From positions 1 to 64,000 of the forward strand of contig JAUNSU010000005.1 in NCBI GenBank assembly GCA_030539035.1: a stretch of 64,000 nt of DNA, in the 5' to 3' direction. The translations under genes and the position numbers were made by a program. The notes under the pieces are model-generated. The model was not told the origin of the DNA. It did not search any database and was given only the letters and a program-made list of their open reading frames with translations. The stretch is from Planctomycetia bacterium. Its GTDB lineage: Bacteria; Planctomycetota; Planctomycetia; Pirellulales; Thermoguttaceae. This document shows, piece after piece, positions 1 through 64,000 of the stretch. Numbering within the stretch: position 1 is the first letter of the stretch; the number at the start of each line of letters is the position of its first letter.

Positions 1-3000
1 ACAGGGACTTTCACCGCGATTAACGAGACGGTCGATCTCGATAACGGAATGACCCTTCGTCTCGAAAACGGAAAAGTCTTCACTTACAAGACCGGTACCT
101 ATCTGATCAACGGAACGACCTATTCCGCCATCTATGTCGATGAAACCGCAAAGTTTACAACAGTCGATCTTTTGGGCGAAGTTCAGTCGGATAATACCTG
201 GGCCAATGTCCGCGCTGCCGTTACCGTTTCCAATATGGTTTTGGTCAACGGAAATATTACCGCTGCGGTCAGCTTCAATTACAAATACAATTCCGACGGA
301 ACAAAGATCCTTTCCGCCGGTTTCAAGGGTTCCGACGGTAAAGTCATCGACATCGCTTCCGGAAGCGTCATTCGATGGAACGGTGTGAATTACATCTATT
401 CCTCGACGACGGATACTGCCGGGAATCTCAATATCACTTTCACAAAGGTCGAATTTTCCAAAGATCTTTTCGGAGCCAGTGTTGGAAAAACGACCTCGGT
501 TCCTGTTGAACTCGTTACTCCATCCGGCAATGTTTCGCTCACATACTTGTATCAGTACTCCAGCACTGGAGTGCTTCAGCAAAGCAAGTTCATGCAAAAC
601 GGAAAAGATTATGCGGTTGAATCCGGTTCAACGATTGTTTACAACGGATCGAATTACATTTACCGGAATCTTTCCGGCAACGTGATCTTTGAAAAGACCG
701 ATAAGGCGGAAGGCGACGTGATCGTTCCGTCCGATCTCGGCGGAATCGGCGCGACGGCCGGGACAATCGAAGTTACGTTGTATACTTCCAGCAGTTCCAG
801 AACCGTCAATTATAAAATCAAAAACGGCGTGAATGTCTTTACAGACGCGTATGATCTCCAGGTGAATGTTCCGACCGGTACCCTTCTTTCTTTCGTCGAT
901 CCGGTATCCGGCGCAACCCGATATTTTGTTTATACCGCTTTCGTTCGCGGTGTTACCGAAGAAGCCTTTACGGAAACCTGCTTCGATATCGCTCCCAATG
1001 ATGAATCCGGTGATGGTCTGATCGTTCTCGCGACCGATCGTCCGGAATATGAGGATTCCCTGCGAACTTACCTGCTGACCCTGAAGATCGATCCGATCAC
1101 AGGAACGCAAAAGTTTTATCGGACTTATTCCCGCGGTGAAATCACGGTCGGCGATGTTACCGATGCCTTCTTCTTCGAAGACGGAACGAATTTCCTCTTC
1201 TATCGCGATACCGCTTCCGAATGCCTTGGGGCAAGCTATTTGAAGATCACTCCGAACAGCGCGTCCGGAGAGCAGCTTTATCTTTACAGCAATACACTCA
1301 GCTTTACCCTTCGTGAAGTGAATGATGCCGATCAGAATCTCGAATACGATTACACGAACAATTCCGCGTCCGTTTCCTTCCAGACATTTTTGACCCAGGA
1401 CGACTTCTTCGTTCCGAACGCTTCTCTGGAAGAACTGGATAAATCGACGAATAGCGATATCTACGTCAATGGACAGACCCAGAGTCCGGAAGATCATTAC
1501 AATCCGAATCTCGGCGCGATCGTTGATCCGAACTTTACCGTTAAAGATCTCGTTCTTCTTACCCCGGAAGACTGGTTCTCCTTCGAAATTCAGGGACAGA
1601 TCACAGCCGATAATAATGTGTCAATCGAATTCAACAGCAGCCTCGGCGATCTGAATCTTTACGTTTACGCGGTGGATTCCTCCTATCCGGGCGGATACCG
1701 CCTTGTCGGACGGAGTGTTTCTCTCAACGATAAAGAAACGGTTTCCCTTTACGGCGAATCGTCCGGAACCTTCTTTGTCCGCGTTGTCGGAGCTTACGGC
1801 GCGAAGAATCCGAATTACACCTTGACGATCAACGGATCGATGCCCGTCGAGATCGATAATGCCGTCGTCGGAATCGATGAGATCACAACCATTAACTCCA
1901 GCGCGCTCGTTACCTGGGAACTCCTCAAAGATTACAACGGCGAAGGTGTTCCGGAAGGTTATCGATACGGCGGTGAAAAAGAATATATCAATAAAACGGT
2001 CATTCAATGGTCCACCGACGATACTTTCGCAATATACAATGAAGCGGAAGCCGGACGATACGCAACGAGCTGGACTCTTACGAATCTGGATCCCGATACA
2101 ACCTATTATTGCCGCGTTATGGCTTACAACGCCAACAACGAAAGCGGGGAATTCAGCCATACCGATTGGTCCGCGGTCCGATCGTTCAAGACCTCCGACT
2201 TCTTCAACAACGCGAATTATTACGCTCTGGTCATTGGAGCTTCCGAATACTCCAGCGGTGAAGACGCGGCTTTCGCGAAAGAGGATGCCGTCGGCGTTTA
2301 CAATGCCCTGATCAGTTCCGCTCCGCAGTGGAGTTCGGAAAATGTTTCCCTTTTGACCGGAAAGGTTACTTACAGCCAGATCAGTACAGCATTCGACAAT
2401 ATCGCGTCCCGGGCCAAAGATAACGACGTCGTCTTCATCTATTACGCCGGACTCGGATACACCAGCAGCGTCTCCGGACTCGATGTCAGTTATCTGCGCA
2501 CCTACAAAGCGACCGCCGATATGAAATATCTGATCAGTCCCGATGATCTCAGCGTTCTGGTCGATCGCTTGAATGTCGGCGAAATTCAGGTCGTTCTGAA
2601 TCCTTACTTCTACAATACATCCCAGGCCGCCGACGCGGAACGATTCCATTATACCGACTTTATCGATGTCCTCGATAATAATACCGATGAACTCGTTACC
2701 GTGATCACCGCGGCGAACACAAAAGAAAATACTTACAAAGACTCGACCGGAAATGATTACTTCGGCGAGTACATCGTGAACGGAATGACCCTGCGCGATG
2801 AAAACGGTCTTCTCGTTGCCGATACTAATGAAGACGGACGTCTTTCCATGCGCGAATTGTACGATTACACGTACAGCAATGTCGTTTCCGATACCGGCAA
2901 TATCCAGCATCCGCAAATCGGCGTCAACGGCGACCGCGATTCCATCCTCATCAAGGGCGATTGGACCGAAGACGGTTATTACAAAGATGATTGGTGGGAT

Positions 3001-6000
3001 GCTGACGGGATCGTCGTTAATTCCAAGACTGACTCTGTTGACCGATCCGACGGCGTGATCACGCTTCGTGAAGCGCTCGATTATCTCGGTACTTCCGACA
3101 GCCGCGATACCGTCCTCGAAAACGGTACCGCGATCACGCACGATGTCAACGGTGTTCCGGTTACCGAAGTTTTCGAATACGGCGTTACCGAAATTAACGA
3201 CGGCGATACCGTTACCATCGACGGAGTTGATTATGCCTATAAGGCCGGAATTCAGGCGACCGATGAAGAAGGGAACAGAAATCCCTTCGAACCCGGAACC
3301 GAATTCACTTACAATGGGGAAACCTACACCTATGTCGATGGGACAGAATTCATCGACGCAAACGGTGAACCGGTCGATTTCTTCAACGATATCGTCGAAA
3401 AAAATTCCGCAACGGTTCTCCTTGAAGACGGCACATCCGTTACTATCAATGAAGGCGGCCTGAAAACGGAAACCAAAGTTTACGATACGATCTATTTCGA
3501 TCCGTCTCTCGCCGGGGATTCAATAACCCTTGCGAAAGAACTGACGATCTCCGACGAAACCTTCATGAATGAAGATGGCGACAAAGTAATCGATTCCATT
3601 ACGATCGACGCTTCTTCCCTGCAAGGAACGGCTTCTCTCGACGCCAAAGGCGAAAGCCGCCACTTCAATATCGAAGATACCGCCGTCGATCCTATCACGA
3701 TCACCGGTCTGAAGCTCGTCAACGGTCTTGAAGATCAGGGCGGATCGATCTGGAACGAAGGCGCGGATCTTTGGCTGGTCAACGATCTTCTTTACGGCAA
3801 TGAAGCCCGTAAGGAAGGGGGAGCGATTTACAACGTCGGCAAGATCACGATCGTCAACAGCACGATTTCCGCGAACGACGGCGATACCGCCAGCGCGATT
3901 TACGGAACCGCCGGTTCGACTTTGAATCTTTACAACTCGATCGTTTACGAAAACCAGTCCACCGAAACCGTAAACTACAGTTACGAATATCTCGATCTTC
4001 TCGACGCTGAATTCTCCAAGTCTGTTACCGATGGATCAATCGTGATCTACGAACTCAACGGCGTTTCGAAGTACTATGTGTTCAACTACAATGCGGCCTA
4101 TGATAATACGGACGGCGATTCCTTTACCGCCGCTTCCACTCCGAAAGATATCTGGAAGTTGAGTGCCCGAACGGTTTCGATGACCCTTCTTCAGGCTGCC
4201 GGAAATGCTGCGCTCACCTATGAATACGAATATGATGATGCGGGCAATCTGATCACAAGCGCTTTCACTGTCAATTCGACAGGAGCTGCCTATGATCCCG
4301 CTAACGGTGCTCTTCTTCAGTGCACGGTCAACGGAACAGTTCGTTACTTCCGATATTGGAATTCCGGCACGGTCGTTTTCACCGAAGTGAAAGTACCCGC
4401 AGGACTTTGGGGAAGAACCGCCCAGCTGGTTCCGATGACACTGATCTCCCTGAACTCGGATCCTGTCGATCTCGTTTACAGCTATTCCTATGATGCAAAC
4501 GGAAATCTCACCGCCGAATTCCTTGATGCCAACGGAAACAAGTATACGCCCACCGCGGATTCGATCCTGGCCTGGAACAATAATGGCACCGTGAAGTATT
4601 TCCTCTATAATGGACATACATCCGGAACGTTCAACGCGGACTTCTTTGAAGAGACTTCGCTTCCGAAAGATCTTTGGGGATTCGGCTCCGCGGATATCAC
4701 AGTGAACCTTACTCTCGGTGATGGAACGTCGGTTGACTATACCTATTCTTACGATCGGAGCCTTTACAAGAGCGCGTTCACCAACGTTGACGGCGATCCT
4801 GCTGTTCCGTCCGACGGAAGTCTGATCCGCGATCAGGAATCCGATCAGTATTACTTCTGCTCCAACGCGAACGGCGATCCCGAATTCACGCTGACTCACA
4901 TTCCGAGCGGAATCTGGGGATCGGCCCTTACCGCGCCCAATACCGTCAAATTGACGAACGCCCTCACCGCCGCTCTGGTGAATTATACCTATCGAAATGA
5001 TGCCGACGGCAAGATCTCCCTCAGTGTCTTTACCGATACGAACAAGGTAGTATTGGATATTGCCGACGGAACCCGATTTTCCTGGAAAGATGGAACCGTT
5101 ACCCGTACGTTCGTTTATCGCAAAGTCAGCGGCGTCCCGACGTTTACCGAAGAATTGGCCGGTCCGACTGATACGCTTTCCGCCGGGGATATCTGGGGAT
5201 ACAAGCCGGGTGTTCCGAGTTCTCTTACCCTGGATCAGCCCGCGGTGAATTATCAGATCGTGCTCGAAAACGGCGCTGCTTCCGATGTTCAGTACTCCCT
5301 CGTTACAGATAAGGGTATCGCTTCGAAAAACGGAACAGTCTACACCGTTATTGATCCCGGCGCGTCCAACCTCAATCCGAATTCCGGATACGCCGATCTT
5401 CTCTTCACCGATTACTCGACCCGTAAGTTCACCCTTCGGGAAAAGATCAATGAGAACGTCGATCCGAATCTTTATCCGGTCAACAAAGGAAACTTGGGCA
5501 AGGCCCGATATCAGGACGGATCAGCGATTATGACCGATCTGGCCGGAAATTCCCGTTCCCTTTACGGCGGTGTCGATATCGGCGCTTACGAATGGGTCAG
5601 CAAGAATCTGATCATCTCGACGGAAGTAACGACTCTCCACGAAAACGAAAGAGTCGGAGATGATAAAGTCTCTCTCCGTGAAGCGATCAATTCCGCAGGC
5701 GAAAGCGTTCCGGTTACAACGCTTCTTTCCGATCCTCTTCTCGAAGGTCAGTCCTTTACGCTCAACGGAAATACGGTCTTCGTCGAAGACGGCGCGTTTG
5801 TTACACACAATGCCGGAGATTACATTTTCAAGGACGGCGGCAAAGTCACTCTTGGTGACGGCGATAAACTTTCTCTCGTTAATCCCGATAATACCTACGG
5901 CGACGAATATACTTACGGCACAGATGAAGAAGGAAACAAATGCTTCTTTAATTCTCTCGGCGAAAAGGTCGAAAACCCGTTCACCGAAGGAGATGATGTT

Positions 6001-9000
6001 CGATATATCCAGAAAGATTCCGCGGTCGAACTGATCACGTCTTACAGTACTTACAATTCGAAAGCCTTCAACGGGTACAAGACGCTTGATACGATCACTT
6101 ACGCCGATGGAACGACAGGCCAGATCCTCGTCGAAGACGGCGTCGTTTCCATTGTGGTCAACACTCCCCTTTCCCGCGAGATCGTTTTCAATCTTGACAA
6201 GATCAAGGCAAACGACTACGCCGATGATCCGACCGGATGGGCCGCGCTCATCGCAAGCGGGATCCTTCCGATCGATCTTGATAATACTCTCGAAATCTAC
6301 AAGAGTGTTACTATCGACGGATCGAATCTTACCGGAGCCGACAAGGCGAAGTTCACCGGGATCGAACTCGGCGGAGAAGATACTTTCCGTGTGATCCTCA
6401 TTGATTCCGCGGAAACTGGAAACGTTTCTCTCGCCAACATTACGATCAAGGAAGGATCCGCGGATGATGAAAACGGCGGCGCGATTCTGATCACCAACGG
6501 AACCGTTGTGCTCGACAAAGCGGCCCTGAACGATAATTTCGCAGGGACAGGCGGTGCGATTTACGTCTCCGCCGGAACATCCATTACCGTTACCGATACC
6601 GCATTCACAGCGAATATGGCTGATAACGGCGGCGCGATCTCTGTTCTGGGAACCGCCGATCTTACCAACGCAGCCTTTACCGGAAATGTATCAGACGGGA
6701 ACGGCGGTGCCATTGATTCCGCGGCCGGATCGAATATCACGATTAAAACTTCGACCTTTACCGGAAACAGCGCGCGGAACGGCGGTGCGGTCTCCGTGAA
6801 CGGAACCGGATCAATCGCCAATTCGACGTTTAACACAAACATGGCAGTCAGCGGCGGCGCGGTTTCCATAAGTGCCGGAGCCAAAGCCGATTTGACTTCC
6901 GATATCTTCTTTGCAAACGTCGCGACCAGAGACGGCGGTGCCGTTTACAATGCAGGAACCCTCACCGCGAAATCAATCAGTACATTCGATGCTGCGAATA
7001 AAGGAACAGTCGGAAATAGGGCGGCCAACGGCGGCGCGATCTTCAACACCGCGGCAGGCATTGCAACCGTTTCCGATTCCAAGCTGTTCTATAATACGGC
7101 GGACACAAACGGCGGTGCGATTGTAAACGATGGCGCCATGCTCGTCCTTTATACCCAAATCAGCGGAAACGACGCAGCAAATGGAGCGGGAATCTTCAAC
7201 AGCGCCGCAGTGAATTCCGCGGTTACCGGATATTCCCTCTCCGTTGTCAGTTCGCTCATCACCGGAAATACAACCGGATCCGGAATTGAAGCAAACGGTG
7301 CCGGAAATATCCTGATCAATACCTCGTCCATCGTCGGTAATGCCGAATACGGCGTCAACGCGGTCGGGACCGGAACTGTTACTCTGGAAAACTCCATTAT
7401 TTACAACAGTACGGTTAATCACGATGTAAACGATACGGCGAAATTCACAGTCAAATCCAGTGTGATCGGACAGACGATTACTGGATTCGATCCGCAATTC
7501 ACGCTCTTTACCGGGGATGATCTTGGTACTTGGAATACCTGGAATCTTCACAGCGATAATACAACCGAAATTCGCGGCCATGGTGATGTTGATAATCTGA
7601 GTTATACCGATCTTTTCGGTAAAACCGTGGAATTGACACGGGACTTCACCAAGAGCCGTAATCGTAAAACCGCGGATGCTGTCCTCGGATATTCAACCGA
7701 TGTCGGTGCCTATGAAAATGGACTTCAAAAAGAGAGCCCTTCGACCATTGTTACGACACTGGACGATACCGATGATCCGAACGACGGAAAAATCTCCCTT
7801 CGTGAAGCAATCAATTACGCGACCTCCAGTATGGTCGATGATCCGCAGTATCCTCTTGTTACCGATATCATCACATTCGATGCCGTTGAACTTGGTCTCT
7901 TCGAAAACGATCTGGTTGGCGTTATTACGCTTGACTGTGAAACCTACGGTGATCTCTTGTTCAACCAGGGAGCCGTTTTCACCATTCAGGGATTGACAAA
8001 AGTGATCAATGAGAAAACTGTTTCCGCAATCACGATTGACGGAAACGGGCACCGGATCTTTACCTCCATGGCGGGCAGCGATGTTACCGTAAATGATCTT
8101 ACCCTGGTCGGCGGGCACTCCGAAGACGATACCGACACCGTCTTGAACGGAAACGGCGGAGCTATCGCAGTTACCGGCGGATCTCTCAAGATGAATCGGG
8201 TCATTCTCAACAGCAATGAAGCGGAAAAGAACGGCGGCGCGATCTGGCAGGGCGCCGGAAGCCTGCTCCTTACCCAATGCGTGCTCCATCACAATCAAAC
8301 GACATTGAATCTCTCCACTGGAGAATACGGCGGCGGCGCGATTATGTCCGCAGGCGGATTCCTCGATGTCCGTGATTGCACAATCGTTGATAATACGTCC
8401 CAGAACGCAGGCGGTATTTTCGCCACCGGCGGTGTCGTCCGTATGTATAATACCATGGTTCTCGGAAACGAATGCTGGCTTTCTGCCAATATCGATTTCG
8501 AAGTCAAAAACGTCAGCCTCAACAGTACATTCAATAATGTTATTGGTTCGATGCGCGACGGCGCGATGTACAACGGTAAAAACGGAAATCAGGTTGGAAC
8601 GATCTCTTCTCCGATCCTTGCCGCAGATCACTTCAAGGATTATGCCTCGGAACATAATGGTACAAGCACTGACTTCTCCGGATACAAATTCGGAACAGGC
8701 AAAACAGCTTTCTCCACCGGAAGCCGATATACCTACAAGTATTATTTGGCAGATGAATCCAGCGCGGTTAATGCCGGAAATTCCCAGTTCGCGAAGAACT
8801 TCGACGGATCTCCGATCCTCGCGGATATCGAAGGTGTCCTCTACAGCGGATCCCTTATCGATATCGGCGCTTATGAAAACCCGGATGCCCGTGATCCGCA
8901 AAGCACCGTCGTTACGACCCTTGCGGATATTTACGATAAGACCGACGGTCTGATCTCGATCGGTGAAGCCATTGAAAACGCTAAAAAGCTCGGAACTCCG

Positions 9001-12000
9001 ATCACCTTCAATGTTTCCGCCGAAGAACTCGCCAACGCGAAAAACACAATTCAGCTCGCCAAAGAATACGATCTTGATTACGCGGTTACCATCGATGCGG
9101 CTAATGTCGAGGGGGGAATTACCCTTTCCGCCGCGGAAAACTCCGGAATCTTCAATGTTACCGGCGAAGGCAAATTGACGCTGAAATATATTACTTTGAC
9201 CAATGCCAATAAAGTTGACAACGGGGGAGCGATTTATCAAAACGGAATCAATACTGAAGTCTCCCTGATTAACTGCATCCTGTTCGCCAATCAGGCCCTT
9301 ACCGGCGCCGCGATTTACACTGCTTCCGGAAAATTGAACCTGCTGAATACGACCGTTGCCGGAAACGCCACGATGATCGATAACGCGAACAATCCGGTTT
9401 ACGCCGCGGTCTACTATAATTCCGGGGCACTCCTTTCCGTAAAGAACTCCGTCATCGCGCAGAACTATTTCCTCAGTTCGAACAACGCGAAGAATGCCGA
9501 TCTTTACTTTAAGTCCGGAACTTACGAGATCAATGCCAGCCTGTTCGGAGTCTTCTCCATGAACAACAGCGGAACGATCAACGGAAAGAACGGGAATATC
9601 GCCGGAACATCTGAATCTCCCGTCGATCCCCAATTCCGCGTGAATCCGGTCTTTGATGAAAACGGTGTTTTGACCAATAAGACTTCCGATGATGTTGTTA
9701 AAAATCCGATCGTTGATCTTCACCTCAAGGGCGCTTCCCAGGCGGTGAACGGCGGACAGAACAGCTTTATCGGACAGGCCGGTTATCTCGCTTCGATCAA
9801 GGCCAAGTCCCGATCGACAACCTACTATCTCACCACGGATTACGATAATAAAGATCGTATCGTGAACGGTACGGTCGATATGGGCGCCTACGAATTCGAC
9901 GGTGTTCTCGAAAAGCCGTCCATCGTCGTTACAACGCTCAGCGATGTCATTGATCCGGAAGACAACGTGATCTCGATCCGTGAAGCGATTCTTTACGCCG
10001 GATCCGGTTATCTTGATGAAAACGGAAAACTGGTCAAAGTCGGAACTACGATCACTTTCGATATCCCCGAAGAAGATTATATCGCCGGAAAGGGAACAAT
10101 CGTTCTCGCCGACGGCGCGATCCTCATCGAAAAAGGAATCACAATCGACGCAACCAGTGTCAAAGGCGGAATTACCTTTGACGCAGGCGGCAAGTCCCGT
10201 GTCTTCGAAATCGCTTCGGCCGATGATGATGTTATCCTGATCGGGATCACGATTACCGGCGGCGATGCCGGATCCCTTGGCGGCGGCGGTATTTATCATT
10301 CCGCGGGCAATTTGACCCTGATCAATACCCTTCTTTGGGGAAATCAGGCTCAGCGCGGCGCCGCGATCCAGTCCGAAAACGGATCCCTTCGTGTTGTCAA
10401 TACGACGATCACAAAGAACAATGCCAAAAACGCGGCCGAAGGAGCTTCTTCCTGCGGATACGGCGGAATCTACAGCCGGTCAAGCAGCGTCGCTCTCGAA
10501 AACTCGCTTGTTGCCTGGAATACCAAAAACGCGGATTTCACTTCCAACTATACTTTCAATGCGCTTAAAACCGCAAGCCTGTTTTCGCCCGATGTCTTTA
10601 TCCTTAATGCCTCGGATGAAACGGGTCTCAAGAATACTTACTTCTCCAGTTTCATTGGAATCGCGGATCAGAGCATCAACAGCGGAAACGGAATCAATAA
10701 TATCAACGGAAGTTATTCCGGGTCGACCGATACTCCCGCCGATCCCTATTTCATCAATTGGGACGCCAATAATTTCCAGCTTGGAAAAGGAACCGACGGA
10801 TATAATTCCAAAGCGATCAATTCAGGCGACAACTCGCTGGCCCGATATCCCGACGGATCTTCGCTCACCGTCGATCTGGCCGGAGCGGCCCGATTCAAGG
10901 GCAAAGTCGACATGGGCGCTTTCGAATCGATCTACGGAGCCGGTGAAATCCCCAGCCTGATCGTTACATCCCTCGATGACGCTGATCCGAACGATGCCGA
11001 CGGTGTGATCACTCTGCGTGAAGCCGTTGAAGTTTACGCCAACAATTACGGACTCGGAAACGTGATCACATTCGCCGAAAGCCTCTCGGGAAAAACGATC
11101 GAGCTTAAGAAACAGCTTTATATCAATCAGAACATTCGAATCGACGGATCTTTCCTCGGAAACAATATCACGATCTCGACCGCGAAAGACGCGAATTCCC
11201 GGATCATGTATGTTAATAACGGAAACGTCGAACTGGTCGGATTGACTTTGAGCAATCATTACACCGATCGGAAGATGGAAGAGTTTACGATTGAAAACGG
11301 CGGCGCGATCTATCTGCGCGCTGGAAATTTGACCGTTTACAATACCCTGATCTATGATAATATCGCTGATAACGGCGGTGCGATCTATGTCGCGGCCGAC
11401 AGCGAGAATGTTACTTTGAACATCATCGGATCGACGATTACCGACAACAAGGCCGCAAACGGCGTGATCTGCAACGCGGGGAACGGCTGGATCAATGTTT
11501 ACAACAGTATCATCGCTAAAAACGATTCCACTGCGGAAAATGCGAATGTTGCCGATATCGTCTTCAATTATACGGATCCGAATTACGTCAAGGAACGTGT
11601 CCGTGTTGGTTACAGTTTCTTCCAGAATTCGCCTGAGCTCGTTTCCCTCCATGGTGTCAACGGCAACATGATCGGAGTTATCGGCGGTACTTCCGGAATT
11701 GATCTTTCGTCCGAAGCGAACAAACTGTTTGTCGATTGGGACAACGATGAATTCCAGCTCGCCGACAATTCTCTCGCTGCGAACAGCGGATCCAATCGTT
11801 ACGTCGTCAATTCCTCCGAAAAAGACGCCGCGGGCAATAACCGGATCTACGGTCAGGTCGTCGATATGGGCGCCTTCGAAAATCAAAAATCGCGCGACAA
11901 CTACTTCTACAACGGAATGGACGAAGTTACCGTTACAACGAATCTCGATAAAATTGACGCGAATGATGATCGGGTCTCGCTCCGCGAAGCGGTGGCCATG

Positions 12001-15000
12001 GCCGAACGCCTTTATGATATCGGACTGAAAAAGACGGTTACTTTCTCCCAATACTATCTCGGTGCCAATCCGACCATGAATCTTGATACTCAAAGCATTC
12101 TGATCACACGGCCTTTGACGATCGATGCTTCTGCGGTCAATGGATATGCCATTAACGGCAATTACAATAATTCGATCTTCCGGATCGATACAGGATCGTT
12201 CACCGAAGATGAAGATATCGTCAAACTGTACAATTTCGAGCTCTATAACGGAAGCGCGTCAAACGGCGGTGCAATCTATCACAAATCCGGAAATCTCTGG
12301 ATTTTGAATACCCTGATTCATTCGAACCGCGCAACAAGCCAGATCTCGACCAATGTTACTTACGGCGGCGGTGTTTACAGCCTCTCCGGCGAGATCACCA
12401 TGGTCAACTGCACCGTTGCAAACAACAGCGCAGTTCAGGGCGGCGGAATCTATACGGAAGACAGTTCCATTCATCTTTACAACAGTATCGTTGCATGGAA
12501 TACCGCGACCGGATCGACCGGGAAAAATGACGGCGATCTCTGGCTCAACGGTGCCATTGATGTTCAATACACCATGATCCGGAATTCGCAGCGGCTTTAT
12601 TCTCTCAATGGTGTCAGCGGAAATATCATCGGGTACGGCGATGACAGTACTGTCGATCCCCAGTTCGTCGATATCAGTGCGAATAATTACAGACTCTATC
12701 CCGATAACGGAAATAATCCTGCTCTCAAAGCAGCGAACGGGACCTATCTGGTTCAGTACGGAATTACGAGAGATCTTGACGGAAACCTCTTCGGAAACAC
12801 TAATACCCAGCGGCAAGCCCGTGCGGGTCTGGATTACATCGCTCAGGCTGAACTCGACGGTGTGAGTGATCTTGCCGGCCTCCTTGCTTATATCGATAAC
12901 AGCATCGCAAATCGGGAAGATGCCCTTCGGATCATCAGCGACAGTGCGAATTATAATTCCTATGCCGGATTGATGGAGTATTATCGCAGCGGTCTGGAAG
13001 ATCAGGTCCTCGCTTCGCAGACGATTACATCTCTTGATCTCTATGAAGCGGATTGTGTTCGTACCGGTATTGATCCTACCCTTGACGGTTTTGAGGCTTA
13101 TCTGAAACAGAGATCTCTTGTTGAACATCTCGGACTGGTTAAGGATCTGCGGGCCAATCAGGAATTGGTTATTCCGAATACGGTCATTCTGCGTCAAGTC
13201 CTTGAAGGGCTCGTTGAAGACGGCGAGAAACGCTGGGATCTCTATTGGGTCGTTCTGGATACCGGACTGACCGATCTGGATGATGTCGTTGCCTATATGA
13301 CAAACGTCTCCGGAAACGCCGTTGCCGCCCAGTACGTCAAGAACGTGATCGAAGAGAATCCGGATACCGTTACTGATCTTGATTCCCTTAAAGCAAACTT
13401 GACTCTTAAAGCCTCGCCGACAGCGGATTTGGGTGCCTATCAGACGACGACCGAAAAACGATCCACGATCGTTACCACGGAACTCGATATCGTTAATCAA
13501 TACGATGGTTTGATCTCTCTCCGTGAAGCCATTCTTTACTCGACGGATAACAAGATCGGAAACGGTTTCGATTCCATCGGCGGTCCGTATACCAACTCTG
13601 CGGGAAGTTCCGCTTATTACGCGAATTATGTTCTCGACAACAGTCCGATTACATTTGACGCGTCTCTCGCCGGAAAAACCATTTACCTCAGTGCAAATTA
13701 CGGGGCTTTGAGTTTGACACACAACGGCGGAACCATGCATAATTACGCGACCCGTGATTATCTGATCGATGCGACTTCCCTTGCCAAAAACGGCGGAATC
13801 ACCATCGACGCGAGCAATCTCTCCGGAGACGGCGCGGTTATCTTCGAGTTGACAGGATATCATAACACAACCAATCAGGTTTACTCTCCTTACCTCGTGA
13901 TCAAAGGCGTTACTTTGACAGGGGCGAGCAATGCCGCCATTCGCCTGGATGAACATTCCATCGTGGAAGCCCGGAACTGCCTCTTCTACGGAAACGGATC
14001 CGCTGTTTATATCGATGATGATCAGGCAACCGCGTTCTACGGAATTGCTCATATCTACAGCTGTACCATCGTTCAAAACAACAATGGTATTTGGACACAG
14101 GGCCGTGCGAATGTCTATAATTCGATTGTTGCTCTCAACGGTGTTGACTTGAGAATGTCCTGGACGGTCAATCCCGCTCCTCCGGCATACAGAGCGATTT
14201 ATATCTATAATACGCTGTACACATCCGCTTCTTTCTATACCGGACGCTTCAATACGACGGCCAGTATTCAGTATGCAGATGTTACCGGATACGATTCCAT
14301 ATTCGTCGATGCGCCGAAACGGGACTTCCGCCTTACTGATTTCTCGCTCGCGGTCAATGCCGGAAACAACGATTATCTGGAAGTCAACCGAATCGCACAC
14401 GCCAAGCCGGAAGTCGATATCAACGGCAACCTCCGGGCTTACGGCGCCGCTACCGATATGGGTGCCTACGAACGGAACGATATCATGGATGCCGCTTCTT
14501 CCGTCGTTACAACGCTCGATGATATTATCGATCGAAATGACGGAGTCGTCTCTCTCCGAGAAGCGATCATGTACGCCGAACAGCGGCAGACCGGAAGTAC
14601 TGTGGTTACTTTTGATTCTTCCCTTAACGGCGGAACGATTACTCTCGACGCGGATCTCGGTCCGATCGTTTTGACCGATTGTGTTACAATCGATGCCTCT
14701 GCTCTGGCGGGCGGCTTGACAATCAGCGGTGATAACAAGACGGGTATCTTCTCCATCGATATCGATAATCACAAGTATCCGATCTACTATCATGGAATGA
14801 ATGTTAATGCGTCCGTTCCGAGTGATGTCAATGTCAATCTGAGAGGACTGACCTTGACCGCCGGATATACCGAAAAGGGCGGCGCGATCTATATCGCTTC
14901 CGGAAACGTTTCCGTCGAAAATACGAATATCTACGGCTGCGAAGCGACCCTTTGGGGCGGAGCGATCTACTCCTACAAGAATGAACTGACCTTGAAGAAC

Positions 15001-15456
15001 GTCAATATCGGCGGAAACAAGGCGGCCCATTACGGCGGTGTTGTCAACGAACAGGGCTCGATCTTGAGTATCGACAGCTATATCGCCGAAAACTGGGGTA
15101 CCGTCGCCGATTACGACTTCTACTATAAAGCGGTCTTTAATTCCGAAGATGAAGGATCCACCGGAAACGTCCTCGGAAAGACGCGCAATATCGCCCTCGA
15201 TAACGGTGTTAATAATAACTGGATCAGTATGAAAGACGACGTTAAAGTCGGTGATTTCGATGATAACGAAGTCTTCAGCGGGGATTGGGTCAATGGTGTC
15301 TGGAACGGTATTGGAGAGCCGGACGGCGGATTGACACGAACGTGGACCCCGCCGGCAGCCGCCGCGGCTCCGATCGCCGATCAGGTCAATACGGTTCTCT
15401 TTGCCGATCTCTCCTCGGAGGAGAATCTTGACGAGTGGTTCGAAAAGACCATCTGA
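1..15456 (+). CDS. Giant secreted repeat protein, 5'-truncated by window edge: caspase-like domain plus nine SLREA/beta-helix modules
   Basis: The reading frame is open from base 1, so the true start lies upstream; the first in-window ATG at 49 is internal to a repeat. Order seen: tyrosine-rich beta repeats (to about 1320), a PPC-like domain (about 1500-1855), an FN3 domain (about 1860-2205), a caspase-like domain (2215-2990), then nine modules that open with a V-T-T-L-x-D...SLREA motif (near 3010, 5611, 7741, 8911, 9922, 10957, 11929, 13468 and 14500). Each runs through NGGAIY-type beta-helix rungs, and the first eight close with a D-(I/M/L)-G-A-Y-E motif (choice-of-anchor-Q type). The ninth lacks that cap and ends in an acidic tail. 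Tyrosine-rich repeats with a P-x-(D/G)-(L/I)-W-G signature are inserted at about 3960-5230, and a helical insert at about 12830-13410. Such architectures are known from surface or exported proteins; adhesion or matrix function is inference. No sorting signal is seen at the C-terminus. Confidence 0.9.
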   Translation, partial: TGTFTAINETVDLDNGMTLRLENGKVFTYKTGTYLINGTTYSAIYVDETAKFTTVDLLGEVQSDNTWANVRAAVTVSNMVLVNGNITAAVSFNYKYNSDGTKILSAGFKGSDGKVIDIASGSVIRWNGVNYIYSSTTDTAGNLNITFTKVEFSKDLFGASVGKTTSVPVELVTPSGNVSLTYLYQYSSTGVLQQSKFMQNGKDYAVESGSTIVYNGSNYIYRNLSGNVIFEKTDKAEGDVIVPSDLGGIGATAGTIEVTLYTSSSSRTVNYKIKNGVNVFTDAYDLQVNVPTGTLLSFVDPVSGATRYFVYTAFVRGVTEEAFTETCFDIAPNDESGDGLIVLATDRPEYEDSLRTYLLTLKIDPITGTQKFYRTYSRGEITVGDVTDAFFFEDGTNFLFYRDTASECLGASYLKITPNSASGEQLYLYSNTLSFTLREVNDADQNLEYDYTNNSASVSFQTFLTQDDFFVPNASLEELDKSTNSDIYVNGQTQSPEDHYNPNLGAIVDPNFTVKDLVLLTPEDWFSFEIQGQITADNNVSIEFNSSLGDLNLYVYAVDSSYPGGYRLVGRSVSLNDKETVSLYGESSGTFFVRVVGAYGAKNPNYTLTINGSMPVEIDNAVVGIDEITTINSSALVTWELLKDYNGEGVPEGYRYGGEKEYINKTVIQWSTDDTFAIYNEAEAGRYATSWTLTNLDPDTTYYCRVMAYNANNESGEFSHTDWSAVRSFKTSDFFNNANYYALVIGASEYSSGEDAAFAKEDAVGVYNALISSAPQWSSENVSLLTGKVTYSQISTAFDNIASRAKDNDVVFIYYAGLGYTSSVSGLDVSYLRTYKATADMKYLISPDDLSVLVDRLNVGEIQVVLNPYFYNTSQAADAERFHYTDFIDVLDNNTDELVTVITAANTKENTYKDSTGNDYFGEYIVNGMTLRDENGLLVADTNEDGRLSMRELYDYTYSNVVSDTGNIQHPQIGVNGDRDSILIKGDWTEDGYYKDDWWDADGIVVNSKTDSVDRSDGVITLREALDYLGTSDSRDTVLENGTAITHDVNGVPVTEVFEYGVTEINDGDTVTIDGVDYAYKAGIQATDEEGNRNPFEPGTEFTYNGETYTYVDGTEFIDANGEPVDFFNDIVEKNSATVLLEDGTSVTINEGGLKTETKVYDTIYFDPSLAGDSITLAKELTISDETFMNEDGDKVIDSITIDASSLQGTASLDAKGESRHFNIEDTAVDPITITGLKLVNGLEDQGGSIWNEGADLWLVNDLLYGNEARKEGGAIYNVGKITIVNSTISANDGDTASAIYGTAGSTLNLYNSIVYENQSTETVNYSYEYLDLLDAEFSKSVTDGSIVIYELNGVSKYYVFNYNAAYDNTDGDSFTAASTPKDIWKLSARTVSMTLLQAAGNAALTYEYEYDDAGNLITSAFTVNSTGAAYDPANGALLQCTVNGTVRYFRYWNSGTVVFTEVKVPAGLWGRTAQLVPMTLISLNSDPVDLVYSYSYDANGNLTAEFLDANGNKYTPTADSILAWNNNGTVKYFLYNGHTSGTFNADFFEETSLPKDLWGFGSADITVNLTLGDGTSVDYTYSYDRSLYKSAFTNVDGDPAVPSDGSLIRDQESDQYYFCSNANGDPEFTLTHIPSGIWGSALTAPNTVKLTNALTAALVNYTYRNDADGKISLSVFTDTNKVVLDIADGTRFSWKDGTVTRTFVYRKVSGVPTFTEELAGPTDTLSAGDIWGYKPGVPSSLTLDQPAVNYQIVLENGAASDVQYSLVTDKGIASKNGTVYTVIDPGASNLNPNSGYADLLFTDYSTRKFTLREKINENVDPNLYPVNKGNLGKARYQDGSAIMTDLAGNSRSLYGGVDIGAYEWVSKNLIISTEVTTLHENERVGDDKVSLREAINSAGESVPVTTLLSDPLLEGQSFTLNGNTVFVEDGAFVTHNAGDYIFKDGGKVTLGDGDKLSLVNPDNTYGDEYTYGTDEEGNKCFFNSLGEKVENPFTEGDDVRYIQKDSAVELITSYSTYNSKAFNGYKTLDTITYADGTTGQILVEDGVVSIVVNTPLSREIVFNLDKIKANDYADDPTGWAALIASGILPIDLDNTLEIYKSVTIDGSNLTGADKAKFTGIELGGEDTFRVILIDSAETGNVSLANITIKEGSADDENGGAILITNGTVVLDKAALNDNFAGTGGAIYVSAGTSITVTDTAFTANMADNGGAISVLGTADLTNAAFTGNVSDGNGGAIDSAAGSNITIKTSTFTGNSARNGGAVSVNGTGSIANSTFNTNMAVSGGAVSISAGAKADLTSDIFFANVATRDGGAVYNAGTLTAKSISTFDAANKGTVGNRAANGGAIFNTAAGIATVSDSKLFYNTADTNGGAIVNDGAMLVLYTQISGNDAANGAGIFNSAAVNSAVTGYSLSVVSSLITGNTTGSGIEANGAGNILINTSSIVGNAEYGVNAVGTGTVTLENSIIYNSTVNHDVNDTAKFTVKSSVIGQTITGFDPQFTLFTGDDLGTWNTWNLHSDNTTEIRGHGDVDNLSYTDLFGKTVELTRDFTKSRNRKTADAVLGYSTDVGAYENGLQKESPSTIVTTLDDTDDPNDGKISLREAINYATSSMVDDPQYPLVTDIITFDAVELGLFENDLVGVITLDCETYGDLLFNQGAVFTIQGLTKVINEKTVSAITIDGNGHRIFTSMAGSDVTVNDLTLVGGHSEDDTDTVLNGNGGAIAVTGGSLKMNRVILNSNEAEKNGGAIWQGAGSLLLTQCVLHHNQTTLNLSTGEYGGGAIMSAGGFLDVRDCTIVDNTSQNAGGIFATGGVVRMYNTMVLGNECWLSANIDFEVKNVSLNSTFNNVIGSMRDGAMYNGKNGNQVGTISSPILAADHFKDYASEHNGTSTDFSGYKFGTGKTAFSTGSRYTYKYYLADESSAVNAGNSQFAKNFDGSPILADIEGVLYSGSLIDIGAYENPDARDPQSTVVTTLADIYDKTDGLISIGEAIENAKKLGTPITFNVSAEELANAKNTIQLAKEYDLDYAVTIDAANVEGGITLSAAENSGIFNVTGEGKLTLKYITLTNANKVDNGGAIYQNGINTEVSLINCILFANQALTGAAIYTASGKLNLLNTTVAGNATMIDNANNPVYAAVYYNSGALLSVKNSVIAQNYFLSSNNAKNADLYFKSGTYEINASLFGVFSMNNSGTINGKNGNIAGTSESPVDPQFRVNPVFDENGVLTNKTSDDVVKNPIVDLHLKGASQAVNGGQNSFIGQAGYLASIKAKSRSTTYYLTTDYDNKDRIVNGTVDMGAYEFDGVLEKPSIVVTTLSDVIDPEDNVISIREAILYAGSGYLDENGKLVKVGTTITFDIPEEDYIAGKGTIVLADGAILIEKGITIDATSVKGGITFDAGGKSRVFEIASADDDVILIGITITGGDAGSLGGGGIYHSAGNLTLINTLLWGNQAQRGAAIQSENGSLRVVNTTITKNNAKNAAEGASSCGYGGIYSRSSSVALENSLVAWNTKNADFTSNYTFNALKTASLFSPDVFILNASDETGLKNTYFSSFIGIADQSINSGNGINNINGSYSGSTDTPADPYFINWDANNFQLGKGTDGYNSKAINSGDNSLARYPDGSSLTVDLAGAARFKGKVDMGAFESIYGAGEIPSLIVTSLDDADPNDADGVITLREAVEVYANNYGLGNVITFAESLSGKTIELKKQLYINQNIRIDGSFLGNNITISTAKDANSRIMYVNNGNVELVGLTLSNHYTDRKMEEFTIENGGAIYLRAGNLTVYNTLIYDNIADNGGAIYVAADSENVTLNIIGSTITDNKAANGVICNAGNGWINVYNSIIAKNDSTAENANVADIVFNYTDPNYVKERVRVGYSFFQNSPELVSLHGVNGNMIGVIGGTSGIDLSSEANKLFVDWDNDEFQLADNSLAANSGSNRYVVNSSEKDAAGNNRIYGQVVDMGAFENQKSRDNYFYNGMDEVTVTTNLDKIDANDDRVSLREAVAMAERLYDIGLKKTVTFSQYYLGANPTMNLDTQSILITRPLTIDASAVNGYAINGNYNNSIFRIDTGSFTEDEDIVKLYNFELYNGSASNGGAIYHKSGNLWILNTLIHSNRATSQISTNVTYGGGVYSLSGEITMVNCTVANNSAVQGGGIYTEDSSIHLYNSIVAWNTATGSTGKNDGDLWLNGAIDVQYTMIRNSQRLYSLNGVSGNIIGYGDDSTVDPQFVDISANNYRLYPDNGNNPALKAANGTYLVQYGITRDLDGNLFGNTNTQRQARAGLDYIAQAELDGVSDLAGLLAYIDNSIANREDALRIISDSANYNSYAGLMEYYRSGLEDQVLASQTITSLDLYEADCVRTGIDPTLDGFEAYLKQRSLVEHLGLVKDLRANQELVIPNTVILRQVLEGLVEDGEKRWDLYWVVLDTGLTDLDDVVAYMTNVSGNAVAAQYVKNVIEENPDTVTDLDSLKANLTLKASPTADLGAYQTTTEKRSTIVTTELDIVNQYDGLISLREAILYSTDNKIGNGFDSIGGPYTNSAGSSAYYANYVLDNSPITFDASLAGKTIYLSANYGALSLTHNGGTMHNYATRDYLIDATSLAKNGGITIDASNLSGDGAVIFELTGYHNTTNQVYSPYLVIKGVTLTGASNAAIRLDEHSIVEARNCLFYGNGSAVYIDDDQATAFYGIAHIYSCTIVQNNNGIWTQGRANVYNSIVALNGVDLRMSWTVNPAPPAYRAIYIYNTLYTSASFYTGRFNTTASIQYADVTGYDSIFVDAPKRDFRLTDFSLAVNAGNNDYLEVNRIAHAKPEVDINGNLRAYGAATDMGAYERNDIMDAASSVVTTLDDIIDRNDGVVSLREAIMYAEQRQTGSTVVTFDSSLNGGTITLDADLGPIVLTDCVTIDASALAGGLTISGDNKTGIFSIDIDNHKYPIYYHGMNVNASVPSDVNVNLRGLTLTAGYTEKGGAIYIASGNVSVENTNIYGCEATLWGGAIYSYKNELTLKNVNIGGNKAAHYGGVVNEQGSILSIDSYIAENWGTVADYDFYYKAVFNSEDEGSTGNVLGKTRNIALDNGVNNNWISMKDDVKVGDFDDNEVFSGDWVNGVWNGIGEPDGGLTRTWTPPAAAAAPIADQVNTVLFADLSSEENLDEWFEKTI
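2215..2990 (+). other. Caspase-like (peptidase C14) domain with both catalytic residues replaced
   Basis: The segment begins YYALVIGASEYSS and continues with a predicted DA-x-x-x-x-x-L helix, D-V-V-F-I-Y-Y-A-G-L-G, a V-V-L-N-P-Y-F-Y-N strand and a closing D-T-N-E-D-G...EL-x-D-Y segment followed by QHPQ. This follows the order of bacterial C14 domains. In active members the strand before the loop ends S/A-G-H-G and the next core strand ends D-x-C-x-S-G. Here the His position is Leu (codon at 2452) and the Cys position is Tyr (codon at 2605). Family assignment is by pattern recognition only; the loss of catalytic residues is read directly. Confidence 0.75.
3960..5230 (+). repeat. Tandem tyrosine-rich beta repeats with P-x-(D/G)-(L/I)-W-G signature
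   Basis: Inside the first giant gene, about five units of 75-85 residues follow each other. Each has a Y-x-Y-x-Y-D-x-x-G-N-L-like strand, an F-T/L-D-x-x-G turn, a G-x-x-x-x-W/R-x-x-x-G-T-x-x-Y-F-x-Y strand pair, and then P-K-D-I-W-K, P-A-G-L-W-G, P-K-D-L-W-G, P-S-G-I-W-G or A-G-D-I-W-G. More diverged copies lie at about 150-960. They separate the beta-helix of the first SLREA module from its closing D-I-G-A-Y-E cap. I do not recognise the unit as a named family. Confidence 0.7.
12830..13410 (+). other. Helical insert inside beta-helix module 7
   Basis: About 190 residues rich in Leu, Glu, Asp and Ala, with none of the NGGAIY rungs found on both sides, lie between the last rung of module 7 and its closing P-T-A-D-L-G-A-Y cap. 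It contains repeated short patterns such as D-L-A-G-L-L-A-Y, Y-A-G-L-M-E-Y-Y, L-D-G-F-E-A-Y-L and L-D-D-V-V-A-Y-M. This suggests four or five related two-helix units. A similar class of insert occupies the same structural position in the second giant protein. Confidence 0.6.
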
Positions 15457-15475
15457 TCGATCCCGATCCGGATAT

Positions 15476-15513
15476 AAAAGCCGCAGACTTTCCCGAAGTC
15501 CGCGGCTTTTTTT
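15476..15513 (+). terminator. Intrinsic terminator of the first giant gene
   Basis: Twenty bases after the stop codon a stem forms from AAAAGCCGC-A-GACTT and AAGTC-C-GCGGCTTTT (14 pairs with one A/C mismatch) around the loop TCCCG. It is followed by a run of T. Placement and shape fit a Rho-independent terminator. Confidence 0.9.
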
Positions 15514-15514
15514 A

Positions 15515-15874
15515 ACCGTAGATTATTTTTTTAGGCTGGTTTTTTGAATAATATTGTGTTTGTTCGGCTTGGCTCTTTTTTGAACCACGGATGATCACGG
15601 ATAACCACGGATGGATTTTTGGCGGTCCGGTACCTTGTTCGGAAACCGTAGATTATTTTTTTAGGCTGGTTTTTTGAATAATATTGTGTTTGTTCGGCTT
15701 GGCTCTTTTTTGAACCACGGATGATCACGGATAACCACGGATGGATTTTTGGCGGTCCGGTACCTTGTTCGGAAACCTTAGATTATTTTTTTAGGCTGGT
15801 TTTTTGGATAATATTGTGTTTGTTCGGCTTGGCTCTTTTTTAAACCACGGATGATCACGGATAACCACGGATGG
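15515..15874 (+). repeat. 130-bp tandem direct repeat, nearly three copies
   Basis: Units begin at 15515, 15645 and 15775 (period exactly 130). The third stops matching at about 15874. Each carries the sequence CCACGGATGATCACGGAT followed by a further CCACGGAT, a T-rich start, and a GTTCGGCTTGGCTC segment. Copies one and two are almost identical. There are no unique spacers, so this is not a CRISPR array. The ORF-like readings through it are by-products of the repeat. Confidence 0.9.
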
Positions 15875-16041
15875 GTCCTTTAAAAACCAATGTTTTTTGT
15901 GAAGACCGGGGAAGCAGAGAAAAATATCGATTTAGGAACCCGGTTGGAATCCGAGCGCTGGGACGGTGGCCTTGTTTTTCACCGCTTCCCCGGTTTAATG
16001 GGTGTTTATCTTGCAGAAAAATTCCTCAGTTTTCAATGAGA

Positions 16042-16140
16042 CCCTCGGCGTTGCCGATCGGGAAAGGGCAGCCGAAAGACCAGCATCGGAGATGCGGCAC
16101 AATAAAAAAGAGTAAAACAAAGATCCTTGAGAAGAGTTCG
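16042..16140 (+). repeat. Inverted repeat, left copy
   Basis: This copy reads through GTTGCCG, GCAGCCGAAAGACCAGC, GGCGGCAC-like and AATAAAAAAGAG segments to GAGAAG. It reappears as the reverse complement at 16816-16915 with a modest number of mismatches. Confidence 0.8.
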
Positions 16141-16526
16141 AATTACAAACATATTACTTCATCCTGTTGGAACTGCCAATAATCAGCGCCCCGATAGGGG
16201 CAGTGCCTTCCAGCCCGGGGCAGAGGGAGCGAAGCGACCGGCACCCCGGGTCAACGACCCCCCCAACAGCAGCGCGCTGTAAGCGCAGTGCAAAAAGTAC
16301 AACCGGTAAACCAGCAATCAACGGGAGCGGGTCCTCGGCAACCGCGCGGCAGCGCGAACTGGGAGCGGCGCCTCGCCGTCGAACGGAATTAGGGAATCAA
16401 TATCGCCCGGAGAATCGTGGTTCAACCCTTAATCGAATCACAACGTTTTTTTGAGATTCCAACTTTTCGACCACGACGGCTCCGCCGTCGCTTTTCGAAG
16501 GAGTAAAATATCTCTAATAGAGGTAA

Positions 16527-16604
16527 ACTCCCATTAAACCGGGGACAACAACGATTTACTTCACGAGGCACAAATATCTAAAAGATCCTCTGCGTCCGCT
16601 GCGC
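16527..16604 (+). repeat. 78-bp direct repeat, copy 1
   Basis: Identical over 78 bases to 16951-17028 (offset 424). It starts ACTCCCATTAAACCGGGG and ends CTCTGCGTCCGCTGCGC. Confidence 0.85.
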
Positions 16605-16815
16605 GATAAATTATTTTTAGCTTGTTTTCCCGGTATCAATATATATCGGAAGTACATACATTATTTTTTTATCTCGCAGTGGCGCGGAGGCGCAGAGGAG
16701 GGATTCAATTTCGATCTCTGTCAAGTATAATGTTTATCAAATTGAAAGGAATATGATTTGTTTAATTCGATTTTAAGTTGAACAATACACACAAATAAAA
16801 AACCTACAGAAGGAA

Positions 16816-16915
16816 TCGAACGCTTCTCAAAGATCTTTGTTTTCTCTTTTTTATTGTGCCGCCTCTTCGAGGCTGGTCTTTCGGCTGCACTTTTCCGACG
16901 GCAACACCGGAGGGC
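16816..16915 (-). repeat. Inverted repeat, right copy
   Basis: Reverse-complement partner of 16042-16140. It contains the internal hairpin GCCTCTTCGAGGC at about 16861-16873. Confidence 0.8.
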
Positions 16916-16950
16916 CTTCCCGGTAAACGTTGAATTTTTAAAATAGAAAA

Positions 16951-17028
16951 ACTCCCATTAAACCGGGGACAACAACGATTTACTTCACGAGGCACAAATA
17001 TCTAAAAGATCCTCTGCGTCCGCTGCGC
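16951..17028 (+). repeat. 78-bp direct repeat, copy 2
   Basis: Second copy of the 16527-16604 repeat. The two copies bracket the right arm of the inverted repeat pair. Confidence 0.85.
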
Positions 17029-17132
17029 CTCCGCACGATAATAAAAATGAACCGGCAAAATATTACTTTACGTTCATTCCCTAATTCCGTTCGCTTCGCT
17101 CACTTCATTACGGGCTTGCGATCTGTTGCAGA

Positions 17133-17300
17133 ACACCGTCCCAGCGCTCGGGTTCCAACCGTGTTTTCAAATCGATCTCTTCACCGCTTCCCCGGTCTTC
17201 ACAAAAAACATTGGTTTCCCGAAAGACCCTCTGCGTAAATCAGTGTTCATCTGCGGTAAAAAAGAGCTAAGCCGGGCAAAACAAAAATTTTTCAAAAGAC
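17133..17300 (-). repeat. Composite dispersed repeat, inverted copy
   Basis: It carries, in reverse order and orientation, the blocks seen at about 15790-15970 and 31196-31470: CACCGTCCCAGCGCTCGG, then CTTCCCCGGTCTTCAC with ACATTGGTTT, then AAGCCGGGCAAAACAAAAAT. It lies just beyond the 3' end of the second giant gene. The 31.2-31.5 kb copy lies beyond its 5' end in the opposite orientation. Confidence 0.75.
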
Positions 17301-17325
17301 AACCAAAAAACATAATCTGCGGCAT

Positions 17326-17355
17326 AAAAAAAGACGGGGGTTGGCCCGTCTTTTT
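17326..17355 (-). terminator. Bidirectional intrinsic terminator of the second giant gene
   Basis: Arms AAAAAGACGGG and CCCGTCTTTTT form an 11-bp stem around a short GGTTGG-type loop. A T run follows on the minus strand. It lies about 26 bases past the stop codon of the minus-strand giant gene. Confidence 0.85.
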
Positions 17356-17380
17356 CACAATTTTCAAGGAACGATGACTC

Positions 17381-20300
17381 TCACTTCAGTTCCGTGAGAA
17401 GTTCATCGTAGATCGAAGATTCCGCGGTTCCGCTTTCGGAAACGATGTTTTCTTCGAATCCGTAATCTCCGATCAGATCCAGATCTTCCTCGGCGTAAAT
17501 CGAGTCGATCGACTGATTGATGTGCTGACGAAGGATCCGATTGCTCAGACGCTCCGCAGTGAACGACGGAAGAACCGAAGCCGCGATCGGAAGTTCGGCC
17601 GCGCTGACCGGTTTTTCACTCGTTTCGCGAAGTCCGAACAGCTCCTCAAAGAAGAGCGCGTTCTCCTGGACATAATTCGATCCGGCTGTCTCCGAAGGCA
17701 AACCCGATTCGCTCGGAACCGTGATCGTTTCTTTCCTCGGGAGTGATGAATCCGCGGCGGACACAATCGTTTCCATTACCGGAAGTTCAGCCGGAGCCGC
17801 ATAAGAATCGACAACATGATTTCCGAGCGAGTATACGAACGATTCGCCGTATCCCTCGGTATCGATCAGTTTAAGGGTGATCGAGAAGTCACCGTTCTTT
17901 TCATAATAATGCGCGGCATTCAACTTTGTTCCGGCCGCTGCGATCGGCAGCTGATCTTTGGATTGATCGCCCCAGTTTACGAACCATTGACTGATCCGAC
18001 CCTGCGAGTTCATTCCGACATTGATGACGAGCTTGAGAACCTGTCCGTCGGCGAATTCGTACGACTTCACGGAAATGGTCGGGAGAACATATTCGATGGT
18101 AACCATCTGTTTGGACGACCAGCGAAGAAGTTCGGGATTGATCTCGGTTTCGCCCGGCAGCAATGATCCGGCCGCAACGATCTCTCTTTCCTGATCCGAC
18201 CAGTCGGAGTCGATATAGCCGTCATTCGACAAAGCCTTGATCTGGAAGATGTACGTCGCGCCGATTTCAAAGCGCGCATTGACCGTTGCCGCAGTTCCGT
18301 AGAAGAAGGACTGACCGGCGGCGTTCTGATAGATCGTCCAGGCATCGTCGGATTCTCCGACCTTCTTGTACCGGATCTGATACTTGTCGGCATGATCCAC
18401 AGCGAGCCAGGAGAGGTAGACCGAGGTCGAAGTAACCAGATGTGTATCCACAAGCTGCGATAGGCCAGTCTGCGGCGCTATCTTGATCGTGTAAACCGCT
18501 TCATAAGGATCCTCAACGCCATCGACTTTTGCGAGGATCGTAATGGAATAAAGTCCATCGGGGATTTCCCTCGCCGCGGTCAAGTTTCCGGTTGCGGAAT
18601 CGATGATAAAGAGCGGCTCAACCAGCGGATCCGCGTTTTCATCGGCCTTGATCGAATAGGTAACCGCAGTACCCCGCCGTTCGGCCCGGAATCCAAAGGT
18701 CGTGATTTCAGTGCCGGCTTCGATCTTGCTGTCGGTTGAGACAACGGGGATCTCGTTGGCCGCGTTCGCGTTTGAAGCCGTAATGATATTGATCTTGCCT
18801 TCTCCCTGATATTCGTAAGCGCCGATATCGATGATGGCGTTGACGATTCGCGGATTGCCCGCGGCATCCTGCGCGGCGGCAGTTCGGGTTGTCGTTCCCT
18901 TGTCGATCGCGGCGGTTGCCGTATCAAGCAGCTGAAGATTCCAGCTCTTGTACAGATTCTTGTTCCATGTTGTGTAGGAAGCGAACGAAGTAAAGAGGGA
19001 CACGGGATCCGTACCGATCAAATTATTGACATTATTGGCAACAGACCATTTTTCGGGCTTGGCATAAATATCGGCTTCAACGGCTGCTTTGTTTCCGGTA
19101 ACGATGGAATCGGTCAGTGTGAAATCGATAATGGAGAAGATTCCGCCGCCCTGTCCGGAAAGGACCGTTTTGCCGTTTTCATCGACGGTTCCTTTGGCGT
19201 AGTTTCCGGCGAGCGTGCTGTTTTCGATCTCAACGTTTCCGGAGACCAGGGCGACACCGCCGCCGAATCCCGCGCTGTTGCCGGAGAGATCGGAATCCCG
19301 AATGATCAGGGACGTTCCCTGATGGGAAACCGCGCCGCCGTATCCGGTTCCGGAATCGTTCCCGGAGATCATGGATCCGATAATGGTAACATTACCGATA
19401 TTGTTGGTTCCGCCGTTGAAGATCGCACCGTTTCCGGTCGCGGTATTTTCAACGATCACACTGTTTAGAACGGTCAAATCGCCGACGTTGCGAATAGCGC
19501 TTCCGTCCTTTGCGGTATTGTTCTTAAAGGTACAATCTTCAACGGTGAGTTTATAGGCGTTATTGATCGCGCCGCCCTGCATGGGCGATTCGCTTGCGGC
19601 CATAACGAGAGAGTTTCCGTTTATAAAGGTAATTCCCTTGAGGAAAACACCGCCGGTTTGAGTAATGGTCTTATCGGTAATATTATTACTGATACTGAAG
19701 ATCCGGCTCTTGTTCTGGGCATCGATTGTGATTCCCCCGATGGAAGACGCATCGATATTGATCACAGTAAGATGATGTCCGTCGAACGTTGCGTTATTAT
19801 AAGGGATCTCGATCTGCCCGTTTTGCAGAACGATGGTCTTTCCTTTCAGATCGCTGGAGAATCTGATATCCGCAATTCCGCCATCGATCCCCTCGTTGGC
19901 CGCGGAGAGAATCGCTTCCCGAAGCGAAGTCTTTCCGTCATCGGGATCGACGATATCCTCTTCCGTGTTTACGATGAATTCGTTGGAAAGCTTGACTTCG
20001 AAATCAACGTCGACCCCATTGAAGTCGGACCAGTTGTTCAGCTTCGTACTTTCCAGAACCGTATTGTTTACATCGAGATAGATCCGGATTATGTAGTTGC
20101 CTTCTCCGAGGAATCCGAGACTGTAATCGTTTACGGAGAATGTTCCGTTTTCCGCAAGGAAGTCGGTACTGGAGAGTTCTTTCGTTTCGATGTACTGTCC
20201 TTTGTTGATCTCGACATATTCCCCGTCAATCTGCTTATAGAGATGGATCTGGTAATCGAACGAACGGAAGATGATGGCGGGGCCGAGATTGATCCCGGTG

Positions 20301-23300
20301 AAGTTGACGGTAACTTCGGTCGCGGTACTTGGATTGGCCGGATTAACACTGACCTCCGGTGTTGTAAAGGCGAGATCACTGTAAACAATCGCGGCGAACT
20401 CGTAGGCACCGAGATCGACGATCGGAATATAGATTTGTCCGCCTGCTGTGGTTCCGTTAAAGATCCGGGCGTTTCCGAGGATATCGTATTCAAGCGCGAT
20501 CTGGCCGTTCGGTGTCATTTGAATTGCGTTTTCATTGATTCCGACATCGATTCCATAAGAAGTGCTGGTGAGCTGAAGTCCGTTTTCGGCAAGGACTCCG
20601 GTTTTCACCGTCTGGAAGGTTTGCGCAAGATCAACCTTGAAGAAAGGATCGATGATATTGGCATCGGATCCGATAAAGCATGTACCATTGACGGTCCAAT
20701 CTTCGGTCTCTTCGGCCCATCCGATCATGGACGCGGAAACGGCAACGGATCCTCCGGCGCTAATGATATCGAGTCTTTGATCGCCAAGGGTATTTTCCCA
20801 ATCGGACGCATCACGAGTCTGTGCGACGATCGAATTGAAGAGGGCAAGGCTTCCAGTATTGGAGATCGATCCGCCTTTTTCCGCCGCGGCACCGTTGACA
20901 CCGACTGTAACATTGTACAGGGCAAGAGCTCCGGCGGCATTGTAAAACGCCGCGCCTTCCGCCGCCGCGTTCATCCCGAAAACAGAGTTCGAGATGAAAG
21001 CAGTTTCATTAAGCAGATAAGCCGCACCGCCCCGGCCGAAGATCGTCTCTGTTCCCGCTGCCGTATTACTGAACGATGCGCTGTTTCCTCCGATTCGGCT
21101 GTTGTCGATGTAAAGGCCTGTTGTGCCGGGCAATCCGGACCGGTAAAGACCCGCGCCTTCAGATGAAATGATCTCCTGATTATCCTTGTTGAATACGGAC
21201 AGATCCTTGTCGGATTTAATCTCGATCGTATTCTCCTGGATATTGGATCCGGAAACAATCGTATCGACACTGACCGAACCGTTCACGGAAGGATCCAATG
21301 TGTAGGCATTATAGATCCCCGCGCCGGCCGTCTTGATTCCTGTGATATTGTCCCGATCAAAAGTTCCGAGATTGACATTGATCTTGTTGCCGGAAACGGA
21401 TGTTCCCAGGGCGCCGCCCATCTCAAATCCATTTTCGACATAGATCCCGCCGCCGCGAACTGTAAGATCGACCCCGTATCCAAAGGCCGGATCGATCGTA
21501 ACGATCGTTTCATTATCTTCGATTTCCGAATTATAGATCTTCAGAACAGTACTGTCGTTCGGATCGAGAGCGGAGACGTTTTTGACCGCGCTCCAAATTC
21601 CCGCGCCGCCGATTGTCCGGACCCAATTACTCTCTTCCGCGGCAGAGCAATTGATCGTAAGCTGGTTTTTACTGATCACGGATTGATCGATCACGGCAAC
21701 AGCGGTTGTATAAAGACCGGCACCGTAAAGTTCGCCGGTATTGTTCATGATAATGGAATCGGAGAGTTCCAGCTTTCCGTTTTCCGCGGCGATTCCACCG
21801 CCGATCATCGCGCTGTTATTTGCAGCGTTGATCCCGGAGATCACGGCATTGCCGCTGACATAAAGCGCACCGCCGTAAAGGGTATTGACGATTCCCGTTC
21901 CCTTGATCAGGCTGTTTTCGGAGAATTCAATATCCGAAAGTTCAAGATCGCCGACCACGGCCAAACCGGCTCCGTATCCGGTGAATGTGCCCGACGCGTC
22001 CACTTTCGGATCGATCGGATTCACGGAAACGGTATTATTCTCATACTTGGTTGGATTCAGTTCATCTGTGCTTCCGGTAATGATGGTTGTTCCGGCACTG
22101 TAAAGACCGGCGCCGCCTGCCTTCACGTTGATATTCACATTCTGATAATCCAAAACGATCGTATTACCGGTAAAGGAAACATTGTCCATGATCAGATTCT
22201 GATCGCTTTGACTGTAAACACCGGCACCGTAGGCTTCCGGATAGGTATTGTATTTCTCATAGACAACTTCGATCTTATTCTTTACAACGGCGGAATTGTT
22301 CATTGTGAGCGATCCCGTGCTGTAGATTCCCGCTCCGTACTGACGGGCCATGTTATTTTGAACCGTGCAGTTGTTCAGTGTAAGGTTTCCGTAGTTTTCG
22401 ATTGCGCCGCCGTTTCCGCCGCCGATAATATCGAATCCGTTTTCGGCTCTTTCAAATTCGGCAAATCCGTTCTGAAGAACCATGTTGTTAATCGTAATAT
22501 TGATGTCGGAAATTTTATTCGATCCGAACGTAAAGATCTGAATGGCGTCCTGACCGCTGACTGTAACCGGGAGATCTGTCGAAACTGCCGGATCCCAGGT
22601 TTTCGTTGCATCATTCCATACGACGAATTGACTTGCGTCGATCGTGATCGATTTTTCGACAATGATTTTTCCGTTTTCCGCAACCAGATTGATCTCTTTT
22701 CCCGGCTGATTGAAAACAGAAGCGTCAAAGAGGATCACAGATCCGAGTGTATCCGTCTGCTTGAGGACGTTGCGGTCTTTATAGGTAAGGATCTGTCCGG
22801 CGGAAGAAGGATATTCCGTTCGCCGAATCGAATAAGTAACACTCTTGAGAGGATCGTAGACGTATTCTTCGGTACGTTCGGTCCGATCCGTGTAGAATTT
22901 GTTTTCCGCCGCGTCGTAATAGCCGTAAACAGTCTGCTGATCGGCGGAAAGAAGGATATCGCCCTCTTCCGGAGAAATCGTTTCGGATTTTACGATTTCG
23001 TATGTACCGGCATTTCCGTTGAACGTGAGATCGGTTCCCTTCTTAAGGGCATAAAGATCAGTCCCTGAGCTCCAATATCCATTTTGCCAAGTCAAAGTAA
23101 GTTCGGCTGTGAGTTCTTCTCTGACTCGAACAGAGTTCTCGTTGAGCTTGAAGACGGTTTCTCCGGCAGAGACTTTTACCTGATTTCCGACAGCCAAATC
23201 CTGATACACGTAAGCTCCGGCGGTTCCTGTTCGGATATAATATCCGGAAGCAGTTTGGACAAAAGTAACAGGATCTGCCGCCTTGTCGTAGCCGCTGATA

Positions 23301-26300
23301 TTTTCTATCAGATCGAAAGTCGAAGAAACGTAGGTACCTTCCGGAATCGCAACTTCAGTTCGTCTTTCGCCAGTCCATGTGTACCAGAAGTCTCCTCCGA
23401 CATGGACGGAATTGAGAACGAGTTTCGTTCCTTCCATGAAACGGTAAAGCGATCCGTTTTCCATGACGAAAACGTCTTTTTCCGCATTGTAGGTAAAGAC
23501 AGTTCCAGCATCATATCGGGCTTCGGCGGGCGAGGTTCCCTCGATTTGAAGCAGAATCACGGTATCTTCATAAAGAAACAGGGTCGTACCGTCCGCGATT
23601 TCCGTAATAACATCGGTTGTAACTCCCTGTTCGACGGTTTTGAGATAATCGCCTTTTTCGACATTGTAAACTTTGTCGCCTTCGACGTAATAGATCGGGC
23701 CCTGTGCCTCATCTGTTCCAGCCACCTGAATGTAATTTCCGGACGCGATCTCATATTCCTTCGTGTACTGGGAACCCGCCGCGCGAATCGCTTCCCGCAG
23801 TGAGGTCAAGCCGTCAAACGGATTATTAACATCCGATTCGGTCGTAACGACGATCGGATCAGAAACGAGCTGTTCTGCAACCTGGATCTTGACATAAGAT
23901 TTATTGTTTGCTGTCGATGTCTCATTGATTCTGGTATATACCGGGATCGATGACGGGAGGTATGCCGAACCGGAATCGGGATTCAATTCCATCATGAAGA
24001 GATAGGCTCCGCGATCGAGTGTTCCAAGGTTAAGATCCTCAATGGTGATAAGCCCGTTTTCCGCGTAGCGGATCGTACCGACGACAGTGCCGTCTACAGT
24101 CAAGTTCCCGGAGGAACCGATTTTGACCGATCCGGTTGCGCTGCCGTTGATTCGAAGTTCTCCGCCAAAGATCGTCGAATCTGAAGTTAAAACTTTCAGC
24201 TCGGATCCGGAAGCCGGATTAGCGTAAGAAGGCGAGATCATGACCGTGAACAGGGATTCCGTGGAAACGGGCAAACCCGCTTTAACGGTCGATCGCGTAA
24301 AGTTGACATAGGTATTAAACGGCAATGTACCCGTTGCCGTAATTGCGTCCGCGACAAGAGCATTGTATTCGTTGATACGTGTTGTATTTCCTTTTAACGC
24401 ATTATACAATTTCTCGGAACTGCTGATATCCGTTCCACCGGTTAAACTTTTTCCGGCAAGAAAAGTATTCAGATCTTTTCCGAACCAGGCCGTATAAAGT
24501 TCATCCATCTTTTCTGTTGCGACCGCCCAGGAAGCATCAGTATAGAAAAAGCCAGTTGTACCTAATCCTGTATTGTTCGCGAGACAATAGGCGAGCTTGA
24601 CTTTCCAACCAACAGGAGGCAAAGAAGGAGTGGCCGATACATTGTTAATGGCTTCCGCAAGCAGAAGATTATATTTATTCATCAGCACGGCGAGATTGTT
24701 GGTCCATGTTTCCGCGACTTTTTCATCTTCGGAGTTGGCCAATTTGGACCAGTCGAGGACAAGTGTGCGGAATTTTTTCGGCGTACTGATATCGGCACTT
24801 AAAGTATTGTTTATACTAATTGTACCAACCGCGGTGAGGAAAGTCGAGAAATCAATATTAACATTTGTGTCTGCATCTTTTCCGAGCCAGGCATAATAGA
24901 TATCTTCCAGAGCTTTAAGTTCCGAGGTCGCATTGACCGATACGGAATAAAGCCAATCATTGAGCAATGTCCCGAAAAGGGCAAATCCATCGCTGACAAA
25001 TTTTTGCTGCAGATCGGTGAGAGCAACGCTCCCTGCCTTGAAGGCGGCATGGAGTTTACCCGGATCACTGACATCAACATTATCACCCAGTGTTTTGACT
25101 TCTTCGTTGAGATATTGCACAAAGTTCATTCCGTTGAGAAGATCGGAAAAATATGTATTGCAGTTCGCGATTGCCGCATCGTATTCCGTTGTGTTAGTCG
25201 TTGTCGCCGCGAGCAGCTGCGCAAGCGCGTCGTCCAAGACTTTCTGACCGACGGTGGCGCCGTCGAGATTCGTAAAGGAAAAGTTCAGATAAACAGATTC
25301 GTCCTCGGCAATGACATTGGATGTAGTATCCGGTTCAAGAACGAAATTCTTTCGAACATCTTCATCACCGTCTTTCGTTTCCGTTCCGGAGACGCCGAAA
25401 CCGACCCGATCCCCTTGCGTCTTACTTGCGATGGCAGAGGAATTCCAGTCATATTCCGCTTCGGAATTGGTTGTTTTCGGGGCGAACTCGGAAAAATCGG
25501 ATTGAGAAGAGACCGGATCAGCCGTTCCCTGGTATTCGAACGCGCCCGCATCGATATTCTTGCCGACAATTCGGTCTTTACGACCCAAATCGTATTTGGC
25601 TTCTTGTTTAATAATTAAAGTTGCAACTTCGGTCTGCCGATCCGCGTTGACATTTTCGGCAACATAAGCATCCCTCAGATCGGTGAAGAATTTTGTATTG
25701 ACCGATTCGGTCTGAATTTCAAGTGCAAGAGCACCGCGCAAAACATCGGTATTATTCTGATAAAAGATCTGCGGCGCTGTGGACGCGTCATCAAATGAAA
25801 CGGCAGCGATCGGGCTGTTCGCGACGAGGAATTCGCCGAATCCGCTTGTACTTCCGAACATGCGGACATACAGATTATCCATATCGTTTAAGGCATTTGC
25901 ATAAGTATTTTGTCCCTGGAAAGCCGTCAAGGAGGTAACCATTGCATCCCACAAGGCACCGTCTGTATTCATAATGCCTGGACGGGCATTATTCGGGTTA
26001 TAACGATCCTGTGTTGTTCCTTTTTGAGGATACCCTGTCAAAATACAAAGATCAATATCTTTGAAATAACCTGAATTACCGGCGGTCGTTCGGGTAGAAT
26101 AAAATTTATCCGCGTTACTGATATCGAAAGTAACATATTTTGTCAAATCGGCTTTGTCTCTAAACCGAATGGACCCTTGCGCGAGAGCACTTGGAGTTCC
26201 CGTCATGTAATTACCCTGCCGGGCAAGGAAAGCATTGAAACTTGTATAATACGCACCTGCCGCGTCATTCCAGACATATTTACTGAACAAATTATTCAGA

Positions 26301-29300
26301 TTAGTCAAAGCGGCATTATATTCATTTATTTTATTGGTTTTGTCCGTCGCAATAAAAGAATTAATCGCTGTCTGGATTTTCGCGGTAATCGCGTCCGCAA
26401 ACGCGGATTTGACCAGAGTATCAATGACAGTCCCATATTCCACGTTATTGAGTGCGAGGCAGAATTTGACAGGAGTACTGATATCGACGGTGCAGTGATT
26501 GGCAAGTGTAACAAGTCCGTTATCTCCGAGCGTCGGGAGAAATTGCGCCAGTGAGGTATACCCCAGATCCAAATCAACAAGAGCGGCATCGACCGCGTCC
26601 CGCGCCGTGTAATATGCATCGGTATCGGCACCAATATTCATCAAGGTGGTCAGCGCGTTGCCGAATTCCACCCCGTAGCCTGTCGCCCAGTTGTTATTCC
26701 AGTCCTCTGTATACTGCCGAGCGTGATCGGCTTCTCTGTCTTTTTGATAATTCGTATTCCAGTAGGTTGTCCACTTGTCGACAATATACTCGCTTTCGGT
26801 ATAATAAGCCTGATTTCCGAGATCAATCGCGACGGAAGAGGCACTCACAGAAAGGTTCCAGTCTTTCCAAAGATCCGCCGACCATTGGATCTTGTCGGCA
26901 TCCAGAATCATGGAGACAATACCGTAACCCAAATAGTCCGCGTTGACTTTATAAACGGCGTAATCTTTATAGAGGATGAACCCCGCCTCGATCGGATTTG
27001 TTCTGGTTCCGGCTTTCGTTCCAGTTCCTTCGGAAATCTTTTTTCCTTTGGTATTGCCGTAATTGTAGGTATTGTAATCGTTATCGATGCTTTTGTCGCG
27101 GATCAGGCTGTAATAGACGTTCGTTCCGCCATTATTGTTAAAAGCGTCTTTTTCCGTAAAAATATCGTTTCCGCGGTCCGCGTAATTATTGGCAAAGAGC
27201 GAGTTGTAGATATTCGCTCGGCCGTTGTTTTCCAAACCGCCGCCGCTCCAGACCGAAAGGTTTCCGGCAACGGTGCAGTTGTACATGTCCAGTTCACCGG
27301 TAAAGTAGTTGAAGATCCCGCCGCCGATCGAGGAACTGGAGACATCGCCGTTGTATGTCGTCCGGTTGCCGATGATCTCACTGTTGAGAATCGTCAATTT
27401 TCCGAACGCGTCGTTGAAGTCGTATTCGTTTCCGGTCATGTCAGGATAATACATCGGGGCGTATCCGCCGGTATTGTAGATCCCGCCGCCCCCCTTCAGA
27501 GCACTGTTTCCGGCAATGATCGAATCTTTGACCGTGAGCCAGCCGTAATTATTGTAAATTCCGCCGCCATACTGAAGCTGAACGTCCGGAAAATCGTTGT
27601 CGGTCGTCGCGTTTCCGCCGGTAATAACAAAGCCCCGGATCTCCGCCGTGATATTGTCCACCTGAAGGACCCGTCCGGACGCATTCTGAATCGTTCCGTC
27701 TTCGAGCTTCAGACGGGCATCGATCGTGATATTTGTGCCCGCGTCGAGCTTGACATCGCCCTCGCCAAGCATAACGCGATGGGATGTATCACCGGCAACA
27801 TTCGGATCCGCGAAATGATAGAAATATTGCGCGTCGAGCGTTGTTGTTTTTCCGCTCAATTCGTAATTCAAATAAAGTTCGCCGCGATAATCTCCGTTAT
27901 TATCGTTTCCAAAATAGAAAGTTTTATCGGTGGAAAGGAGTTCATCCGAAAAGACGATCGTTGTGCCGACAAAGCTTCCGTCTTCCAGTCGTCTTCCGAT
28001 ATAAGAGAGTGCCTCGCGGAGAGAGATCTTGCCGTCCATCGCGACAGAATCTTCCAGAGTGGTAACGACAATGGCATTGTAGTAAGGATCTTTCTCGTCG
28101 AGCGCACCGCCGGTTTCATCGTATCGCACGACGAAATCTTCAAGATTTTCGGTAACGGAAAGCGTATAGGATCCCATGCTTCCGTAGTCGGAAAAACCGT
28201 TGGTCAACGCGTTTCCTTCTCCGATTCCGTAGACCTTGATATAGAACGTTTCCCCTTCTGCGAGCTTCCCGGTCGTGAAATGGGTAAAGGAAGTCGTCAA
28301 TGGATCGTAGAATTGAATGATCTCACCGCGGCTGTTGAGGAGTTCCACTTTGACATTGAGGTTGGTCATCCACCAGTCGAAGGCGTAATAATAGTCGGAT
28401 GCTCTGTCCGCCCAACGATTTGGGGCACTGTTCCAACGCATATCGGCGCCGATCGTACTGACATCGATGACATAACTTCCTCCGCTGGAAACGAAGGAAA
28501 AGACATCCTGATCGTAGATCACACCGCCGTTCTCATCTTCGGAGCGTCCGATCACACCGGAAACAAGATACGTTCCCTGGGAACTGCTGTACTTATCGAT
28601 TTTGGCGTACTGATTTTTCCATTCGTTGTAATTTTCATAAAGGGAAATCAGCGGATCGTACTGCCAATAGACATCGACGAGGAAATCGGAAAGATCCTGT
28701 GCGTCGGCAAGTGTATTTCCGAAATCGTCCACCCGATATCCCAATCTGGAGGCGATCATGGCGACTTCGTCCTGTGCTCCTTCGGCGGAAGCATATTCGC
28801 CCTGAGACCATTGCGTATACTGCTTTGCCTGGGAATTGGGATTTCCCATGATCGGACCCCATTTATCACGGCCCGGATAAGCTTCTTCATTCAGCAGATA
28901 AGCGTCCGAAGAAAGTCCAAGGGCCCCACCAATCGAAGCGGAAGCCCCTTCCGCCGTAATTTTGGCCAATGTCGTATTCAGTGTCAGTCCGCTCTCTGAT
29001 GCGGAAGGAGCTACGCCATTTAAATTATTATTAAGATAGTTTCTCGTCAGGCCCGTTCCAACGTCAAGGGAAATATAAGATCCGGATCCTTTTACCGCGG
29101 CGTCTGTGGTAACATTGACATTAAACGGCATGAAATCTTCAGCGACCCGCTGCCAGACCTCCTGAATAAAGATCCGTTCCTGAAAACTCGCCGTTGCGTT
29201 GTGAGAATCCAAACCAATTGTCGTAAAATCAAGGTAAATAGTGTTTGGAGCCCCTTTATAACTCTGAAGAGAATAAGTGTCTTCCAAAGCGTAAGGAGAG

Positions 29301-30835
29301 ATCTTCGCGGAATAATTCGCGAGAAATTCCAGACCTGTAAACGCCATGTTGACGAAAAAAGGCTTGGTTTGGCCTTCATTAAACCCGTAGGTGACCGCTT
29401 CACCGAAAGGACTTCCTCCGATGTATTCATCACCCCAAATGTCCGGCGTTGTGGTTTTATTATTCGCGCTGAACTGGCTTCGCTCAATAAAATAGGAAAA
29501 ACTATTTCCCTCGCCGTCTCCATAGTAGAACAGTCTGAAAAGAGGATCAGAATTAACAAGGCCATTAAAAGAGACGCCTTTGTCGTCTGCTGTCCGCAAT
29601 CTAAGCCAATCCGGTTCTATCGCGAAAGTATAACAACCCGTACCTTCATTCCATTCAACCAGGTACCAGACATCCTTCTTAATGTGATCTTCACGCGGAT
29701 CCTCATCGTTGTAATTTGGAGAAGTAATATTATAGTCGTCGTTTGCGAACATGACAGCGGCGTAGTGTTTTGTATCCGTAACACTGTTTACAAGAGTACG
29801 GGAAGGAATATAAACATCTTTAATTACAAGAGATGATTTATCGGCCAAAGAATCCCTGGTTGGGAAAAAAGTCCCTTTTCCTGCGTATGGAGTAAGATTA
29901 TTGCCATGGCCCAAGCCATATTTAAAGGCCTTTCCGTTATCCAGTGCAACATACTGAAGTTCAGCGGAAACGGCGGTTCCTGCGTCTAATGCGATAAAAG
30001 CCTGGCCCATATATCCGCAATCTTTACCGTCTTTAGAGGTACTTCCGGTAAAGGCGTTGTAATTTCCGCCAACGGAATCATAATTGACTTCCTGAAAGAA
30101 GCCGCCGCCGTCCGCATTGGTTTTCGGGATCCAGGCGTCGTGTTCTGTATACCATCGTGCATCAATTTTACTGAAATCGCCTGTAATAAACCATTCGACG
30201 ATTTCATCGGGATAGGCATCAAATCTTTCTTCAAAATTCGCCTTGATATGCGTTAAGACCGATTCGGCATCATCAAAACCTGCCGCCTGAGCCCATCCGG
30301 AGACCCAAAGCATCTCCGCCGCCGTCTCCATATGGGTCGAAGTACTGAGGTAATAATGCTCGCCGACACTGGGACTGCTCTCATCCGATTCGGCCCGTTC
30401 GAGTTCGTAATTGAAATCACCGGAAACACTTTTATAATCCGCTTGAGCCTTATTTCCGGTTTTCGTTCCGTCCGCATAGTATTCGTTGGGGGTGGCAACG
30501 GCGGTCGAACTAGTACTGGTCGTATTCGGAGTCGCGGAAGCGGCAACGCCATTGGAAAGATCGGTTGCAACTGATATATTCGACCCAGCTTCCGGCGCGG
30601 CAAGGCTCTCATTCATCACAATCGGAACGTTCAGCTCCAATTCTTCATAATCGACCGTGGTAACCGATAAAAGCTGCCGGTCCTCCAACGGCTCCAAACG
30701 AAGAGATCTGCCGGAAAACCACTGTTTCCGCTCCCTGTTCTGCCGGGCCTCACCGCTCGCACTCCTCTTGATCACGGATCCGCTGGAAACGACCGCATTC
30801 TTAACCTTCGCATTGATTCGACTAAAAAGACTCAT
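17381..30835 (-). CDS. Giant secreted modular protein with LEPLEDRQLLSV export motif and degenerate peptidase domains (4,484 aa)
   Basis: The start is set at 30835 because AGGAG lies nine bases before this ATG; a longer frame reaches 30910 without such a site. Residues 47-58 read LEPLEDRQLLSV, a motif common at the N-terminus of large exported planctomycete proteins. Order by residue: IdeS-like region (about 150-420), metzincin-like region (about 525-715), PPC (about 750-900), and SLREA/beta-helix module 1 (about 920-1768, with a large helical insert). A region with a second helical insert follows, then module 2 (about 2324-3478), CARDB-like (about 3486-3615), module 3 (about 3617-4007), cadherin-like (about 4015-4118), FN3 (about 4129-4222), PKD-like (about 4248-4338) and an acidic tail. 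The zinc site reads ASIGGALGLSS instead of HExxHxxGxxH. A surface or matrix role is inferred. It has its own promoter and terminator and is convergent with the other giant gene. Confidence 0.92.
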   Translation of the reverse strand: MSLFSRINAKVKNAVVSSGSVIKRSASGEARQNRERKQWFSGRSLRLEPLEDRQLLSVTTVDYEELELNVPIVMNESLAAPEAGSNISVATDLSNGVAASATPNTTSTSSTAVATPNEYYADGTKTGNKAQADYKSVSGDFNYELERAESDESSPSVGEHYYLSTSTHMETAAEMLWVSGWAQAAGFDDAESVLTHIKANFEERFDAYPDEIVEWFITGDFSKIDARWYTEHDAWIPKTNADGGGFFQEVNYDSVGGNYNAFTGSTSKDGKDCGYMGQAFIALDAGTAVSAELQYVALDNGKAFKYGLGHGNNLTPYAGKGTFFPTRDSLADKSSLVIKDVYIPSRTLVNSVTDTKHYAAVMFANDDYNITSPNYNDEDPREDHIKKDVWYLVEWNEGTGCYTFAIEPDWLRLRTADDKGVSFNGLVNSDPLFRLFYYGDGEGNSFSYFIERSQFSANNKTTTPDIWGDEYIGGSPFGEAVTYGFNEGQTKPFFVNMAFTGLEFLANYSAKISPYALEDTYSLQSYKGAPNTIYLDFTTIGLDSHNATASFQERIFIQEVWQRVAEDFMPFNVNVTTDAAVKGSGSYISLDVGTGLTRNYLNNNLNGVAPSASESGLTLNTTLAKITAEGASASIGGALGLSSDAYLLNEEAYPGRDKWGPIMGNPNSQAKQYTQWSQGEYASAEGAQDEVAMIASRLGYRVDDFGNTLADAQDLSDFLVDVYWQYDPLISLYENYNEWKNQYAKIDKYSSSQGTYLVSGVIGRSEDENGGVIYDQDVFSFVSSGGSYVIDVSTIGADMRWNSAPNRWADRASDYYYAFDWWMTNLNVKVELLNSRGEIIQFYDPLTTSFTHFTTGKLAEGETFYIKVYGIGEGNALTNGFSDYGSMGSYTLSVTENLEDFVVRYDETGGALDEKDPYYNAIVVTTLEDSVAMDGKISLREALSYIGRRLEDGSFVGTTIVFSDELLSTDKTFYFGNDNNGDYRGELYLNYELSGKTTTLDAQYFYHFADPNVAGDTSHRVMLGEGDVKLDAGTNITIDARLKLEDGTIQNASGRVLQVDNITAEIRGFVITGGNATTDNDFPDVQLQYGGGIYNNYGWLTVKDSIIAGNSALKGGGGIYNTGGYAPMYYPDMTGNEYDFNDAFGKLTILNSEIIGNRTTYNGDVSSSSIGGGIFNYFTGELDMYNCTVAGNLSVWSGGGLENNGRANIYNSLFANNYADRGNDIFTEKDAFNNNGGTNVYYSLIRDKSIDNDYNTYNYGNTKGKKISEGTGTKAGTRTNPIEAGFILYKDYAVYKVNADYLGYGIVSMILDADKIQWSADLWKDWNLSVSASSVAIDLGNQAYYTESEYIVDKWTTYWNTNYQKDREADHARQYTEDWNNNWATGYGVEFGNALTTLMNIGADTDAYYTARDAVDAALVDLDLGYTSLAQFLPTLGDNGLVTLANHCTVDISTPVKFCLALNNVEYGTVIDTLVKSAFADAITAKIQTAINSFIATDKTNKINEYNAALTNLNNLFSKYVWNDAAGAYYTSFNAFLARQGNYMTGTPSALAQGSIRFRDKADLTKYVTFDISNADKFYSTRTTAGNSGYFKDIDLCILTGYPQKGTTQDRYNPNNARPGIMNTDGALWDAMVTSLTAFQGQNTYANALNDMDNLYVRMFGSTSGFGEFLVANSPIAAVSFDDASTAPQIFYQNNTDVLRGALALEIQTESVNTKFFTDLRDAYVAENVNADRQTEVATLIIKQEAKYDLGRKDRIVGKNIDAGAFEYQGTADPVSSQSDFSEFAPKTTNSEAEYDWNSSAIASKTQGDRVGFGVSGTETKDGDEDVRKNFVLEPDTTSNVIAEDESVYLNFSFTNLDGATVGQKVLDDALAQLLAATTTNTTEYDAAIANCNTYFSDLLNGMNFVQYLNEEVKTLGDNVDVSDPGKLHAAFKAGSVALTDLQQKFVSDGFALFGTLLNDWLYSVSVNATSELKALEDIYYAWLGKDADTNVNIDFSTFLTAVGTISINNTLSADISTPKKFRTLVLDWSKLANSEDEKVAETWTNNLAVLMNKYNLLLAEAINNVSATPSLPPVGWKVKLAYCLANNTGLGTTGFFYTDASWAVATEKMDELYTAWFGKDLNTFLAGKSLTGGTDISSSEKLYNALKGNTTRINEYNALVADAITATGTLPFNTYVNFTRSTVKAGLPVSTESLFTVMISPSYANPASGSELKVLTSDSTIFGGELRINGSATGSVKIGSSGNLTVDGTVVGTIRYAENGLITIEDLNLGTLDRGAYLFMMELNPDSGSAYLPSSIPVYTRINETSTANNKSYVKIQVAEQLVSDPIVVTTESDVNNPFDGLTSLREAIRAAGSQYTKEYEIASGNYIQVAGTDEAQGPIYYVEGDKVYNVEKGDYLKTVEQGVTTDVITEIADGTTLFLYEDTVILLQIEGTSPAEARYDAGTVFTYNAEKDVFVMENGSLYRFMEGTKLVLNSVHVGGDFWYTWTGERRTEVAIPEGTYVSSTFDLIENISGYDKAADPVTFVQTASGYYIRTGTAGAYVYQDLAVGNQVKVSAGETVFKLNENSVRVREELTAELTLTWQNGYWSSGTDLYALKKGTDLTFNGNAGTYEIVKSETISPEEGDILLSADQQTVYGYYDAAENKFYTDRTERTEEYVYDPLKSVTYSIRRTEYPSSAGQILTYKDRNVLKQTDTLGSVILFDASVFNQPGKEINLVAENGKIIVEKSITIDASQFVVWNDATKTWDPAVSTDLPVTVSGQDAIQIFTFGSNKISDINITINNMVLQNGFAEFERAENGFDIIGGGNGGAIENYGNLTLNNCTVQNNMARQYGAGIYSTGSLTMNNSAVVKNKIEVVYEKYNTYPEAYGAGVYSQSDQNLIMDNVSFTGNTIVLDYQNVNINVKAGGAGLYSAGTTIITGSTDELNPTKYENNTVSVNPIDPKVDASGTFTGYGAGLAVVGDLELSDIEFSENSLIKGTGIVNTLYGGALYVSGNAVISGINAANNSAMIGGGIAAENGKLELSDSIIMNNTGELYGAGLYTTAVAVIDQSVISKNQLTINCSAAEESNWVRTIGGAGIWSAVKNVSALDPNDSTVLKIYNSEIEDNETIVTIDPAFGYGVDLTVRGGGIYVENGFEMGGALGTSVSGNKINVNLGTFDRDNITGIKTAGAGIYNAYTLDPSVNGSVSVDTIVSGSNIQENTIEIKSDKDLSVFNKDNQEIISSEGAGLYRSGLPGTTGLYIDNSRIGGNSASFSNTAAGTETIFGRGGAAYLLNETAFISNSVFGMNAAAEGAAFYNAAGALALYNVTVGVNGAAAEKGGSISNTGSLALFNSIVAQTRDASDWENTLGDQRLDIISAGGSVAVSASMIGWAEETEDWTVNGTCFIGSDANIIDPFFKVDLAQTFQTVKTGVLAENGLQLTSTSYGIDVGINENAIQMTPNGQIALEYDILGNARIFNGTTAGGQIYIPIVDLGAYEFAAIVYSDLAFTTPEVSVNPANPSTATEVTVNFTGINLGPAIIFRSFDYQIHLYKQIDGEYVEINKGQYIETKELSSTDFLAENGTFSVNDYSLGFLGEGNYIIRIYLDVNNTVLESTKLNNWSDFNGVDVDFEVKLSNEFIVNTEEDIVDPDDGKTSLREAILSAANEGIDGGIADIRFSSDLKGKTIVLQNGQIEIPYNNATFDGHHLTVINIDASSIGGITIDAQNKSRIFSISNNITDKTITQTGGVFLKGITFINGNSLVMAASESPMQGGAINNAYKLTVEDCTFKNNTAKDGSAIRNVGDLTVLNSVIVENTATGNGAIFNGGTNNIGNVTIIGSMISGNDSGTGYGGAVSHQGTSLIIRDSDLSGNSAGFGGGVALVSGNVEIENSTLAGNYAKGTVDENGKTVLSGQGGGIFSIIDFTLTDSIVTGNKAAVEADIYAKPEKWSVANNVNNLIGTDPVSLFTSFASYTTWNKNLYKSWNLQLLDTATAAIDKGTTTRTAAAQDAAGNPRIVNAIIDIGAYEYQGEGKINIITASNANAANEIPVVSTDSKIEAGTEITTFGFRAERRGTAVTYSIKADENADPLVEPLFIIDSATGNLTAAREIPDGLYSITILAKVDGVEDPYEAVYTIKIAPQTGLSQLVDTHLVTSTSVYLSWLAVDHADKYQIRYKKVGESDDAWTIYQNAAGQSFFYGTAATVNARFEIGATYIFQIKALSNDGYIDSDWSDQEREIVAAGSLLPGETEINPELLRWSSKQMVTIEYVLPTISVKSYEFADGQVLKLVINVGMNSQGRISQWFVNWGDQSKDQLPIAAAGTKLNAAHYYEKNGDFSITLKLIDTEGYGESFVYSLGNHVVDSYAAPAELPVMETIVSAADSSLPRKETITVPSESGLPSETAGSNYVQENALFFEELFGLRETSEKPVSAAELPIAASVLPSFTAERLSNRILRQHINQSIDSIYAEEDLDLIGDYGFEENIVSESGTAESSIYDELLTELK
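24300..26800 (-). other. Helical repeat inserts within the second giant gene
   Basis: Two blocks (about 25590-26800 and 24300-25240) are helix-rich and break the beta-rich character of the protein. A recurrent D-I-S-x-P/S-x-K-F/L signature is found near 26480, 26115, 25065, 24780 and 24420. It is usually preceded by Y-x-x-W-(L/F)-G-K-D or F-x-x-F-L and followed by an N-E-Y-N-x-L-like helix. The first block lies between the A-I-D-L-G-N and I-D-A-G-A-F-E-Y segments of one anchor-Q cap, which are normally close together. Confidence 0.6.
28901..28948 (-). other. Metzincin-type zinc-site region with all ligands replaced
   Basis: Residues 630-645 read GASASIGGALGLSSDA. In related planctomycete and cyanobacterial proteins the equivalent stretch reads A-S-H-E-x-G-H-x-L-G-L-x-H-D-G. 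The flanks are conserved: I-Y-L-D-F near residue 529, W-x-R-V-A-E-D-F-x-P-F-N-V-N-V-T-T, W-x-P-I-M-G, Q-W-S-x-G-E-Y, Q-D-E-V-A and D-D-F-G-N-T. The His residues become Ala633, Gly637 and Ser643, and the catalytic Glu becomes Ser634. Only the structural Gly640 remains. Confidence 0.8.
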
Positions 30836-30908
30836 GAGTTTGACTCCTGAAATATACAAAAATACCATTTTTTCGGGCAGAAATACCCCCACCCCGGGGC
30901 TCTTTCTC

Positions 30909-30926
30909 AATCTGTCCGGACAGATT
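30909..30926. promoter_or_regulatory. Perfect 18-bp palindrome, candidate operator
   Basis: AATCTGTCCGGACAGATT is perfectly self-complementary. It lies about 13 bases downstream of the candidate -10 box of the second giant gene, so it would cover or directly follow the transcription start. Its position suggests a repressor site. No other copy was noticed in the window. Confidence 0.5.
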
Positions 30927-30939
30927 CCCGTAAAGTATT

Positions 30940-30968
30940 AGAGTACCATCAAATGAAAAAAGTTGCAA
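30940..30968 (-). promoter_or_regulatory. Candidate sigma-70 promoter of the second giant gene
   Basis: On the minus strand TTGCAA (30968-30963) and TACTCT (30945-30940) are separated by 17 bases. They lie about 105 bases before the start codon. The -35 is good; the -10 is only partly consensus. Confidence 0.5.
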
Positions 30969-31195
30969 GAAAAAAATCCCTTTTTGGAGAATTTTTCCCA
31001 AACTTCCTTGTAATAAATAGCGATTCTACAGATTTTACAGCTTTCCTAAATTAAATTCAAGCCCAGAATGCGGATATTTGGGAATTAATTGCCGATAATA
31101 GATACTTTTACATAAATACGTAATGTAATATGTTTTTTGTTCTTGTCAATCAATGGGCATCAAGAATCGAATATTAATATTTGTAGAGTCCTGGT

Positions 31196-31470
31196 TTTTT
31201 AAAAAATTTTTGTTTTGCCCGGCTTGGCTCTTTTTGAACCACGGATGTTCACGGATAACCACGGATGGGCCTTTTGGCGTATCGGTGCCTGTTCTGAAAC
31301 CGCGGATTATTTTTTTTGGCAGGTTTTTTAAAAATTTTTGTTTTGCCCGGCTTGGCTCTTTTTGAACCACGGATGGGCCATTTAAAAACCAATGTTTTTT
31401 GTGAAGACCGGGGAAGCAGAGAAAAATAGAGATACCGGAAAAGGTTTGAGCCCGAGCGCTGGGACGGTGG
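31196..31470 (+). repeat. Composite dispersed repeat, forward copy
   Basis: It contains two copies of a TTTTGCCCGGCTTGGCTC segment followed by CCACGGATG, then ACCAATGTTTTTTGTGAAG with CCGGGGAAGC, then GAGCGCTGGGACGGTG. The same blocks occur forward at about 15790-15970 and inverted at 17133-17300. Confidence 0.75.
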
Positions 31471-31630
31471 CCGTCCCGGCCACCAGGCGGCAGCGCCGCC
31501 GCTCTTCGAAGGAGTTAAAATTTCTAAAAATGGCAAACTTCCATTCACCCGGGGACAACGACGATATTACCTCACCCGGTTGGAACTGCCAATAATCGGC
31601 ACCCCGACAGGGGGATTACCAATGAAGAAA

Positions 31631-31930
31631 GCGACCAACGGGAGCGGGTCCTCTGCAACCGCGCGGCAGCGCGAACTGGGAGCGGCGCTTCGCCGCCCGG
31701 GTTAATGGGAGATACGTATTTTTAAACTCCGCGACCAACGGGAACGGGTCCTCTGCAACCGCGCGGCAGCGCGAACTGGGAACGGCGCCTCGCCGCCCGG
31801 GTTAATGGGAGCTTACGTATTTTTAAACTCCGCGACCAACGGGAGCGGGTCCTCGGTAACCGCGCGGCAGCGCGAACTGGGAGCGGCGCCTCGCCGCCCG
31901 GGTTAATGGGAGATTGCGTTTTTTACAAAC
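31631..31930 (+). repeat. 100-bp GC-rich tandem repeat, three copies
   Basis: Units start at 31631, 31731 and 31832 (periods 100 and 101). Each contains CCGCGCGGCAGCGCGAACTG, a GCGGCGC-TCGCCGC inverted motif and GGGTTAATGGGAG. A single related copy occurs at about 16320-16385. The GC-rich arms can fold into hairpins. Confidence 0.85.
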
Positions 31931-32176
31931 CCCACGTTTATCGCAAAACGGCGGCGTTGCCTCTTGACTTCCCCACACTCATCACTAATCACTCTTCACT
32001 AATCACTAAAAAAGAGCTTATCTCGAAAAGCCGGTCGAACAAAGATAAAAGATATTTATCGATCCGCGTATTGATTATCAGAAGAAACAGTATAAAATGA
32101 AAAAAAATCTCCAAGGTTTTTACGTCGGTTCAAAATCGAATCCTTAACACGTTTATAATGAGGCAATGTTGTTTTT

Positions 32177-33994
32177 ATGAAATCAATGTTTTTTATACGG
32201 TCTTTCGCAGTATTCGCCGGTTTGGCATTCCTTTTTTCCGGATCGGTTTTCGCGCAATCCGTTGATCCGATCTCTCGTGCTGATCTGCTTCCGCCCGGGA
32301 TCAATTCCGACGATCTCGCCGCACGATCGGTGCCTGATCAAAGAGTGCGCCGGTTTGTGATCCCGAAAAAAGTTGTTTGGCAATCACAAAACGGGATCTT
32401 CCAGCAAGAGAAACTTCTTACGATTCCTTACGGTCAAACAACGACATCCGATATGAAAAACGGATTCACCATGAAAAAGAATAAGGGACAGGAATGCGCG
32501 ATCCTGCTCGATTTCGGACTCGAACTGCACGGCGGGATCCGACTCGATTCCCGATCTCTCTCCCCGTCAAAAGAGAGTGTCGGCCGAACGGCCCGTATTC
32601 GTGTCCGGTTCGGTGAATCCGCCGATGAGGCAATGGCCGAGATGGGCGAAAAAGGATCAACAAATGATCATTCCGTTCGCGATATGATCGTGAGTGTTCC
32701 GTTCCTGGGGTCCATTGAGTTCGGAGAATCCGCTTTTCGCTTTGTTCGACTCGATCTGATCGACGAAGGAAGTGAGATCTGCTTCGATTCCGTTCGAGCA
32801 GTCTTTATCTATCGGGATCTTCCCTGGATCGGGTCGTTCCGGTCAAGCGATGAACGATTGAACCGGATCTGGAAGACTGCGGCCTATACTCAGCATTTGA
32901 CCATGCAAAATTATATTTTCGAAGGCGCAAAAAGGGATCGACTCGTCTGGTACGGCGATTTCAATCCGCAAACCATGTCGACGGTTTATGTTTTCGGAAC
33001 ACCGAAAATTCTTAAAGATTCGCTCGGACAGTTTGCTCGGGACACCTGGCCGCTTCCGAAATGGATGAACGGAATGCCCAATTATTCTCTCTGGTGGCTG
33101 ATCTCGATCAGTGATGTCTATCGCTATTCCGGGGATCGGGACTATCTGAAAGAACAGTTTCCGTATATCAAAGGATTGATCAAACAGCTGGAAAAATCGA
33201 TCGGACCGAACGGGGAAGCGGCCTTTCCGAATCCGTTTTTGGATTGGCCAACGAATAAGAACAAACCGGCTCTTCGTGCGGGGACCCATGCGATGTTCGC
33301 AATCGCTTTCGAAAGGGTCAACGAACTGGCCCGATCCATGGGCGATCAGGAGCTTGAAAAGGAAACGGCCGATCAGTTGAAGAAGATCCGATCATTTTAC
33401 CCGGATCATTGCAATAATAAGCAGGCGGCGTCTTTACTCGCTCTTGCGGATCTCCAGCGGCCGGGAACATCGAATACGGCGGTTGTCGCGAAGAACGGAC
33501 CGGAAGGATTTTCAACTTTTTACGGATATTATATGCTTGAAGCCCTTGCCAAGGGAAAGAAAAAACAGCTTGCTCTGGAGATCATTCGGCAGTATTGGGG
33601 AGCGATGATTGATGTCGGGGCGACGACTTTTTGGGAAGATTTTGATCTGGACTGGCTCAAAGAATCCGCGCGGATTGATGAATTAACGCCGAAAGGAAAG
33701 AAGAGCCTCCACGGTGATTACGGTGCCTGGTGCTATATTGGATTTCGGCATTCGCTTTGCCATGCGTGGTCTTCCGGACCGGCCGCATGGTTATCGGCTC
33801 ATGTTTTAGGGGTCGTTCCGGCTGAACCCGGATTCAAATCGGTTCGGATTGATCCTTTTTTAGGCGATCTTGACTGGGCGGAGGGATCGGTTCCCACACC
33901 TTACGGACCGATTCGGGTCAAATTGTCGAAGGATTCGGCCGGTAAGATTAAAAAGGAGATTTCCGCCCCGAAAGAGGTAAAAATTTGTGATTAG
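32177..33994 (+). CDS. Secreted GH78-like alpha-L-rhamnosidase
   Basis: A 605-aa protein with a clear signal peptide (MKSMFFIRSFAVFAGLAFLF, cleavage likely after VFA-Q). The N-terminal third is beta-sandwich-like. The rest has the (alpha/alpha)6-barrel signatures of bacterial rhamnosidases: EGAKRDRLVWYGD near residue 252, GATTFWEDFD near 483, SLCHAWSSGP, and a C-terminal V-P-T-P-Y-G-P-I-R-V strand. The RDR/GD acidic residues and the TFWE glutamate expected for catalysis are present. It is short compared with many GH78 enzymes. A TATAAT box at 32154-32159 lies only 18 bases before the ATG and no good ribosome-binding site is visible, so the message may have a very short leader. The product would release rhamnose outside the cytoplasm. 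Confidence 0.85.
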   Translation: MKSMFFIRSFAVFAGLAFLFSGSVFAQSVDPISRADLLPPGINSDDLAARSVPDQRVRRFVIPKKVVWQSQNGIFQQEKLLTIPYGQTTTSDMKNGFTMKKNKGQECAILLDFGLELHGGIRLDSRSLSPSKESVGRTARIRVRFGESADEAMAEMGEKGSTNDHSVRDMIVSVPFLGSIEFGESAFRFVRLDLIDEGSEICFDSVRAVFIYRDLPWIGSFRSSDERLNRIWKTAAYTQHLTMQNYIFEGAKRDRLVWYGDFNPQTMSTVYVFGTPKILKDSLGQFARDTWPLPKWMNGMPNYSLWWLISISDVYRYSGDRDYLKEQFPYIKGLIKQLEKSIGPNGEAAFPNPFLDWPTNKNKPALRAGTHAMFAIAFERVNELARSMGDQELEKETADQLKKIRSFYPDHCNNKQAASLLALADLQRPGTSNTAVVAKNGPEGFSTFYGYYMLEALAKGKKKQLALEIIRQYWGAMIDVGATTFWEDFDLDWLKESARIDELTPKGKKSLHGDYGAWCYIGFRHSLCHAWSSGPAAWLSAHVLGVVPAEPGFKSVRIDPFLGDLDWAEGSVPTPYGPIRVKLSKDSAGKIKKEISAPKEVKICD

Positions 33995-34062
33995 GGGGAG
34001 TAAACAGTGATCAGGGATTTGCAAGTCCGGAAAAAGAGAAGATCAATACTGAACGGTCTTAC

Positions 34063-34089
34063 TTGACAAAGGGGTGAATATGATATAAT
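34063..34089 (+). promoter_or_regulatory. Promoter of tRNA-Glu
   Basis: TTGACA (34063-34068) and TATAAT (34084-34089) are both perfect consensus boxes, spaced 15 bases apart, which is slightly short. They end 17 bases before the tRNA. Confidence 0.75.
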
Positions 34090-34106
34090 GGTGATTGGAA
34101 TGAGAG

Positions 34107-34180
34107 GCCCCCTTCGTCTAGTCGGCCCAGGACACCGGATTCTCAGTCCAGTAACAGGGGTTCGAATCCCCTAGGGGGTA
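34107..34180 (+). tRNA. tRNA-Glu (anticodon CTC)
   Basis: A 74-nt cloverleaf. The acceptor GCCCCCT pairs with AGGGGGT (terminal G-T). The D arm contains TCGTCTAG, the anticodon loop TTCTCAG gives CTC, and the T arm is AGGGG-TTCGAAT-CCCCT. The discriminator is A and CCA is not fully encoded. The anticodon stem has one C/A mismatch. The sequence follows the bacterial tRNA-Glu pattern closely. Its 3' end is the insertion site of the element that follows. Confidence 0.95.
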
Positions 34181-34268
34181 CCTTTGAGGGTTTTTGGCAA
34201 CGCGCCAAAAGCCCTTTTTTTATGATATCTCCTTGTTTTTAAGGGGTTTACGTGAAAATCGATATTTC
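34168..34268 (+). repeat. Left attachment-site direct repeat (attL)
   Basis: 101 bases starting with the last 13 bases of tRNA-Glu. They match 41542-41642 at a constant offset of 7374 with three mismatches; the first 55 bases are identical. This is the expected product of site-specific integration into a tRNA 3' end. Confidence 0.93.
34188..34221 (+). terminator. Terminator after tRNA-Glu, inside the left attachment repeat
   Basis: An 11-bp stem, GGGTTTTTGGC against GCCAAAAGCCC with one G-T pair, surrounds the loop AACGC and is followed by seven T. The same hairpin is repeated in the right attachment repeat, so the tRNA keeps a terminator after insertion. Confidence 0.85.
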
Positions 34269-34322
34269 CCTCCATAAGCCCCATTTTGCCCCTTTTCGGA
34301 TAGATTTACATCACCTTTTACA

Positions 34323-35498
34323 TCACCCTGAACAAGGGTGATGTAAATTTATAGCTATATCACTCCCGGCCAAGGAAGATAAGTCCTCTTTTGGCCGGAC
34401 CGCTCTTTCAAAATCGTCGTCCATGGTATGGAGGTAATGTTTTAAGGCGGTTTCGGTTGTATGTCCCATCCAGTCCGCTGCGGTTTGCGCCGAATACGCG
34501 CTAAATAATTCATTAGCCCGACTGCCCCTCAAATTATGAAAGCACCGTTCCCAAGGTTCAAACCCAGCTCTGAATATAATCCGGCGGAATTGCGTCCTCA
34601 TATTGGCTTCCGTGTCCCTATGTTTAACAATAACAAACGGGCTTCCCCCTTCCACTGCCTGATCCCATTGTTTTTCAAGCTCTGCCCTTAATTCAGGAAA
34701 CATCGGAATAACCCGGGTTCCCTTTCCCTTTTTCTCTGTTTTGGGGGAGTGTACAAGGATCTTTTGAGTGTCCCAGTTTACATCTTCCCATTTTAACAGT
34801 AAAGTTTCTGAAGGGTTTCGCAAACCTCCGATCCGACAAAGGGAAATGAGGGTTCTCCAGTCCTGATCAGGGCAAGCGTCCAAGACCTTGTAATAATCAT
34901 CCATGGATACAAAATGTTCCCGTTTCTTATTTTCAAAGGATCCTTTGACGACATATCGGAAAGGACTTTGCGTAAATATACCCTCCTTAACTCCCCAATT
35001 AAACACAGCTTTTGTGTTCTTCATAAATCCCGCAATGGTTGCCGGACTGTATTTCTTTGAGGATTCAAGGGAATCCTTCCATTTTTGGGCTTGTTCCTTT
35101 TTCAGATCGGTTGCCAAAAGATCCCTGGGAAAATACTCAAAGAACTTTTTCTCCGACTGATCATAGTTTAAATACGTCCTTCTTACATATTTCTTTTCTA
35201 TGTTTCTTAAAAAACTTTCCCATAATTTACCGAGGGTATAACGCTCTTTTTCTTCAATGAGACCCACTTTCGCGAGTTTCTCTTGAATCTCATCGGGAAG
35301 ATTATCAATTCTTACCCGGATTTTTTCTGATATCTCCCGTCCATTATCCAAAAGACAGGTGATATCCTCTATAATTTCTTTTACTTCCTCTGTAATTCTC
35401 CTTCCATACTTACCCGGAATCCTAATAGATTTCCGTATTTTGTTAATTGCGAACTGAATTTGAACTGATTGTATTTTCATTTTTACTGGCGTTGCCAT
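34323..35498 (-). CDS. Tyrosine recombinase/integrase
   Basis: A 391-aa site-specific recombinase expected to integrate and excise the element at tRNA-Glu. The N-terminal part is a basic, helical arm- and core-binding region (LWESFLRNIEKKYVRRTY, a SAM-like fold). The catalytic domain shows RIGGLRNPSE (first Arg), HNLRGSRANELF (HxxR), WMGHTTETALKHYLH (His and the Tyr nucleophile). The stop codon lies about 55 bases inside the left attachment repeat, which is the usual arrangement. An AAAGGA site lies 10 bases before the ATG. Direct and inverted repeats 115-165 bases upstream may control it or act as arm sites. Confidence 0.93.
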   Translation of the reverse strand: MATPVKMKIQSVQIQFAINKIRKSIRIPGKYGRRITEEVKEIIEDITCLLDNGREISEKIRVRIDNLPDEIQEKLAKVGLIEEKERYTLGKLWESFLRNIEKKYVRRTYLNYDQSEKKFFEYFPRDLLATDLKKEQAQKWKDSLESSKKYSPATIAGFMKNTKAVFNWGVKEGIFTQSPFRYVVKGSFENKKREHFVSMDDYYKVLDACPDQDWRTLISLCRIGGLRNPSETLLLKWEDVNWDTQKILVHSPKTEKKGKGTRVIPMFPELRAELEKQWDQAVEGGSPFVIVKHRDTEANMRTQFRRIIFRAGFEPWERCFHNLRGSRANELFSAYSAQTAADWMGHTTETALKHYLHTMDDDFERAVRPKEDLSSLAGSDIAINLHHPCSG

Positions 35499-36467
35499 AT
35501 ATATTTTTTCCTTTCATGATCGGCAACCGAGTAAATTTTAACACGTTCTCATAATAACGTTTAAAGACTTACTGGTCAATATCCGATCAAAATAATAATG
35601 TCATTTTTGTACTGTAGATACAAGATTTTTAACGGTAGATACAAGATCACCTTGTATCTAAGCTCCGATACTTCTTTGAATAATGTATCGTATATCTTCA
35701 AATAAAAGAAAGTTTTTTTTGAATTTTGATTAGTTCACTGGCCCTAAAACCGAAAAAAAGCCGGAAAGGACCCAAGACCTCTTATTCTACCCAGATTACC
35801 TAAGTTTACCAGTCATCCTTGCCTACTTAGATTACCTATCTTGCTAGGTTTAACTATTTTAACTATCTTACCACTTACCGGTTATGGCCCAGCTGGCTTC
35901 TCCCTGTAGGCTTAGATCCTTCCCCAGCGAGAAGGACTTTCTCTCTGGCCGGGGACTCCGAACGACCGGACCGCTTCCGGTCTCTTTCCCCAGCCAAGGG
36001 AAAGTGATACCCCGGTTTCAAGACAACCGAAAGACATCCGATCCCAAGCGAGAAAAGAAAAGGGAATAGAAGTTCAAGCGAACATTCAAGAGAATCGATT
36101 CAAGCGTTTACACTCTCTGGCTTCTCTCTCCGTTCTATTCGGTATCCAATGGACAAGATAAGAGCGATTAGAATGCCTCTGCTTGCGTTCTCCGTCTGCA
36201 TTGAATATAAAGACCCGTCTTTCATCAAATGGATCAGGAAGGGGGCAACACCCTTCCCGGGTTCCATTGTCTTGACCAAGTACAGGAAAAAGGTCCGATC
36301 GGTCTTGTTTCCTTTGATCGGCTCAAATTATTCGTTTTTGCTCTGCTTTTTGGAAAAGTTATTTAAGGGGTATGACTGATAAAACGAATTAAAAATTTCA
36401 GAAAAACCCCGTAAAAACAAGCATAAAATTAAAAAATCGACCAAGAAGTTTCATCATTATTATCATA
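35499..36467. other. Non-coding region between integrase and primase, possible origin
   Basis: No gene is recognised. At 35791-35880 there are several copies of a GATTACCTA/TTTACC-like motif in a run of short pyrimidine-rich words. At about 35921-35955 there is a TCCCCAG...CTGGCCGGGGA inverted repeat. The combination of short repeats, hairpins and position next to the replication gene is compatible with an origin, but nothing proves it. Confidence 0.35.
35614..35659. promoter_or_regulatory. Direct and inverted repeat cluster upstream of integrase
   Basis: GTAGATACAAGAT occurs at 35614-35626 and again at 35635-35647, exactly 21 bases apart. The second copy forms a 9-bp inverted repeat with CTTGTATCT at 35651-35659. 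Two helical turns between copies suggests protein binding on one DNA face. An HTH protein of the element or the integrase itself are candidates. Confidence 0.6.
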
Positions 36468-39074
36468 CTATTTCAGTATGTAATGTACTGTTTTACCACC
36501 TCTCCCGTTTATTTGGGTTTCCTTTCGGACCTTGTTTTCCTTTACAAGATCCTGAAGTCCTTCCTTTATATGGTCGGCGGTTATTTTTTGACCATCGACT
36601 TTTTGTATTTTTCTCTGTAATTCGTTTACAGTTGCGGATCCGTTTTGTTCTAAAACGTCCAAGATCTTTTTGCAGACCTTGCTTTCAAAAGGATCTTTGG
36701 GATCTGTAAAATTCCCAATCTTTTTTAATTTTTTCAATATCTTATTGAAAGAGAAAATATACCATTGGACTAATTCGATAGCCCGTTCCATATGTTCCTG
36801 TTTTACATATAAATCAGAAACGATTTTATTTTTCAGAACTTCCAGTTCTTTCGGATCGAGTTCCGGTTTCACTGGTTCATCCGGTTCAGTTTCTTCCAGT
36901 TCTGGTTCATCTTGTTCCGGTTCTCCATCTACGTATACAAAAGACGGTGGAGTCAGATCTTGTTCAATTTTGGGGTATACCACAAACTCATCCGGAACTT
37001 TTTCAAGATTCTCATGGTATTTATCGACTAAATCGACCGCGCAAAAGATCGCGGAAATTTGCAAAATTGTTTTTTTCGATTTAGTAATATACGCACCCAA
37101 GGCGTCTAATCTAACCGCCTCTTCGGCATTGATAGAATCTGTTTTTTTGTCAATTTCTTCTTCATATTCTAAAAAGGTTTTTACTGCCTGATCATCATAT
37201 TCAATTTTTATTTGCTTCTTTGTTTCCGAATTCAATTTCATGATATCGGAAAAAAGGGTGTCATAATAAATCCGGTTTTCCAGTTTGGTTTTTCGGATTT
37301 TCCATTTTGGGGTACATTTTTTAACCCTGGGAGGAAAAGCCCACAAAAAACGCTGGATAAACCCTGATGTTGTATAGGATCCATCCTTTTCTAATTCGGT
37401 AAATAATACCGGGGGTTGAATACCTCCTACGATAGAGAATACGGGTTCTTTTGTAAAAGAATGCCTACAAGCACCAGTTCGGCGGTTATTGTAAAAACCC
37501 TCACAATCAAGGGCCGTTATAAATTTCCCTGTATTATCACTGTTTTTGCTGTAGGCATTTATTCCCTTCAACATAACGTTAAACTCATCTGCATGATACA
37601 AGTATCCGTAAAGTGAATTCAATGTTTCAAGAATATACAGGTGATTTTGGATAGATTCTATCGTCTCATCTGTACTGTAAATACTTTCCATGTCAATAGA
37701 AGATATTAAGTCTTTTGGATTCGCTATATTATGTTCCTTAATGGCTTTATCTCTTTCGTTACTAAGCTCCCACTGTTTATTTTTTATCGGCTTTAACGCC
37801 TGTTTAACTGCGGGAGATTTTCCGCTTCCGGAAACACCAATAACTACCCCGTTAAAAGTGGGTAATATCCTTTCTCCCCAACGGGAAAAGTTAAAGATAA
37901 ATCTTTTCCCTATTGCACAGGACAAAGCAGACATTGCCCCTGTACAAAAGAATGAAGGGTCTGTTTTTGTCAGGGTTGCAACATCCAGACCATATTCCTT
38001 AATGGACGGGTGAAACAACTCCACAGGGAAAGGAGGGTCCTTTTCCTCCGGTTCGTCCGGGTCCACCGACATACAATCAACATCAAAAGGAGTTACATTA
38101 GTAAAGAATTCTATTAAATGTTCTGCCTTTTCCAAGTTTGAGATATCGCCCAGATCTTGAATATAATCCGCAATGTCATATTTCTCCGGGGCAATTTCTC
38201 CGTTTGGCTTTTTGTCAAAGGGTACAATGTAAACATCGACATCTGGACAATTCTCCTTTATTGCGTAAGCTGTTACGATTGCGAACGTCCTTCCCGGACG
38301 ATCATTATCTTCACAGATAAAAACACTTCCCTTGTTTTCAAGATAAGAAAGCATGGTCTCCCAGTGTCTTGCACTGTTTGCCCCTCCGGCTAAGGTTGTA
38401 GCACATATATCCCCGGCCAAGGAAAGAACTTCCCTGGCGGTATCGGCGCACTTTTCGCCTTCCGTAATAATCACGTGTTTGTTTTCCTGATTCATTAAAT
38501 CCTTTAACCGATAAGGGTAAGGAATAACGGATCTTTTCTTTCCTTTTTCATCTGTCCCAATACCTGGGACCCATTGTCCATTTTCATAATGATACTGGCA
38601 AAACCGTTTTGAATAATCCGGTAAATCCGTTCTTGTTACCTTGTACCTTTCGATACCGTTTTCATCTGTATAAATATACTCTGTCTGGCTTTCCATCCTG
38701 GGTTCCCTTTCTTTTGGCTGGGGTATTCTTTCCACTGTTCGATTTTCATTTTCATTTTCATTATATTGAACGTATTCACTAACCATATTTACAGCCTCAT
38801 TTAAACTTACACTTTTCATCCATTTGATAACATCTAAAAAATCATGATTATCAGTTCCGCAATGGGAACAAACAACCCTTCCGATTCCTTCACTTGTTCC
38901 TTTAGTTCGTAAACTACATCTTGTGTCACCTCCGCAAAGCGGACAAGGAAATTCCTTGCCTGGGTTCGCAAGAATCTCATTAGGGATTCCGGCAACGTTT
39001 CTTAAGACTTCTAAAAGAAGTCCGCGAGAAAAAACATAATTTTTTATGTTTTTTACGTTTAAATTTTTTGTCAT
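36468..39074 (-). CDS. Primase-helicase (CHC2 zinc finger, toprim, DUF3987-like P-loop domain)
   Basis: An 868-aa replication protein. Residues 40-75 form a CHC2-type zinc site (CPLCGGDTR...CSHCG). Residues about 200-290 are a toprim domain with IITEGEKCADTA and the EDNDRPGR acidic pair. Residues about 350-700 resemble the DUF3987 family, with a Walker A GVSGSGKS near residue 410. The C-terminal 100 residues look like a winged helix. It would prime and unwind element DNA. It is the largest gene of the element and lies between two non-coding regions that could hold the origin. An acidic EPDEPVKPELDP linker lies near residue 730. AAAGGG precedes the ATG by seven bases. Confidence 0.87.
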   Translation of the reverse strand: MTKNLNVKNIKNYVFSRGLLLEVLRNVAGIPNEILANPGKEFPCPLCGGDTRCSLRTKGTSEGIGRVVCSHCGTDNHDFLDVIKWMKSVSLNEAVNMVSEYVQYNENENENRTVERIPQPKEREPRMESQTEYIYTDENGIERYKVTRTDLPDYSKRFCQYHYENGQWVPGIGTDEKGKKRSVIPYPYRLKDLMNQENKHVIITEGEKCADTAREVLSLAGDICATTLAGGANSARHWETMLSYLENKGSVFICEDNDRPGRTFAIVTAYAIKENCPDVDVYIVPFDKKPNGEIAPEKYDIADYIQDLGDISNLEKAEHLIEFFTNVTPFDVDCMSVDPDEPEEKDPPFPVELFHPSIKEYGLDVATLTKTDPSFFCTGAMSALSCAIGKRFIFNFSRWGERILPTFNGVVIGVSGSGKSPAVKQALKPIKNKQWELSNERDKAIKEHNIANPKDLISSIDMESIYSTDETIESIQNHLYILETLNSLYGYLYHADEFNVMLKGINAYSKNSDNTGKFITALDCEGFYNNRRTGACRHSFTKEPVFSIVGGIQPPVLFTELEKDGSYTTSGFIQRFLWAFPPRVKKCTPKWKIRKTKLENRIYYDTLFSDIMKLNSETKKQIKIEYDDQAVKTFLEYEEEIDKKTDSINAEEAVRLDALGAYITKSKKTILQISAIFCAVDLVDKYHENLEKVPDEFVVYPKIEQDLTPPSFVYVDGEPEQDEPELEETEPDEPVKPELDPKELEVLKNKIVSDLYVKQEHMERAIELVQWYIFSFNKILKKLKKIGNFTDPKDPFESKVCKKILDVLEQNGSATVNELQRKIQKVDGQKITADHIKEGLQDLVKENKVRKETQINGRGGKTVHYILK

Positions 39075-39218
39075 AATATGACCCTTTCTTCCCTATAAGG
39101 GATAAAAAATTTGATGAAGGAAGTTCCCACAGTGGGAACCCCGCTTCTTTGTTCGGGATAAAATTGAAATCAGTGGAGTTCCCCTCCCGATAGAAAACTC
39201 CCTGATGATAAAGAATGG

Positions 39219-39395
39219 CTATTCTGAAAGCCATTTATCAAGAGCGCTTTTCAAAATGATATAGCGCTTTCCGAATTTTTTATGAGGAACTTTTTTATCC
39301 TTAAGATACTTCCTCATAGTCTCCGGGGAAACTCCGAGATAAGCCGAGGCCTCATCTAAATTCAAGACAGACTTATCTTCTTTAACGTGTTTCAT
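39219..39395 (-). CDS. Small AlpA-like HTH protein (58 aa)
   Basis: Reads MKHVKEDKSVLNLDEASAYL onward. It contains a MerR/excisionase-type helix-turn-helix (L-N-L-D-E-A-S-A-Y-L-G-V-S-P-E-T-M-R-K-Y) followed by a wing (VPHKKFGKRYIILKSALDKW). AGGA lies 11 bases upstream. Proteins of this type act as excisionases or as transcriptional switches in integrated elements. It lies 144 bases upstream of the primase gene on the same strand and may be co-transcribed with it. Confidence 0.85.
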   Translation of the reverse strand: MKHVKEDKSVLNLDEASAYLGVSPETMRKYLKDKKVPHKKFGKRYIILKSALDKWLSE

Positions 39396-39419
39396 TTTCT
39401 GAATATCCTTTCATGGATA

Positions 39420-40010
39420 AAGGGACAGAGAATTCCATAACCCTTAACGGGTCCATCCCGGCCAAGGGAAAATCCTGTCAAAATCGACGGTTTTCTTTCT
39501 GGCCGGGGTATTCTCTATCCGGGTTTTAAAAAGAATCTCCCGTACATTGTATACGGTCGATAAACGGGGATCAGTCATTAAGAAAGCCTGATCCGACTTT
39601 AGGGGGCTGGTTCGCTGTTGTTGCCGTTCTGTAAAGAGAACGGAAAATGAATCGAACGTTCAAGGAACGCAAGCGGACAAGCGGGTAGGGGTTGCGCTTT
39701 GGGGTGTTCCTTACCGCCCAGCGGGTCCGCCTTAACGCCGAAAGGACGCCGAGAATCCGAGGATCCGGGGTGTACCAGAAAGTCCGGATTCTTACTCCGG
39801 ATTCTGTTTTTTTACCCTTTGACGCCGAAAAGGACGCCGAGGGTTTGAGGGTTTGGCGGTCCGGTTTGTACAGGGAATGCCAAACCTTACACCGGACCTT
39901 GTTCAAACTTGTCCCTTTTCGACGCTGTACATCGACAGGATCCGAGGATCAAGGAGTTTAGGGGCAACTCCCGGGTTAAGAATACTTCAAGTTTGATTCT
40001 CCTTTCTGGT
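39420..40010. other. Structured non-coding region with tandem hairpin units
   Basis: Two degenerate units 87 bases apart (from about 39735 and 39822) each begin ACGCCGAAA(A)GGACGCCGAG. Each continues into a hairpin of the CCGGATTC-TTACT-CCGGATTC or GGTCCGG...CCGGACC type. A third related hairpin lies near 40856-40882. A minus-strand frame with a TTG start crosses the area but has no protein-like features. The repeated GACGCCGA words could be iterons. Confidence 0.45.
39457..39508. repeat. CCGGCCA hairpin repeat
   Basis: CCCGGCCAAGGGAAAA...TTTTCTTTCTGGCCGGGG can fold with CCCGGCCA paired to TGGCCGGG. Related inverted repeats lie at 34365-34400 (inside the integrase gene), 35921-35955 and 41295-41371. 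A half-site occurs in the primase gene near 38410. Confidence 0.65.
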
Positions 40011-40014
40011 CAAA

Positions 40015-40209
40015 TTAAGAGTTCTTTTTACAACATGACAACCAATCTTCAAGAGCTTGACGCGAGTATAAATAGTGTTCTCCCAGCTTTTTGTAGGGAA
40101 TAATACCTTTAAGGGTAAACTCTTTTAATGTTGCCGGGGCTATACCGAGCATTTTACTTGCTTGCTTCTGGTTTAGTGTTATTGTTTCGATCTTGTCTAT
40201 GTTTGGCAT
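40015..40209 (-). CDS. Second AlpA-like HTH protein (64 aa)
   Basis: The start is placed at 40209 because AAGGTG lies six bases upstream; a longer frame reaches 40230. The protein has T-L-N-Q-K-Q-A-S-K-M-L-G-I-A-P-A-T-L-K as a helix-turn-helix and then a wing with IPYKKLGEHYLYSRQALEDW. It resembles the 58-aa HTH protein but is not a copy of it. With two such proteins, one may be the excisionase and the other a regulator of replication or integrase expression. Confidence 0.8.
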   Translation of the reverse strand: MPNIDKIETITLNQKQASKMLGIAPATLKEFTLKGIIPYKKLGEHYLYSRQALEDWLSCCKKNS

Positions 40210-40262
40210 ACAAACACCTTTTCTGCCCACAGGGCGTTTAAAAATAGAATCTCATCGCGAAT

Positions 40263-40317
40263 ACATCATCCTGAATCATGAGGGTCGATATAGAAAGATC
40301 TGATCGTCCATGATCGC
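40263..40317. repeat. 55-bp structured direct repeat, copy 1
   Basis: Identical to 40657-40711. ATCATG and CGAT on the left pair with ATCG and CATGAT on the right, so each copy can fold into a bulged hairpin. Confidence 0.85.
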
Positions 40318-40656
40318 CTATATAAGTATATATCCTTGAAATTTTTCACGTTTTTACCAAGAAAATACCGATAAAATTTTACTGATAACGTAACCTCCTT
40401 ATTTTATTAGCAGTTACAGTAAAAAATTTTTTTAATTTTTTTTTAAAAATGGGGCGTAAAACCCCACTTTTACCTTTTAAAAGTTTTTTCAGCCCCTTTT
40501 TGCAAGTTCCATTATTTGGTTTTACGGTTCTCTGTAGAGGGCTTCTGTCTACTTCCATAAGGCCGACTTACTCCGGCGGGTAGAGACAAGGCTTGTCTCT
40601 TATGGATAAAAAAGAGAGAACATACAAGCGAAAACAAAGGTATCTAAGAATCCCTT

Positions 40657-40711
40657 ACATCATCCTGAATCATGAGGGTCGATATAGAAAGATCTGATCG
40701 TCCATGATCGC
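40657..40711. repeat. 55-bp structured direct repeat, copy 2
   Basis: Second copy, offset 394, identical over all 55 bases. It is followed directly by the first copy of the 32-bp GAACGGCTTTACGG repeat. Confidence 0.85.
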
Positions 40712-41294
40712 TTCTAATCGCGAACGGCTTTACGGTATCGATTCTCTTGCGTTCCCAGTTTCATTTTGACTGGATACAGGGATAGAATTGAATCGTTTTA
40801 ATGGGGCGTCCCAAAGGTCCCGGCGGTAAGGTTCAAAATACGTATAGGAAAGTCCGGATCCTACTTCGGATCCTTGTTCAAAACTTACCCCCTTGATGAA
40901 GAACGGCGTAAAGATATTAAGGTCTTAGACGCAACCTGGGGTTGCCCCTAAGACAAGCCGGGCTTGCAATAATGTAAAGCTGGGCTTGTCATTCAGGTTC
41001 GCTCTTAGAGAACTTCCCGGCGGTCTGAAAGGTGGAGAAAGGGAGGACTGATCGGGGAATTATGCTCCCGGTTGCCCCCCAAAGGTCCCGGGGAGTATGA
41101 GAAATATGACAATTCTAAACTTCTCAATTTTTGATAATATCCCGTAAAAATAAGGATAAAAAAGCGTTTTCGAGGTTTGTTTTAACATATCATACGGGTA
41201 AATAGAGTTTCCCTTTTTTCATGTAGTCCATAGGAAGGAAGATAAATGTTTTGATTATTGTAACGTATAACGCCGGCGTTATGGAAAGAGATAT

Positions 41295-41371
41295 CCCCGG
41301 CCAAGGAAAGGATTTCCCAGTTCCCGGGTCCCCGTTTTGAATGAGATTGGGAACTTTCACTCTGGCCGGGG
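41295..41371. repeat. CCGGCCA hairpin repeat, long version
   Basis: CCCCGGCCAAGGAAAG at the left pairs with CTTTC...CTGGCCGGGG at the right, with an inner AGTTCCC/GGGAACT pair. Confidence 0.65.
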
Positions 41372-41541
41372 ATAAGAGAGCAGTCAAGGAAGAACGGCTT
41401 TACGGTATCGATTCTCTTGCGTTTTCAGAATCGTAGAGAAAAATACCCCCATTTTACCTGTTTTAAAATTGTGTTAAAATTTAGATCAGTTTTTGCCTCA
41501 CCTTGTCCATTTGGTTCTTGTTTTTACGATACCGGATTACG

Positions 41542-41642
41542 CCCCTAGGGGGTACCTTTGAGGGTTTTTGGCAACGCGCCAAAAGCCCTTTTTTTACGAT
41601 ATATCCTTGTTTTTAAGGGGTTTACGTGAAAGTCGATATTTC
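41542..41642 (+). repeat. Right attachment-site direct repeat (attR)
   Basis: Partner of 34168-34268. It ends at the base before the stop codon of the next minus-strand gene. This shows that before integration that gene lay about 90 bases downstream of tRNA-Glu. Confidence 0.93.
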
Positions 41643-43049
41643 TCACCGAAGTGTGATCGGGCCTAATTCATACCAGCCGTTTGTTCGCGGAAGATCTATT
41701 CCAAGTTTGATCGAAGGATGATCACCGTCCTTTGGCTGCAAAAGACCGACCGCAAGCGAGTAAGATCCCTTCGGAACCTGATCAAAAACAAGATCGTTGA
41801 CCTCCGATTGCACCGTGTCCGGCTTCCAGCGGCGCGGATCACTCCTGTTCGCCGAACAAGTCTGAACAACCTTTCCGTTCGCGATCAGGGCAAACGAAAC
41901 CTTGGCCGGTAAAAACATATAGGCAACACCCCGATTTTCCCAGTCCACCGATACAGGAAACGATTTTCCCGCTTCGATCGTCTCCGGCCAGATCGCTTTT
42001 TGTATCAGATGATGGTATCCGATCCGATTCGTCAACTTCCGGACCAGTTCCGGATCTTCCTGTAAAAGGATAAGTCCGGATTTTCCTCCGCGGCTCAGAT
42101 CGCACCACGTCGGCTTGCCTGTTTCCACACAGTCGGCCGGTTTATATCCTCTTTTCCATTCATCCTTGATTCCGTCCCACCATCCGAGCTTTTTCATTAA
42201 AGGATACCCGGCGTAAAATTCAAAAATGCCGGGCAAACGATCCTCGCAGATCGCGGTTTCACTTCCATTCGAGTTTCCGCAAATTCCGTCGCGCCGGATC
42301 GTGATCCCGTTTTCCACACACCAGGGAAAGAGATCTTTAAAAGGAGCGTTCCCTCCGGGAATCGCGAGCAAAGTCTTTTTGAACGCTTTCCGATGGATCT
42401 CAATATGTTTTTTATACTCTTCCGGAGTGATATTGTGCTTGCGGAACGGAGACATATGTCCTTCGCCCCAGTTTCCGTAAGATCGGATATCGATAAACGC
42501 AATGTCGGGATTGCCGTCGAAATGCTTTGCAAAAGCCTTAATGAAATTTTCCAGTTTCTGCATATAGATCGGATCGGCAAAAAGTGGAACGAGTTTTTTG
42601 CCCGGGGTTCCTGCGGTCGCCAACTTGGGATTGATCAGTTCGAAAGTATCGTACTTGGCCCCTGCATCGAAGATCCATTTTGGAGAGACCCAAAAATATT
42701 GACTATGGCTGCTCGCGCCGCAAATTCCGAAGGCGAATTGACATCCGCGATCTTTCCAGCTTTTCAAATCGCGTTCGATGATCTCCCAACGATATTCCCC
42801 TTCGACCGGTTCGATCGCAGACCATTGATAGCGTGTATATCCAAGGGAACAGAGATCGAGAATTTCCTTCGGCTGTCCTTTTGCGTTTCCGTAGGCGACC
42901 CATCCTTTACCGGGATTGACGATAGGCTCGGAGGTTGCTTTTGGCAGCAGGATCCATTTTCCGTTTTCCTTTTGGATCTCGGCCGATTGGAGCGGAAGAG
43001 CAAGAAGTAATCCTAAAACGAAAAATAATCCCCAAGTTTTTCTGTTCAT
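41643..43049 (-). CDS. Secreted glycosidase-like protein with C-terminal DUF4832-like domain
   Basis: A 468-aa protein with a signal peptide (KTWGLFFVLGLLLALPLQSA). The central part reads like a TIM-barrel glycosidase (NPGKGWVAYG, YQWSAIEPVEGEYRWE, IAFIDIRSYGNWGEGH). The GNWGEGH glutamate sits at the usual acid/base position of clan A enzymes. The C-terminal part (RIGYHHLIQKAIWPETIEAG, VDWENRGVAYMFLP) resembles DUF4832. Substrate is unknown; beta-galactosidase-like activity is a guess from the fold. The neighbouring enzymes suggest a role in extracellular glycan breakdown. The integrated element ends exactly at its stop codon. Confidence 0.75.
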   Translation of the reverse strand: MNRKTWGLFFVLGLLLALPLQSAEIQKENGKWILLPKATSEPIVNPGKGWVAYGNAKGQPKEILDLCSLGYTRYQWSAIEPVEGEYRWEIIERDLKSWKDRGCQFAFGICGASSHSQYFWVSPKWIFDAGAKYDTFELINPKLATAGTPGKKLVPLFADPIYMQKLENFIKAFAKHFDGNPDIAFIDIRSYGNWGEGHMSPFRKHNITPEEYKKHIEIHRKAFKKTLLAIPGGNAPFKDLFPWCVENGITIRRDGICGNSNGSETAICEDRLPGIFEFYAGYPLMKKLGWWDGIKDEWKRGYKPADCVETGKPTWCDLSRGGKSGLILLQEDPELVRKLTNRIGYHHLIQKAIWPETIEAGKSFPVSVDWENRGVAYMFLPAKVSFALIANGKVVQTCSANRSDPRRWKPDTVQSEVNDLVFDQVPKGSYSLAVGLLQPKDGDHPSIKLGIDLPRTNGWYELGPITLR

Positions 43050-43292
43050 CTTTTTGTCCTTGTGCAGATTGGTCTAATCAAGAAAGAATCCAACGAAGAG
43101 TATTCGCGGATCCGCATGGAATTGACAGAGAAAATCAATTCGCTCTCAGTATATCCGATTGCCGGAAGAGAATCAAGACTTGTAAAAGGATAAAGAAGAA
43201 AATTATACTCATTGGGGGAAAAGCAGGAGCTTCATCCCCCATTCAAAAAGCGAATACGGATTACTCTTCAAAATCGAAGTGTTGGAGTCAAC

Positions 43293-43790
43293 TTACGGAG
43301 TAAGGGCTTCCCCGCCGTTGATCGATCCGAGAGCGCCCCATATGCCGAAAAGGCTTTGTCCATTATCCGACTGGGTTGTAGTGGAAAGATTTGCCGAAGG
43401 TCCATTGTCAATCGTATCGGAGATAAAATGAACGGTCCCGTCCGCGTACAGGGTATTGACCCCTCCGGAATGATAACTCGACGCGGAAGCGATAACAGCC
43501 GCATTATACTGTATCCCATGCGCCTTGCTGGTCGTCCACATACAGGAAGGTGAATTCGGAGAAAGAACCGTTTGGAATACGATATTCGGCGACGATCCGC
43601 AGGCATGGTTCCATCCGCGGCCCGACTCGAAGACTTCCGTATTCACAAGCTGGCCAGGATTGGTGGGATTGGCTGCTTCCAAAAGGCAAGTTGCCGGAGA
43701 AACTTGGCTCTCACTGAAAGCGATTCGAACCATAAGGAACCTACAAACAAAGGTAATGCTTATTATATCCGATATGAAATTCCGCGTCAA
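43293..43790 (-). pseudogene. C-terminal remnant of a DUF1559 prepilin-like protein
   Basis: The C-terminal 120 residues carry the family signatures ASSYHSGGVNTLYADGTVHF (the H-x9-DG motif) and ISDTIDNG. The family's N-terminal prepilin segment (F-T-L-V-E-L-L-V-V-I-A-I-I) is missing. Recognisable homology begins at about 43715, and the sequence further upstream is the promoter region of the divergent gene. Full-length members have roughly 250-400 residues. No other exon-like piece is seen nearby, so this is probably a decayed copy of a family highly amplified in Planctomycetota. Confidence 0.75.
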
Positions 43791-43894
43791 GCAGAAATTT
43801 TGACCTGATCTTGAATTAGTGGAAATATTCTTCGAAGAGGGAAGAAAAGCATGGAATCAGTGAAAAAATGACTTTTCCTTGGACAAAAATACAG

Positions 43895-43900
43895 TATAAT
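43895..43900 (+). promoter_or_regulatory. Candidate -10 box of the methyltransferase gene
   Basis: A perfect TATAAT about 115 bases before the chosen start. No good -35 is seen at 16-18 bases. Confidence 0.4.
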
Positions 43901-44014
43901 AGGCGATACTTGGGATTGTGTGAACGAAAAATTCCTGTTCCAGGGATCTGTTGGCTTGTGATTTCTGTTTCCCGGAGATTTCTCATAAGGCCGCTAAAAA
44001 TGAAAAGGAAAACC

Positions 44015-45124
44015 ATGGACGAAAAAGATTTGAAAAAACTGTATCGTAATTCCCGATTAAAAACTTTGCCGGACAGAATCCGAACCCGGCTTTTAAATTT
44101 ATTCTTTCATTGCGGCGCCGATCTTGGGCTTCATAAGAATCTGGGCGGAAATTTTAAAGACTATTTGATGAACGAGAATATGCCTGAAAGGATCGCCGTG
44201 CTGAGAAGAGGATTGGATTCGATTTCTTTAAAGGAACTCGATTTGGCGTTGGAACGGATGAAATACAGTCCGGATTGGTGGGATTCCTGTGTGAAAAATA
44301 CCAGAACTTATGTCGATCCGGATTATTATTTATGCGAAGAGGAAAAAGAGGCGAACAAACAGTTTATCCGAATGCTGCCGGAATACAAGAGAAAATATCC
44401 TCTGCCGATTTTTGCTCATTCCATGGAAGTCTTCGCGAATCATTGCGGAATTGCCCTTCTTTCCGAAAAGGCAAAAAAATATATCGAAGGCAAAGATTTT
44501 ATTGACGGCGGCGCTTATATTGGAGATTCCGCTCTGATCTATCTTGAACATAATCCGAAAAAGGTGTGGTCTTTCGAAATTTCCGAGGAAAACAGCCTGT
44601 ATTACAAGCAGACCATGAGAATGAATCGGGTTCCGGCGGAGAAATACGAATTGCTCAAGGCTGGTCTTGCGGAAAAGACGCAACGATGTTTATTTCAGGA
44701 GAACAGCGGTTTAGGTGCAAACATTTACGGCGCGATTACCGCGGAAGAATTAAACGATAATCATTCAGAGAACAGTATTCAATTTTACTCCATTGACGAT
44801 TTTGTATCGGAACATGGTCTGAATACGGGATTTATACGCCTTGATGTGGAAGGACCTGAACTTGAAATTATGAAAGGATCGGTGAATACGATTCGAAGCC
44901 AGCGGCCGGTATTATGTATTTCCATTTATCATAATCCTCAGGAATTTTTTGAAACAAAGCCTTTTATAGAATCTTTAAACGCAGGATATAAGTTCATGTG
45001 CCGGAGGCTTTCCTCAAGTATGATTTTCGAAATGCCTTTTTCCCATGATAATTGGTGGCAGCGGCATGCGCTTGGTTTTAATGAAACCAATCTGATTGCT
45101 TATCCGGAAGAATTGGATGATTAA
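44015..45124 (+). CDS. FkbM-family methyltransferase
   Basis: Start chosen at 44015, where AAGGA lies five bases upstream. An in-frame ATG at 44000 is also possible. The longer frame from 43868 is unlikely because a TATAAT box lies inside it at 43895-43900. The C-terminal half has the AdoMet-binding pattern FIDGGAYIGDSALIYLEH, SFEISEEN and the FkbM signature FIRLDVEGPELEIMKGSVNT. Such enzymes O-methylate sugars or secondary metabolites. The N-terminal half (about 150 residues, helical) is not recognised. No glycosyltransferases flank it, so its substrate is unknown. Confidence 0.85.
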   Translation: MDEKDLKKLYRNSRLKTLPDRIRTRLLNLFFHCGADLGLHKNLGGNFKDYLMNENMPERIAVLRRGLDSISLKELDLALERMKYSPDWWDSCVKNTRTYVDPDYYLCEEEKEANKQFIRMLPEYKRKYPLPIFAHSMEVFANHCGIALLSEKAKKYIEGKDFIDGGAYIGDSALIYLEHNPKKVWSFEISEENSLYYKQTMRMNRVPAEKYELLKAGLAEKTQRCLFQENSGLGANIYGAITAEELNDNHSENSIQFYSIDDFVSEHGLNTGFIRLDVEGPELEIMKGSVNTIRSQRPVLCISIYHNPQEFFETKPFIESLNAGYKFMCRRLSSSMIFEMPFSHDNWWQRHALGFNETNLIAYPEELDD

Positions 45125-45289
45125 AGGATCGAGATTTCATCCGGAGATAAGTCGATTCCATTACCGGCAAACGTGTTTTAAACAGATCCATGGTCAACCC
45201 GGATTTCTGCCCTTGTATCATAAACGAACATGGATATAATGAAGGACTGGGTTTGTTGGAATACTCATACTGTAAAAATTTTTTTGTTT

Positions 45290-45416
45290 GGAACCACGGA
45301 TGACACGGATAAACACGGATGAAATCAATACAAGATTCGGGACTGATATTTTTGATGAAAACGTGTTTTTACCAAAAAAATATCCGTGAAAATCAGTGAA
45401 ATCCGTGGTTTCAAAA
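45290..45416. repeat. CCACGGAT long imperfect inverted repeat
   Basis: The left arm (about 45291-45322) has three CACGGAT/ACACGGAT words. The right arm (about 45384-45416) is its reverse complement with a few mismatches. The spacer is about 60 bases. It belongs to the same word family as the 15.5 and 31.2 kb repeats. The rest of the 45125-45480 gap holds no gene. Confidence 0.75.
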
Positions 45417-45480
45417 TCGGTTATTTACAGTTTGAATTGGAATAAAATATCATCATTTGGCCAAAGAACAGGAATTTCGA

Positions 45481-46095
45481 ATGGCAAGAGAACTTAGGGA
45501 AAAGTTGAGAACCAGGATGACTTGGATGTTTGGGTTCGGGCTGGCTTGTGTGATTTTTTTGTCCCGATCCGCGTGGGAGGATCATCCCCTTGTTGAGGAA
45601 TCTCTCTTTTTGACTGCCTGTCTTCTGATCGGACTCGGATCACTCGGCCGGGCGTGGTGCGCCGTTTTTATTTCCGGGCGAAAAGATCACGTGCTTGTTC
45701 AAAAAGGCCCTTACGCAATGAGCCGGAATCCGCTCTATTTTTTCAGCTTTCTTGCGGCAACCGGGATCGGGTTCGGGACGGAAACCATTGCAATTCCCCT
45801 GTTCATAATCCTTTCTTTTGCGATCTACTATCCTTATATTATTCGTGCGGAAGAGCGGCGTCTGGAAGATTTGTTCGGGGACGATTTTCGACAGTATAAA
45901 AGCCGGGTTCCCTGTTTTTTTCCCCGATGGTCCCTGCTCAATGGGAATGAACCCGAATCTTATGAGGTCAATACCAAGGTTCTTCGACGGGCCCTGTTCG
46001 ATCTTCTCTGGTTCTTCTGGATCGTCGGTCTGTTTGAACTGATCGAAGCGCTTCACGCAATGAAGATTATCCCGGTCCTGTTCCAGCTTTATTGA
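45481..46095 (+). CDS. Isoprenylcysteine carboxylmethyltransferase-like membrane protein
   Basis: Start at ATG 45481, with CAGGA about eight bases upstream, is preferred over the in-frame TTG at 45457. The product is about 204 aa with four or five hydrophobic segments. The family signature is clear: K-G-P-Y-A-M-S-R-N-P-L-Y (AdoMet-binding turn) and A-E-E-R-R-L-E-D-L-F-G-D-D-F-R-Q-Y. Bacterial members methylate small or lipid-linked substrates; none is identified here. It ends 22 bases before a GH51 gene on the same strand, so the two may be co-transcribed. Confidence 0.82.
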   Translation: MARELREKLRTRMTWMFGFGLACVIFLSRSAWEDHPLVEESLFLTACLLIGLGSLGRAWCAVFISGRKDHVLVQKGPYAMSRNPLYFFSFLAATGIGFGTETIAIPLFIILSFAIYYPYIIRAEERRLEDLFGDDFRQYKSRVPCFFPRWSLLNGNEPESYEVNTKVLRRALFDLLWFFWIVGLFELIEALHAMKIIPVLFQLY

Positions 46096-46117
46096 TCGAA
46101 TCAAAACGAATGAACGA

Positions 46118-47734
46118 ATGAAAATGAAAAAGAATCTCACTATCGGATTGGGAATCATTCTTTCAACATTTTTCAATATTGTTCTCTGTTCCGGAGCAGA
46201 GGCTGGATTGGATGATTTGAAGAAGACGGAAGTCCGGATCACCGTTCCGAATCGGGAAGATCGCATTGATCCGATGATTTATGGGCAAATGCTGGAAGAC
46301 TGTTCAGATCGTGTGATCTATGATGGTGCCGTCGGATCCGACGGTTCCATTCGACCGCATGTTGACGCGATATTAAAATCTCTGAATATGCCGATCGTTC
46401 GTTGGCCGGGCGGAACATTTGTCCTGGAATATCAGTGGGAACGGGGAATTGGTCCGAAAGATCAAAGGCCTGTTGTTCCTGTCTTCCATTGGGGAAAGGC
46501 CGAAAATCACCAGTTTGGAACCGATGAATTCCTTGCCTGGTGTCAACGTGTCGGAACTGTTCCCTACATCAATTTTAACGCCAACCCTCATCCGGATCCC
46601 AAGATCGGCGGATCGCTCGAACAGGCTTTGAACTGGATCGAATACGTGAACGGTCCGATCTCTTCTCCTTACGGAAAAAAGCGCGCGCAAAACGGACATC
46701 CGGAACCTTACAATGTTCTGTTCTGGGCGATCGGCAATGAAGATTGGGGGCATTTTGGACGCGGCGTTCAATCGACTCCGGAGCAATATGCCGACCGGTT
46801 TAATCGATGGGCGGCCGCGATTCGGGAAAAATATCCGCAGATCCAACTGCTGGGTGTCGGAAATTCATGCGGCTGGGATGAGATTGTATTGGATCAGTGC
46901 GGAAAGAGTATCGATTGGATCACGCAGCATTATTACGTTACCTCACGCGTCGAAAATGGAAGAATCGCTTCTCCGGAATCCAGTACGTTTGCGCCGGCAA
47001 AAACGGAAGAGCATTTGAAGAAGATCGTCCCTGTTGTCAATAAGTACAATGAAAAATATCAACGGCAAGACCGGCCGATTCGAATCGCGGTGGATGAATG
47101 GAACAATCGGCACCTTGTTCAGAAAGAGGGAAAGAAAAAACCGGTTTTTACGCGGCATGATCCAAGACGCCTTCTTGATATCGCCGTGATTGCGGGAACG
47201 CTCAACAGCTTTATCCGACTGACCCCTGTCGTCGGGATGGGCAATTATATCTTTCCGGTCAACGGACATGGAATCGTTCGAACCGAAGGCGATCATGAAG
47301 TTTATCCGACGGTTCTTTATCCACTCTTTCAGCTTTACCGTCAAAAAATGATCGGACGCAGGCTCGACGCTGAAGTGCTGGGGCCGGGAGTATCCGCTTC
47401 CGATCTTTCCCTTTTCATCGAAGGGGACTGTTCCGAGATCAGCCTGAAAGATCGAAAGTTGACATACATCGACTGCGCCGCGGCTTTAAAAGAACCGGAT
47501 CAGATGAACATTGTCCTGATCAATCGATCCGCCGCGAAAGACGGTGTCGTCGATCTTCATTTGCCGAAAGGATTTCATCCGGTGAAGTGCCATCGGATCA
47601 AAGGACCGGAAATCAGCAGTTTTAATACAAAAGAGAATCGGCCGGTTCAGTATACGGAAACGATTTTAAATCCGGATACGTTATCCTTTCGGATTTCACC
47701 TTGTGAATTTTTGCTGATCGAGTGTGCGAGATAG
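46118..47734 (+). CDS. Secreted GH51-like alpha-L-arabinofuranosidase
   Basis: A 538-aa protein with a signal peptide (LTIGLGIILSTFFNIVLCSG). The GH51 layout is clear: RITVPNREDRIDPMIYGQML, then VRWPGGTF, then the acid/base motif GNEDWG (Glu208), THYY-like QHYYVTS, and the nucleophile motif VDEWN (Glu327). The C-terminal beta-sandwich ends CEFLLIECAR. It should release terminal arabinose from arabinan or arabinoxylan. A Cys just before the mature part (VLCSGAE) could make it a lipoprotein. No strong ribosome-binding site is visible. Confidence 0.9.
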   Translation: MKMKKNLTIGLGIILSTFFNIVLCSGAEAGLDDLKKTEVRITVPNREDRIDPMIYGQMLEDCSDRVIYDGAVGSDGSIRPHVDAILKSLNMPIVRWPGGTFVLEYQWERGIGPKDQRPVVPVFHWGKAENHQFGTDEFLAWCQRVGTVPYINFNANPHPDPKIGGSLEQALNWIEYVNGPISSPYGKKRAQNGHPEPYNVLFWAIGNEDWGHFGRGVQSTPEQYADRFNRWAAAIREKYPQIQLLGVGNSCGWDEIVLDQCGKSIDWITQHYYVTSRVENGRIASPESSTFAPAKTEEHLKKIVPVVNKYNEKYQRQDRPIRIAVDEWNNRHLVQKEGKKKPVFTRHDPRRLLDIAVIAGTLNSFIRLTPVVGMGNYIFPVNGHGIVRTEGDHEVYPTVLYPLFQLYRQKMIGRRLDAEVLGPGVSASDLSLFIEGDCSEISLKDRKLTYIDCAAALKEPDQMNIVLINRSAAKDGVVDLHLPKGFHPVKCHRIKGPEISSFNTKENRPVQYTETILNPDTLSFRISPCEFLLIECAR

Positions 47735-47770
47735 CAGATAAAAATCCCCTTCACAAAATTGAATCCGCTA

Positions 47771-50116
47771 TTATTCCCGAACGAGTGTTTTGGCGGCCTG
47801 GGCCATTCGATCCATTACGTTTTCAAAGCTCCGGTGATCGCGCGGAGTCTTCGGGGCCATTTCGGAAAGCGGGGTCTCCTTTACTTTTTGCAAGAGTACG
47901 CCGCTTTCCTTTTTCACGAGATCTTTTGCTTTGACAAATCCCCCTTTGCGATTCGCGTCAAGTGAATCTTTGGCCCATTGGCCCATAAATCGGATTGCGG
48001 GCAAGTACCAGTATGCCATCAGTTCATATTGATGCGACATGCAGTATCCATTCGATGCGTTGTCGATCAGAACTTTCGAAAATTCGGGATTCCGAATCGG
48101 CTCTACGGCATTCATTCGGTTCAAGGTCGCGTTCATCGAATAATCGTCGTGCATCGCGAGCAGATCTTTCATTGCCTCGGCCATTTGAACAAAAGCATCG
48201 ATACTTTTTTGCGCTTCACTTTTATCGAGTTTTCCTTCCCGCCAAAGGTTCATATCATAAAGGACGCGTGATCGGCCAAGGATCAGGAAGCGGTCGGCCA
48301 AAGTACGGGCCAAATCAAACGAATCGCGGCGAATGAATTCATTCGGCCATTTCTGCCGCTTCAGCTGATCAAAAACGATCGGTGTTTCTTTCAGGACTTT
48401 TGCCTTTTGAATATATTCCGTTTTCCATGCGGCGGTTGCGTCCCAAGGGGTTTTCGAACGAACCAGAGCGGTCCAGAAATTCCAGGCGGCGGAGAGGATT
48501 TGCGAAGGAGGAATGATCTCCTTCCAGATCGTATAAAACGCGTCTGCCTGTTTTCCGTATCGATCCCGGCAGAATTCCCGCAGAAGTTCGTCGGGCGCCG
48601 CTTTGCCCGGCTTCCAGGCGTTTTCCGTAAAATAGTTCAGCATAAAGATATCCGTATGAGAACTCTCCGGCCATAAAACCAGACCTTTGCAGAAAGAATC
48701 GTTAAAGATCTTTTCCTGATTCTTTTGGAAGTATTCGTATCGGCCCCGAATATCGAGAGCACTTTCATAAGCCAAAAACAGACCGGCGATATAAGGGAAT
48801 TTGCCAATGATTCCCATTTGGGAAAGATCCCTTCCGAACTTCGTCATTCCGTCCCCGATCAGATCCATGGTGTAGTCGAGAATAATGGTATTTTTCGGAT
48901 TCAGCTGTTCGAACAATTTTTGAAGTTCTTCTTCGGTCCACCATCCGTAGAAATCCCAGCCGGCAAGCAGGATCGGCGCGTTCGGATATTCCGCACGGAC
49001 TTTTTCCAACATTCTGCGATAAAAATAGACTTTCATTTTGAAATTGTCTTCGCGATTTTTATAGACCATTCGTTCCGCGAATCCGATCGTATGAAAGATC
49101 TCCGGCTTGCCGTAATGATCGATCGATGCTTTTGTGATCTTCCAGTAATTGTCCAGATTCCGATCGTATCGGATATCCCAGACCTGTTCCGTTTTTAATC
49201 CGTATCCGCTGACCTGAGGAGTGAATTCCGGTTGAACCTTATCAAGGAATTCCTGCGGAGTGGGCGAATACCAATGGGTCATCGTTCCAAAATCTTCAGG
49301 GTGCATCAGTTCCCGGTCAAAGGCGTAGTCCATGATCTGTTTTCGGAGTTTTCCGCGGTATTGAAGCGACCAGAAGAGATTCCGGTTTCCGTATCCCGGG
49401 CCCATTCCCGCCTGCGGTTTTGAAGGATCCGGATAAGAAACAACATCGGGAAACGCTTTTTGAAAGAGATCATCCTGTCCGATTCGGAGCATGATCAGAT
49501 TGAGCCGTTTTTTGACACACCAGTCGATCTCTTTTTTCCAATCGTTCATACTCCAATGTTCTGCCTGAAATCGATGAAGTCCGCGATGGGCAAAATACCG
49601 GATCCCCCGATACTCAAATTTCGGCTTGATCGTCAAGTCGAGTCCGGAAAGATCGATCGCATCTTTTTGCGGAACGACATCACCGTCCCAGAACCATCGG
49701 CAGCCGCAGCGCAGCTCGAAAAATTCATAGACGGCGTAAAGGGTCGATCGGCCCCGTCCGCCGGCTAAAAGAAGATAATCGCGTCCTTTATTCGAGATGG
49801 AGAGAAGACGATACTGATCGGAATCGATCCCGATCGAAAAGTCGGAAAGAACCTTGTCTTCCACCAGTTTGCGAACGAACCGATTGACCATATCTCCGCC
49901 GATAATGATATAATCGTCCTCGTCGTTGAATTGGGTTGTGATCTCCAGCTTTTTACCGCAGACCTGTTCATAATACTTTTGAAATTCGGCAGCGGCGATA
50001 TCGTAAGCGGCGCCCCGTCGGTCCGGTTTGAGAATCCGAAGTTCTTTCGCGGAAAGGGATCCGGCGAGTATTGAGAAAACGAGAAGACTCAAAAGAAATA
50101 CAGCAGATCTTTTCAT
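47771..50116 (-). CDS. Secreted GH89-like alpha-N-acetylglucosaminidase
   Basis: A 781-aa protein with a signal peptide (SAVFLLSLLVFSILAGSLSA). The N-terminal domain matches the alpha-N-acetylglucosaminidase/alpha-glucuronidase N-domain pattern (AAAEFQKYYEQVCGKKLEI, DDYIIIGGD, YAVYEFFELRCGCRWFW). The barrel then has YRGIRYFAHRG, WKKEIDWCVKKRLNLIML, LLAGWDFYGWW and WPESSHTDIFMLNYFTENAW. An all-alpha C-terminal part follows. Similarity to GH89 is by pattern; a relative with a DUF4838-type N-domain is the main alternative. AGGAG lies five bases before the ATG. Confidence 0.65.
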   Translation of the reverse strand: MKRSAVFLLSLLVFSILAGSLSAKELRILKPDRRGAAYDIAAAEFQKYYEQVCGKKLEITTQFNDEDDYIIIGGDMVNRFVRKLVEDKVLSDFSIGIDSDQYRLLSISNKGRDYLLLAGGRGRSTLYAVYEFFELRCGCRWFWDGDVVPQKDAIDLSGLDLTIKPKFEYRGIRYFAHRGLHRFQAEHWSMNDWKKEIDWCVKKRLNLIMLRIGQDDLFQKAFPDVVSYPDPSKPQAGMGPGYGNRNLFWSLQYRGKLRKQIMDYAFDRELMHPEDFGTMTHWYSPTPQEFLDKVQPEFTPQVSGYGLKTEQVWDIRYDRNLDNYWKITKASIDHYGKPEIFHTIGFAERMVYKNREDNFKMKVYFYRRMLEKVRAEYPNAPILLAGWDFYGWWTEEELQKLFEQLNPKNTIILDYTMDLIGDGMTKFGRDLSQMGIIGKFPYIAGLFLAYESALDIRGRYEYFQKNQEKIFNDSFCKGLVLWPESSHTDIFMLNYFTENAWKPGKAAPDELLREFCRDRYGKQADAFYTIWKEIIPPSQILSAAWNFWTALVRSKTPWDATAAWKTEYIQKAKVLKETPIVFDQLKRQKWPNEFIRRDSFDLARTLADRFLILGRSRVLYDMNLWREGKLDKSEAQKSIDAFVQMAEAMKDLLAMHDDYSMNATLNRMNAVEPIRNPEFSKVLIDNASNGYCMSHQYELMAYWYLPAIRFMGQWAKDSLDANRKGGFVKAKDLVKKESGVLLQKVKETPLSEMAPKTPRDHRSFENVMDRMAQAAKTLVRE

Positions 50117-50351
50117 AATAGCTCCTTTATACCGACAGGTAAATGGTTGTTCATGGGCGAAAAATTTCGTTTAACATCGGATTGCGATCGGATTCTTATT
50201 GTTCTTTTTTCACGACAGACTTTTACATTACCGGATTCCATCCGGATTGTCAATGCAGTTTTGCGCAAAGGATCTTCCTTTATGCGCAAACGAAGGATCC
50301 GTTTGCTCCCTTTGTCCCGGGCAATGTTGAATCCGTCCCGTTCACTGCCGC

Positions 50352-53300
50352 TCAATTCACAAACGTGAACTCTTTGTAAAAATTTCCCGGCGAAGAAGGA
50401 TGTGTACTCGCGTCAAACGGAATACCCTCTTTCTGATTCCACATCTTTCGAATCATCCGAATTACATAATACGCATATTCGTCGGCTTGTTTAAGATCAT
50501 CAGAACTCCATTCTCCCAAATCAACAAAGGTTTCTTCGCTCTTCGGTAAAATGATATACCCGAGCTTTATCCTGGATTCGTCCGGACACGAAAGATGATC
50601 CTGTTCCAGAATTTTCGCAAATATATGCCGATAAAGCGGAAGCTGCAAATTCGTCCATTCGTAATTGGCTTGTCCGCTTTGATTAAGCGATACACCGGGA
50701 AAATAATTTTCACACAAAACCTGAATCGGACTTCGCCGTATTCCGATTCTTTTTCGATGATCCTTGTCCACTTTATGATCGGATTTGTTCACCGCATCAA
50801 AGGTCTTGTAATCGAAAATATGCCAGTCGCCTGTTCTCTCATTAAAATCAATCCGGTCAATCCGTCCGCGCAGAACAACGGGATCGCCGTCCACATTCAA
50901 TAATACAGGATCTTTTGAATACGCTTCCGCATACATGATTCGGTTTCCAAAACCAAGCCACTGCGTTTGCCATTGCGCAAAAGCGGCCAGTCTTCGCCGG
51001 ATCAGTTCGATCTGGATCGGGACAATCGGAGACGTGTATTCGGAAAATCGTTTCTTCAAACCGCTGTCCAACAGTGCGGAAAGATGAGCCAACAAACGAT
51101 CCGGATCGGTTTCCTCTCTCATCTCCCGCCGCGATGCAAAAGAACTCAAAACATCGTGAACAATATTTCCAAATGCGAGCGGATCCAGTTCGGATGATCC
51201 ATCCGAAATCGCGTCCAGCTTATAATAATGCTTCAGGAAATAAATGTAAGGAGAAGAGAGAAAATCTTTAAAGGCCGTTACCTTGTACTCTTTTGGCGGA
51301 TCCCCTTTCGGATGAAGGACAGGCGGCGCAAATTCCGACGAATTCCCGGAGATCCGATTCGAAATTTTATCCGCTTTGATCTCTTTCTGATCGCCGAAAA
51401 ATCGACAAACCCTGTCGACGATCGTTTTCGTATCGCACATAAAGAGAAGACGGCCGGGCTGGTGCGGATCTCCTTCCAGTGAATGCCGCCCGAAAACGAT
51501 TTTCAGCAGGGGATGAGAAGCATGAAGGGCGGACATTGCCCATACATCACGCGCAAATCTCCTTCTGTTGTCGGGAAGATCCAACTGCTGCCTTAAAGAA
51601 TTCGGAAGAAAAGGATCGTCGGAGATCGCCGTGGGGATAATCCCTTCGTTCATTCCGGAAATGATCAAATAAGGACGATCATCGAGGAGAAGCTCCAGCC
51701 AGCCGACCAGAGGAACCGCATTGTCCGGATTTCGGGACGTAATGGTAAGAGTCCCCAACTCCTTGATCAGAAGATTAAAGGCAAAGGAAGCGGAAACGGA
51801 GATCTGAAGCGCATCCGGAATCTCCGCGAATCGGGAAAGACAATCGTTGATCTGAACGATCCCTGCATTGATCTGCTCCGCCGAAAGCGGGTCGGGATCA
51901 TTCGAATCGGGATCATCCGAATCGGGATAGAGAGTGCAGATCAGCTGCGAAAGATCGGGACACCACTGTTTCAAGGTTTGGCTCTTTTCGAAGCATCGCC
52001 ATCGGATCTGCGGGATTTTTTTCAATATGGAATCGATCTTTTCCATTTCATCCGAATCTTCGGAATCCGATTGAATACCGGAAATATTTCTTTGTTCCGA
52101 ATGAATTCCTTTTTCCTCATTTTGCCGAAAAGGGATCAGAAGATCGTCGATCAGCGCGATTACTTTTTTTATCTTTTCAGTATCAATATTTTTCGGAATA
52201 TAAGTATCGCTCCATTTGGGATCAACCCGATCCAGAATCAAATAATTTTGAAGGTGATCGAAATCGGTGATCCAGTTTGCATACGAAATTTCATCTCCTG
52301 CTTCATTCAACTTTCGGATCAAATATCGTTCCATATCCGGATGCCGGACAAGATCGGCAAGATCTGAAAAGCGGAAATTCTTCTGATACTTGGCGATAAG
52401 AGCAATAAGGGAATAAACACGATTCCGAAAAAGGGGAGTTCCTGCGGAAACGTGATACGGAATATTCTTCGATTCCATTTTCTGGATCAAAGAAGGAAGG
52501 ATCTCGCTGTCGGGAACGCAGACGGAACAGGCATCGGCAATATGTCCAGGACATTTGTCCAAAAACGCAGCCAGGTAATCCATGATCTGATCGGCCTGAT
52601 CTTCCGGTTTATCGGTCTGTATGATCTGTTCGTCCGAAATCGGGATCACTTTATTATTCCAATAGTCCGGGACCAGTGTCCCGAATGCGTCGAATCCATT
52701 CCTTTCGGATTCCGGCGCACAAATCATGATATGAACGTGATCTTTGATCGCATGGAGCATTTCTTTTTGGACTTTGTTCAGATCCGAAGCGCCGATCACA
52801 TAGATCTCTTTATCCGTTCGGCATTCATGGAATTTAAGGGCAAAGATCCGTGCGGTTTGAATGTCCCATTGTTTTAATTGATCAAGGAGAGCAAGATAGT
52901 TGTTCTGAAGTTCAAGAAGCGTATTCCAGCGATTCTTTTCTTCGGGAACCGTGATCAGATCGACGACTTTATCGAATCCGGAGTTTTCCGCTGCAAGTTC
53001 ACAATGTATGTCCGCGATTTTTTTTGAGATCGAAAGGAGAGAAAAATCATCTTTTGGAAGTCCGTTCGGCAGCAATGCGGAGAGTCTTTCGGGATGATCA
53101 GCCGCCATTTTCCGCAGGACTTTGCTCCAGGCAAAGATCTGGGACATGGTTTTTGCGGCGGGCGACTTGATCGGATAGAGTTTTTCGGGAAAGTGGGCCA
53201 GTGTGATCAGTTCGGGTGGGTACCAGTCGCTCGCGATGATTTTTTGCCGGATCAGATCTTCGACTTTTTGAACAAGAATCAGTTCAAGCCGGCTTCGGGC

Positions 53301-53432
53301 TCTTCCATTGGGAAGAACAAGAAGAAGTCCGCGCATGTTCAAATCGCGGCCTTGAAGAAATCGGCGGATCAGGATATCGGCAGTATCCGCGAGAAATGAA
53401 GTCGTTTTCCAATCGATGAATATATTTTCCAT
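50352..53432 (-). CDS. AddB/RexB-like PD-(D/E)XK nuclease with inactive helicase-like N-terminus
   Basis: A 1,026-aa protein resembling the B subunit of AddAB-type recombination nucleases. The N-terminal half has the superfamily 1 fold (LLLVLPNGRARSRLELILVQ) but no Walker A GxGKT. The central part has DRPYLIISGMNEGIIP. The C-terminal nuclease core shows GNIVHDVL, RGRIDRIDF, HIFDYKT and LQLPLYRHI, which supply the usual Glu/Asp-Lys residues and the Q-x-x-x-Y motif. No gene for the A subunit lies in the window. No four-Cys iron-sulfur cluster pattern is evident around the nuclease. Confidence 0.8.
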   Translation of the reverse strand: MENIFIDWKTTSFLADTADILIRRFLQGRDLNMRGLLLVLPNGRARSRLELILVQKVEDLIRQKIIASDWYPPELITLAHFPEKLYPIKSPAAKTMSQIFAWSKVLRKMAADHPERLSALLPNGLPKDDFSLLSISKKIADIHCELAAENSGFDKVVDLITVPEEKNRWNTLLELQNNYLALLDQLKQWDIQTARIFALKFHECRTDKEIYVIGASDLNKVQKEMLHAIKDHVHIMICAPESERNGFDAFGTLVPDYWNNKVIPISDEQIIQTDKPEDQADQIMDYLAAFLDKCPGHIADACSVCVPDSEILPSLIQKMESKNIPYHVSAGTPLFRNRVYSLIALIAKYQKNFRFSDLADLVRHPDMERYLIRKLNEAGDEISYANWITDFDHLQNYLILDRVDPKWSDTYIPKNIDTEKIKKVIALIDDLLIPFRQNEEKGIHSEQRNISGIQSDSEDSDEMEKIDSILKKIPQIRWRCFEKSQTLKQWCPDLSQLICTLYPDSDDPDSNDPDPLSAEQINAGIVQINDCLSRFAEIPDALQISVSASFAFNLLIKELGTLTITSRNPDNAVPLVGWLELLLDDRPYLIISGMNEGIIPTAISDDPFLPNSLRQQLDLPDNRRRFARDVWAMSALHASHPLLKIVFGRHSLEGDPHQPGRLLFMCDTKTIVDRVCRFFGDQKEIKADKISNRISGNSSEFAPPVLHPKGDPPKEYKVTAFKDFLSSPYIYFLKHYYKLDAISDGSSELDPLAFGNIVHDVLSSFASRREMREETDPDRLLAHLSALLDSGLKKRFSEYTSPIVPIQIELIRRRLAAFAQWQTQWLGFGNRIMYAEAYSKDPVLLNVDGDPVVLRGRIDRIDFNERTGDWHIFDYKTFDAVNKSDHKVDKDHRKRIGIRRSPIQVLCENYFPGVSLNQSGQANYEWTNLQLPLYRHIFAKILEQDHLSCPDESRIKLGYIILPKSEETFVDLGEWSSDDLKQADEYAYYVIRMIRKMWNQKEGIPFDASTHPSSPGNFYKEFTFVN

Positions 53433-53491
53433 TTATGTCCATTCCATTTTCATTGGAAAGATTTTGAATTAACGAATAATCCCGCTCGGGA

Positions 53492-54538
53492 TCAGAAACT
53501 TAAAATCACGATGATCTCCGCGAGGCAGACAAGATCAAGGAAAGCGATCCAGAGGAAGGAATACGATGCGGTGAATCCTTTTGAATAATCCATTTTCATT
53601 CCTTTTGGAAGCTCGTCAAAAAGAACGGAATGCTTTAGATTTGATCTCGAACAAAAGAGAATTTCGTAAGGTTCATCGGCAAGTTTTTCCCAATCGCAGG
53701 CGTTGGCGGTTTTTTGCTGTTTTTTCCCGTCCTTATCCAAAAAGACGTATGTAATTTTTTGAACCGTCCTATGATTGACGCGTACGGAACTGTCTTTGAT
53801 GTCTATTGGAACGGCTTTATGAACGGATCCGTTTTTCAGCAGTGCGATTCTGCGTATTGCACGGGGAACACCTGCGAATGCCAACAGAAAACCGACGAGC
53901 AGAAAAATGGAAAGAAATCCCAAGAAAAAGAGCGCATTATGAGGATCAAGAACATTGAGGGAGGTTCCCTGCAGTTTGTAAACATTTGCGTTTGAATTCG
54001 ACTGCCAAAGACGCGGAAGGGCGGATTTTTCAAGTTGACGGAAGGAATGGCAAACAAATTCGACCGTTCTTCCATCGGGCTTTTGAATGGATATGCGATG
54101 GCGATAGACCTTGGATTCATTAATCTTGAATCGGGCCGAATCACTTGAGATCAATTTGCAAGGAAGATCAGAGGAATGCCATTTGCCCATATCGTATCGC
54201 AGTAAGAGAAAACTGAATCCGGTTGATTTTATAAAAACGATCAGAAAGAACAAGGCGCAAATGAAGAAGAGCGCCCCGAATCCCGAGGCGGCAGAATTCC
54301 GTAAAAGGAGATTCATTTTTGCGGACAGATGAACTTTTCGCGGTGCGAGAGGAACGGATCGAAATCGTTCGGTCTCTTCGAGATCTTCGAGCGCAGTTGG
54401 CTTTTTCTCCTCCGCTCGAACGTATTTGACTCCATCGACAATAATATACGATTGATCTTCCTCCTCTTCGGAAAGATCCTGCGCAAGTTCTTTCAAAGAA
54501 CCGAAGTTCTCATTTTCATTTTGATCGTTTATTGACAT
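53492..54538 (-). CDS. DUF3592-like membrane protein
   Basis: A 348-aa protein. An acidic N-terminal 70 residues is followed by a transmembrane segment (GALFFICALFFLIVFI), an extracytoplasmic domain of about 100 residues with YRHRISIQKPDGRTVEFVCH, a second segment (FFLGFLSIFLLVGFLLAFAG), another small domain and a terminal segment. The Y-R/K-x-x-I...P-x-G-R-T-V-E-F strand pattern is like DUF3592. Function unknown. It lies 59 bases upstream of the AddB-like gene on the same strand; a functional link is not implied. Confidence 0.6.
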   Translation of the reverse strand: MSINDQNENENFGSLKELAQDLSEEEEDQSYIIVDGVKYVRAEEKKPTALEDLEETERFRSVPLAPRKVHLSAKMNLLLRNSAASGFGALFFICALFFLIVFIKSTGFSFLLLRYDMGKWHSSDLPCKLISSDSARFKINESKVYRHRISIQKPDGRTVEFVCHSFRQLEKSALPRLWQSNSNANVYKLQGTSLNVLDPHNALFFLGFLSIFLLVGFLLAFAGVPRAIRRIALLKNGSVHKAVPIDIKDSSVRVNHRTVQKITYVFLDKDGKKQQKTANACDWEKLADEPYEILFCSRSNLKHSVLFDELPKGMKMDYSKGFTASYSFLWIAFLDLVCLAEIIVILSF

Positions 54539-54560
54539 TTTCGATTTCCCTTTGCAATAA

Positions 54561-56957
54561 TTATAAATCTTCTCTATTTGGAATGGACGATTCTATGCGG
54601 AGAATTCGTGTTTCTCCTTTTTTCATGGAGAAAGTCCAGAATCCGGAATCGGATAATTTCTCTCCGGTAAGATAATCGAAAACGGATTTTTTGCCTGTTG
54701 GCGATTGAAAATGGACCGGACCGTTCCCGGGAGCATGGAGAAGAACGAAGGGACCGTTTGCCCATACATTGCAATTCTCTTTCGTATAGAGATGAACATC
54801 GGCTTTTTGCGCCGCGGACCGAATTTCTTCAACATTTGTTCCCTGGAGATCGACCCAAAGGAGAACGGAGTTTTTCGTTTTCTCTTCAACCTGTTTTTTG
54901 ATTTCGGGATCAAGTCCTTGAGGATTAAGGATCAGACACAATTTCGGAGCGGGAACGCGGCCGGAAAGAAGATCGTCGAGCAGATATTGCCCGTAAGGAG
55001 CTCCGAGCCGGTTGAGAGGCTTGCGAGTCTGTCCGATCATTTTTCCGGAATACTTTCCGGAAGAGATCTTCAGAACGGAATGTTCATCGATAAAGACACC
55101 GACTTCAGGACGGTATACGGTCGGATGATCGAGAAACCATTGATCCATGGGTTCCAGGGCATCCATCATTTTCCAGAGATCCGGAGAATTGAACCATCCG
55201 GCGGCGCCGAGATCCATCCACCAGGTTCCGAAGTTGCGAATGGCGGACTGTCCGGTATTACGAAGAAGAAGATGCTGGGTCTCTTCGATCGAATCGGATC
55301 CGCTTTCATGTCCGGGAGCGGTACTTCCCTGCGCAAGCGGAGTACGGGTATCATCTTCATAAAGATAGATCTTTCCGGCCGCTTCGATACTTTCTGCGGT
55401 CAGCATACAGCAGCATCCTCCGCCGGGCTGTCGATCAAAATAGGAGATTGGCGAACAGATCACATCAATATCAGGCGAGTCGAGGATCCGGCGCAGGGAA
55501 TAGTGGGCACTTGCGGCGGGTCCTTTCTGAACACTCGAAAATTCGTAAGAATATCCATAGAAGAAATAGATCAGTTTTTTACCGTTCGTTGCTTTTCGGG
55601 CGGTTTTCGCGAGAGCAAGGATTGTATCGGTCATTTCGCATTGAATAAATTCGTTGAAGTCGATCAGTATCTGATCTTGAATATACGGAACGGACATGGA
55701 CGCATCGCGTTCTTCGGGAGAAGGAACTTCCGCGGCCGCCAAACAGACGGACGAATCGTTCCAGGCTTTTCTCAGATTCTGGTCCGACTGGTATTTCTTT
55801 GCGAGCCATTCGCGAAAGGCGATTCGATCGACGGAAGCAAAGCCGGAATATCCTTTTGTCCATGTATTGGGTGTGAACCATTCCTGGGAATTTTGTCCGG
55901 CCGGATGATATCCCGCGATGGACGATCCGTATTTCTTTTCGAGATGATCAATGGTTTTTTCGAGGACTTCGCAAGCGGCTTTTCGATATTTTTTGGAAGA
56001 GACGCTGGCCCAATCTTTTCCAAGCGGCATATTGTTCCCGGAATCATTTTTCCAGACGATTCTCTCATCGGGATTGGCGTCAAGCCACCATTTTTCGGCG
56101 TCGACTTTGGGACGGGGAATGATCAGGGCTTTTGGATTTGCGCGGAGAATACTGTCGCAAATGGAATCGATGATGGACCAATCGTAAGATCCGTCTTCTT
56201 TCATCCAGGTTTTTTGAGGAAACATGAAAGAGACGAGATGGACCCCGGATTTGGCCGCCAATTTGACCTGATCTTCCAATGCGCTTCCGCAATATCCGAT
56301 CATAATGTGGGGATTTCCGGCGCGGTAAATGCCCATCTGAACTTTCCGATTGGGAACAGAAGATCGAATGGAATATCGGACCGTATAGGTTTTTCCTTTT
56401 TGAAAATCGAGATTCCATTTATGATAGATATGAAAATCGACCGGAAGATTCACAGGAGTATTTTGGATATGAACGGCGAGTCCTCCTGAACCGTTTTCAC
56501 CGGCATTCTTTTCGACGCCAAGGGCCGCGATTACCGTTCCTTTGTATTGATCATGCCAGAATTTCCAATGATCGGTGAAATCGCTTTCTTTTTCGAAAGA
56601 ATAGGGGCCCGCGGCATATTTTCCGGTATCCTTTTCCTGGATAGAGAAATTATCGATCACGATATCGCCCGGCAAGCGTCCGAAGCGAAAATGAAAAGTC
56701 CCGAGCTGGTTCGCATCATCCTTGGCGGTAAATTCAAATTCATACTGATGAAAATCCTTGGATGCGGGGAGATGGATCGGAGCGGAACCGGGAATTCCGA
56801 AAAAGATCCGATGCCGAACCGGTTTTCCATCGAAAGCAATGGTTGGAACCCCGCCGGTCTTTTTCACTTCAAACCGATCATAAGCGTTTGCGGAAAGGGC
56901 CAGCAAAAGAAACAGAACAAGCGGACCGCACCAAAGGGACAAATGATTATTTTTCAT
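54561..56957 (-). CDS. Secreted GH42-like glycoside hydrolase
   Basis: Start at 56957, where AAGG lies eight bases upstream and a signal peptide follows (LSLWCGPLVLFLLLALSANA). A longer frame from 57131 would overlap the end of the upstream gene. About 799 aa: an N-terminal carbohydrate-binding-like beta domain (FEFTAKDD, FRFGRLPGDIVIDNFSI), a TIM barrel (HLVSFMFPQKTW, GYHPAGQNSQEWFTPNTW, with Glu as candidate acid/base, and KIYLYEDDTRT with the candidate nucleophile Glu), then a Rossmann-like beta-galactosidase trimerisation-type domain. It resembles beta-galactosidases of GH42; exact substrate unknown. Confidence 0.72.
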   Translation of the reverse strand: MKNNHLSLWCGPLVLFLLLALSANAYDRFEVKKTGGVPTIAFDGKPVRHRIFFGIPGSAPIHLPASKDFHQYEFEFTAKDDANQLGTFHFRFGRLPGDIVIDNFSIQEKDTGKYAAGPYSFEKESDFTDHWKFWHDQYKGTVIAALGVEKNAGENGSGGLAVHIQNTPVNLPVDFHIYHKWNLDFQKGKTYTVRYSIRSSVPNRKVQMGIYRAGNPHIMIGYCGSALEDQVKLAAKSGVHLVSFMFPQKTWMKEDGSYDWSIIDSICDSILRANPKALIIPRPKVDAEKWWLDANPDERIVWKNDSGNNMPLGKDWASVSSKKYRKAACEVLEKTIDHLEKKYGSSIAGYHPAGQNSQEWFTPNTWTKGYSGFASVDRIAFREWLAKKYQSDQNLRKAWNDSSVCLAAAEVPSPEERDASMSVPYIQDQILIDFNEFIQCEMTDTILALAKTARKATNGKKLIYFFYGYSYEFSSVQKGPAASAHYSLRRILDSPDIDVICSPISYFDRQPGGGCCCMLTAESIEAAGKIYLYEDDTRTPLAQGSTAPGHESGSDSIEETQHLLLRNTGQSAIRNFGTWWMDLGAAGWFNSPDLWKMMDALEPMDQWFLDHPTVYRPEVGVFIDEHSVLKISSGKYSGKMIGQTRKPLNRLGAPYGQYLLDDLLSGRVPAPKLCLILNPQGLDPEIKKQVEEKTKNSVLLWVDLQGTNVEEIRSAAQKADVHLYTKENCNVWANGPFVLLHAPGNGPVHFQSPTGKKSVFDYLTGEKLSDSGFWTFSMKKGETRILRIESSIPNREDL

Positions 56958-57052
56958 GAAATTGCCTTTAAACCAAGGGTAAGATGTTGGAATACAATTG
57001 GAACGATACAATGCGGCGCTTTTCATCACGGTCCGGAGAATCCTGCTTCCTT

Positions 57053-58081
57053 TTACATTGTCAACGGAACAGGATGAAAGCATCCGTTGTTTACGGCGGT
57101 AAAGCCGCACTCCCAGAGCATATTTTCGCAATCGTGAACGGAAAGTCCCCGGCTCTTTTGAGTTTGCTCAATGAGATCGCGGGGATTGGCGCCGGTTTCC
57201 GCATAAACGGCATTAGCGCCGGAGCAAAGTCCGAGTGAATTCGGTTCATGAACAGCGATGGATCGAAGAGCACGATTCCCGTTCATTCCGAGAACGACGG
57301 CGGCGACGATTTGCGCGAGGCGCCATTCCGAAATGATTCCCTTACCGGCAAGAGGACTGTTCGGAAGCATTACTCTTCGCATTGCGGCATGCTGGAAGGC
57401 TTCGAATTCCCGTCCGATCAGGATTTGATCGGCGAGTTCTTCGGAAGAATGTTCCGGTCCGATCGGTTCACAGCAGTAATACCATTCCAGCCCGGCCTCA
57501 CGAAGATCTTTAATTGTGTTCAGACGGGCAGCCGGATCAAGATCGGTATCGGATCCTTCCCGCAGGCGAAGAACATGATAGGCGCCGGAAACGCCTGCGG
57601 CGCGCAGTTCTTCCGCTTGAGATCGGGTAAAATCACCGATATTGACAACCAGCTTCACTGTATCGGGAAAGATCGGTTTAATCGCATCGATGATTCGAAG
57701 CAGTTTTTCGAAATTAAAATGGTGCATCCCCATGAGGAACAGGGCGAACAGGCTTTTATGCCGCAAAAAAGTTTTTGCAAGTTCGGCGATATCCGATGGA
57801 GCGGGATGATGTTCCGCGAAAGCGGTATAATCTTTCGCAAAGGAACAGAATTGACAATTGCCGGGGCAAGGGACGGTTTCGTATCCGATTTGTCCCAGGA
57901 TCACACCGCGATTTTGGAATCGTTTTCGGGCGATTTGATTGGCGGCGCTTCGTATGGAATCCGCTTCCGGTGAGATCTCATGATAATCAAGGAGGTGAAT
58001 CAAGTCCTCTTTATTCAGTAATTCACCGTTTTCCGCACGATCCATGATATCGAGAAATACAGGGGAAAATGAAGTTTTCAT
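57053..58081 (-). CDS. Radical SAM protein of the BioB-like class
   Basis: A 342-aa protein with VPCPGNCQFCSFA, the CxxxCxxC cluster motif of radical AdoMet enzymes. Later come GAYHVLRLREGSDTDLDP and YCCEPIGPEHSSEELADQI, which is the layout of the biotin synthase/HydE/PylB group. The C-terminal GANAVYAETGANPRD fits a BATS-type domain. No other biotin, hydrogenase or pyrrolysine gene is nearby, so biotin synthesis is not supported. It starts 55 bases after the XylR-type regulator gene on the same strand and may be co-transcribed with it. Confidence 0.8.
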   Translation of the reverse strand: MKTSFSPVFLDIMDRAENGELLNKEDLIHLLDYHEISPEADSIRSAANQIARKRFQNRGVILGQIGYETVPCPGNCQFCSFAKDYTAFAEHHPAPSDIAELAKTFLRHKSLFALFLMGMHHFNFEKLLRIIDAIKPIFPDTVKLVVNIGDFTRSQAEELRAAGVSGAYHVLRLREGSDTDLDPAARLNTIKDLREAGLEWYYCCEPIGPEHSSEELADQILIGREFEAFQHAAMRRVMLPNSPLAGKGIISEWRLAQIVAAVVLGMNGNRALRSIAVHEPNSLGLCSGANAVYAETGANPRDLIEQTQKSRGLSVHDCENMLWECGFTAVNNGCFHPVPLTM

Positions 58082-58136
58082 GTCAAAATTTGATCAATCG
58101 TTTTATGGTTAATGTTGAAGAAAAAAGGAAACATTT

Positions 58137-59456
58137 TTACGATCCCTGTTTGCGCCGCCTGTATTCACTCATGGTCATTCCGAACTCTTTTTTGAAGAGT
58201 TGGCCCAAATGGTTGGGATTTTCAAATCCGAACGACTTTGAGATCTCATGGAACGGAATTTCCGTTTCCTCGATCAGTTCGCAAACATTTTTCATTCTGG
58301 TTTTTTTGATCTCTTCCATGATGGAATGGCCCATCGCTTTTTTAAATCGTTCCTGTGCGCTTCGTTCGGAAACATGAATCGATTTCAAAATATCGGCAAC
58401 GCGGAGATTTTCTCCCTTGTTAAACCGAATCATTTCCAGAATCCGAACGACAAGGGGATCGGAGATCTGAAGATGTTCGGTGGAATTTCGAGAGACAATT
58501 CGAGTTGGACCGTAAAGCCGGGTCGGGGGAATCTCTCCCCTCATCAGAAGATTCAGGGCTTCGGCGGACATAAATCCGGCTTTTTCCCAATCGACCGCGA
58601 TACTGGAAAGGGAAGGATAACTCAATTCACAGATCGGGTGATCGTTGTCAACGCCCAGAACGGCGACCTGATAAGGGACTGGAATCCCGGCCCGTTGGCA
58701 AACTTCAAGAACTTGGCGCCCGCGAAAATCATTTGCCGCCAAAACGGCAACCGGCTTCGGAAGATCCAGAAGCCAATCCCGCATTCGATCTCTTTGGGTA
58801 AACCAGTCGGATCCTTCCTGATTTCCCGCCTTAAATATATAGAGGGGAAAACCGGAGTCGGATAAATACTTTTCAAAGGCCAATTGCCGTTCCGTGCACC
58901 AGCAGACTTCACGAGAATAAGGGACATAGGCAAAATGAACAAAATTCCTTTCCAAAAAGAAGGAGGCGGCCATCCGGGCAACCGCATCATTATCACAGCG
59001 GATAAAAACTAGATCGGCGCGGGTTTTTCCACCGCTTTTTTTGGATTTGCACTTTATTTTCGTTTCAATTTCTGCATTATCGTTGTCTAATTCTTTTCGA
59101 TCGACCTTTGCGAGAGCAACGGTGGGCCGATTTTTGGAAAGAATCTCCTGAAAAGTTTTTTCATCGGGGACATGGGCAAGAATGGCATCCCCATTCCAGT
59201 TTTTCAGAGAGGATGGATCGATTTCGCTCGCAGTTTTCGAGATAAAATTTACATTCCAGGGATTATTAAGGCGAATATACTGCATAAAACCGCGCAAGAT
59301 TCCTCGGGCAGGTTCCACCGCGAGGTCGAAAACAACCGCGATTTCCGGGCACCGGCCGGGAACTTTCAATTCCTTTGGCGGGAGATTGACGCTTTTTTTC
59401 TGCGTCCCTTCCTTCCCTGCGGAATGGGATTCATTCTTTTTTTGTTTTTTTTTCAT
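58137..59456 (-). CDS. XylR-type transcriptional regulator (LacI-like sensor, AraC HTH)
   Basis: The start at 59456 (439 aa) removes an unusual N-terminal stretch of a longer frame reaching 59603 that overlaps the divergent promoter. The N-terminus is lysine-rich. The middle is a periplasmic-binding-protein-like sensor (EIAVVFDLAVEPARGILRGF, VAVLAANDFRGRQVLEVCQ, VAVLGVDNDHPICEL). The C-terminal 100 residues are an AraC-type double HTH (LRVADILKSIHVSERSAQER, IPFHEISKSFGFENPNHLGQ). Members sense a sugar and control adjacent catabolic genes. It is divergent from the operon starting at 59704, the likely target. Confidence 0.88.
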   Translation of the reverse strand: MKKKQKKNESHSAGKEGTQKKSVNLPPKELKVPGRCPEIAVVFDLAVEPARGILRGFMQYIRLNNPWNVNFISKTASEIDPSSLKNWNGDAILAHVPDEKTFQEILSKNRPTVALAKVDRKELDNDNAEIETKIKCKSKKSGGKTRADLVFIRCDNDAVARMAASFFLERNFVHFAYVPYSREVCWCTERQLAFEKYLSDSGFPLYIFKAGNQEGSDWFTQRDRMRDWLLDLPKPVAVLAANDFRGRQVLEVCQRAGIPVPYQVAVLGVDNDHPICELSYPSLSSIAVDWEKAGFMSAEALNLLMRGEIPPTRLYGPTRIVSRNSTEHLQISDPLVVRILEMIRFNKGENLRVADILKSIHVSERSAQERFKKAMGHSIMEEIKKTRMKNVCELIEETEIPFHEISKSFGFENPNHLGQLFKKEFGMTMSEYRRRKQGS

Positions 59457-59481
59457 ATTGCGGAAAAAAGAGGGTAAGTTC

Positions 59482-59524
59482 GCGCAAAAAAAAGGTTGCG
59501 CTTCCTTTGCGATGATGATACAAT
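59482..59524 (+). promoter_or_regulatory. Promoter and candidate operator of the sugar operon
   Basis: TTGCGC (59496-59501) and TACAAT (59519-59524) are 17 bases apart. The -35 box is one arm of an inverted repeat with GCGCAA at 59482-59487 (spacer eight). A regulator binding there would overlap the polymerase site. The start codon lies 180 bases downstream. Confidence 0.6.
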
Positions 59525-59703
59525 GAAAGAATTGCACATGAGATTGAATTATACCCGCGATCGAATTGAAAAGCAACGGGGCGGGTAAGTATTTGATGTT
59601 CATTCATGTTTCGATCCCTGTTAAACGCCTTTTCAACTGATTAGAAAGGCCGGGACAGTGATCGTATTGAGAACAGATTTAGGCGAAAGAAAGGAAAATA
59701 TCG

Positions 59704-61092
59704 ATGCAGCGTAGAAATTTTTTGAAGACCTCCGCGATAGCGGGAGCCGGACTTTCCATGGGATTAAGCATTGCACGCGGAGCTCAGGCGAAAGGATCGG
59801 ATCTGATCAGAGTCGCTCTGGTCGGGTGCGGAAACCGCGGGATGGGAGCGGTTCAGCAGCGGCTTAATGTCGGCGACAACATGAAGCTTGTGGCCATCGC
59901 CGATGCGATTGGCGTCAAAGCGAAGAACGCTTACAATGCACTGAACGATCTCAAGGAAGCTCCTCAGTACAAGGACAAAATCGCTTTAACGCCGGATACT
60001 GTCTTTGTCGGATTCGACGCTTATAAAAAAGCGGTCGACAGCTGTGATCAGATTCTCCTTGCAACGACCCCCGGTTTTCGTCCGCTCCAGTATAAATATG
60101 CGGTCGAAAAGGGAAAGAACATCTTCATGGAAAAACCGGTCTGCATCGATGCGCCCGGATATCGGATGATGATGGAAAGCAACAAGCTGGCCGATGAAAA
60201 AGGACTCGTCGTTGTCGTCGGACTTCAGCGGCACTATGAAGACCGCTATCTGGAATGGATGGAAAAATATAAAAGCGGACTGATGGGCGATCTGATCTGC
60301 TCTCGTGTTTACTGGAACGGCGGAAATACATGGGAACGTCCCCGTATGGAAAACGATACCGAAATGGCCTTCCAGATGCGGAACTGGTATCATTTCGTCT
60401 GGATCAGCGGCGATAATATCAACGAACAGCATGTTCACAATATCGATATTGCAAACTGGGTTCATGGAAAAGGAGATCCGCTTTGCCATCCGATCAGTGC
60501 GGTCGGAATGGGCGGACGGCAGATCCGGACTTTCCCGCGATTCCGCAATTCTGGACAGCGCTGGGATCATTTCACGATCGAATACACTTATCCGGACGGA
60601 TCCAAAATGTACAGTCAATCGCGGCATCAGGGAAATACCTGGGCTTTTGTATCGGAGCAGTTCGAAGGAACCAAAGGATACGGCGAGATCGGTGAAAACC
60701 GGGACGGCGGATGGATCAAGGAACGCGGAACGAACAAGGAACTCTGGAGATTCGACGCGGCCGCGAAGAAACGGATCCAGCCGTTCCAGCAGGAGCATAA
60801 TGAAGCCGTTCGATTTATTCGGGAAGGGATCAAACACAACGACGCGTGGTATGGAGCAACATCCAGCTTTACCGCGGCCTTCGGACGATACGCCGCTTAC
60901 AGCGGACAGAAATTGACCTGGGATGAAGTGGTTGCCAAGGGGCGTCCGGAATTTCCGATCGGCGGTGTTGCTGATTTGAATCAGGATCCTCCTGTGATGC
61001 CCGATACCGAGCCGCCCGTTGTTCCCGATGAAGAAGATATCCTGTATGAAAATTCTGTTCCGCTCCCCGGAATTTGGAAATGGAGTGAATGA
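59704..61092 (+). CDS. Gfo/Idh/MocA-family oxidoreductase with Tat signal
   Basis: A 462-aa protein starting MQRRNFLKTSAIAGAGLSMG, a twin-arginine signal peptide. The NAD(P)-binding motif VALVGCGNRGMG follows. Then come MEKPVCIDAPGYRMM (the EKP motif) and WVHGKGDPLCHPISAVGMGG. Such secreted oxidoreductases are multiplied in Planctomycetota and oxidise or hydrolyse glycosides or sugars. AGGA lies about ten bases upstream. It is first in an operon, and the next gene overlaps it by four bases (ATGA). Confidence 0.9.
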   Translation: MQRRNFLKTSAIAGAGLSMGLSIARGAQAKGSDLIRVALVGCGNRGMGAVQQRLNVGDNMKLVAIADAIGVKAKNAYNALNDLKEAPQYKDKIALTPDTVFVGFDAYKKAVDSCDQILLATTPGFRPLQYKYAVEKGKNIFMEKPVCIDAPGYRMMMESNKLADEKGLVVVVGLQRHYEDRYLEWMEKYKSGLMGDLICSRVYWNGGNTWERPRMENDTEMAFQMRNWYHFVWISGDNINEQHVHNIDIANWVHGKGDPLCHPISAVGMGGRQIRTFPRFRNSGQRWDHFTIEYTYPDGSKMYSQSRHQGNTWAFVSEQFEGTKGYGEIGENRDGGWIKERGTNKELWRFDAAAKKRIQPFQQEHNEAVRFIREGIKHNDAWYGATSSFTAAFGRYAAYSGQKLTWDEVVAKGRPEFPIGGVADLNQDPPVMPDTEPPVVPDEEDILYENSVPLPGIWKWSE

Positions 61093-62501
61093 GTATGCTG
61101 AACTATAAATTAAAAATTGCTCTTGTTCCGGAACGCCGCTGGCTTCCGGGACCCAAGCGGACCGGAATTTTCAATTCCGATTATGCTGTTGCCAATAAGG
61201 AAAAGGCAATTCGCTTTCTCAAGGATCATTTTGCCGACGCGGATACCGAATTTGTCGATCTGGAATGGCTGAATGAAGAAGGTCTTTTGATTGAAACAAA
61301 AGATTGCGAAAAGGTCGCGGACTATCTGAAAGAACAGAAGGTCGACGCGATGTTCATTATCAACTGCAATTTCGGAAACGAAGAAGCGGCGGGAAAGATC
61401 GCGCAGCTCATGAAGGTTCCTGTTCTTCTTTGGGGACCGCGCGACCGGATCATTGAAAAGAACGGGACCCGATACACCGATACGCAATGCGGATTGTTTT
61501 CGATCAGCAAGCAGCTCAAGCGGTATAATGTCCCGTTTTCGTTCATTAAAAACTGCGACGTGGAAGATCCGGCGTTCAGCGAAGGATTTCAGCGTTTTCT
61601 TTCTGTTGCCTGTATGGTCAAGAACTTTGCGAAGCTGCGAATCCTTCAGGTGGGATCCCGGGTCAAGCCGTTCAAATGCGTAATGGCCAATGAGCTGGAA
61701 TTGACGGAAAAATTCGGAATCGATGTCGTTCCGGTTAATCTCGCGGAAACGGGAAAACGGCTCAATGCTCTGCTTGAAGAAAAGAAAGAGGCTGTTCAAA
61801 AACAGGTGGACGAGATCAAAAAGCTGTATGATGTAAGCGATATTGCCGAAGCGGATCTTGCCAAGATGGGAGCATTTGTCGAATTCTTCAAGGATATTCT
61901 GGCCGACAATATGGGCGATGTGATCGCAACGGAATGCTGGACCGCGATGACCCATCTGATCGGAGTTCTTCCCTGTCTTTCGATGAGCATTCTCGCAGAT
62001 CAGGGATACATCGCGATTTGCGAAACAGACATTCACGGAGCGATTACTTCCGCGCTTCTTTCGTGTGCGGTTCGGGGCAAAAGACCTCCTTTCTTTGGAG
62101 AATTTACTGTGCGGCATCCGGAAAAAGAAGATGTCGAACTTCTTTGGCATTGCGGAGTTTTCGCGGGATCGCTGCGCAAGGATACCTGCAAGACCAGACT
62201 GTTTTTGAACAAACCGGACTTCTGTGCGAAAGACGGCAAATACACGATTGCCCGATTCCAGGCGGAAAAAGGGAAGTATTATCTTCTCGGCGGAGAATTC
62301 GAAACAGCGGAGGGGCCGTTGACCCAGGGAACCTATCTTTGGGCCCGTTTCAAAAATCTTGACGCGGTCGAGCGAAAGCTGATCGAAGGTCCTTATATCC
62401 ATCACATGAGCGAGATCGAAGGATCCTATGCGGAAACGCTCAGGGAATTCGCTAAATTTGTACCCGATCTGATCTTTGATCCTTTGGAGGAAATTCAATG
62501 A
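61089..62501 (+). CDS. L-fucose/L-arabinose isomerase-like protein
   Basis: A 470-aa cytoplasmic protein. The N-terminal half has LKIALVPERRWLPGPKR, a Rossmann-like domain (VDAMFIINCNFGNEEAAGKI, VPVLLWGPRD). The C-terminal half has VIATECWTAM, IAICETDIHGAITSALL, and FGEFTVRHPEKEDVELLWHC, matching the metal-binding Glu/Asp sites of the fucose/arabinose isomerase fold. Whether it isomerises a free sugar or a derivative is open. It overlaps both neighbours by four bases, so translation is coupled. Confidence 0.75.
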   Translation: MSMLNYKLKIALVPERRWLPGPKRTGIFNSDYAVANKEKAIRFLKDHFADADTEFVDLEWLNEEGLLIETKDCEKVADYLKEQKVDAMFIINCNFGNEEAAGKIAQLMKVPVLLWGPRDRIIEKNGTRYTDTQCGLFSISKQLKRYNVPFSFIKNCDVEDPAFSEGFQRFLSVACMVKNFAKLRILQVGSRVKPFKCVMANELELTEKFGIDVVPVNLAETGKRLNALLEEKKEAVQKQVDEIKKLYDVSDIAEADLAKMGAFVEFFKDILADNMGDVIATECWTAMTHLIGVLPCLSMSILADQGYIAICETDIHGAITSALLSCAVRGKRPPFFGEFTVRHPEKEDVELLWHCGVFAGSLRKDTCKTRLFLNKPDFCAKDGKYTIARFQAEKGKYYLLGGEFETAEGPLTQGTYLWARFKNLDAVERKLIEGPYIHHMSEIEGSYAETLREFAKFVPDLIFDPLEEIQ

Positions 62502-63916
62502 ACGACTTTTTATTTGGGATGATTCTTTCCGAACTGGAAGACGCGGTCGGCCGCGAAAATTGCTCAACGCAGGCGATCGACCGGTTCACGCACAGCGTCG
62601 ATTATTTTTGGCTGTCCCGTGTTTTCGCGGATCGGGGTCAACGAATGCCGGAGGCGGATTTTGTCGTTTCCCCCAAGGACGCAAAAGAAACCTCGGCCAT
62701 TTTGAAAATTGCAAACTACTACAAGATCCCGGTAACCGCGTGGGGCGGCGGCGGGGGAACACAGGGCGGCGCTCTTCCCGTCTGCGGAGGAATCGTTCTG
62801 GACACCAAACGAATGAATAAAATTCATGATGTCAATACGGATTCAATGTATATTGAATGCGGAACAGGAGCGATTTACAAGCATATCGAATGGGCCGCGA
62901 ACGAAAAAGGATATGCGACGATGCACTATCCGAGTTCCTTGACCTGTTCGACCGTCGGCGGTTTTCTCGCGCATCGGGGAATCGGCGTTGTATCGACGAA
63001 ATACGGAAAGATCGACGACATGGTTCTCAAGATGGAAGTGGTTCTTCCGAACGGCGATATCATAGAAACCTCTCCTGCCCCGAAGCACGCGGCGGGTCCC
63101 GATCTGAACCAGATCTTCATCGGATCTGAAGGAACGCTCGGCATTATCACCAAAGCGCAGATGCGGATCTACAATCAGCCGGAAGAACGGCGTTTTCGCG
63201 GTTTCCTCTTTAAAAATATGACCGAAGCGTTCCAGGCGGGCAAAGAACTGCTCCAAAAGATCAAGCCCTCGGTAATGCGCCTTTATGATGAAGCGGAAAC
63301 CGGATCGATCATCAAAAAAATCGTAGGCGTCGAAAAGAAAGGGGCCTTCATGAACGTCGCGATTGAAGGACTTGCCGAGATCGTTGCAATTGAAGAAAAG
63401 ATCCTGCTTTCGACTTTCGCCAAATACGGAGCGGAAGATCTCGGAAGCGAATACGGCGAGAAATGGTGGAAGGAAAAGATCACCTTTTTCTATCCGGGCC
63501 ATGCGCTGGATCTTCCCTGGATGTTCGGAACAATGGATACCATCGCGCCGTTCGACAAGATCGAAAAGATCTATTGGGAAATGAAGAAAGCGATTGAATC
63601 GAACTTCCCGATGGCCCGTTTTATCGCGCATTTTTCCCATTGGTATGAATGGGGCTGCATGATCTATGATCGGTTCATCGTGGAGAATCCTCCCCAGGAT
63701 CCGATGGAAGCGCTTCGCCTGCACAATCAGATCTGGAATTGCGGTGTTCGAACGGCGATCGCCAACGGAGGTGTTGTGAACGATCATCACGGCGTCGGGA
63801 TCAAGCTCGGCCGTTTGATGAAAGAGCAGTACGGCCCGGCGATGCAGGTGTTCGAAGGACTGAAAAAACAACTTGACCCGAACGGGATCATGAATCCCTT
63901 TAAATTAGGATTATAA
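62498..63916 (+). CDS. FAD-linked oxidase (GlcD-like)
   Basis: A 472-aa flavoprotein. The PCMH-type FAD-binding domain has PVTAWGGGGGTQGGALPVCG, LTCSTVGGFLAHRGIGVVST and IGSEGTLGIITKAQMRIY. The FAD-oxidase C-terminal domain ends NGIMNPFKLGL. Relatives oxidise 2-hydroxy acids such as glycolate or lactate together with an Fe-S partner. The next gene encodes such a partner. Starts inside the stop of the isomerase-like gene (ATGA). Confidence 0.88.
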   Translation: MNDFLFGMILSELEDAVGRENCSTQAIDRFTHSVDYFWLSRVFADRGQRMPEADFVVSPKDAKETSAILKIANYYKIPVTAWGGGGGTQGGALPVCGGIVLDTKRMNKIHDVNTDSMYIECGTGAIYKHIEWAANEKGYATMHYPSSLTCSTVGGFLAHRGIGVVSTKYGKIDDMVLKMEVVLPNGDIIETSPAPKHAAGPDLNQIFIGSEGTLGIITKAQMRIYNQPEERRFRGFLFKNMTEAFQAGKELLQKIKPSVMRLYDEAETGSIIKKIVGVEKKGAFMNVAIEGLAEIVAIEEKILLSTFAKYGAEDLGSEYGEKWWKEKITFFYPGHALDLPWMFGTMDTIAPFDKIEKIYWEMKKAIESNFPMARFIAHFSHWYEWGCMIYDRFIVENPPQDPMEALRLHNQIWNCGVRTAIANGGVVNDHHGVGIKLGRLMKEQYGPAMQVFEGLKKQLDPNGIMNPFKLGL

Positions 63917-63929
63917 GGAGAGGCGCAAG

Positions 63930-64000
63930 ATGCAACTTACACAAAAAAGCAGAGAAACCGTTGACGCTTGCCGTTTTTGCTGGATGTGCCGCCATATATG
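63930..64000 (+). CDS. Fe-S oxidoreductase subunit, truncated by window edge
   Basis: Starts at ATG 63930 with AAGGAG nine bases upstream. The visible 23 residues contain CRFCWMCRH, a CxxCxxC cluster-ligand run typical of the ferredoxin-like domain of GlcF/LldE-type subunits. It lies 13 bases after the FAD-linked oxidase and would complete an electron-transfer dehydrogenase with it. Confidence 0.8.
   Translation, partial: MQLTQKSRETVDACRFCWMCRHI

Follow-up and report, generated by a model that had tools for sequence, protein, structure and literature searches.

What becomes of a caspase-like domain in a giant surface protein once both of its catalytic residues have been replaced? The window analysed here, 64,000 nucleotides in length, forms the start of contig C7 in the 4.2-Mb draft genome (assembly 93% complete) of a member of the Thermoguttaceae. 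Its first frame is open from base 1 and runs on the forward strand to position 15456, encoding the C-terminal ~5150 residues of a giant exported protein (a 5151-aa ORF; giant 1). The initial annotation of this DNA had placed a C14-type caspase domain without its catalytic His and Cys at 2215-2990, a stretch that lies in a single open frame on the forward strand, and had proposed a binding, sensing or structural role for it. We compared the domain with its orthologues and predicted its structure, and we examined the protein that carries it and the giant protein encoded beside it.

The domain begins where it was first placed and ends about 35 bases earlier than annotated, spanning 2215-2955 on the forward strand (residues 739-985 of the 1-15456 frame) as judged from AlphaFold2, PDB matches and a 23-member orthologous clade. 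Both catalytic substitutions had been read exactly. The catalytic His position (2452-2454; residue 80) is occupied by Leu in a YYAGLG motif, in which GLG aligns with the SGHG of active C14 peptidases, and the catalytic Cys position (2605-2607; residue 131) is occupied by Tyr in VVLNPYF, in which LNPYF aligns with DACHSG. Misalignment of these residues, which the initial annotation had named as a possible error, is rejected, as C14 relatives that bear the dyad fix the GxG and LD/LN columns of the alignment. An Asp that is invariant in the orthologues and in active C14 relatives (Asp24, 2284-2286) is present. The Cys-2 position (2599-2601), which we take to be that of the usual S1-pocket Asp in metacaspases, holds Asn in the window, as read from the alignment of the 23 orthologues. 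The C14 order of elements is also kept, with DTNEDG...EL and QHPQ aligning to their counterparts in intact Saprospiraceae C14 proteins. The EF-hand-like segment DTNEDGRLSMREL, a common feature of bacterial C14 domains (2821-2859, forward strand; seen in the alignments and in a weak PF13202 match, E 0.041), is retained in the genus of the window, g1, and partly gone in a second genus, g21.

The best curated model for this domain is the EACC1-associated caspase (NCBIfam NF047832, caspase_w_EACC1), which aligns to residues 3-222 at E 1.8e-7; the score of 30.9 bits is far below the cut-off of 140, and the dyad is missing here. Searched alone, the window domain is too divergent to match Pfam C14 (PF00656), for which two orthologous domains, L069 and L067, score 33.7 and 33.8 bits against a cut-off of 21.4, and a sequence search of the PDB with it returned nothing useful. 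AlphaFold2 gave a model with a pLDDT of 90.1 and a pTM of 0.91 from a 25-sequence alignment, which included intact, active Saprospiraceae C14 sequences and may favour the canonical fold. The best PDB matches of this model in Foldseek are GSU0716, MALT1 and metacaspase 9 (3bij, 4.8e-11; MALT1, 1.2e-10). A second structural aligner (VIA) superposes it on Arabidopsis metacaspase 4 with a Z of 22.9 (rmsd 2.3 over 218 residues) and on Geobacter GSU0716 with a Z of 21.0. Taken together, the profile match, the scores of the orthologous domains and the predicted fold show that the resemblance is not accidental. Positions 2215-2955 are thus predicted to adopt the alpha/beta fold of the C14 caspases, as initially supposed, and we assign them to the pseudo-orthocaspases, in which a p20 caspase fold has its His-Cys dyad replaced.

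A profile of four members (A2), run over 119 genomes of the family, recovered 23 orthologues at E <=1e-61; the next matches, ordinary C14 proteins, begin only at 1e-13. They are confined to two Thermoguttaceae genera (gut Planctomycetota), being found in three of four g1 genomes and in 20 g21 genomes. Each genome has a single copy, mostly in an ORF of 5.1-6.0 kaa; the shorter ORFs are possibly cut by contig ends. The metagenome-assembled genomes that bear them are labelled Planctomycetia, Planctomycetaceae or Thermoguttaceae, and several come from the gut of buffalo, goat or deer. Nothing else at this level turned up in 396 genomes of the order, where the sole further match (E 6e-16) was to a 604-aa ORF in another family.

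An active C14 peptidase requires a catalytic His and a catalytic Cys, and none of the 23 orthologues has either. The His column holds Ser in 13, Gly in eight and Leu in two; the Cys column holds Gly in 19, Tyr in two, Asp in one and Ser in one. In the same alignment, all nine C14 relatives have His and Cys at these positions. By pairs, the window has Leu/Tyr, the g21 members combine Ser or Gly with Gly or Ser, and one orthologue, L008, has Ser/Asp. Whether the substitutions are conserved, as the initial annotation had asked, therefore receives a divided answer: the absence of the dyad is universal (23/23), but the substitutes vary (L/S/G and Y/D/G/S), so that what is conserved is the absence of chemistry and not one particular residue. 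Its central proposal, a preserved fold with lost chemistry, agrees with the predicted caspase fold and with the missing dyad in every orthologue. At Cys-2, all 20 g21 members have Asp, and those of g1 have Asn (two) or Glu (one). That the domain might still be catalytic by another route, through a shifted nucleophile or a different chemistry, is hardly credible, as the 23 sequences share no conserved Cys, Ser or His at this site or beside it.

A tree of 50 domains groups all the orthologues in a single clade (100/99), separate from the 27 remaining C14 domains. Most of the latter were directly seen to carry the dyad; the few exceptions include L114, which has no GHG match, and L118, a fragment. 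The simplest reading is a single ancestral loss of the dyad, after which the folded domain was maintained. The reading frame is open in all 23 orthologues, and in nine close pairs omega over the domain (simple pairwise Nei-Gojobori averages) is 0.09-0.26, like that of the flanking regions, which shows purifying selection. A relic that decays after loss of function and is merely carried in a huge gene would explain why both catalytic residues are gone and why the domains within g1 share just 33-44% identity. The open frames and low omega disfavour such pseudogene decay, as do the confident predicted fold and the persistence of the domain in two genera after the loss, and we consider it very improbable. 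Outside the old active site, every member of the clade has W39 (PQW/PHW), which none of the aligned active C14 sequences has. Other columns that set the clade apart from the nine C14 relatives (e.g. N70 and V72) are not claimed, since most are present in Saprospiraceae too.

The pseudo-caspase lies within a much longer chain. The N-terminal 1109 residues of giant 1 are encoded on another contig of this genome, C156 (L157; G000:C156:1-3330, reverse strand), which brings the protein to a total of ~6240 aa. The window opens with the same 55 bases with which C156 ends, the reading frame is continuous across the overlap, and the order of homology against the orthologues in genomes G001 and G002 agrees. 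The 55-base overlap has the size of an assembly k-mer, which makes the join likely, not proven; as read from these sequences, C156 and C7 are probably adjacent in the genome.

On C156, the N terminus of giant 1 carries LESLEERQLLA, a planctomycete export-type motif (LEPLEDRxLL) that scores below the Pfam PF07595 cut-off. In the window, a PPC-like beta-sandwich segment (1489-1896, forward strand) precedes a fibronectin type III (FN3) domain (1897-2193, forward strand; PF00041, E 2.3e-5), which lies immediately 5′ of the pseudo-caspase. The PPC-like segment itself has no direct match and aligns with orthologue segments, of which that of L069 matches PF04151 (PPC) at E 2.2e-8. The FN3 domain scores 24.9 bits against a cut-off of 25, which the orthologues exceed. 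Downstream, positions 2998-15300 (forward strand) encode a long repetitive region of CSLREA-type 'SLREA' repeats and Chlam_PMP-like GGAI repeats (PF02415, E 4e-4, 20.8 bits against a cut-off of 20.6), presumably a beta-helix stalk; a Pfam search of 7903-15453 gave no match. The order of PPC-like segment, FN3, pseudo-caspase and repetitive SLREA/GGAI region is common to the orthologues. From the sub-threshold motif, we infer that the giant is exported and displayed on the surface. Matches to Por_Secre_tail were not accepted as a type IX sorting signal, as they sit in the PPC-like segments. Short acidic C-terminal tails (e.g. SSIYDELLTELK and SLYDEIAWFVLEES) are typical of the exported proteins of this genome, among them giant 1, the neighbouring giant 2 (ends at 15456 and 17381) and L124, and are perhaps a sorting signal.

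The initial annotation had described one dead domain; further ones are present in giant 1 and in giant 2. The N-terminal domain of giant 1 in genomes G001, G002 and G023 resembles a group of proteins with the pattern CWA...GGHAITMWG...DSDD. Intact members of this group match Pfam Mac-1 (PF09028) at E 0.0013, with 18.3 bits against a cut-off of 20.3, and their profile matches an IgG-degrading protease (PDB 2au1) at E 9.4e-7; a phmmer search with the L069 domain returned nothing useful. The second dead domain of giant 1 and its intact relatives can thus be placed with the Mac-1/IdeS-like cysteine peptidases, from which it differs by the absence of both Cys and His in 21 of 22 giant-1 orthologues. 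The exception, L069 (8825-9670, reverse strand, genome G002), keeps the Cys, the His and the Asp pair (C, H, D, D), and 11 relatives in smaller ORFs retain Cys and His. The window protein's own copy, on C156, is dead (HQSWGAVDADI, ATSAITVWGY), and an intact Mac-1-like protein is encoded on contig C39 of the same genome.

Giant 2 is the convergent neighbour of giant 1 (17381-30910, reverse strand; 4509 aa) and has the export motif LEPLEDRQLLS near its N terminus (PF07595, E 0.012, below cut-off). Its Mac-1/IdeS-like domain (29564-30460, reverse strand) lacks the nucleophile Cys, having STH-METAAEMLWVSGW in place of CWAGASANMLAYTGW. In hhalign it aligns with active relatives at 98.7%, over the N-terminal part only, and the assignment rests on sequence profiles because single-sequence AlphaFold2 reached a pLDDT of 33. 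The reprolysin-like (M12B; PF13688, PF13582) domain of giant 2 (28703-29260, reverse strand) aligns in hhalign with intact HExxHxxGLxHD relatives at 100% (E 8e-41) and differs from them in the absence of the zinc ligands and the catalytic Glu. The HExxHxxGxxH site reads ASASIGGALGLSSD in the window, SSYYSARSFGVEVSS in G001 and WASYNAGGQLGLRSI in G002; both giant-2 domains are dead in two congeners as well. Most g21 copies keep the reprolysin-like motif, and an intact reprolysin-like protein is encoded on contig C51 of the window's genome. In the giant 2 of one g21 species (L112, genome G093) the motif is degraded to HQIGFSLGLRPDG, apparently an independent loss. Several g21 giants of 3.7-9.3 kaa (L073, L074, L076, L079, L081, L082, L085 and L086) carry a tandem pair of reprolysin-like domains, both with HExxH intact. 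Inspection by eye of the N termini of further giant ORFs in this genome (C71 and C136) revealed no recognisable protease domain. Downstream in the window (32177-63913), the genes include homologues of alpha-L-rhamnosidase, arabinofuranosidase, NAGLU and GH42, as well as a sugar-binding regulator of the AraC type, a DUF3987 protein and a phage-type integrase (34326-35498).

Intact relatives in the same cells raise the idea of a regulatory decoy, in which the dead domains would bind the substrates or inhibitors of active C14, Mac-1-like and reprolysin-like proteins and so tune them. The intact proteins on C39 and C51 would suit this, as would the further C14 proteins of three congeners, most of which have the GHG and DxC motifs, and pseudo-caspases that regulate active ones have been cited as a precedent (PMC3501461). 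However, a C14 search of the window's own genome, in its 93% complete assembly, found no match, which leaves the pseudo-caspase there without a visible active partner, and a decoy role appears unlikely.

We favour, at a probability of roughly 60%, the reading that these domains serve giant surface proteins as binding or scaffold modules without catalysis. It draws on the predicted fold, the absence of the dyad from all 23 orthologues, their single clade, the selection on the domain, the architecture, and the parallel losses beside intact relatives; the binding, sensing or structural role first proposed for the pseudo-caspase would fit it. Giants with dead proteases would probably hold or scaffold other molecules and not cut them. 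Most simply, both halves of the C14 dyad would have been lost in the common ancestor of giant 1, the domain being kept by selection since. Displayed on the cell surface by the long repetitive stalk, the protein would use the dead proteases towards its N terminus as non-cutting receptors, and either the former substrate cleft or a new surface could hold peptides or proteins. Retention of the S1-pocket Asp in 20/20 g21 members makes binding of basic peptides plausible there. Cys-2 is Asn or Glu in g1, which makes a different ligand or surface probable in that genus.

Two observations weigh against binding. The residues at the former catalytic positions vary, as they also would in a module retained for its fold alone, and the window's own genus has lost the Cys-2 Asp, which is the best hint that a pocket was retained. 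A purely structural reading would go further and see in the dead domains compact spacers or building units for the giant stalk, with no specific ligand. Besides the varied substitutes, four domains of three unrelated folds have lost their chemistry in two giants, as expected if fold stability alone counts, and selection on the pseudo-caspase equals that on its flanks. Spacers of this kind sit less well with a single copy per genome in a fixed architectural place, with the invariant W39, or with the Cys-2 Asp of g21, and we regard them as a lesser, though real, possibility.

Related cases place the loss of the dyad among known phenomena. Pseudo-orthocaspases are known in cyanobacteria and alphaproteobacteria (PMC6426788; SyOC, PMC7889975), where a p20 caspase fold that lacks the His-Cys dyad is likewise kept as a pseudo-enzyme. 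Their typical, not obligatory, replacement is Tyr and Ser, whereas here it is L/S/G and Y/G/D/S, and the domain described here, in Planctomycetota, is part of an exported protein of 5-6 kaa that also contains FN3, repeats and another dead protease. A 2012 survey found the dyad conserved in 64% of planctomycete C14 sequences (PMC3501461); it shares the phylum and the kind of loss, given there as a statistic. The CspC pseudoprotease of Clostridioides difficile (PMC6636752), repurposed for sensing, is an analogy only, being a spore protein with another protease fold. In the open-access papers searched we did not find giant 1, its clade and architecture, or parallel losses in other protease folds described. 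The kind of loss is thus known and the variant new.

Pseudoproteases are usually met singly. Here, two unrelated dead folds occur in one conserved giant across some 20 species, two more dead domains lie in the neighbouring giant, and the genome still encodes intact relatives. Tentatively, three unrelated folds of exported proteases (C14, Mac-1/IdeS-like and reprolysin-like) may have been converted in gut Thermoguttaceae into non-cutting capture modules on giant surface proteins. By such a general 'dead-protease receptor' strategy, host, diet or microbial proteins would be bound by several pseudoproteases on one molecule or on neighbouring ones. The losses form a series, with the caspase dyad missing from a whole clade, the Mac-1 dyad from all but one species, and the metalloprotease site from one genus. 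This series is a natural experiment in the conversion of protease folds into binding or structural modules, and the dead-protease giants are directly testable proteins of an uncultured gut lineage.

Follow-up and report, generated by a model that had tools for sequence, protein, structure and literature searches.

A candidate metzincin pseudopeptidase among inactivated peptidase folds in giant planctomycete proteins

A giant protein of about 4,500 residues, encoded in a 64,000-nt sequence (the window) from an uncultured planctomycete, carries in its N-terminal head a metzincin-type domain that lacks its entire zinc site. The loss of the catalytic residues and the retention of the domain are directly observed. 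We read aa 552-735 as a pseudopeptidase, a dead metzincin that may serve in binding, and give this reading a probability of roughly 0.7. The metzincin fold would have descended from an active zinc endopeptidase and would no longer be able to bind the catalytic zinc or cut. The domain that precedes it, an IdeS-like fold, and a caspase-like domain in a neighboring giant gene have lost catalytic residues as well.

Coordinates of the features are collected in Table 1. The residue numbering of the giant ORF takes the upstream TTG (30910) as its first codon. The better start is the ATG at aa 26 from this TTG, where the relatives carry M[SGR]LF[SN]R. The assignment of aa 945-4035 as a beta-helix stalk is probable, judged from the repeats and from matches to the families TIGR04214 (E 6.1e-8 at aa 3645-3670) and NF041518 (E 8.9e-10 at aa 3995-4035) of NCBIfam; CARDB-like and PKD-like parts were also detected in the remaining chain by the Pfam and NCBIfam scans. 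The protein is probably exported, either to the surface or into the medium, as suggested by the LEPLEDRQLLS motif, which scores below the Pfam cut-off. The head would consist of the IdeS-like dead fold and the metzincin-type dead fold, followed by the PPC-like domain and the long stalk.

Table 1. Positions of the giant ORFs and of their domains and motifs in the window
Feature	Residues (aa)	Position	Strand	Basis or remark
Giant ORF		17381..30835	-	4,484 aa from ATG 30833-30835; frame open throughout
Giant ORF, longer version		17381-30910	-	4,509 aa from upstream TTG at 30910
LEPLEDRQLLS planctomycete extracellular motif	72-82	30665..30697	-	Pfam PF07595, E 0.015-0.037, below gathering score
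IdeS-like papain-fold domain without catalytic Cys	178-540	29291..30379	-	Profile A5 match, AF2 model, site survey
Metzincin-type domain, putative pseudopeptidase	552-735	28706..29257	-	Homology to intact relatives, alignment, tree, model
Former zinc site, ASIGGALGLSS replacing HExxHxxGxxH	658-668	28907..28939	-	Translation and alignment
Met-turn WGPIMG, retained	684-689	28844..28861	-	Met invariant in 100 aligned relatives
PPC-like beta domain after the peptidase domain	760-940	28091..28633	-	Relatives 46-56% identical; PPC assigned by eye, no Pfam hit
Repetitive region with CSLREA and choice-of-anchor Q motifs, probably right-handed beta-helix	945-4035	18806..28078	-	
PKD-like domain	4283-4355	17846..18064	-	Pfam PF18911, E 2.7e-4, below gathering score
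Neighboring giant ORF, cut off by contig edge		49-15456	+	LEPLEDR-type protein with beta-helix repeats
Caspase-like domain of neighboring giant ORF		2206..2964	+	NF047832 E 6.8e-7; metacaspase-4 E 2.4e-6 (three-species profile)

The original prediction had quoted a set of motifs around the replaced site, and translation of the minus strand confirmed every one of them, including VAEDFMPFNVNVTT (aa 589-602, 29105-29146), QWSQGEY (28793-28813) and QDEVA (28760-28774). In the alignment with intact homologues, ASIGGALGLSS lies exactly opposite HExxHxxGxxH, and the flanks are as usual, with the standard sequence before the site and WxPIMG, QWSxGEY and QDD after it. The zinc consensus HExxHxxGxxH/D is absent from aa 552-735, as are all zinc ligands and the catalytic Glu; the structural Gly and the methionine of the Met-turn are retained. 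The domain has a single His (aa 570), and its orthologues in the genus-mates G001 and G002 have two and none, respectively. One His makes a three-His zinc site impossible anywhere within the domain, and a zinc site in another segment was therefore rejected. It is very improbable that the domain remains an enzyme through a replacement catalytic or metal site. Migration of active residues has been described for pseudoenzymes at large (PMC10211241), but the His counts speak against such a site here, and the three orthologues show no evident new cluster of conserved polar residues.

Pfam and NCBIfam scans of aa 552-735 yielded no peptidase match and no Pfam model, so homology had to be established via intact relatives. 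Used as a single query, the domain finds an intact giant homologue in genome G023 (E 3.9e-29, 45% identity), a value at which we rejected chance resemblance, and an intact paralogue on contig C51 of its own genome (G000:C51; HEVGHSLGLRHDG; E 8.6e-10). The C51 paralogue in turn matches Pfam Reprolysin_3 (E 6.1e-6), and the family profile run against the PDB has serralysin 1akl as its best match (E 1.9e-5), with snake-venom metalloproteinases matching too. By sequence, aa 552-735 are homologous to the reprolysin/serralysin-like metzincins.

The AlphaFold2 (AF2) model of the domain has pLDDT 78.8 and pTM 0.80, with local uncertainty (pLDDT <50) at model residues 88-104. VIA-align superimposes it best on reprolysins, ADAMs and snake-venom metalloproteinases (Z 8.3 to 5.8), ADAM22 included, but the best Foldseek match had E 0.49, which is not significant, and the AF2 input alignment is full of intact relatives, which favors the parent fold. 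For these two reasons the structure prediction leaves the metzincin fold of aa 552-735 supported rather than proven. The domain resembles the M12B reprolysin/adamalysin and M10B serralysin families in its homology via intact relatives, in its Met-turn and in the model alignment (up to Z 8.3); unlike them, it has neither zinc ligand nor Glu, is without a Pfam match and resides in a giant bacterial protein.

Residue conservation was assessed over 135 distinct relatives, found in 60 of the 119 genomes of the family, in other families of the order, in Verrucomicrobia and in Methylovulum. HExxHxxxxxH is intact in 131 of them, which makes the loss neither a chance event nor the product of a mis-assigned segment. 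The four losses are all within giant proteins: ASIGGALGLSS in the window, YYSARSFGVEV in G001, YNAGGQLGLRS in G002 and HQIGFSLGLRP in G093, which belongs to another genus (g21). All four keep the structural Gly. In the maximum-likelihood tree the window species, G001 and G002 form one clade (support 0.998); together with the mostly intact giants of g21 they make up a 31-member clade (support 0.934), with G093 inside g21. Parsimony requires two losses, one of which predates the split of the three genus-mate species. A sequencing, binning or assembly artefact could be suspected, as the window and its relatives are metagenome-assembled genomes; its probability is negligible given a single open frame of 4,500 codons with no frameshift and three genomes with the same loss but different sequences, and we rejected assembly error because the three separate genomes agree. 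A wider genome scan for relatives returned only the two known genus-mates and distant intact proteins, and no closer species. One match, in G008 (L023), was dropped; it has internal stops and translates as an unrelated frame.

The G093 locus (L106, G093:C252:36109-36756) has lost its site independently, among intact close relatives, and this loss is probably a more recent instance of what happened in the three genus-mates. Giants of g21, among them L137 (G023), L139 (G105) and L140 (G103), reach 9,310 codons, and in many of them a dead IdeS-like domain is followed by a tandem pair of intact metzincin domains.

The dead domain is 46% identical to its counterparts in the genus-mates; intact paralogues from the same pair of species share 52% identity, so constraint is similar. 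Synonymous sites are saturated between species (pS 0.71-0.73 vs pN 0.36), and dN/dS fails for this reason. Identity is uneven along the domain: 77-85% from the first helix to VTT, 21-22% over the strands leading up to the site (within aa 604-645, where pLDDT is low), 26-52% around the site and 46-60% from the Met-turn onward. Compared with intact relatives, a loop close to the N-terminus is shortened by ∼20 residues. The fold core has been held and the catalytic center has been free to drift. The claim that the scaffold was kept is supported, but not uniformly: aa 604-645 are eroded and the loop is shortened. The further claim, of long-standing selection for a non-enzymatic role, gains support in that a loss common to three species, with nonsynonymous change well below synonymous, argues for long-standing retention without catalysis. 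Uneven conservation and drift to three different site sequences nevertheless leave room for slow partial decay.

Such decay is the main rival to our reading. Catalysis would be unneeded in a structural surface giant, and the domain would stay merely as a spacer that does not misfold. The uneven conservation keeps this explanation alive: each of the three species carries a site sequence unrelated to those of the other two, the adjacent strands are eroded, and the parallel loss in one g21 member (G093) fits repeated relaxation. We still consider relaxed decay unlikely. The identity of the first helix and the conservation of QWSxGEY, both remote from the catalytic center, go far beyond the usual needs of foldability, and the dead IdeS-like and caspase-like domains described below have been preserved with uniform substitutions in many species.

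The original prediction had missed both of these domains. Profile A5, made from two intact proteins of the genus-mate G003 (LCWAATASN..., GHAITLWGYVYD, ADSDN), matches window positions 30038-30331, within the IdeS-like domain, at E 6.8e-10. The AF2 model of aa 178-540 (mean pLDDT 64) aligns with IdeC 9hb1 at Z 12.1 and with IdeS 1y08 at Z 11.9; over IdeS, IdeC and TDE_0362 the scores are Z 12.1-10.9, and over IdeS, IdeC and Mac-1 ∼12, vs ∼7 for cathepsins and calpains. There is also a weak Pfam match to Mac-1 (E 0.02). The profile of the dead N-terminal domain (A3), run against PDB sequences, returned nothing useful. The IdeS-like identity is settled by the fold comparison together with the intact relatives (A5). 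The domain aa 178-540 has the papain-like IdeS fold without the complete Cys-His-Asp catalytic set. It is similar in fold to the IdeS/Mac-1 family (MEROPS C66), and it differs in the absent catalytic Cys, in an identity of at most 16% and in having no link to IgG.

The position of the catalytic Cys is occupied by Thr in the window protein (∼aa 192), by His in G001, by Gln in G002 and by Gly in the other genus. For the His position, the window protein allows no safe alignment. About 40 homologues in the family retain Cys, His and Asp, and the intact planctomycete homologues have the Cys, the His within GHAxT and DSDD. The Cys is absent in all 20 metzincin-bearing giants that were read, from two genera. 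In 17 of these, from the other genus, Cys and His are both lost with uniform replacements (AGWVGT / REYVSVWGY). A second class, 14 giants of ∼5,300 aa, also has dead IdeS-like domains without the Cys. For close pairs of dead IdeS-like domains in the other genus dN/dS is mostly 0.11-0.40, and it is similar for the 14 giants of ∼5,300 aa.

In the caspase-like domain of the neighboring giant, which matches the EACC1-type caspase model NF047832, GHG has become GLG (Leu at 2452-2454) and DAC has become NPY (2599-2607), and the domain has no Cys at all. The catalytic His and Cys are also lost in 22 homologous giants of two genera (23 of 23 read, ∼20 species), whereas stand-alone relatives retain GHG and DAC. 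Uniform substitutions recur across many species in the dead caspase-like domains (FAGSG/LDAGQ) as they do in the dead IdeS-like ones. The neighboring giant has a G001 counterpart that bears, in addition, an IdeS-like domain from which Cys and His are missing (LAWAGIS / TGAVTIWGY); in the G002 counterpart the IdeS-like site is intact. Bacterial conflict systems are known to contain inactive caspase-like domains, ∼70% in the effector position (PMC7159879). The domain described here shares with them the loss of catalytic residues and the match to the EACC1-type model, and it differs in residing in a giant LEPLEDR-type beta-helix protein, outside a conflict operon.

It is the dead preceding domain and the dead caspase-like neighbor that argue most strongly for non-enzymatic use in general. 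Three unrelated peptidase folds have lost catalytic residues in giants of one planctomycete family, with intact versions elsewhere, and they are best read as non-enzymatic modules of stalked, probably exported proteins. Intact copies of all three folds persist in the family, and those of the metzincin and IdeS-like folds (the latter G000:C39, L148) occur in the window genome itself.

These intact paralogues bear on another explanation, in which the dead domains, as regulators or decoys, tune or protect the active paralogues by binding their substrates, propeptides or inhibitors. Pseudopeptidases are known to regulate active relatives (PMC11266112), and both paralogues, metzincin and IdeS-like, are in the same genome. 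The explanation is improbable, more so than relaxed decay, as the paralogues lie on other contigs with no pairing seen, and a stalked protein of 4,000 to 5,000 aa would be an odd design for a soluble regulator.

We return to the pseudopeptidase reading. Sequence comparison shows aa 552-735 to be a clear peptidase homologue whose catalytic residues are lost, with the loss common to orthologues and the domain under constraint, as in pseudopeptidases. Zinc-dependent proteolysis by aa 552-735 is not expected, and we propose a non-catalytic function. The head may be a binding or adhesion module in which the former substrate-binding surface holds a protein or glycoprotein ligand, and the beta-helical stalk would present it away from the cell.

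Pseudopeptidases of the metzincin type have been described chiefly in animals, with roles in cell adhesion and receptor binding (PMC11266112); the present case is bacterial. In the eukaryotic ADAM pseudopeptidases (ADAM2, 11, 22, 23 and 32), which are multi-domain extracellular proteins, HExGHxxGxxHD is replaced, e.g. by QLLSLSMGITYD in ADAM2, and the Met-turn is kept (PMC11266112). The window domain is like them in its replaced site and retained Met-turn, with ADAM22 among its structural matches. It is unlike them in its bacterial origin, in its other flanking domains with no disintegrin or Cys-rich region, and in that its binding role is conjectural. We would class the domain as a bacterial metzincin pseudopeptidase within a stack of dead peptidase domains. 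More tentatively, and with somewhat less than even confidence, we suggest that this Thermoguttaceae-like family has giant surface proteins whose heads are built from dead peptidases of three unrelated folds (IdeS-like, metzincin and caspase-like) and maintained by selection for ligand binding, which would make them the bacterial equivalent of the ADAM pseudopeptidases.

A literature search limited to open papers found no description of these giants, which is weak evidence of novelty. Large surface proteins that combine a right-handed beta-helix with occasional peptidase-like domains have been described as adhesin-like proteins of gut methanogens (PMC11532034); these belong to another domain of life and have other domains, and inactivity of the peptidase domains was not reported there. 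Dead and intact domains found side by side in related species make the value of a protease fold without catalysis testable. Giants of this kind should not be annotated as proteases.

Elsewhere in the window, the region 34323-39074 (minus strand) encodes a DUF3987 primase-like protein and an integrase of phage type (PF00589). With the giant gene on one side and a block of carbohydrate-active genes on the other, this region is probably a mobile element that has integrated there. Glycoside hydrolase genes are present at 32177-33994, 41643-43049, 46118-47734 and 47771-50116, the hydrolases being alpha-L-rhamnosidase, GH42/DUF4832-like, alpha-L-arabinofuranosidase and alpha-N-acetylglucosaminidase, and suggest use of plant or host glycans.
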